In this document: in pieces, positions 1 through 33,451 of the stretch
Layout: every line of letters starts with the position of its first letter
How positions within the stretch are numbered: position 1 is the stretch's first letter
Assembly (NCBI GenBank): GCA_012032745.1
Contig: JAAUQQ010000008.1
Span: 1 to 33,451 of the forward strand
Length of the DNA: 33,451 nucleotides
DNA from: Synechococcales cyanobacterium RM1_1_8
GTDB taxonomy: Bacteria; Cyanobacteriota; Cyanobacteriia; PCC-9006; JAAUQQ01
Direction of reading: 5' to 3'
Position numbers and translations under genes: made by a program
The notes under the pieces: model-generated
What the model was told of the DNA's origin: nothing
Seen by the model: only the letters and a program-made list of their open reading frames with translations
Database searches by the model: none

Positions 1-21
1 TGACTGATAAAACTCGAACCG

Positions 22-124
22 CCCTCACCCCAACCCTCTCCCCCTTTGGAGAGGGGCTTGAACCCAGATTTGCTGTTCCGGCTCCCCTTCTCCCCCGGGG
101 GAGAAGGGGTTGGGGGATGAGGGG
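22..124. repeat. C/G-rich interspersed repeat with inverted ends (CCCTCACCCCAACCC ... GGGTTGGGGGATGAGGG)
   Basis: Left end ccctcaccccaaccctctcccc and right end ggagaaggggttgggggatgagggg are near reverse complements. A related copy lies at 28888-28953. Confidence 0.75.
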
Positions 125-267
125 CCAAAGATTTGTCAGCTAACCAGGAACAGCCCTCTCTCCAGCAGTTTCCTTCACTCGGGGTCACGTCGCTTGCAAT
201 CTCTTCCCTCGCGCCAGCATCGATCGCGCCTTTGGAAATGGCTGCGCAGTCTGGGTCGTCACGCAAT

Positions 268-333
268 CGACCGGCCAGCGCTCGACCGGCCAGCGCTCGA
301 CCGGCCAGCGCTCGACCGGTCAGCGCTCGACCC
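268..333. repeat. 15-bp tandem repeat (cgaccggccagcgct), about 4.4 copies
   Basis: Read directly: cgaccggccagcgct x3, cgaccggtcagcgct, then cgaccc. Confidence 0.95.
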
Positions 334-542
334 CACCCAGCTCCACGGCCAGCCACCATCGGATTCAGCCTGCTTTCAGCCCCAGCCTGGGATGCTTTCC
401 GCCCAGCCCGCCCAACCAGCCCAGCACCCAGCAAACCCGCGCCCAGCAAAAAGCCCAACGGCGGCTGCTCCAGCAGGCCCATCGACAGATTCGGCTCCAG
501 GCTCGCCAAGCCGAGAAGCGCCAGCGGGTTGGGGCCGATGCC

Positions 543-989
543 TTGCCCTTCGATTGGGTCTTGGAAAACCGGCTGGCGATCGGGCCGCTGCCCCGCAAGG
601 GCTGGCTGCGCCTGCTGGAGCAACAGCAAATCAGGTCGATCATTTCCCTCTGTGCTGAATCGGAGGGCAAGCTGCCCCAGGAATTACACCACCGCTTTCG
701 CTGTGCCAGGGTCGTGTTGCCGGACAGCCACTCTGGGGAACCGCTTCGCCTGGCCGAGCTGTCGGAGGTGGTGGATTTGATCCATTGGAATCTGCAAAAG
801 CGCCAGCCTGTGTATTTGCACTGCCTGGCGGGCATCGAGCGATCGCCCCTGGTGGCGATCGCCTACCTCTGTCGGCACCAATCCATGGACCTGCTCGATG
901 CAGCGGGCTGGCTGTCCCATGTCCATCCCCCCAGCCGTCCCCTCACCGCCCAGCTCCAAGTGGTGCGGCAGTACTTACTGGAAGCTTGA
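543..989 (+). CDS. Dual-specificity / tyrosine phosphatase-like protein
   Basis: HCLAGIERS matches the HCxxGxxRS active-site loop (819-845). Start is uncertain: the first table-11 start is TTG at 543, but the frame is open back to 144. Confidence 0.75.
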   Translation: MPFDWVLENRLAIGPLPRKGWLRLLEQQQIRSIISLCAESEGKLPQELHHRFRCARVVLPDSHSGEPLRLAELSEVVDLIHWNLQKRQPVYLHCLAGIERSPLVAIAYLCRHQSMDLLDAAGWLSHVHPPSRPLTAQLQVVRQYLLEA

Positions 990-1005
990 ACGGTTTAACA
1001 TTGGC

Positions 1006-2531
1006 ATGAGCTCAGTCGCACGATCAGCTCCCACAGATCCCAATATTGGACGCATTCTCGACCAGCGCTACGAAATCATGGCACTGCTGGGGAAAGGTGG
1101 CATGGGACGGGTCTACCTGGGTCGCCACAGCACCCTGGGAGGGGCGATCGCCATCAAATTCCTCTCCCAGACATTGCTGAGTCCAAAGCGGCGAGATAAC
1201 TTTCTCAACGAAGCCAAAACCTGTTCCCAACTGGGCCAAGAAACCATTCACATCGTCCATGTTCACGACGTTGGCCTAGATGAGCGAGGCATTCCTTTCT
1301 ACGTGATGGAATATCTACCGGGCCAAAGCCTCAGCCAGATCTTGGGCCATGGCCCCTGCCCCTGCCCCGCTTTGTCAGCATCCTCAGCCAAATCTGCCAG
1401 GGTCTCAAGGTTGCCCACGGGGGCATCGTGGTCAACGGTCAGCGCTGCCCCGTGATTCACCGCGATATCAAGCCCAGCAACATCCTGGTCACCCCCGATG
1501 CCACCCTGGGCGAGCTGGCCAAAATTTTGGACTTTGGCATCGCCAAGCTGATCCAAGGCGAGACCAACCCGGAAGCGAGCTTCGAGGGCAGCTTCCCCTA
1601 CGCTGCCCCAGAGCAAATGGAAGGCTTGGAGCCCACCCCCCAGTCCGATATCTACAGTCTGGGCATTGTCATGTTCTGTTGCTTGACGGGGAAGCTGCCA
1701 ATTCGCGCAGCCTCGCCCACGTTCGGGGGCTGGTACAAAGCCCACTCCCAAACGCCCCCGGCCAGCATTCGCGAGGTTTCGCCCCGGCTCCAATTGCCCC
1801 AGAGTTTGACTGGCCTAATCCATAGCTGTCTGGAAAAGAAACCTGAACATCGTCCCGCCAACGTCACGGAAGTGCTCGCATGTCTAAAGTCGCTGGATCC
1901 CCATTGGGGCGAGCGTCAAGGCCCCTCGGTGTCCTTGCCAGGGGAGGCTGTGGCTCGACCTGAGCCAGTAAAGCCACCCAGCATCGATGAACTCTGCCGC
2001 AGTCAGATCTGGCCTCGGGACAAACCCCTGGCGCAGATTGTTTTTTCCCAGCAGATCGAGACCAGCGAAGGCCTCCACCCCACCCTGTGGACCATGTTGC
2101 CCCGCGCAGAAATCCAACAGCTTGCCCTCGCCAGTCTTTACACCCAGGTCTATCGCAACTTTCTCTGCGCCATGGCTCCGCACCCCATGCTGATGTGGGT
2201 GACCGCGCTGCACAGCCGCTTTTTCCGAGACGGCCAGGATGCCCGCTGGTTGCCCTGTTTTCTGGATCTGAAGTCCCCGCATGGCCAGCGCTTTATCCGG
2301 CGCTTGGCAGCCCAGGGAGAGTATCGGGTGCTGTTCTTTGCCCTGGAGGAGCCGGGGCGCTGTTCCCATGTATTGAAGACAACAATTCGAGCGGATCAGT
2401 GCAGTCGGCTGGGCCAATGGGCCATTGCCTCCCAAACTCAACTGAGCCTGGGTCAACCGATCCAAAGCAAAGAAATCCTTCGAAATGAGTTGAAACAGTT
2501 AAAGTCCCAAAACATATTTGCGTTAGATTGA
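1006..2531 (+). pseudogene. Serine/threonine protein kinase, interrupted by an apparent 1-nt deletion near 1353-1368 (or sequencing error)
   Basis: Frame 1 has GKGGMGRVYLG and AIKFL; frame 3 continues with HRDIKPSN and DFGIAKL. The frames join at CCCCTGCCCCTGCCCC. Confidence 0.85.
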
Positions 2532-2807
2532 CGGCAGATTGGCAGTCTAAATCGCAAACTAGCCTAAATTTCAAATGTGAATTGATCGCTTAGATACAGA
2601 ATGGCGCAACCCATTGGCTCGTGTAAAAAACGAGTCAAACAGCTTCCAAAAAACGAGTGCCAAAAACAGGTGCCAAAAACTTGCACTAGATACTTAAGAA
2701 CTTCTTAAAAATCACTTTACGCAAGACAAATGTTTGTTAGTTTGGCTTCATAAGATACCTCCTAACTGCGTCTTCGCCCCACAGGCATTGCTCCCAGGTA
2801 TTGTACC

Positions 2808-2839
2808 GTGGGGTTTTTATTCTGTGGGGTTTTTATTCT
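2808..2839. repeat. 16-bp perfect tandem duplication (gtggggtttttattct x2)
   Basis: Read directly. The first copy follows a ccccac that could pair with gtgggg ahead of TTTTT. Confidence 0.9.
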
Positions 2840-2873
2840 GTTAGCTCCTTCGACCTGACCTGACCTGTAACAA

Positions 2874-3648
2874 ATGATTTCTATGGCTTGGATGGCGCTG
2901 GTTTTGCTTAGCCTGTGGCTTTGGGCGGTGCCGCCCGCCTGGGGCGATCGCGCCCTCCCCCTTGCCCCCCGCAAGAGGTCGCCGCCTATGCCACCCTGGG
3001 GCGGGCCAGCGACGATGGCATCGGCAAGGGCTACCTGGGCCGGGAGATTGCCAACGTCATTGGCCATCGCGGGGCCTACTGGCTGGAGCGCTCCAGCCGC
3101 GCCCTGGAGGAGCGCCCGGACCTGCTGATCAAGGCCCTTGAGCTCACGCCGGACATGGTGGTGGCGGACATTGGTGCAGGCACGGGCTACTTCACCGCGC
3201 CCATGGCCCGCCGCGTCACCGAAGGCCGCGTCTATGCCGTGGATGTGCAGCCGGAGATGGTGGCCCTGATGGAGCGCTACAAAGCTGAATCGGGCCTGGG
3301 CAACGTCGAGCTGGTGCTGGGGGCGGAGGATGATCCCCGGTTGCCCGCCGCTACCGTTGACCTGGCCCTGATGGTTGATGCCTACCACGAGTTTGAATAT
3401 CCCTACGAGATGATGCGGGGATTGTGGCGGCGCTGAAGCCCGGCGGGCTGGCGGTATTGGCAGAATATCGGGGGGAGGATCGATTTAGCACGATCAAGCC
3501 CCACCACAAAATGACCCAGCATCAGGTCAAACAGGAAATGGCCCAGGTGGGTTTGGCTTGGGTGAAAACTGATGAATCCCTGCCGGAGCAACATCTCATG
3601 TTTTTTCAGAAAGGCTTTGACGTCATGGGATCTGGTCATTCCTCTTGA
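2874..3648 (+). pseudogene. Class I SAM-dependent methyltransferase with N-terminal signal-like segment; two apparent 1-nt deletions
   Basis: MISMAWMALVLLSLWLWAVPPAWG leader (frame 3), VADIGAGTGYFTAPMA motif I (frame 2), AALKPGGLAVLAEYRGED (frame 1). Joints at C6 (2965-2970) and G4 (3417-3420). Confidence 0.8.
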
Positions 3649-3745
3649 TGCCGAACTGAATCTTTAGGTTAAGCTTGGGGGCTAAGGCCTTAACCATGGC
3701 CGCTGTTTTTGTTTGCAAGCGTTTGTTTGTAAGAGGCATAACACC

Positions 3746-5029
3746 GTGAGTCCAGAAACCCTCGTTTCCCCTGCGATCGCATCCCCCCAGCCTGCCCCCG
3801 AAACCACCCCCTACAACACCGCCGTCTTCGACGACAGTGTGATGAAGACCTATGGGCGCTTTCCCCTGGCATTGGAGCGCGGCAAAGGCTGCCGCGTTTG
3901 GGATACCGAAGGCAAGGAATATCTGGATTTTGTCGCGGGCATTGCCACCTGCACCCTGGGCCATTCCCACCCGGCGCTGATTGAAGCCGTCACCGATCAG
4001 GTCTCCAAGCTTCAACATGTCTCGAACCTCTATTACATTCCCCTCCAGGGTGAGCTGGCGGGCTGGCTGACGGCGAACTCCTGTGGCGATCGCGTCTTCT
4101 TCTGTAACTCCGGCGCGGAAGCCAACGAGGGGGCGATCAAGCTGGCCCGCAAGTATGGCCATACCAAGCTAGGCATCGAAGGAATGCCGATGATCCTCAC
4201 CGCCAATGCCAGCTTCCATGGCCGCACCCTGGCCACGGTGACGGCCACGGGCCAGCCCAAGTACCACAAGGGCTTTACACCCATGGTCCAGGGCTTTGAC
4301 TATGTGCCCTACAACGATTTTCCGGCGCTGAAACTGAAGGTCGAAAGCCTCAATGCCTACGGTCCTCGGGTGGCGGCGATCCTGCTGGAGCCATTGCAGG
4401 GCGAGGGCGGCGTCAACCCTGGCAATATCGAGTATTTCCAGCAGGTGCGCCAGCTCTGTGACGAGACCGGCATCTTGCTGATGCTGGATGAGGTGCAGGT
4501 GGGCATGGGGCGATCGGGCAAGCTCTGGGGCCACGAGAACCTGGGCATTGAGCCGGATGTGTTTACCTTGGCCAAGGGCCTGGGTGGCGGCTTCCCCATT
4601 GGCGCGATGCTGTGCAAGGCCAAGGCCAATGTCTTCCAGCCGGGGGACCATGCCAGCACCTTTGGGGGCAATCCGTTTGTTTGTCGGGTGGGCATGACCG
4701 TTGTTCAAACGATTGAGCGGGAGAATCTCTTGGCCAATGTGCAAGCGCGGGGGGAGCAGTTGCGGGCTGGGTTGGCAGGTCTGGCGGCCCAGTATCCGCA
4801 GCAGTTGGCCGGGGCCAGGGGCTGGGGTTTGATCAATGGGTTGGTGTTGCAACCGGATGGGGAGAAAGGGGCGATCGATATCGTGAAGGCGGCCTTGGAG
4901 GAGGGGCTGCTGTTGGTGCCTGCGGGACCGACGGTGGTGCGGTTTGTGCCGCCCTTGGTTGTAAGTGAGAGTGAGGTGGAGGAGGCGATCGCCCTCACCG
5001 CTCGCGCCCTAGCCAAAGTATTCGGCTAA
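3746..5029 (+). CDS. argD: Acetylornithine aminotransferase (class III PLP aminotransferase)
   Basis: LDFVAGIATCTLGHSHPAL, NSGAEANEGAIKLARKY, LMLDEVQVGMGRSGKLW, HASTFGGNPFVCRVG. GTG start at 3746 chosen over TTG at 3713. Confidence 0.9.
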   Translation: MSPETLVSPAIASPQPAPETTPYNTAVFDDSVMKTYGRFPLALERGKGCRVWDTEGKEYLDFVAGIATCTLGHSHPALIEAVTDQVSKLQHVSNLYYIPLQGELAGWLTANSCGDRVFFCNSGAEANEGAIKLARKYGHTKLGIEGMPMILTANASFHGRTLATVTATGQPKYHKGFTPMVQGFDYVPYNDFPALKLKVESLNAYGPRVAAILLEPLQGEGGVNPGNIEYFQQVRQLCDETGILLMLDEVQVGMGRSGKLWGHENLGIEPDVFTLAKGLGGGFPIGAMLCKAKANVFQPGDHASTFGGNPFVCRVGMTVVQTIERENLLANVQARGEQLRAGLAGLAAQYPQQLAGARGWGLINGLVLQPDGEKGAIDIVKAALEEGLLLVPAGPTVVRFVPPLVVSESEVEEAIALTARALAKVFG

Positions 5030-5044
5030 CTCCCGCCTCCAATT

Positions 5045-5165
5045 CGTCCAACGCGCATCGGTGTCTTTGTGCCGTTGCTTATTCGGTTGAACCTCCCATT
5101 CTTTGGGCAATTCACCGGCTTTGATTTGCTCCTTCTCCTCTTTGCTTCGGAATCGTGAGTTTGAA
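5045..5165 (-). mobile_element. Remnant of an IS5-type transposase reading frame
   Basis: Minus-strand translation SNSRFRSKEEKEQIKAGELPKEWEVQPNKQRHKDTDARWT resembles the IKxGxxPExWxxxPxKxxQKDxDARWT segment of IS5-family transposases. Too short for the ORF track. Confidence 0.7.
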
Positions 5166-5202
5166 AACAATGCAACTTGGCTTCACGATTGGGAAGAGGG
5201 AG

Positions 5203-5234
5203 CAAAAAGCCCCCTCACCAACGGCAAGGGGGCT
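5203..5234 (-). terminator. Rho-independent terminator for the DUF4912 gene
   Basis: On the minus strand agcccccttgccgttggtgagggggct is followed by TTTTT; 8-bp stem, 39 bp past the stop codon. Confidence 0.85.
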
Positions 5235-5273
5235 GCTCAGAAAGCGCAATATCCTAAGCAACGGAAGGGCAAA

Positions 5274-6533
5274 CTAAGGGATCATTTCCTCCACCGCTTC
5301 CTCCTTCGTGTTGGTATTGCGGGAAGGCGTTTCACGCTCAAAATTCATGTGAATCGAGCGAGTCTGAACGCCATCCGCTGCCACCGCCAAGATCGGGTAG
5401 TCAATCACCCCATCCTGGAAAGACATCTGGAAACGGAACGTGCCATCAGAATTGAGCTGAATCTTCTCGCCGCCAATGGTCACCGTCGCATCGGGCTCAG
5501 TGGCACCATAAACAATCAGTTCCGCATCGGCAATCAACCAGAACTTGCGCGGGGGCTTGGCCGGAGCCATGGAAGCGCCCATGCCCACACCAGACATCGT
5601 CAGGCCGGACGCATTGCCCCAGAGGCCGATGCCGGAACCCGCAGCCAAGACATAGGAACTCATGGATTCGGGGGGAGCGGCCATCATCGGCACCTGCTGC
5701 ATGGAGCCATAGAGCGACCCGGCAACGCGCTGGGCTTCCACCCCGCCGACGCTGTCGAAAATCTTGCCGTAGATGCTTTCCGTCATTTCCGCCATGGTAC
5801 TGGACTCGCTTTCCAGCTTCGGCGGATTGAGGGCGAAGACGGTGCGACCACGCAGTTCCTCATCCCAATCGACAGTAATGAAGTTATCGGCCACCCAATC
5901 GGAGGGGTAGACGGGGGGAATGTGGATGCGGGCAGAGGAGACCAGGCTGAGCCAGCGGCCATCATCGCAGCGGTAGCCCAGCTCGACCATGTAGTCGCGA
6001 TCGCTCACCGGGATCGGCATGTACCATTCCTGGGTCAGCTCATCACAGGCATATTCCTGCATACTGTGGGGCTTCTGGCTGCCCAGGTTGATATCGGTGA
6101 TGTCGTACAGTCGCAGCGCGATTTGACTGCCTCCCTGCTGACGCTTCGACTCCCGATATTCGTTGGGCACATCCCAGTAGACATAGGACCATTGGGGATC
6201 GCGGGGGAGCAGAACGATGCGGCTGTCGCCATAGCCTTCGGGCAATTCTTCTAGACCAGCATCCACATCGGCCAGTTCAGCGATCGCAGGCTTCACTTGA
6301 CCAACGTTAAACTTCGCAGCTTCCACAATCTCTTGCTCCTGGTTGTCAGCGTTCATGGCGGGAGAAGCCTGGGGGCTGATTTCAGCCAGCCCTTGAGCTT
6401 GCTCGGCTTGACGGATCGCCTCCAACAACTCCGACTTGCGCATGCGACTGTAGCGCGAGACCTGACAAGCACTGGCCACGCGGCGCAGCTGTCGCAGGGT
6501 CATCTCTTCTAGGGGGGGACGGGGGTGGGCCAT
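5274..6533 (-). CDS. DUF4912 domain protein with N-terminal SAP/Rho-N-like segment
   Basis: MAHPRPPLEEMTLRQLRRVASACQVSRYSRMRKSELLEAI, then RIVLLPRDPQWSYVYWDVP...LRLYDITDI typical of DUF4912. ATG at 6533. Confidence 0.8.
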   Translation of the reverse strand: MAHPRPPLEEMTLRQLRRVASACQVSRYSRMRKSELLEAIRQAEQAQGLAEISPQASPAMNADNQEQEIVEAAKFNVGQVKPAIAELADVDAGLEELPEGYGDSRIVLLPRDPQWSYVYWDVPNEYRESKRQQGGSQIALRLYDITDINLGSQKPHSMQEYACDELTQEWYMPIPVSDRDYMVELGYRCDDGRWLSLVSSARIHIPPVYPSDWVADNFITVDWDEELRGRTVFALNPPKLESESSTMAEMTESIYGKIFDSVGGVEAQRVAGSLYGSMQQVPMMAAPPESMSSYVLAAGSGIGLWGNASGLTMSGVGMGASMAPAKPPRKFWLIADAELIVYGATEPDATVTIGGEKIQLNSDGTFRFQMSFQDGVIDYPILAVAADGVQTRSIHMNFERETPSRNTNTKEEAVEEMIP

Positions 6534-7019
6534 GGTGGATACCTCTCGGCAATGGAATAACTTGCGCGGACTGACCTTGTGGCTTGCTCCCCGGAGGGAG
6601 ACGGCTGGGGCGATACGCCAGCACTGGGGCATCACCTTAGCTACGGGGATCGCTTGATGCATACAGTAATGCCAGCTTTGCCCCAAAGATGCAAGCCTTG
6701 ATCCCCGCGAAAATGACCGATTTAACGAGGTTATGGGATTCTATCGGAATGTTAAGTCAGAATACCTTGACATTTAGAATATTGATCCCCGCTTGTGTCA
6801 AGAAATATTGACTTTAGGGGATCCTGGCCTGGGTTAGGGTAGATCCCGACATCGTCTTCCAGGCCGCTCCTCGGGGAACTGCGAAGCGATGCAGTACTCT
6901 GCTCTGGGCGGCTAGGTTCCCTTGGCTGAGGCCCCTTGGCCTCTGCTCAGTGAGATCCTCCCGGCCCCCGTTCATCCCGTCCATTCCTCCAGCCAGCCCC
7001 AAACAGGGGAGTTTAGCCC

Positions 7020-7829
7020 ATGGGATCGCCTTCACCGGAGTTTCGTCCGCCGCCCCAAAACCTCGTCACCAGCATCCTGGCCCCTGCCCTGAAACTGTGG
7101 CTGCGCTCCCAGGTGAGCAGCGTGGACCAGTTGGAAATTGGGATCGGCAGCCAGGCCGAAGCGGGAGCCAGCCTCAGCAGTCGGCAGATGCTGGCGGGCC
7201 ACATTCCAGAGGTGCGGGTCATGGCCCAGGGCGCAATCTACCGGGGGTTACACCTCGGCCAGCTCAATCTCCAGGGGCAAAACATTCGGATGAATCTGGG
7301 CCAGGCCGTCCGGGGCAAGCCCCTGCGCCTGCTTGCTCCCATCGCCGTCAAGCTCAATCTCAGTCTCAGCCCAGCCCAGCTGAATGACTCCCTGCGCTCC
7401 CCGCTGCTGGCACCGCTGCTGGCCGATTGGCTCAGCCTGCTCCAGCACCAGCTCTGCTGTCCCGGCGCTGACCGCCTGGCTGGCCCTGGCTTGGCTGGCC
7501 TGGATCAGCGCCAACTGGATCACCCTCAATTGGAGCTTGGCCAGGGGCGTTTGAGACTACTGCTGCGATGGGTTGAGCCTGGTGGGGATGCTGGGAAAGA
7601 TCAGGTTCAGGGCAATTTGGTCCTGGACAGCGGGCTCAAGCTGGAGGGAGGGCGATCGCTCCTGCTCCACCAACCCCGCTGGCAGCAGCAGCCCCCTGCG
7701 GGGTTCAGGGCCGACCTCAGCCCGCTAGAAGCCGCTGTCATCAATCTAGGCGAAGAGATCCACCTGGAAGAATTAAGCATCACCCCGGAGCAGCTCAGAC
7801 TTCAGGGACAGCTCATGGTTCAGCCCTAA
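7020..7829 (+). CDS. DUF2993 (LmeA-like lipid-binding) family protein
   Basis: VDQLEIGIGSQAE...GHIPEVRVMAQGAIYRGLHLGQLNLQGQNIRMNLGQ is typical of cyanobacterial DUF2993 proteins. Confidence 0.75.
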   Translation: MGSPSPEFRPPPQNLVTSILAPALKLWLRSQVSSVDQLEIGIGSQAEAGASLSSRQMLAGHIPEVRVMAQGAIYRGLHLGQLNLQGQNIRMNLGQAVRGKPLRLLAPIAVKLNLSLSPAQLNDSLRSPLLAPLLADWLSLLQHQLCCPGADRLAGPGLAGLDQRQLDHPQLELGQGRLRLLLRWVEPGGDAGKDQVQGNLVLDSGLKLEGGRSLLLHQPRWQQQPPAGFRADLSPLEAAVINLGEEIHLEELSITPEQLRLQGQLMVQP

Positions 7830-8036
7830 TCCAGCTCCCCTGCTCCACCACCTGCTTTACCAATAGGCACCTGAGCCGAGGCTTTGTGCAGTTTTGCTGC
7901 ATTATTCGCGACTTTTGTGAAATCTCAGCGGGCTCACCCTTTCCAGGGACAAACTTGGGGCTAACTTGGGAAAGACCAAGGCTGATGCTGCAAGCTTTCC
8001 ACCTTTGCCATCCAGTCCCATTGGCGCTAATTGCTC

Positions 8037-10219
8037 ATGGAATGTGGCCCGTCCGCTTCAAACAATAATAATCCCTGGTTTCCATCCTCTTTAACCGATG
8101 CTGACTTTCGAGCCCTGTCCTTGGAAGCCGCCCAAACGCGTGCCCAGTCAGGTCATGGGGAATTGGGCTATGGAGGACTGGGCCATGGGTGGGGATTGGA
8201 TGGTCATGGTAAGGCTGATGGTAAAACGGGCGGCCAAGCGGATGGCTCGGCAAGCTGCCAGCCCAACTGCCAGCCCAACTGCCAGCTTAATTCAGCAGCC
8301 CTGGATACGGACCGAGATTTAGCCCAAGATCCGGCCCGAGAGCCCGCCCGCATCCATGATGCTCAATACAGCCAGGCTTTCTCCCATCGCACCAGAGTCC
8401 TGGCCGCTGGCCTGGAGTTGGCGATGGAAACGGCCCTGGAACAGGCGATTGTTTACCGCAATCTCTCCGTACCGGAGCTGGTGGAACATGCCCTGCTGCG
8501 GGCTGAAGGGGGCTTGAGCGATCGCGGTGCGCTCTGTGTGAAAACCTTGCCCTACAGCGGCATCACCCCCAGCAGTTACTACCGCGTTTGTCCGGGGCTG
8601 ACGGCTGGAGCTGGCGAGGATGGGGCTGATGAAGACCAAGCTGCCCAGGTCGCGGATCTGGCTGGGCAGGTGTGGGGAGGGGCCTTACAGCCCATGGACC
8701 CGGCGACCTTCGATGGGCTCTATGGCCGGGTGTTGGACTATATCCAGGATCGCAGCCTCTACCAGTGCGATGGTTCCCTAGGGGCATTGCTGGAGCAACC
8801 GGGTTCGCCTCCCCGGCTGCGGGTTGTTTGTGAACTCGCCTCCCAGGTGCTGATGGCTCGCCAGTGGCTGGGCCAGGCCGTTTCAGATCAGCCTGGCTCC
8901 AGTCACACAAGCCCTGATCCCGGCCAGCTTACGGTGATTGCGCTGCCGGGGTTGAAGGGGGAGCCGCTGCTGGAGCCGCTGATCCGAGCGGAGGTGTTTA
9001 TCGCTGTTGATGCTGCCAGGGGGCTGGCCCTGGTGGCGGGCAGTCGCCATGGGGGCGATCTGTGGGGGGCGATCGCGGCGCTCTGTGCAGAAGTCGCAGC
9101 AGCGCGGTCTGGGGATCTGTTGCTGTGGCAAAGGGCGATCGCGGCTCCCCTTGATCTACTGGCTCACCCGCCCCAAAGCCCAGCGCCCGCCGCCCTGTTT
9201 TTGGGTGCAGCGGGCAGCGGCAAGCAGCGACTCGCGGCCAGCCTCAGTCCCGATTGGCAGCGAGGGCCTTGGGTTTGGCGGAGTCAGGGGCAGATCCAAC
9301 CGCTGTTGCAGGGCAACTATGGCAGGATTTCCTCCCCGGAAGCCCAGCAGTCGGCCTATCCTCACCTGGGCTTTGGCGCGGTGTTGGAGAATGTGCCCTT
9401 GGAGGATTCCAGTAGCAATCCCAGTTTTGGCGATCGCCGCTGGGGCGGGGCCATGGCCGCCGCCTGGCCCTGCCCTCGGCCACCCAGCCCGTCCAGCCCC
9501 AGCTATCGCCCCCAGGCCATTTTCCTACTTGTTGCAGACACATCTGGTCTCTTCCCGCTGCTGGCCAAACTGAGCCCCGCCCAAGCGATTTACCTCGTCG
9601 CCCTGGGCTATGGCGCAGCCCTGCCCGGCTGGGAGCGTCACCTGCTCCAGCCCCAGATGCTGTTTGGCACGGCGGATCCCCAGCGCTGTCTGCGCGAGAG
9701 CTTGGGGCTGCGCGATCGCCTCCAAGCCTTTCCGGACACGGCACTCTATCTGCTCAATACCGGCTGGCTGGGAGAGATGCCGAGCCCAGGCCGCAGCCTG
9801 GATCAACGCATTCCCCTCTCCATTAGCCAGACTTTGGTCAAAAGCGGCCTTGGGGGGGGGCCATCCGTTGGAAGAAAGTTGCGGTAGAGACAGGTGCGGA
9901 TATAGGTGCGGAGACAGGTGCGGATATAGGTGCGGAGACAGGTGGGGAGACAAGCGCGAGAACTGGCCCAGCAGCGAGCTTAGGGATGCTCTTGAACTGG
10001 ACCATTCCCGCACCAGTGCTGCCCGAAGTCCGGCTATCGGAGGCAGGTCCCACCAGATCCCTCGATGGGTTGTTTGGCCAACACCCGGCCCAAGCCTGGT
10101 CTCAACCGGAACAATGGCACGCTGCCGCTGCCCAACTGGCCCAGGAATTTGACCGGCAAATGGCGTTTTTGGTGAGCGTTGGACTGCCCCCAGCGATCGC
10201 CCAACAGCAGCCCTTCTAG
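8037..10219 (+). pseudogene. Divergent ATP-type PEP carboxykinase-like protein, probably non-catalytic; frame break in G9 at 9852-9860
   Basis: AALFLGAAGSGKQRL, FGAVLENVPLED, AIFLLVADTSGLFPLLAKLSPAQAIYLVALGYGAALPGWER, ALYLLNTGWLGE; C-terminal LNWTIPAPVLPEV...QPEQWHAAAAQLAQEF is in frame 2 after 9860. Confidence 0.7.
9887..9958. repeat. Six 12-bp units (gagacaggtgcg / gatataggtgcg), forming a 24-bp higher-order repeat
   Basis: gagacaggtgcggatataggtgcg x2, then gagacaggtggg and gagacaagcgcg. Confidence 0.95.
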
Positions 10220-10776
10220 CCACGCCCTCCCCGGTCCTGGTTCATCAGCCTGGCCATCACCGCTGCCATATCCAACAAAAACAAAGACTGAAGCGCACCG
10301 TCTTCCCCCGAGTTGATACGCACAATATGGCTAGCCACCCAGAGCGTATCGGCCTGACGATAGGATTCGGGCAGCTCGCGGATCTGGCTGCTGTCCACCT
10401 CCAAAAGCAGCGGCGTTTCCGCTGTGGGAATGCCCATCAGTTCACCGCTGGGGGCTGGGGTCAGCACCAGATAGCCGGGGCGCTCGGGGGAATAGGCCTG
10501 GGCGGTGCCAAAGAGTTGCTGATGCAAATCGACAATGGTGAGTTCGCGGTTACCCACGGTGGTAATGCCCACCGCATTGAGGCCGCTGCTGTAGACCTTG
10601 GGTCGGTTAATCACCCGGCTGATGCTGTTCATGGCAACAGCCAAGCGCAGGCTGCCCACGGGGAAGGCAATCAGTTTGTGGCTGGCTGGGGAGGCTGGGG
10701 GTGCGATCGCTTTCCCCCCAGCCAAGGAGGGGTCGGATTGCTCGACTGGGGGAAGGCCAGGGGGGGAGGTTTGCAT
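10216..10776 (-). CDS. CheW-like protein
   Basis: HKLIAFPVGSLRLAVAMNSISRVINRPKV...GITTVGNRELTIVDLHQQLFG. Lies directly downstream of the CheA gene. Confidence 0.8.
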   Translation of the reverse strand: MQTSPPGLPPVEQSDPSLAGGKAIAPPASPASHKLIAFPVGSLRLAVAMNSISRVINRPKVYSSGLNAVGITTVGNRELTIVDLHQQLFGTAQAYSPERPGYLVLTPAPSGELMGIPTAETPLLLEVDSSQIRELPESYRQADTLWVASHIVRINSGEDGALQSLFLLDMAAVMARLMNQDRGGRG

Positions 10777-10790
10777 TGGATCTCTGGGGC

Positions 10791-10843
10791 TGGGTGGTGG
10801 GTGATGGGTGGTTGGCGATGGGTGGTGGGTGATGGGTGATGGG
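10791..10843. repeat. Low-complexity GGGTGATGGGTGGT repeat between the cheA-like and cheW-like genes
   Basis: tgggtggtgggtgatgggtggttggcgatgggtggtgggtgatgggtgatggg read directly. Confidence 0.9.
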
Positions 10844-10848
10844 AGGCT

Positions 10849-13800
10849 CTAGACTGGAGCAACCGTTGCCATCAGTTGCTCAATCGACTTCAAGAAGTCC
10901 TGCTCCACATAGGGCTTGCTGAAATAGTCGTGGGCCTTGAGTTGCATGGCCAAGCGGCGGTGCTTGTCGCTGCTGCGGGAGGTCAACATCACCACGGGAA
11001 CCTTCATCAATTGGGGCTCGCGGCGGCGCTGGCTGAGGAATTCGAAGCCATTCATATTGGGCATTTCCACATCGCAGATCACCAGTTGAATCGCGCTGTT
11101 CTGGCGGAGCTGGGTCAGGGCCTCCTGGCCATCGCCCGCCTGGAGCACGCGATAGCCAGCCTTCTCCAGGCTGAGGGCAATGGTGCGGCGCATGGCCGTG
11201 GAATCATCCACGACCAGGATCGTCTTGGCCTGCATGATCTCGCTGAAGGAGAGGTTGGAGCTGCCGCCGGAACTGGTTTCATAGGGATTCTCCTCGGCTT
11301 CATCCCTCAAACCAACAAAGAGTTCATCCGCCGCCTCCACCCCGGCCGCCACGGCGATGGACTGTTCGCTGAGCAACTTGAGTAGGGCTGTGCCATCCAG
11401 CACGGGGACCATGCGGCCATCGCCCAGGATGGTGCAGCCGTAGGAGTAGTCCGGAGGCGTGATCGCTGGGCTAAAGGGCTTGATTACCAGTTCTTGCTCC
11501 ATCAACAGGCGGTTGACCTCCATGGCACAGCGCTGGTTGCCCCGGCTGAAGATTAGCAGCGGCAAGGCCCAGTCCTGGGGCACCGGAATGCTTTTGGCGG
11601 TGATGCTTTTGAGCGCTGCCACATCGGGGGTCGGGCAGCGGTAGTCCAGCAGTTCAGCCATGGATTGGATGGAAATCAGGTCGTTGCGCCAGTGGAGACA
11701 GCGCTTGTGGCCCACCTGTTTGATTTGGCTGGCATCGGGCACCAGGAGATCTTCGATGCCATCGGAGGGTAGTGCGATCGCTGCCGAACCCACCTGGCAC
11801 ACCATCAGCTTGGCCACCGTCAGCGTCAGGGGCAGGCGCAGGGTAAAGGTCGTGCCCCGGCCCTTTTCATAGTCCACCGTGACGCTGCCCTTGAGGCCCT
11901 TGAGTTGCTCCCGCACCACATCCAAGCCCACACCCCGGCCCGACAGCTCGCTGAGCTGGGCTGCGGTCGAAAAGCCAGGCTCGAAAATCAAGTCCACCAG
12001 CGTTTGCTGGGGCAGCAATTTCAGCTCTTCGCGGGAGAGCCAGCCCAGGTCGATCGCCCGCTTAGCGATGCGCTCCAGGTTGATGCCCTCACCATCGTCT
12101 TGAATTTCAATAACGGTTTGGTTGCCCTGGTAGTAAGCATTGATCTGGATGGTGCCGCGCTCTGGCTTGCCCTGGGTAGTGCGCACCTCGGGCAGCTCAA
12201 TGCCGTGGTCGAAGGCATTGCGCAGCAGGTGCAGCATCGGGTCATGGAGCTTTTCCAAGATGCCCTTATCCACCAACACATGGGTGCCGTTCATCGTCAA
12301 GTCCACAGACTTTTTATGCTTGCGTGCCAGATCGCGCAGCATCCGAGGGAAGCGGCCTAAAATATTGTCCAAGGGCAGCATTCGAGCCCACATCAGCTCA
12401 TTTTGCAGCAGGCTGAGGCGCTGGCGCTGTTGGGTCAAACTCTGGGTGGATTGCTCCAGCAACACGCCGATGTCATCGACGCCTTCTTCAAGCTGGATGA
12501 GCTGTTCAAAAATTTCCTGGAGTTGGCCGTGGAGTGCCCCATAGCGATCCATTTCTAGGGCATCAAAGCCTTCCATGAAGTGGCTCTCATCCGGGGCGTT
12601 CGGCGATCTAGCGATCGCAGCCTGGGCTGGGGTTTGGCCTAGGCTGGGGTTGGAGGAAGTTGGCTGGCTAGCTGGACCGGCTGCTGGGCGGGTCGCTGGG
12701 CTAGCGGCGGCGGCTCGGGCTACCCCCTGGGCGCGCTGGGTCGGCTCCAGCAACATTTGATCCGAGACCTTGCGCAGGCCATTGACCTGACCATCAAACT
12801 CTTTAAAGCGCTTGGAGAGTTGTGTTACCACGGTTTGCAACTGCTCTTGCTGGAGCGAGAGGCTGTTGCGGTTGAGTACCAGCTCGCCGACGAGGTTGTT
12901 CATGCGCTCCAGCACGCTCAGGTCCACCCGCACCGAAATACCGGAAAGTTTGGCACCTGGACGCTTTTTCTTGGCTTTGGTGGTTTCTGCCTCCGCTTCG
13001 GGGTCAACGTCGCTGTTGCCGATATCGCCAGCCGGGGCGATCGCATTTTGGGGCGGCACCGGAGTCAGGGGAGAGCCAGGGCTTGGCAGTTGGCTAAACA
13101 TCTGCTCCACCGCCAAGACCGCTTGGTTAATGCTACCCCCTGGGCTTGCGGCCGAGGCTTGGTGTTCCGCCAGGGCGACCTGGACAGCGGTGTCGGTATC
13201 GGTGGCGGCTGCGGGGATCTCGGACTCGGGCTCGGGCTCTAGCTGCGGCTCGGGCTCCAGGTCGCGTTCTAGGGCGGACTCAGGAGCGGACCCAGGCTCT
13301 GGCGACTGGGGCTCGTTGAGTTCAGCCGTGAGGGAGTCTGTAGCGATCGCATCCACCTGCTCCGGCTGAAACGAAAACATGCTTTCCAAGCTGGGCAGGT
13401 TTTCTTCACCAGCCTGGTCTGGCGCAGCCTGGTCTAGCACCGAAACCTGTTCAGAGACTGCCCCCTGTTCGGGCTCTGGAACCTCTTCAGGCTCTGGAAC
13501 CTCTTCAGGCTTTGGCCATGGGGAAAGTAGCTGTTCTGGCAGCGGTTCCCCACGTTCCGTCTCCTTGACGTCATCCCAACCCCCAAAATCTAAATCATCC
13601 AGAGGCGCTGGAGCCATGGTTTCAGTCGTTTTAACGGAGCTAGGCGGTTGGTCACGCTTTGATGACTCTGCCGCTGCTTGGGCAATAAAGGCTTGAAGCT
13701 CAGGGTTGAGTGCTTCGATGCTGTCATTGGAGCGATCGCCCCCAGCTTGGGGTCCATCCTCCAAGGGCTGTGCCGCTGGTGCTTCGATCTCACCCCAGAT

Positions 13801-16242
13801 CAAATCGATGCTGTCTGGCTCGGGTTCGGAGGGTGCAGGGGCCTCTGGCTGGGCTGTTGACAGCTCGGCGGTTGGGGGCTCCACAGCCTCGGGCTCTGCC
13901 AGATCCTGAATGAACGTGCCCTGGTCCAGATCTTGAATGAAGGTGCCTTCATGGAAAGATTCCGTCGGGCCTGAACCATCCAGACCTGCAATATCCGGAC
14001 CTTCAATATCCGTGACCCCTTGGATGAAGGTGCCCTGGGAAAAATCTTGAACATAGGTGCCTTCGGGGAAGGATTCCTCGGGGTCGGAGGCTGGATCGGC
14101 TGGGACCGTCGCGACCGATTCGACCAGTTCGGCTGGGGTGGAGCAATCTGCCGCAACGGCTGGGTCGGCGATCGCCCAATCCTCGATGGCCGGGGGCGCG
14201 ATCGCCGATTCAGCTTCCACTGTTGCTTCGGCCAGGCTCTCCCAGGGATCCAGTAGGGCTTCCGACTCCAGCAGCGCAGCAGTCTGATCTACAACTGGGC
14301 TGGCTGGCTGGTCTAGGGCTGTCTGCTCTGAGGCTGGCTGCTCCGGGACAGCCTCCAGCGACACAGCAACATCAACTGCATTCAGGGCCGCTTCGAACAG
14401 CGCTTCATCGGCGGCATCGGCGGCCAGGTTCTCTGCGCCCAATTCACCCATGGGCACCACCCCAGGCTCATGGCTGAATTCCGCCATGAAGCCTAAAATC
14501 TCAGCTTCGGTCTGGTCTGCCAAGTCACTGGAGATCTCAGACGAGGCCTCAGATGACACCGGAGGCAATTCCTCAGGCGCGACATTGGCCAAGGCATCGG
14601 CGAAGGCTCCAGTTAAGGCATCGGTCGCATCATCCGCGCAGGCATCGGACCAAACCTCCTCGCCCGCTTCGGTGACAGCAGCATCTGCACCGCTGCTGAT
14701 CGAGCGATCGCCGATGTCGCTGAGATCGCTATTGTCGATCAAGCTGTTGTAGATAGAACTGTCGTCGGTGTCGCCAATGTCGCCGATATCGCCGATATCA
14801 CTGATAAAGCGATCACCCACAGCCTCCTGACTAGCGGCCTTCGCCATGGCCTTCGCCATCGTATCGTCAGCAACTTCCGCCAGTTCATCCTCTGCTTCAG
14901 CAAAGGCCGCGAAGGCATTGTCGCTACCCAGCCAATCCGCTCCAGAAACCGGCTCCAGCTCCTCCCCCCCAAGCGCTGCTGGACTCGGGTCAGCCATGAG
15001 ACTGGCCAACTGAGCCATGGCATCCAGGTTGTGGGAAGCATTGAGGGAATCGCGATCGCCCCCAGCAGCATCACCCAGCCCAGCATCACCCAGCCCAGCA
15101 TCACCCCACTCATCCAGGCTCAGATCTGGACCCTCTGAGACGGAACTCAGCTCCGCTCCAGCCTCCCGATTTAGGCTCGCTTCATTCAGGCTCGCTTCAT
15201 TTAGGCCCGTCTCCATCAGCTCAGCCCAGCCCAGCTCATCGAGCTCCCCAAAGCTGCTATCTGCCAGGGCATCCTCTGCTTTGCCCAGATCGTCACTGGA
15301 ATTTTCACCCAGATCGCCCCCCAAAACGCCACCCAGGTCAAAACCGACCAAGTCCGCTTCACTGAGACCAAAATCGGCCAAATCATCGCGACTTAAGCCC
15401 GAGAAATCCAGCGGTGCAGGCATCATGTTTGCTGCTGCTTCGCCCGCGCTGCCCGTCGCTGCCAAAGCCAGCAGGGCTTCGGAAGGGCGGCCTCCTTGAT
15501 CGCGATCGCCCCCCATGACCAAATCCCGCGCAGCTTGCAGATCCACCAGGGAAACTTGCAGCAGCTCCATGGCCCGATCCGGGTTGTTCTGGCAACCCTC
15601 CAACATCGCCTGGGCGATCGCCCCAAACCCCGGCAGCTCCAGCAGCTCCCCAAAGCCCAAGAAAACCTCCGCCTGGGCTTGGAGTTCACCCAGCACCGGA
15701 AAATTTTCAGGGTTGGCCGCCACTTCCTCCAGGCGAGCAATGCCCTCCTCCACGTCAATCTCAAAAATCGAGATCACCATATCGATACCCAGGTCAGAAG
15801 AACTGGGCATAAAGCTATCGGCCAATTTGAGGGCTTCGGGGCCGAGCTTGGCTTCAATCGCATCCAGGATGGGAAAGGCCTGCTCCAGGGCCGCTTCGGC
15901 ATCGTGGCGACCCGTCTCGATCTGCTCGTTCAGCGGCTCTTTGAGGCAGTCATAGCCATCGAGCAGCAATCCCTCCAACTCATCGTCAATCACGACCGTT
16001 TCATCGTAAAGCGCCCGGAAGGCAGTCTCCAGACGGTGGGCGATGGTTTTGATCGACTCTAGCTCCACGCTGGCCGCCCCACCTTTGATCGAGTGGGCTG
16101 CCCGCATGACCGCATGGACGGTGTTGGCTCCCCGATCTTTGCGCAGCTCCAGAATGCCATCCTCAATGATTTGGAGCAGTTCAATGGCCTCTTCAATGAA
16201 GAATTGATAGGCCTTGTCATGGATATCAGGATTGACAGACAT
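10849..16242 (-). CDS. Hybrid CheA histidine kinase (HPt - long disordered linker - dimerisation - HATPase - CheW - REC), PilL/PixL/HmpE type
   Basis: AAHSIKGGAASVE HPt, HLLRNAFDHGIE N-box, EIQDDGEGIN, FSTAAQLSELSGRGVGLDVV, C-terminal TILVVDDSTAMRR...VICDVEMPNMNG receiver. Confidence 0.95.
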   Translation of the reverse strand: MSVNPDIHDKAYQFFIEEAIELLQIIEDGILELRKDRGANTVHAVMRAAHSIKGGAASVELESIKTIAHRLETAFRALYDETVVIDDELEGLLLDGYDCLKEPLNEQIETGRHDAEAALEQAFPILDAIEAKLGPEALKLADSFMPSSSDLGIDMVISIFEIDVEEGIARLEEVAANPENFPVLGELQAQAEVFLGFGELLELPGFGAIAQAMLEGCQNNPDRAMELLQVSLVDLQAARDLVMGGDRDQGGRPSEALLALAATGSAGEAAANMMPAPLDFSGLSRDDLADFGLSEADLVGFDLGGVLGGDLGENSSDDLGKAEDALADSSFGELDELGWAELMETGLNEASLNEASLNREAGAELSSVSEGPDLSLDEWGDAGLGDAGLGDAAGGDRDSLNASHNLDAMAQLASLMADPSPAALGGEELEPVSGADWLGSDNAFAAFAEAEDELAEVADDTMAKAMAKAASQEAVGDRFISDIGDIGDIGDTDDSSIYNSLIDNSDLSDIGDRSISSGADAAVTEAGEEVWSDACADDATDALTGAFADALANVAPEELPPVSSEASSEISSDLADQTEAEILGFMAEFSHEPGVVPMGELGAENLAADAADEALFEAALNAVDVAVSLEAVPEQPASEQTALDQPASPVVDQTAALLESEALLDPWESLAEATVEAESAIAPPAIEDWAIADPAVAADCSTPAELVESVATVPADPASDPEESFPEGTYVQDFSQGTFIQGVTDIEGPDIAGLDGSGPTESFHEGTFIQDLDQGTFIQDLAEPEAVEPPTAELSTAQPEAPAPSEPEPDSIDLIWGEIEAPAAQPLEDGPQAGGDRSNDSIEALNPELQAFIAQAAAESSKRDQPPSSVKTTETMAPAPLDDLDFGGWDDVKETERGEPLPEQLLSPWPKPEEVPEPEEVPEPEQGAVSEQVSVLDQAAPDQAGEENLPSLESMFSFQPEQVDAIATDSLTAELNEPQSPEPGSAPESALERDLEPEPQLEPEPESEIPAAATDTDTAVQVALAEHQASAASPGGSINQAVLAVEQMFSQLPSPGSPLTPVPPQNAIAPAGDIGNSDVDPEAEAETTKAKKKRPGAKLSGISVRVDLSVLERMNNLVGELVLNRNSLSLQQEQLQTVVTQLSKRFKEFDGQVNGLRKVSDQMLLEPTQRAQGVARAAAASPATRPAAGPASQPTSSNPSLGQTPAQAAIARSPNAPDESHFMEGFDALEMDRYGALHGQLQEIFEQLIQLEEGVDDIGVLLEQSTQSLTQQRQRLSLLQNELMWARMLPLDNILGRFPRMLRDLARKHKKSVDLTMNGTHVLVDKGILEKLHDPMLHLLRNAFDHGIELPEVRTTQGKPERGTIQINAYYQGNQTVIEIQDDGEGINLERIAKRAIDLGWLSREELKLLPQQTLVDLIFEPGFSTAAQLSELSGRGVGLDVVREQLKGLKGSVTVDYEKGRGTTFTLRLPLTLTVAKLMVCQVGSAAIALPSDGIEDLLVPDASQIKQVGHKRCLHWRNDLISIQSMAELLDYRCPTPDVAALKSITAKSIPVPQDWALPLLIFSRGNQRCAMEVNRLLMEQELVIKPFSPAITPPDYSYGCTILGDGRMVPVLDGTALLKLLSEQSIAVAAGVEAADELFVGLRDEAEENPYETSSGGSSNLSFSEIMQAKTILVVDDSTAMRRTIALSLEKAGYRVLQAGDGQEALTQLRQNSAIQLVICDVEMPNMNGFEFLSQRRREPQLMKVPVVMLTSRSSDKHRRLAMQLKAHDYFSKPYVEQDFLKSIEQLMATVAPV
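13903..14082. repeat. Duplicated coding block within the CheA linker (ESFxEGTFIQDxxQGTFIQ)
   Basis: Encodes ESFPEGTYVQDFSQGTFIQG and ESFHEGTFIQDLDQGTFIQD; four G-T-F/Y-I/V-Q units in total. Confidence 0.9.
15059..15216. repeat. Short in-frame tandem repeats in the CheA linker (GDAGL; LNEAS)
   Basis: Encodes GDAGLGDAGLGDAAGG and GLNEASLNEASLNREAG; DNA copies cccagcatcacccagcccagcatca and ttcaggctcgcttca. Confidence 0.9.
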
Positions 16243-16346
16243 AGTTGCGAAGCCTTGAGAGATCGAAAGGTAAGGGAAAGGGGACGGGGGAAATCAAACC
16301 GAATGCTGCCAATCCAAAGGCTGGGGTATGACTGTTGCCTGGAGCG

Positions 16347-16410
16347 GCACCTAGCTGGGCTAGAACCTAGCTGGGCTGGAACCTAGCTGGGCTGGAACCT
16401 AGCTGACCTT
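16347..16410. repeat. 16-bp tandem repeat x4 (gaacctagctgggctg) overlapping the stop codon of the second MCP gene
   Basis: gcacctagctgggcta, gaacctagctgggctg x2, gaacctagctgacctt. Confidence 0.95.
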
Positions 16411-19400
16411 GAACTGGGCCACCTCGGCTTGGAGGGCCTGGGAGACCTCTAGCAATCGTTTGAACGATTCGGAGACCTGGCTGGCTTCATCGGAGGTGGC
16501 CCGCACTAGCTGGGCCACTTCTGCGATCGTCGTGGCCGTCTCGGCAGAGGCTTGGGTTTGGAATTCGGTGGTTTGGGCGATCGCCGCCACCAGCTCATTC
16601 ACCTCCCCACTGGCCGCTGTGATCTGGGTGAGGCTGGCGCGGGTGTCTTCCACTAGCTGCATTTGCTGGGCCACTTGGTGGGTCTCCACTTCCATGGCTG
16701 CAATCACATCCTGGGTCGCCATCTGGATGGTGTTGATCACCGTTTCCACATCCGCCGTGGCCTGGGCAGATTGGGCGGCCAGGCTACGAACTTCATCGGC
16801 AATTACCGCGAAGCCTTCCCCCTGATCCCCCGCCCGCGCCGCTTCGATCGATGCCTTCATGGCCAACATGTGGGTCTGGGCTGCGAAGCCGCTAATGAGG
16901 CGAATCACATTGGAAATTCGCTGGGAGGCCGCTTCCAAACCCTGCATTTTCTGGGTCGTTTCCGACACGGTTTCCCGAATGGTGGCCATGCCTTCCACGG
17001 TGCGGCCCATGGCCTGTTCCCCAGCGGAGACCGTGGCCTGGGTGGCATCGACCCTGGACTGGGCTTCCAAGGCTTGGGCTGAGAGGGTCTGGACGGAGCG
17101 GATCATCCGGTCGAGGTTGGCCAGGGAGCCGGTGATTTGATTGGCCTGGCTGAGGGCATCCTGGGCCAGCTTTTGCACGGCCACATCGTTGACTTGAGCG
17201 GTATCGGTCACCTGGGTCGCCACAGTTTTGACCTGGCCAACAATGCGGCGCAGGCTCTCGATCGTCGCGTTGTAGGAGTCCGCCACGGTGCCGATTTCAT
17301 CGGAGGTGACGCGGGCACTGACGGTCAGGTCTCCCTGGGAGACGGGATCCACCGCTTGGAGCAGCTCTAGGGCTCGCTGTTGCAGGATTTCCTTGTCCTG
17401 GCGAATGGTTTCCTCAGCCTCGCGCTGTTGCTCTAGCAGGGTGACGTAGCCCACGGCTGCCGCAACGCGATCGGCCAGGGCACCCATGAATTTGACGGTG
17501 GCTTGATCCCAGGATCGGGTGTCTGCGCAACTGTGGGCCACCAGCAGGCCGTAGAGGGCACCGCCGCTGACCATGGGGGCGATGATGCTGGCTTTGACCT
17601 TGAGGGTGGCCAGGAGTTCGAGGTGGCGATCGCTCAATCCAGCCCGACTGACATCGGGGTTGACCTGGATCTCACCCTGGCGGTATTGCTCCAGGCGCTC
17701 CAGGGGAATGCAATCATCGCTGATGCCCAATTCAATCGTGGAAGGCCAGCGGGACAGGCGCGCTTCATAGAGCACGCGACCGTTTTCGGCGGTGGAGCCA
17801 CAGCGGTAGACCACCAGGCGATCGAGCTTCAGCCGTTGGCGCGTGGTTTCGAGGATCTGAGTCATCCCATCGCCCATGCTGTGGCTGTCGAGGGAGCGCA
17901 GGTTGGCCACTTCACTGAGGATGTTGTTTTGCCAGAGGGCGGTCTGGAGAAACTGTTCGTTGCACTCCAGGTTGGTGGCCAAGTGGTTCATGTTGCGGGA
18001 GAGCTGGCCGATCTCATCCTGGCGATCGCTATCCGCCAGGCGCAGGCCGCGATCGCCCCGGCCCAACCGTCCCATCAGCTCTGCCAGGCGCTGGAGGGGC
18101 TGGACCAAGGAACCCGCCGCAGGCAAGGCCAGCAAAGTGGAGAGCAAAATCGTTGCCCCCCCCAAGCCATAGGCCAGCAGTTGCTGGCTCCAAAAACGGG
18201 CTTCCACGGCCTGGAGGGATTGACCCAGGTAGGTCATGCCCACCACGGGCTGGGCATCGCCCGCTCCATCCGCCGCTGGGCCAGCGCTGGAGCTGCCAGA
18301 AAGAGAGCTGCCATAGATCGGACTGTAATAATTGAGGTAGCTGTGGCCATCGCGCTGGGTGACTTCGAGGTGGGATTTGCCCTGCTCAAACACGCTTTCT
18401 AGGGTTTTTGCAGAAACAGCCGCCTGGGTTTGGCGACCCCCCTTGCCATCGCCATCGGTGGAGAGGATTAGCTGATTGCCATCGAACACCCCGGCGCTGG
18501 AAATGCCGTAGCGCAGTTTGAAGACATCGGCCAGGATGCTGTTGTTGTTGAGCACTTGGCCGACAATCACGGCCCCCCGCGTGCTGCCATTCACCAGCAC
18601 AGGGCTAATGGACAGGGCGGTCAACGTCCGGCCCTCGCGAGCCACGGTGCTGTCGCCCTGCTGGAGCTGGGGGGCGAGCCCCAGGACTTGAGTCATTTCC
18701 CTGGAGAGGCGCTCAATGCCCGCAGCAGGGATGCCATTGGAAAGTACTTTCTGCACCAGGGGCAGGCTGCGCAGATCCTGGTTGAGGGGAGCCTGGACGG
18801 GCAGCATCTGCACGGCTTCCAGGGCCTGGTCGAGGTCGGCGGGAACGGCGGGGTCAGCCTGGAGCAGGCGGATATCCTGGGCGATGCTGCGCCCTTTGAG
18901 ATCGATGACGATTTGGAAATTCATCGCCGTTTCTGGATCGGCAAAGGGATCCAGGGCGATGTAGTTGTTGAGGGGCGCGCGATCGCTCTCGGGATCACTG
19001 GGATCGATGCCGCTGGCCTGGACCAGCCGGGCCAGGTTGGCAGAACGGCTACTGGCATCGGTCTGGGCCCAGAGGACATATTCATCGCGGAAGGCACTGC
19101 CCTGTTGCAGGGCAAACTCCTTCGCATCGACAATGGCCCGGTTTTTGTTGAGGGCAACCAGGCTCTGGGTCACGGCCACCGTCGGGACCGTGGCGCTCAC
19201 CACCATCAGCAGGGCAAATTTATTGCGCAGGCTGAGGTTGGACCAATATTGATTCAGGCGCTGGCGGCGATCGCCCGCCGTTCCAGCAGCCGTTCCAGCA
19301 GCAGGCCCAGGCCCGGATCTCCCCGCCAGGGTTGGGGCAGCGGTTTGCATCCGCGATCGCAAGCGTTTCGAGGCCGTCGCCGAGTAATATTTCAGCTCCG

Positions 19401-19524
19401 TGATTTCAAGTTCAACCGGAGCCTGGCTCGCCTTAGCGGCTGGGGAAGCGGGCGATCGCGGTGACAGCATCGCCTCCTGCTCGGGCGGAATGGGCTGGGG
19501 GATAGGCTGGGGAATCTGGGTCAT
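16399..19524 (-). CDS. Methyl-accepting chemotaxis protein (TM - sensor - TM - HAMP - GAF - MA), PilJ/PixJ type
   Basis: Two hydrophobic segments, HAMP-like PLQRLAELMGRLGRGD, GAF with AGLSDRHLELLATLKVKASIIAPM, hairpin tip [19 protein letters not shown]. Confidence 0.93.
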   Translation of the reverse strand: MTQIPQPIPQPIPPEQEAMLSPRSPASPAAKASQAPVELEITELKYYSATASKRLRSRMQTAAPTLAGRSGPGPAAGTAAGTAGDRRQRLNQYWSNLSLRNKFALLMVVSATVPTVAVTQSLVALNKNRAIVDAKEFALQQGSAFRDEYVLWAQTDASSRSANLARLVQASGIDPSDPESDRAPLNNYIALDPFADPETAMNFQIVIDLKGRSIAQDIRLLQADPAVPADLDQALEAVQMLPVQAPLNQDLRSLPLVQKVLSNGIPAAGIERLSREMTQVLGLAPQLQQGDSTVAREGRTLTALSISPVLVNGSTRGAVIVGQVLNNNSILADVFKLRYGISSAGVFDGNQLILSTDGDGKGGRQTQAAVSAKTLESVFEQGKSHLEVTQRDGHSYLNYYSPIYGSSLSGSSSAGPAADGAGDAQPVVGMTYLGQSLQAVEARFWSQQLLAYGLGGATILLSTLLALPAAGSLVQPLQRLAELMGRLGRGDRGLRLADSDRQDEIGQLSRNMNHLATNLECNEQFLQTALWQNNILSEVANLRSLDSHSMGDGMTQILETTRQRLKLDRLVVYRCGSTAENGRVLYEARLSRWPSTIELGISDDCIPLERLEQYRQGEIQVNPDVSRAGLSDRHLELLATLKVKASIIAPMVSGGALYGLLVAHSCADTRSWDQATVKFMGALADRVAAAVGYVTLLEQQREAEETIRQDKEILQQRALELLQAVDPVSQGDLTVSARVTSDEIGTVADSYNATIESLRRIVGQVKTVATQVTDTAQVNDVAVQKLAQDALSQANQITGSLANLDRMIRSVQTLSAQALEAQSRVDATQATVSAGEQAMGRTVEGMATIRETVSETTQKMQGLEAASQRISNVIRLISGFAAQTHMLAMKASIEAARAGDQGEGFAVIADEVRSLAAQSAQATADVETVINTIQMATQDVIAAMEVETHQVAQQMQLVEDTRASLTQITAASGEVNELVAAIAQTTEFQTQASAETATTIAEVAQLVRATSDEASQVSESFKRLLEVSQALQAEVAQFKVS

Positions 19525-19656
19525 GGGGATTACTCACGCGCGGCGGCAACAGCAACGAATAACAGGGGCAGAGAATAGCGTGAAAAAACGGCGTAAACAA
19601 AACAGCGTCAAGGCGGTTTGAATCGGGGGACTTGACGGCGAGGCGGGGGCGATCGC

Positions 19657-22600
19657 CTACTGGAGCTTGAACTGGCCCACGCTGGCTTCCAAGCTTTGGG
19701 CAACCATCACCAGGGCTTCCAAGGAAGCAGAGACCTGATCCGCCGAGCTGGAGGTTTGGTTGGCAATCCCAGCCACGTCCCCCATGGCCATGGAGACCTG
19801 CTCCGATGCCGCTGTCTGCTGGTGAGTTGCCTGGGCGATTCCAGCTACCAAGACGCTGATCTCCTCACTCACCTGGGCAATTTGAGTCAGGTTTTGCCGC
19901 GCCACTTCCACCATCTGAGTACCGACCACCACCTGAGCTGTACCCGATTCCATGGCAGCGGACACCTGGTTGGTCTCCGATTGAATCTCAGCTACCAGGG
20001 CCTCAATTTCTGCCGTGGCCTGGGCTGACTGACGGGCCAGGGAGCGCACCTCATCGGCCACCACCGCAAAGCCTCGGCCCTCTTCTCCAGCGTGGGCCGC
20101 CTCAATGGAAGCGTTGAGGGCCAGCAAGTTGGTCTGTTCCGCAAAGGAGCTAATCAGGTTGACCACCTTGGAAATCTTCTGGGACGATTCACCCAGGCGC
20201 TTCACCTTCTTGGCGGCTTCGCCCACGGTTTCACGAATGGCAAAGATGCCTTCCACGGTCTTGTCCATGGCATCATCCCCCTGGCGCACGGTGTCCGCCG
20301 CTTTCTGTACCGCCATCTCCGCCTGGGCAGCGTTGGTTGACACCTGGCGAATCGAGTTCACCATCTGTTCAATGCTGCCCAGGGCTTCGCCGATTTCGAG
20401 GTTTTGGCGCGAAGCACCGGAGGCCAGATTCTGCACAGCCTCGCCGCTGCCCGAAGCGGTCATCACCACCTGGAGCACGGTTTCTTGCACTTGGGAGACA
20501 ATGCGGCGCAGGCTCTCAATCGTGGCATTGTAGGAGTCAGCCACCGTGCCGATTTCATCCTCCGTCACCTTGGCGCGAATGGTCAGGTCGCCTCGGCTGA
20601 CGGGATCCACTTCCATCAGCAACTGCATGACGCGGCGCTGAAGTTCTTCGATGCGTTGCTTCTCCTGTTGGACATTCAACTCTGCTTGACCCCGAGCGGC
20701 TTCCACCTGCTGGATTTGCTGGACGATCGCCCACTGGGCTGCAATTTGCTGGATGAAATTGATGTCGCCTTCATCCCAATCCTTCTCCTGGCCGCAGGTT
20801 TGGGCCACCAGCAGGCCGGTCATTTGCCGGTGCTCCACCAGGGGCACCACCACCTCGGATTGGACCGCTAGCTCCTGAAGTAGGGTTGCATAGCCATCGG
20901 GCAAGTCTGCCTGGGAGACCGCTGAAATCGCCACCGGTTCTCCCTGCTGAAACGAGCGCAGGAACTCAGGCTCCAAGGACATCTGGCCCAGGTCCAAGCT
21001 CGCTGCCGAGGGCCAATCTTCCCCAACTGACTCCTGGGCTACCCCCAGGCGATCGCCGCCCTCCAGGCCCCGCTCCAGGCTGTAGACCACCACCCGATCC
21101 ACCCCGAGGAATTCGCGGGCTTGGTGTACGGCCTGGGCCAGGCGCTGGTCCAGCTCTTCTGGGCTCAAACCATCGGCATCAATCGCCAAGTTGGTCAGCC
21201 AACTGGCACGCTGGGCCATGGCATCCCGCTGGGCATTAAAGCGCTGGAGCTGGTCCGCCATCTGATTGAGGTTGTCGGCCAAAATCGCCAGCTCATCCTC
21301 ACCTTTCACCGGCAGACGCGCCGCCAAGTCGCCCCGGCCAATGCGTTTCACCGCATCCACCGCCTGGAGCAGCGGACGCACAGCACGGGTGGCAAGCAAG
21401 CCTGCCACCAAGGCCAGGAGACCACCGGAGATCAGGGCTTGGAAAATCAGGCCCTGGAGCAAGCGCTGGCGTTCACTCGCCAACACCTGGCTGTCGATCG
21501 TCACCACGGTTTTCCAGCCCAGCTCGGGCAAATCTGCCCGGAACCGATCGCTCCATTGGGTAAAAGGAGCGTAGCCCACCGCCTGGCCTAGCGTGGTGAA
21601 GCCAAAGCTGCGGGATGCATCTTGGCTGCTTCCCGTGGCCTGGCCCCGGCTATTTTTGCCCGCTTCCCCCTTCTCCAGGGGCAGCCTGTTGGCGATCGCA
21701 GGCCCAGCAGGTTGCAGGGCTTCAAGGCTGGCAATGCTATCTGCAAACAGCTCATTGCTCTGGTCGTAGAGGCGATATTCCACCGCACCGCCCTGTTTGG
21801 CAGACTCCTGTTGGGCTGTGGCCTGGAGCAAGGCTTCCATTTCCTGCACCGGAATCCGAGCCCGAACGACGCCCACCGTCTGGCCCGTGGCGCGATCTTT
21901 GATCGGAGCCGCCAAATAAACACTGAAAATGCCGGAACTCTTAGAGATCAGCGGCTGGCTAATGACTGGACCATCCTGGGCCAGGGCCGCTTGGAAATAG
22001 CTGCGATCGCTGTGGTTGCCAATGGTTTCGCCACCGGAGTTGCCCAGGGGCTCACCGTTGAGATCAAAAACCGCAACGCTGTTGTAGATCGAATAGGAAT
22101 CAACAAACCGATCCAGAACCTCCTGGCGCTGCTGAACCGTGGCGCTGCCGCGCCGATCCCCATCGGTAAACAGCTCCTCGCGGGCCATCACCTGAATATC
22201 CCCAAAGCGCTCCCGCATGAACAGGGAGAGCTGGTCATTCATTGCCGAGGCGCTCAGCTCCGCCGCCGTTTCCAAGCGACCGGTGAGGGCTTCATTTTGC
22301 AGACCATAGTCAATCATCCCCAGGGCCGACGCAGGCAGAATGCCCAACACCGCCGCGATCGCCACTACCTTGCTGCGCAGGGGGAGCTTCTCCCATCTGC
22401 CCCCCTGGCGATAGCTCATCTGCTTGGCCTGCAAGCGCTGGGCCCGAGCCGCATCAGCCTGGCCTCGGAAAACCAGCTTGGGCTCCTCCAACATCTCCAT
22501 GCTATTGAGTTGTGGCGGCATCAATCCGAAGCCAGGCAGCTCCGCAGGCTCACCAGCGGCTCCAGCAGCAGGCTCCCCCGAAGCGCCAGTCGTCCGGAGC

Positions 22601-22674
22601 TGGCCTTCTGCATCACCAGCAATCTGGGCATCAAGGTCCTGGGTGTTGGGGTTGGAAGGCACAGTCTGAGACAT
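19657..22674 (-). CDS. Methyl-accepting chemotaxis protein (TM - Cache-like - TM - HAMP - GAF - MA), PilJ/PixJ type
   Basis: Extracytoplasmic [36 protein letters not shown] (Cache-like), [29 protein letters not shown], tip [21 protein letters not shown]. Confidence 0.93.
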
Positions 22675-22777
22675 GGGGAAACAGTCCTTAGTTCAATGGG
22701 AGGAGATTCAGAAAACAGGGGGCGAAGCAGACCTATGATGAAATGGAGAGCCGATGGAAAAGGCCCGGAGCGGTGGG

Positions 22778-23326
22778 CTATTTGGCAATCATGGAAAAAA
22801 TCGCACCTGGGTCCAGACAGCCCTGGAGGTGCCCCTGGCCAGTGAGGGTATAGCCTGTGAAATAGGGTGCCAATTCAGGGCTGGCAATGTGGGGAGAGGG
22901 TGGACGGATCTGATCCAGGGAAATCACTTCGATGTCTTGGACTTGGCTCACAATCAACCCCAGCTTCAGTTCCCCTTCCTCATCCTTGCCCCTGCCATCG
23001 TGGTTGCGCATCACCAGCGCATTGTGGCTCGAAAAATTACGGCTTTGCTGATACCAGGGAGTCAGCCCCAAAAGATGGCCCAAATCCACCATCCACAGCG
23101 CCTCGCCACGCCAGTTATGCACCCCCATGACCCAGGCATTCATCATGGGAATGGGCGTCACCTGCTGGGGAGGAATCGTCAGCACTTCGGTCAAGTATTG
23201 AACCGGCAACATAACAGTCATGTTGGGCTCTAGGTAACAGCTCAAAAAACGTTCTCCCTGGGGAGCAGCGCTGGTCTCGGCGGAGGGGATGAGCCCGTTG
23301 GATTCAGCAAGGACGTTCAGGGACAT
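22778..23326 (-). CDS. CheW-like adaptor (PilI/PixI type)
   Basis: MLPVQYLTEVLTIPPQQVTPIPMMNAWVMGVHNWRGEALWMVDLGHLLG. ATG at 23326 preferred; the ORF is open to 23557. Confidence 0.85.
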   Translation of the reverse strand: MSLNVLAESNGLIPSAETSAAPQGERFLSCYLEPNMTVMLPVQYLTEVLTIPPQQVTPIPMMNAWVMGVHNWRGEALWMVDLGHLLGLTPWYQQSRNFSSHNALVMRNHDGRGKDEEGELKLGLIVSQVQDIEVISLDQIRPPSPHIASPELAPYFTGYTLTGQGHLQGCLDPGAIFSMIAK

Positions 23327-23690
23327 GATCTCGATTCCTCTGGCGGAGGGCATGGCACAATTCTCAAAAGTTTGAGGAATTGAGGGGGAACAGGGGGCAG
23401 GGTCAGGAGAGTTGAGCTGGGATGCTAATAGGGGAAAACTCGTAAACTTTGGCCAATTCTGGGGGAAATAGTCCGAGGGGGTTCTATCGGTTTTAGACAG
23501 CGGTGGGGGCGATCGCCAGGGGGTGAACCCCTGGGCGAAGGCAGGGCCTGAAGCCATCTATTGCCTGAGCTTAGAATTCCCGCCTAATTCTTTGGATTAA
23601 CAGATAAGGCCTTGGCTTTCCCAATTCCTGTGGTTTTACGCAGGCGATCGTCTGATCCAATCAGGTTTTTGAGTACCTCTTTTTCGATAC

Positions 23691-23731
23691 AAAAAACGCA
23701 CCTCCGATGGATTAGCCATCAAAAGTGCGCT
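23691..23731 (-). terminator. Rho-independent terminator downstream of the CheY gene
   Basis: Minus strand agcgcac-ttttgatgg-ctaat-ccatcggag-gtgcgt followed by a T run. Confidence 0.7.
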
Positions 23732-23837
23732 CTAAAAAAATATTATTATGGGCCACTCAAAGCGAGGTTTGACCTAGGGGCTAGTCCCCAAAATAATTCA
23801 GAAGAACCGTGCTGGATTGAATTCTATTGGCTAAAAT

Positions 23838-24206
23838 CTACTTGCCAATCAGCCCCTGAACGGTGCGAATGAATTCACTTTGATCAATGGGCTTAGACAA
23901 ATAGGCATCAGCCCCTTGCTTCATCCCCCAAAACTTATCCATATCGCTGCCCTTGGTGGAGCACATCAACACAGGGATGCCTCGGGTTTTGCTCTCCGAT
24001 TTGAGGGCTCTGCAAAGCTCAAAGCCACTCTTTCCGGGTAAAACAACATCTAAAATAATAATGTCAGGCGATGGAAAGCTGTCGAGCTTCTCCAGGGCCT
24101 CTTCACTGCTCTTCACCAACAACACCTGAACACCACTCTGTTGTAGGCAGCTCGAAAAGATTTCAGCTTCAGTGAGAGAATCCTCAACAATTAGTGCAGT
24201 ACTCAT
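23838..24206 (-). CDS. CheY-like response regulator (PilH/PixH type)
   Basis: ALIVEDSLTEAEIF, IIILDVVLPGKSGFELCRALK, VLMCSTKG, AYLSKPID. Confidence 0.92.
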   Translation of the reverse strand: MSTALIVEDSLTEAEIFSSCLQQSGVQVLLVKSSEEALEKLDSFPSPDIIILDVVLPGKSGFELCRALKSESKTRGIPVLMCSTKGSDMDKFWGMKQGADAYLSKPIDQSEFIRTVQGLIGK

Positions 24207-24351
24207 GGAATTAGCCTCGGAAGATTAGGGGATGGAAAAGGGGGAGAAAAACTCACGAGCGCATGGGGCTCACCGGGGTCAACGTGAGGTCGAATCACGA
24301 CCGGGACATTGCTAGGCTGTCACAACTAGCGCCACAGTCTGACTCGCAGAA

Positions 24352-25569
24352 CTACAAAGCAGGTTCAACGGTTTCATGGAGGTGCTTGCGAATGACGTCT
24401 AAAATGGCATCCGCATTGGCAGGTTTGGACAAAAATTCTGAAGCACCCACCAGCTTTGCTCTCACTCTATCTACAATGCCATCGTGCCCAGTCAAGATGA
24501 CAATCGGGGTATCACGGAAAAAAGAGAGTTTTCGGAGCTGCCCACAAATTTCATAGCCATTGGCATTGGGCATGACGAGATCCAGAAAGATCAAATCAGG
24601 CTTGCGAGCCAGCAGGACCGCGATCGCCCGCAGGGGATCATTGACGGCGACAAAGCGGTAGCTCGCCTGGGTCAACACCTTAGACATGCTCTGACAGATG
24701 AACGGGCTGTCATCAATACAGGCAATCAGGGGCCGCAGCTCCGGCGGCGATGGAGTGACATCACTGGGAGTCTTGGGGATATTCGGCCCCGGCAGATCCG
24801 GTACCTCGGTCAGCTCAATCAGGCCAAGCTGGATGTAGGGCAGCAGCGATCGCGTTACCTCAGTCACATCGCGCTTCATCTTGACCGACAGATCCCGCAG
24901 GCTCTGCTGGCCATCGAGCAGGCGGCTGAGCACCTGATAGACCGATTGGGAGGTCTTCTCCTGGAGCTGCTGGGGCTGGCGAATAATCGGCACAGAATTG
25001 GGCGAGCGATCCGCAATGCGGGCCGTCTTCCAGTTCTCCCAGACCTTGTGGGCCTCGGCGACGGCCTGCTCCGCATCGATCAGCGTCAGCTTCGTGGAGG
25101 GTGTGGTATCAGATTTGACTTGATAGGTGACATGTTGCGCCTGGGCCACATCGCACAGCACCTCAACGGTGATACTGCGAATCACCTTACTCGCCTCCTC
25201 CCGAGACAGCTTGCCCTGGCTCACCCACTGGTACAGCATCTGATATTCCCAGCAGCGGCTGAGATCATCTTCTGGCTTGTCCTGGGGCGGAGGGGCCAAG
25301 GTGAGGGGGGCAGAGACCAAGCGGGGACAGCTACTGGCCAGGCCTCGCTTCCAGCGGCGCACAGGGTGACTGCCGCCGGTTGCATAGACGATACGCCCCA
25401 TGTAGAGGTATAGCCTCCAGGACTGGTCACGCTGTCCTTCGAGTAACAGTTGACCTGTGAGCTGCAACTGTTTGAGAGACTTGAACAAGCGAATTTGCTT
25501 GTCCATGTCAAAATCGTTGATCTCAACAGGTGCTAAAGATCGTCCACCGGCCGTCATCATAGCTTCCAC
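24352..25569 (-). CDS. PatA-like response regulator (PATAN domain + C-terminal REC; PilG/PixG type)
   Basis: LKQLQLTGQLLLEGQRDQSWRLYLYMGRIVYATGGSHPVRRWKRGL (PATAN), IACIDDSPFICQSM...LIFLDLVMPNANGYEIC (REC). Confidence 0.92.
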   Translation of the reverse strand: MEAMMTAGGRSLAPVEINDFDMDKQIRLFKSLKQLQLTGQLLLEGQRDQSWRLYLYMGRIVYATGGSHPVRRWKRGLASSCPRLVSAPLTLAPPPQDKPEDDLSRCWEYQMLYQWVSQGKLSREEASKVIRSITVEVLCDVAQAQHVTYQVKSDTTPSTKLTLIDAEQAVAEAHKVWENWKTARIADRSPNSVPIIRQPQQLQEKTSQSVYQVLSRLLDGQQSLRDLSVKMKRDVTEVTRSLLPYIQLGLIELTEVPDLPGPNIPKTPSDVTPSPPELRPLIACIDDSPFICQSMSKVLTQASYRFVAVNDPLRAIAVLLARKPDLIFLDLVMPNANGYEICGQLRKLSFFRDTPIVILTGHDGIVDRVRAKLVGASEFLSKPANADAILDVIRKHLHETVEPAL

Positions 25570-25910
25570 ACTTTAGGCGAGCATTTGAATCTCTTGGTTT
25601 CTATGATGCCCAAGCTACTCTGGCAACCGACATGCCGACCGACATTGCCACCAGGCGTAAAGTTTATGACCTGAACGAACCCTCACCTCAGGATAGGAAC
25701 AGGGCAATTCGACCAGCCTGGGCAGCGGTGAGAATTGGGGCTGGAGAGGCCAGAGCACAACTATTCAGAGCAGTTCTGTGGCACTGTTAACGGAAATAGC
25801 CAAACGGAGGATAGCTCAACTATCCGGTTCCCCATGGCTCCCTAGGCCCATCGGTCTTGGCCGTTGAAACTGATGATTTTGTCAACGTTTGTTTCAGTAA
25901 TTTTTTGAGT

Positions 25911-27203
25911 ATGCAGACGCTTTCCTCCCCCAATGCTGCGATCGCAGCCCCCGACACCACCCCTTCCACCCCTGGGGCAGCGACTTCTCCCCAAGAAATG
26001 CGGGAGAACGTTGCCTTTGACACCAGCATCCACCGCCGCAAAACCCGCCCGGTACCCGTGGGCAATGTCATCGTCGGCGGCAATGCCCCGGTGGTGGTCC
26101 AATCCATGATCAATGAAGATACCCTCGACATCGAGGGAGCCACCGCTGGCATCCGCCGCCTCCATGAAATCGGCTGCGAAATCGTGCGGGTGACGGTGCC
26201 CAGCCTGGCCCACGCCAAAGCCATGGCCGAGATCAAAGCCCGGCTCAAGGCCACCTACCAAGACGTTCCCCTCGTGGCCGATGTCCACCACAACGGTATG
26301 AAAATTGCCCTGGAAGTGGCCAAGCATGTGGACAAGGTGCGTATTAACCCTGGCCTCTACGTATTCGAGAAAGCACAGGATAACCGCAGCGAATATACAC
26401 AGTCGGAATTCGATGAGATCCGCGACAAGATCCGCGAAACCCTCGAACCCCTCGTGGTCTCCCTGCGGGATCAGAACAAGTCGATGCGCATCGGCGTCAA
26501 CCACGGCTCCCTCTCCGAGCGGATGCTGTTCACCTATGGCGACACCCCGGAAGGCATGGTGGAATCGGCCCTGGAATTCATCCGCATCTGTGAAGACCTA
26601 GACTTCCACAACCTGATCATTTCCATGAAGGCATCGCGGGTGCCGGTGATGCTGGCCGCCTACCGCCTGCTGGTGGCCCGCATGGATGCTGAGGGCATGG
26701 ACTACCCCGTCCACCTCGGTGTCACGGAAGCGGGCGATGGCGAATATGGTCGCATCAAGTCCACCGCTGGCATCGCCACCCTGCTGGCCGATGGCATTGG
26801 CGACACCATCCGCGTCTCCCTGACAGAGGCCCCAGAGAAGGAAATTCCCGTCTGCTACAGCATCTTGCAGGCCCTGGGGCTGCGCAAGACCATGGTGGAA
26901 TATGTGGCCTGCCCCTCCTGCGGTCGGACGTTGTTCAACCTCGAAGAAGTCCTGCAGAAAGTTCGCGCCGCCACGGATCACCTCGTCGGCCTCGACATCG
27001 CCGTCATGGGCTGCATTGTCAACGGCCCTGGGGAAATGGCCGATGCCGATTATGGCTATGTGGGCAAGACACCGGGCTTCATTTCCCTCTATCGCGGTCG
27101 CGAAGAAATCAAGCGCGTTCCGGAAGCAGAGGGCGTGACTGAACTGATCAACCTGATCAAAGCCGACGATCGCTGGGTCGAGCCCGATCAGCCATCCCCC
27201 TAG
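25911..27203 (+). CDS. ispG: 4-hydroxy-3-methylbut-2-enyl diphosphate synthase
   Basis: [76 protein letters not shown]. Confidence 0.96.
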
Positions 27204-27219
27204 CCCCTGCATTTTCGTT

Positions 27220-27262
27220 GAGGATTGCTTCGATGCAGGGGCCCTGCATCGAAGCAATCCTC
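27220..27262. repeat. 43-bp near-perfect palindrome (21-bp arms, 1-nt centre)
   Basis: gaggattgcttcgatgcaggg - g - ccctgcatcgaagcaatcctc. Confidence 0.97.
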
Positions 27263-27423
27263 CATGCCGGATAGGAATCCCTCACCTATACTGGTAAAGA
27301 TAGCTGGCACGGCCTCAGCGGCAAGCATTGTCAACCCCAGGCGCATCTTCATCCCAATCCGCTTCAACGCTAGGCCTGTTTCCCAGGAAGCACCAGCCCA
27401 ATCCCTTACATTTTCCTGTCTCT

Positions 27424-28785
27424 ATGGTAGTTTCCAAGACCAAGCTGGCGGTGGGTGCCCTGGCTGCGGTAGCCGCAGCCGCAACGTTGGCAGGCACCGG
27501 CATTCACTGGTCCAAGGGACAGCCCCTGCTCGCCGGTACGGGGATCAGTTGGTCAAAGGGGCGGAGCTTGCTGGCGGAAAATCCCCAGGAGTTGATCGAT
27601 GAAGTCTGGCAGATCATCGACAATGACTATGTCGATGGCACTTTCAACCAGGTCGATTGGCGGCAGGTGCGCAGCGCCTACCTGAATCGGGAGTACAGCG
27701 ATCAGCCCGCTGCCTATGAAGCCATTCGAGAGATGCTGGACAAGTTGGGGGATCCCTACACCCGCTTCATGGACCCCAGCGAGTATGGCAACCTCAAAAT
27801 CGACACGTCTGGCGAGCTGACTGGGGTGGGCATTCAGCTCACCCAGGATGAAGAGACCAAAGAACTGATTGTGGTGGCTCCGATTGAAGATACGCCCGCC
27901 TTTGAAGCGGGCGTCAAATCCCGCGATGTGATCATCAAGGTGGACGGCCAGAGCACTGAAGGCATGACGACGGACGATGCGGTCAAACTGATCCGGGGGC
28001 CGGTCAATTCCAGTGTGATGCTGACGGTTCGCCGCGACAGCCAGACCCCCGAGGGCAAGGTGACCAGCAGCAGGGAAATCGAGTTCAAGCTGCTGCGGGC
28101 GCTGATTGAGATTCATCCGGTGAAGTTTAGCGATCGCACCGACCAAGGCCTCAACGTCGGCTATATTCGCCTTAACCAGTTCAACGCCAACGCCGCCAGC
28201 GAAATGCGGGATGCCATCCAGCAACTAGAACTCAAAAACGTCGATGGCTACGTCCTCGACCTGCGTTCTAATCCCGGCGGCCTGCTCTATTCCAGCATCG
28301 AGATCGCCCGCATGTGGATCGGCAAGGGCACCATCGTCTCCACCGTCAATCGGCGGGGAACCGCAGATGTAGAACAGGCCAACGGGCGTTCCCTCACCGA
28401 TGCGCCCCTGGTGGTCTTGGTGGATGGCGGCTCGGCCAGCGCCAGCGAGATCCTCTCCGGGGCCCTGCGGGACAATGAACGGGCCACTCTGGTGGGAACC
28501 AAAACCTTTGGCAAAGGCCTAGTTCAATCGGTGCGCCCCCTGGGCGATGGCTCCGGCCTGGCCGTCACCATTGCCAAGTATTTGACCCCCGATGGCACGG
28601 ACATCAACAAAGAGGGCATCACCCCCGATGTGCTCTATGAACTCAGCGAAACCGAGCAGGAATTATTGAGCAAGAACCGCGAGCTGATCGGCACCGTGGA
28701 AGACCCCCAATATGCCAAGGCCCTGGAAGCCTTAAAACAGGCCGTATCTACCGCAAAAGCTGGAAGGACCGCCAGCGAATCCTAA
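27424..28785 (+). CDS. Carboxyl-terminal processing protease (S41 family, PDZ)
   Basis: YTRFMDPSEYGNLKIDTSGELTGVGIQL, DVIIKVDGQSTEGM, VLDLRSNPGGLLYSSIEIA, VLVDGGSASASEILSGAL, GTKTFGKGLVQ. ATG at 27424. Confidence 0.95.
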   Translation: MVVSKTKLAVGALAAVAAAATLAGTGIHWSKGQPLLAGTGISWSKGRSLLAENPQELIDEVWQIIDNDYVDGTFNQVDWRQVRSAYLNREYSDQPAAYEAIREMLDKLGDPYTRFMDPSEYGNLKIDTSGELTGVGIQLTQDEETKELIVVAPIEDTPAFEAGVKSRDVIIKVDGQSTEGMTTDDAVKLIRGPVNSSVMLTVRRDSQTPEGKVTSSREIEFKLLRALIEIHPVKFSDRTDQGLNVGYIRLNQFNANAASEMRDAIQQLELKNVDGYVLDLRSNPGGLLYSSIEIARMWIGKGTIVSTVNRRGTADVEQANGRSLTDAPLVVLVDGGSASASEILSGALRDNERATLVGTKTFGKGLVQSVRPLGDGSGLAVTIAKYLTPDGTDINKEGITPDVLYELSETEQELLSKNRELIGTVEDPQYAKALEALKQAVSTAKAGRTASES

Positions 28786-28887
28786 GCCTCAAACCAAATA
28801 AAATCTCTCCCTTCAGTACCACGAGGTCAGTGCAAGCTGGCAGAGGCTTTTCCTGGGCATATCTAGTAGACTCGGGCTTACGTTTGG

Positions 28888-28953
28888 CCCCCCTCACCCC
28901 AACCCCTCTCCCACAGAGGGGAGAGGGGCTCTGATCCGGCTCCCCTTCTCCCC
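28888..28953. repeat. Second, shorter copy of the CCCTCACCCCAACCC element
   Basis: ccctcaccccaacccctctccc...gagaggggct...ccggctccccttctcccc shares blocks with 22-98. Confidence 0.8.
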
Positions 28954-28970
28954 TGCCGTACTAGCCATAC

Positions 28971-30295
28971 TTAGACGGTCAAACTCCAACTGGCGCTGGG
29001 TAACGGTGACAGGGGCTGGCTCGCGATCAGTGTCGATCCTTGCATCAACCAAGCAACGCTTTCGCTAGAGGCGGTATTAACCCACACCAAATCATCGAGG
29101 CCATCATAGTTGATATCTATTGCGCCTCGTATTTCCCAGTTCGGATTGGGTAAGGGGGTGGCAATATCAGCGCCCGAGACAATCTCGCCGCCATTCATCA
29201 CCCAGCGAACGTTTCTGCCATTGGCATAGTTTCGCCAGATTAGCTCATCGCGACCGTCTCCATCCAAATTACCGACCGCATCGATGCGCCAATCTAGTCC
29301 AAGGGTTGGAATTGCAGCGGCTCCTGCCAAGGTCGTGCCATCCATGTACCAGACAGCGTTCTCCCCGGTTAGGGAATTGCGCCAAACGAGGTCGTCTTTG
29401 CGATCGCGTTCAGATCCCCTGCGCCTTGGATACGCCAGCCGCTGTTGACATCGGGAGAGACAATGCCTGTGGCCCCGAGAAACCGCGATCGATCCATGAA
29501 CCAAACGGCGGCTTCGCCAGTGTTGCGATTCCACCAAATTAGATCATCTTTCCCATCCTGGTTCAAGTCTCCCGTCGCTTCTAGCTGCCAATGGGTCGGC
29601 AGGGTCGGAATCTCTAAGGGCGTACCTTGCAGGATGCGACCGTAGTCGGTAAACCAAGCGACATTGCTACCCGTGGCTTGATTGCGTAGGTAAAAGGTGG
29701 GAGCGATGTCGAGTTGGCGCGATCGCACCAGCGTGGCATCAATATCATTGCGCGACTGTTGAATATCAGCCGGGGAGAAGTTTGACCCCGACACGCTCAA
29801 CAATTGTTCGTAGCTTAGGCTTCCTAGATAGTTTGGGCTGCTGGTGAGCCGCCGAGCAAAATCATCAAAGCTGTAGATCGCTCCTGTGGAGTCTTCAAAG
29901 ACTTCGATCCGGTTCCCAGGAACGCGCCAATCTGCGATCTGGGCGATGGTTTGGTCGCCCCCAAAATCATTATTCCGGACGATGAAGAGGTGGCGACCGT
30001 CTATCTCTGCAAAGCCAGTTGTCTGAGCCAGCGTGTTGCTGAACAGCGGCTCACTAAACTTCAACCGATCCCCACTGTCTCCCCCCGTCTCATAGATCAG
30101 TGCGATCGTATTCCGGCTCACGTTATAGGTGTCATTGCCAGTTCCACCCACCAGGGTTCCAAATGTTTGCAGATTTGAAGTCAATCCCAGAAAGAAAGTC
30201 GATAGACTGTCATTGCCTGCCAGAGCAAAAACTTCTGGGGCGAACAAGGCTATCAAATCTGGGTCAGAGCCGAATGTACCGAAAATGGCAGTCAT
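28971..30295 (-). pseudogene. FG-GAP/VCBS-repeat protein with RTX-like N-terminal motif; interrupted by an apparent 1-nt deletion near 29408
   Basis: GGTGNDTYNVS; repeats GDLNQDGKDDLIWWNRNTGEAAVWFMD, DRKDDLVWRNSLTGENAVWYMDG, GNLDGDGRDELIWRN, DINYDGLDDLVWVN split over two frames. Confidence 0.85.
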
Positions 30296-30479
30296 GGATT
30301 TCGCTTACTCAGTGAAGTTAGTGGGAACCCAAATGTATTGCCTGGAGTCCACAGATATTATTCGCACGTAATTATTAAATTATTCACGGAGCGGCGATCT
30401 ATCCGTAAATAAGCGGTTGAGCATCAGTGAATCGCGTGTCTCCTCAGGATTGTGTTGCTGAGTTCACCGCTGGCTGGCG

Positions 30480-30644
30480 CTAGGTGTCTTGCCCAGAACT
30501 TAACTTGGGAGGAGGCAAGCCTTGGGGAGGAGGTAAGCCTTGGGGAAGATTGCCCTGAGCAGCTCCCAGGAGAGGCATTGCGCTAGGATTAACCCCCAGG
30601 ATCCCTATCTGCTCGGAGATGTTTGTGGATTCGAACAAATGCAC
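30480..30644 (-). other. Candidate small proline-rich ORF, 54 aa, GTG start
   Basis: MHLFESTNISEQIGILGVNPSAMPLLGAAQGNLPQGLPPPQGLPPPKLSSGQDT*; below the ORF-track length cutoff; no clear Shine-Dalgarno seen. Confidence 0.3.
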
Positions 30645-30661
30645 CCCGTTTGAGCGTCGCC

Positions 30662-31588
30662 ATGACTTCCCCTCGCCCTGGGCTATTTAGAACCTGGTTT
30701 GAATTACCCCATATCGTACGGCTTAGGGCCAGCACCGGCCGTTTTGAAGCCCTTGGGTTAAATCAATGGCAGGCCCATTGGCGAGATCCCTATCATTTAT
30801 TGCTGATGCTGCCCTGGCAGCTCTTTTTTCTGGTGCTCCTGGGGGGCTATCTCGCCGTCAATACCCTGTTTGCCCTGGCCTATGTGGCCCAGCCTGGTGG
30901 AATTGAGAATGCTGCCCCCGGCTCAATATTGGATACTTTTTTCTTTAGCGTCCAAACCCTCGGCTCGATTGGCTATGGGGCAATGTACCCCACAACAATT
31001 TATACCCACAGCATTGTCGCCCTAGAGTCGATGGTGGGGATCGTCAGTATCGCCATGATTACGGGCTTGGCCTTTGCCCGTTTTTCCCGGTCCGATGCGC
31101 GGGTGGTCTTTAGTGATGTCGCCGTGGTGGAGCCCCACGATGGCAGGCCGACGCTGGTGTTCCGCACAGCCAATCGGCGGCGCAACCAAATCCTTGAGGC
31201 GACACTCAAGGTTTATTTGATTCAGGATGAGGTCACCCTGGAAGGGCTGCGCATGCGTCGCTTTTATGAATTGGGACTCCTACGTCGGGAAACGCCTCAG
31301 TTTGTTCTGAGCTGGACCGTCATGCATGTGATTGATGGGAACAGTCCATTGCACAGAGCCACGTTAGACTCCCTGCGGCAAAAGCGGGGCAATATTCTCG
31401 TTTCCCTCAGCGGGCTGGATGAAACGATCATGCAGCCCATCCATGCTCGCCATACCTATGCTGCGGAGGATATCCGCTGGGATCATCGGTTTGTGGACAT
31501 GATCTATGAAGCGGGTGGTGGCGATCGCTTCATCGACTACCGCTATTTCAATCTGGTGGAGCCTATCCCTGCCAGTGGCGATGGGTGA
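30662..31588 (+). CDS. KirBac-type inward-rectifier potassium channel
   Basis: FFFSVQTLGSIGYGAMYPTTIYTHSIVALE (pore/filter), ITGLAFARFSR, VLSWTVMHVIDGNSPL, DIRWDHRFVDMIYEAGG...IDYRYFN cytoplasmic Kir domain. Confidence 0.93.
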   Translation: MTSPRPGLFRTWFELPHIVRLRASTGRFEALGLNQWQAHWRDPYHLLLMLPWQLFFLVLLGGYLAVNTLFALAYVAQPGGIENAAPGSILDTFFFSVQTLGSIGYGAMYPTTIYTHSIVALESMVGIVSIAMITGLAFARFSRSDARVVFSDVAVVEPHDGRPTLVFRTANRRRNQILEATLKVYLIQDEVTLEGLRMRRFYELGLLRRETPQFVLSWTVMHVIDGNSPLHRATLDSLRQKRGNILVSLSGLDETIMQPIHARHTYAAEDIRWDHRFVDMIYEAGGGDRFIDYRYFNLVEPIPASGDG

Positions 31589-31756
31589 GCCACCCCAGGG
31601 GCCGATCGAGATTGATTTTTCTGGATGCTGAGGGCTGGGAAATGGCAGCGGGGAGAAATGTCGGGAATGGGATCGCCGCTGCCCCCCAACCGACCGATAG
31701 AATTGGACCTGTCATGCGAGGGCAACCCGCTGCCCCGTCATCAGATTTCCAACGCC

Positions 31757-33451
31757 ATGTCTGCGATTGATTCCGCCGCGACCCCCGAAGCCGCCGCTGT
31801 CCCCGTGAATTATGCCTGTGCCCCCTTCGAGCCCAAGGTGATCGCCTCGGAGGGGATCAAGCCTGAGGAATATGATGCCATTTGCGATCGCCTCGGTCGC
31901 CACCCCAACCGGGCCGAGCTGGGCATGTTCGGCGTCATGTGGTCCGAGCATTGCTGCTACAAGAACTCCCGCCCCCTGCTAAGCCAGTTTCCCACCACGG
32001 GCAAGCGGGTGCTGGTCGGTCCCGGCGAAAACGCGGGTGTGGTGGACTTTGGTGAGGGCCTGCGCCTGGCCTTCAAGGTGGAATCCCACAACCATCCCTC
32101 GGCGGTGGAGCCCTTCCAGGGGGCAGCCACGGGGGTGGGCGGCATTTTGCGCGACATCTTCACCATGGGGGCGCGGCCCCTGGCGGTGCTGAATTCCCTG
32201 CGCTTTGGCACCCTGGAGAGCCCCAGGACGCGGCGCTTGTTTGAAGGCGTTGTGGCGGGAATTAGCCATTATGGCAACTGTGTCGGTGTGCCCACGGTGG
32301 GGGGCGAGGTCTATTTTGACAAGGCCTATGACGGCAATCCCCTCGTCAATGCCATGGCGATCGGCCTGATGGAGACCGATGACATTGTCAAGGCAGGGGC
32401 TTCGGGCATCGGCAACCCCGTGCTCTACGTCGGCTCGACCACCGGGCGGGACGGCATGGGCGGGGCCAGCTTCGCCAGCGCCGAGCTGAGCGATGCCTCC
32501 CTCGATGATCGCCCCGCTGTGCAAGTGGGGGATCCCTTCCTGGAAAAATCCCTGATCGAAGCCTGTCTCGAAGCCTTCAAAACCGGGGCCGTGGTCGCCG
32601 CCCAGGACATGGGCGCAGCGGGGCTGACCTGCTCCACCTCGGAAATGGCCTTCAGCGGTGGCGTGGGGGTTGAGCTTGACCTGGACCTGATCCCGGCGCG
32701 GGAAACGGGGATGGTGCCCTACGAATACTTGCTCTCGGAATCCCAGGAGCGGATGTTGTTCGTCGCCCAAAAAGGCCGCGAACAGGAGCTGATCGAGATC
32801 TTCCACCGCTGGGAGCTACAGGCCGTGGTCGCGGGCAAGATCATCGAAGAGCCCATCGTCCGCATTCTCTTCCAGGGCGAAGTAGCCGCCGAGGTCTCCG
32901 CCAGCGCCCTGGCGGATAACACGCCGATCTATCGCCGGGAGCTGCCCGCCGAGCCCCCGGCCTATGCCCAGGCCGCCTGGCAGTGGCGCGAGGCCGACCT
33001 GCCCGAGGCCAGCGCCACGGGGGTTGGCGACCAGAGCTGGACCGAGCTGCTGCTGACCCTGCTGGACAGCCCGACCATCGCCTCTAAGCGCTGGGTCTAC
33101 CGCCAGTACGACCACCAGGTGCAAAACAACACCGTGCTCATGCCCGGCGGGGCCGATGCCGCCGTGCTGCGCCTGCGTCCGGTGAATGACCCGATGACCA
33201 ACAGCCAGCGCGGCGTGGCGGCCACCCTGGACTGCAACCCCCGCTATGTCTATCTCCATCCCTATGAAGGAGCCAAGATGGCCGTGACCGAGGCCGCCCG
33301 CAACCTTAGCTGTGTCGGGGCCGAGCCCATCGCCGTCACCGACAACCTCAACTTTGGCAGCCCCGAAAAGCCCACCGGCTACTGGCAACTGGCCGAAGCC
33401 TGCCGGGGCCTCGCAGAAGCCTGCCGCGAATTTGACACGCCGGTCACTGGG
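31757..33451 (+). CDS. purL: Phosphoribosylformylglycinamidine synthase subunit II, 5' part (truncated by window end)
   Basis: [77 protein letters not shown]. Open to the window end. Confidence 0.95.

Follow-up and report, generated by a model that had tools for sequence, protein, structure and literature searches.

A probable pseudoenzyme derived from ATP-dependent PEP carboxykinase in a family of cyanobacteria

A gene on the forward strand at positions 8037-10219 of a contig from Synechococcales cyanobacterium RM1_1_8 (33,451 nucleotides, the whole of which was analysed and is called the window here) probably encodes a retained pseudoenzyme, derived from the native cyanobacterial ATP-dependent PEP carboxykinase (PEPCK) and working as a non-catalytic binding platform. 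From the comparisons below we consider it very likely that catalysis was lost while the gene stayed under selection, and put the chance that the product serves as a scaffold or regulator at about even. PEPCK is a textbook enzyme of central metabolism, and its active-site residues were almost invariant in a published survey (PMC2684135).

The window belongs to a draft assembly (G000; 4.78 Mb in 486 contigs), and the set of genomes for the cyanobacterial order comprised six: G000, G070 and G081 of the window's genus, G010 and G045 of a sister genus, and G059. The two relatives in the window's genus and one member of the sister genus are named as uncultured Pseudanabaenaceae cyanobacterium, the other sister-genus member being Synechococcales cyanobacterium CRU_2_2. 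Every member of the family comes from a draft genome, the six being 62-93% complete.

Homology to ATP-dependent PEPCK

The main frame (8037..9887, + strand), which matches all of the homologues, encodes 616 amino acids (8037-9884) up to an in-frame stop at 9885-9887, and the C-terminal tail remains open in another frame as far as a stop at 10217-10219. The sole Pfam match of the window protein was PEPCK_ATP (PF01293; E=1.1e-38 over residues 139-603, 133.6 bits, the cut-off being 26.5), and a search of its own genome put the domain at 8451..9845 (+), covering profile positions 3-434 of 465 (E=2e-38). The closest solved structure was Thermus PEPCK 1j3b (E=1e-32, residues 139-608). These matches are well past chance and place the gene in the ATP-dependent PEPCK homology family, in agreement with the initial annotation, which had aligned much of the length with ATP-type PEPCK by eye.

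A predicted structure of the intact G070 orthologue (AlphaFold, pLDDT 71.5, pTM 0.72) had ATP-PEPCKs as its best Foldseek matches, including Thermus PEPCK 1xkv (E=1.9e-39, TM 0.81 on the target), a likeness which is not independent of sequence homology as canonical PEPCKs were included in the alignment used for the model. When only the five family sequences were supplied, the model could not be used (pLDDT 36.6), and so the claim of a PEPCK fold rests mainly on homology.

Ahead of the domain lies an N-terminal extension (8037..8450, +), delimited by alignment and by comparison with the N-termini of canonical PEPCKs, which contains a stretch that both genera conserve ([FY]xA[LF]Sxx[VA]Ax[AT]RA) and a linker carrying short repeats (CQPNCQPNCQLN, window 8240-8300) that the intact relatives do not have. 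A reading of the N-terminal helix as an amphipathic targeting peptide was dropped, the hydrophobic moments being low (0.06-0.23).

Loss of active-site residues

The sequence survey of PCKs defines the catalytic site by a PCK-specific KK, a kinase-1a P-loop and a kinase-2 DD, the last of these being conserved across all the PCKs examined there (PMC2684135). All three motifs are disrupted or lost in the window's family. Conservation was scored on the family's copies aligned with 43 canonical PEPCKs and the E. coli enzyme, leaving out G059, which has a C-terminal fragment only; of 169 columns that are at least 90% conserved, 60 were lost in every aligned copy of the family and 43 were kept in all. 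Among those lost throughout (E. coli numbering) are Y207, K212, K213, H232, T255, D269, E270, H271 and N331, and thus catalytic residues are absent from all of the orthologues that were aligned.

In the window itself the replacements are R65 to I, Y207 to H, K212 to W, K213 to G, H232 to A, T255 to Q, T256 to R, D269 to W and R333 to A, with K254 kept. Alignment with Thermus and other canonical PEPCKs places the equivalent of TGRSP at 8556..8570 (+), where it reads SGITP and the substrate Arg65 is lost. The PCK-specific YAGExKK motif corresponds to SRHGGDLWG (9042..9068, +), in which the Tyr and both Lys have gone, and the P-loop survives as a remnant, GAAGSGKQ (9204..9227, +), where the Lys is kept and the next Thr has become Gln, so that GxxGTGKT is incomplete. 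Window D268 does align as Asp, but the stretch around it is unconserved (P, S, R or T in relatives), and hence no aligned copy has a kinase-2 GDD with D269 or a conserved D268; the metal-binding His232 is likewise absent from all of them. The gutted active site and the non-catalytic or repurposed role that had been suggested from the window alone are thus supported by the profile match and by residue losses across the clade, and the same goes for the loss of the DDEHGW metal motif, which extends to every aligned copy, and of the ENTR Arg, which is Ala in the window.

Other losses differ between the two genera. Members of the window's genus (G000, G070 and G081) retain the P-loop glycines, Lys254 and Arg449, with Ile or Thr in place of Arg65, whereas in the sister genus (G010 and G045) Arg65 is retained and the whole P-loop has gone, including Lys254 and Thr255. 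The earlier proposals that the P-loop Lys-Thr-Thr and the substrate Arg had disappeared were therefore right in part: the Thr is lost everywhere but the Lys and GxxGSGK persist in the window's genus, and Arg65 is lost from the window but survives in its sister genus. Residues missing consistently among the homologues are the Lys pair, the His, Thr255 and Asp269. Because what remains of the active site is not the same in the two genera, there is no canonical ATP or PEP site common to the family, and so, judging from the residues, the shared function of the family would need no canonical nucleotide or substrate site.

The retained GxxGSGK could be taken to mean that PEPCK chemistry was lost but that the protein retains some other enzymatic or nucleotide-switch function, binding nucleotide, and putting it to another use, in the window's genus, where the P-loop glycines, Lys254 and Arg449 are all kept. 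We regard this as improbable, as the Thr after the Lys is Gln, the GDD and the KK have gone, and the lack of the whole P-loop in the sister genus means that such a function would be possible in one genus only. A non-catalytic binding platform, which we favour, is suggested instead since there is no ligand site shared across the family.

Origin, distribution and selection

A search with a profile of the divergent proteins found the gene in all six genomes of the order, the G059 copy being a C-terminus at a contig end and the G045 copy being divided over two contig ends, while in three relatives the frame is unbroken, at 704, 699 and 636 amino acids. No canonical PEPCK was found in the six genomes, leaving the divergent gene as the sole PEPCK homologue there; such an absence is uncertain for any one genome, given their completeness, but is unlikely to have arisen by chance in all six. 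PF01293 matches were present in 36 of 390 cyanobacterial genomes, so most have no PEPCK. Canonical cyanobacterial PEPCKs score about 540-750 bits against this profile, and the divergent kind is confined among the 390 genomes to the window's own family; four weak matches elsewhere in the cyanobacteria, with E-values of roughly 1e-4 to 1e-3, fell under the cut-off.

As no other PEPCK homologue was found in the six genomes, the protein might be thought to be a working PEP carboxykinase with unusual residues. This is very improbable indeed, as every aligned copy has lost the whole set of metal, His, Lys, Thr and Asp ligands, and the NCBIfam PEPCK models score the window protein well under their cut-offs (84 against 590 bits for pckA). 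Doing without a PEPCK is also the usual state among the 390 genomes, and the window's genome does have PEPC and PPDK-type domains.

In a tree of 54 proteins the divergent sequences formed one clade (support 99/97) nested within the cyanobacterial PEPCK clade (100/100). The stem of the divergent clade measures 2.1 changes per site and the genus branches 3.8-4.5, where the median end branch is 0.33. The most plausible reading is that native cyanobacterial PEPCK gave rise to these sequences once and that they have evolved fast, and nesting at 100/100 gives them a catalytic ancestor, although we are unsure of the exact point at which so long a branch attaches. A canonical PEPCK from a contig labelled uncultured Clostridia bacterium (L048, FIZI01000001.1) also fell inside the cyanobacterial clade, through either gene transfer or misassignment of the contig.

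Pairwise counts gave dN/dS values of 0.19 for G070/G081 (dS 0.97) and 0.24 for G010/G045 (dS 1.67), with most other, deeper pairs saturated at synonymous sites and their values indicative only; the neighbouring lmeA and cheW genes gave 0.11-0.26 where measurable. The low dN/dS, the intact frames and the presence in six of six genomes indicate a gene that is maintained by purifying selection, the window copy itself being frame-changed.

A conserved element upstream of the gene

Upstream of the gene, at 7884..7903 (+), lies a conserved 20 bp element, TTGTGCAGTTTTGCTGCATT, with arms TGCAG/CTGCA, which occurs at one site in front of the gene in each of five genomes (G000, G070, G081, G010 and G045) and so in both genera. 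It starts about 140-330 bp before the start codon and always has the same orientation; the copies are exact in G000, G010 and G045, with one mismatch in G070 and two in G081. A search of these five genomes with the core, allowing up to three mismatches, found the expected place in each and one extra site (three mismatches, in G000), and matches in 285 further genomes outside the family were confined to scattered sites that differ at one or two positions. The upstream regions share strings of 15-22 bases even beyond the closest pairs, compared to a maximum of 9-12 after shuffling. No copy of the element turned up close to canonical PEPCK genes, and an Rfam search of the upstream region returned no RNA family.

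The gene preceding the element varies by genus. It encodes an LmeA-like phospholipid-binding protein in the window's genus only (7020..7829, +; PF11209, E=1.9e-21; also L031 and L032) and a divergent prolyl oligopeptidase in the sister genus, and since the upstream gene differs the element follows the PEPCK-like gene. It may control expression of this gene, and as a guess the TGCAG/CTGCA arms could suit a dimeric regulator.

A frame change near the 3' end

The reading frame of the window copy changes at a run of nine G (9852..9860, +) which is missing from the intact relatives, and the C-terminal tail continues in the other frame (9861..10219, +), being homologous to the relatives' intact C-termini from about 9977 at 43% identity. 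What had been taken for one feature over 8037-10219 is thus the same protein throughout, but with its tail in a second frame. Tandem repeats (ETGADIGAETGAD) that the intact relatives do not have occupy window 9886-9970 of this tail.

The frame change raises the question of whether the window copy is a decaying pseudogene, in which catalysis was lost as the gene died and the G-run is another lesion; the in-frame stop does cut off the last part of the protein, and the clade sits at the end of a very long branch. We nevertheless think decay unlikely, as relatives carry frames of the lengths given above, the least saturated pairs give dN/dS values of 0.19-0.24, the tail still resembles an intact C-terminus, and the gene and its upstream element persist together in both genera. 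Moreover, in the same assembly PEPC (G000:C310) and PPDK_N (G000:C302) are likewise divided between frames, as is a serine/threonine kinase gene in the window (898-2531), which points to sequence errors, and for this reason the frame change at the G-run is probably an assembly error. A small gene for a dual-specificity phosphatase-like protein (window 543-989) lies directly before the split kinase gene; a gene for an FG-GAP repeat protein (window 28971-30295) is also split over two frames. In G045, the two overlapping contig ends disagree by small insertions and deletions within the PEPCK-like gene. Small indel errors seem to be numerous in the G000 draft, and other apparently frameshifted genes there deserve distrust as a result.

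The adjoining chemotaxis locus

The initial annotation had described the gene as convergent with a chemotaxis locus, and this is borne out by a CheW-like gene on the opposite strand (10216..10776, -; PF01584), a neighbour in most relatives, which overlaps the 3' end by a few bases such that the stop codons overlap. Next to it is a gene for a CheA-type hybrid kinase (10849..16242, -) with Hpt, HATPase_c, CheW and Response_reg domains. The locus as a whole (window 10216-25569) encodes CheW, the CheA hybrid kinase of about 1800 amino acids, two GAF-containing MCPs, a further CheW, CheY and a DUF4388 (PatA-like) response regulator. Elsewhere in the window (30623-31588) is an inward-rectifier potassium channel homologue (IRK_C, E=1.2e-26).

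CheA-CheW genes were near the PEPCK-like gene in five of the six genomes and always tail-to-tail with it, adjoining it in G000, G081, G059 and G045 and separated from it by one transporter gene in G010, which would fit an accessory part of the adjacent chemotaxis or phototaxis system. Conservation of the neighbourhood therefore held in most genomes but not in G070, where a gene for a SNF2-type helicase adjoins instead of CheW. Two convergent genes do not share a promoter for a common transcript, and their closeness thus offers no more than a hint of function; the PEPCK-like gene is not in the same operon as cheW, a Pfam search of the protein found no chemotaxis or signalling domain, and the common position may be mere inheritance. 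A role as a dedicated taxis component is for these reasons doubtful, and under the binding platform that we prefer the neighbouring chemotaxis system would be one candidate partner.

Proposed history and significance

We propose that the ancestor was an ordinary ATP-dependent PEP carboxykinase of cyanobacteria, from which the metal-binding and phosphoryl-transfer residues (the Lys pair of the KK, the catalytic His, the Thr of the P-loop and Asp269 of kinase-2) would, most simply, have been lost once, in the common ancestor of the family, with the two genera afterwards losing different parts of what remained of the active site. The present product would act as a folded binding platform (a scaffold, an adaptor or a regulator of a partner protein) and not as an enzyme or a nucleotide switch.

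The family resembles ATP-dependent PckA of the cyanobacterial clade (PF01293, EC 4.1.1.49) in homology over the whole domain, in predicted fold and in its nested position, but differs from it in having no KK, kinase-2 GDD, catalytic His or P-loop Thr, in its lineage-specific N-terminus and in a branch several times longer than those of canonical members. HPr kinase/phosphorylase is a P-loop kinase of PEPCK fold, which shares the P-loop half of that fold; the window protein, by contrast, aligns with the full length of PEPCK, N-terminal domain included, and drew no HPrK match from Pfam. With pseudoenzymes such as the pseudokinases, or dead paralogues like the trypanosome AdoMetDC prozyme (PMC5201418), it shares the loss of catalytic residues in a protein that is conserved and selected. 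Genomes of the window's family differ from the prozyme case in that no active canonical paralogue, which the protein might regulate, was detected in them. A search of the open-access literature found no description of a PEPCK-fold pseudoenzyme. It is conceivable, and we offer it tentatively, that in this one cyanobacterial order a PEPCK-fold protein has been given over entirely to regulation or scaffolding without catalysis, served by a cis-regulatory element of its own and possibly acting in taxis, and that it may be the first PEPCK-fold pseudoenzyme to be described.

For annotation there is a warning, as a profile would name such genes pckA and so imply a gluconeogenic route that is absent. 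A lineage which keeps the PEPCK fold without its catalytic centre would be a clean case of conversion from enzyme to non-enzyme, with steps that can be ordered, the shared losses coming first and the genus-specific losses later, and with a defined clade in which the new function may be sought.
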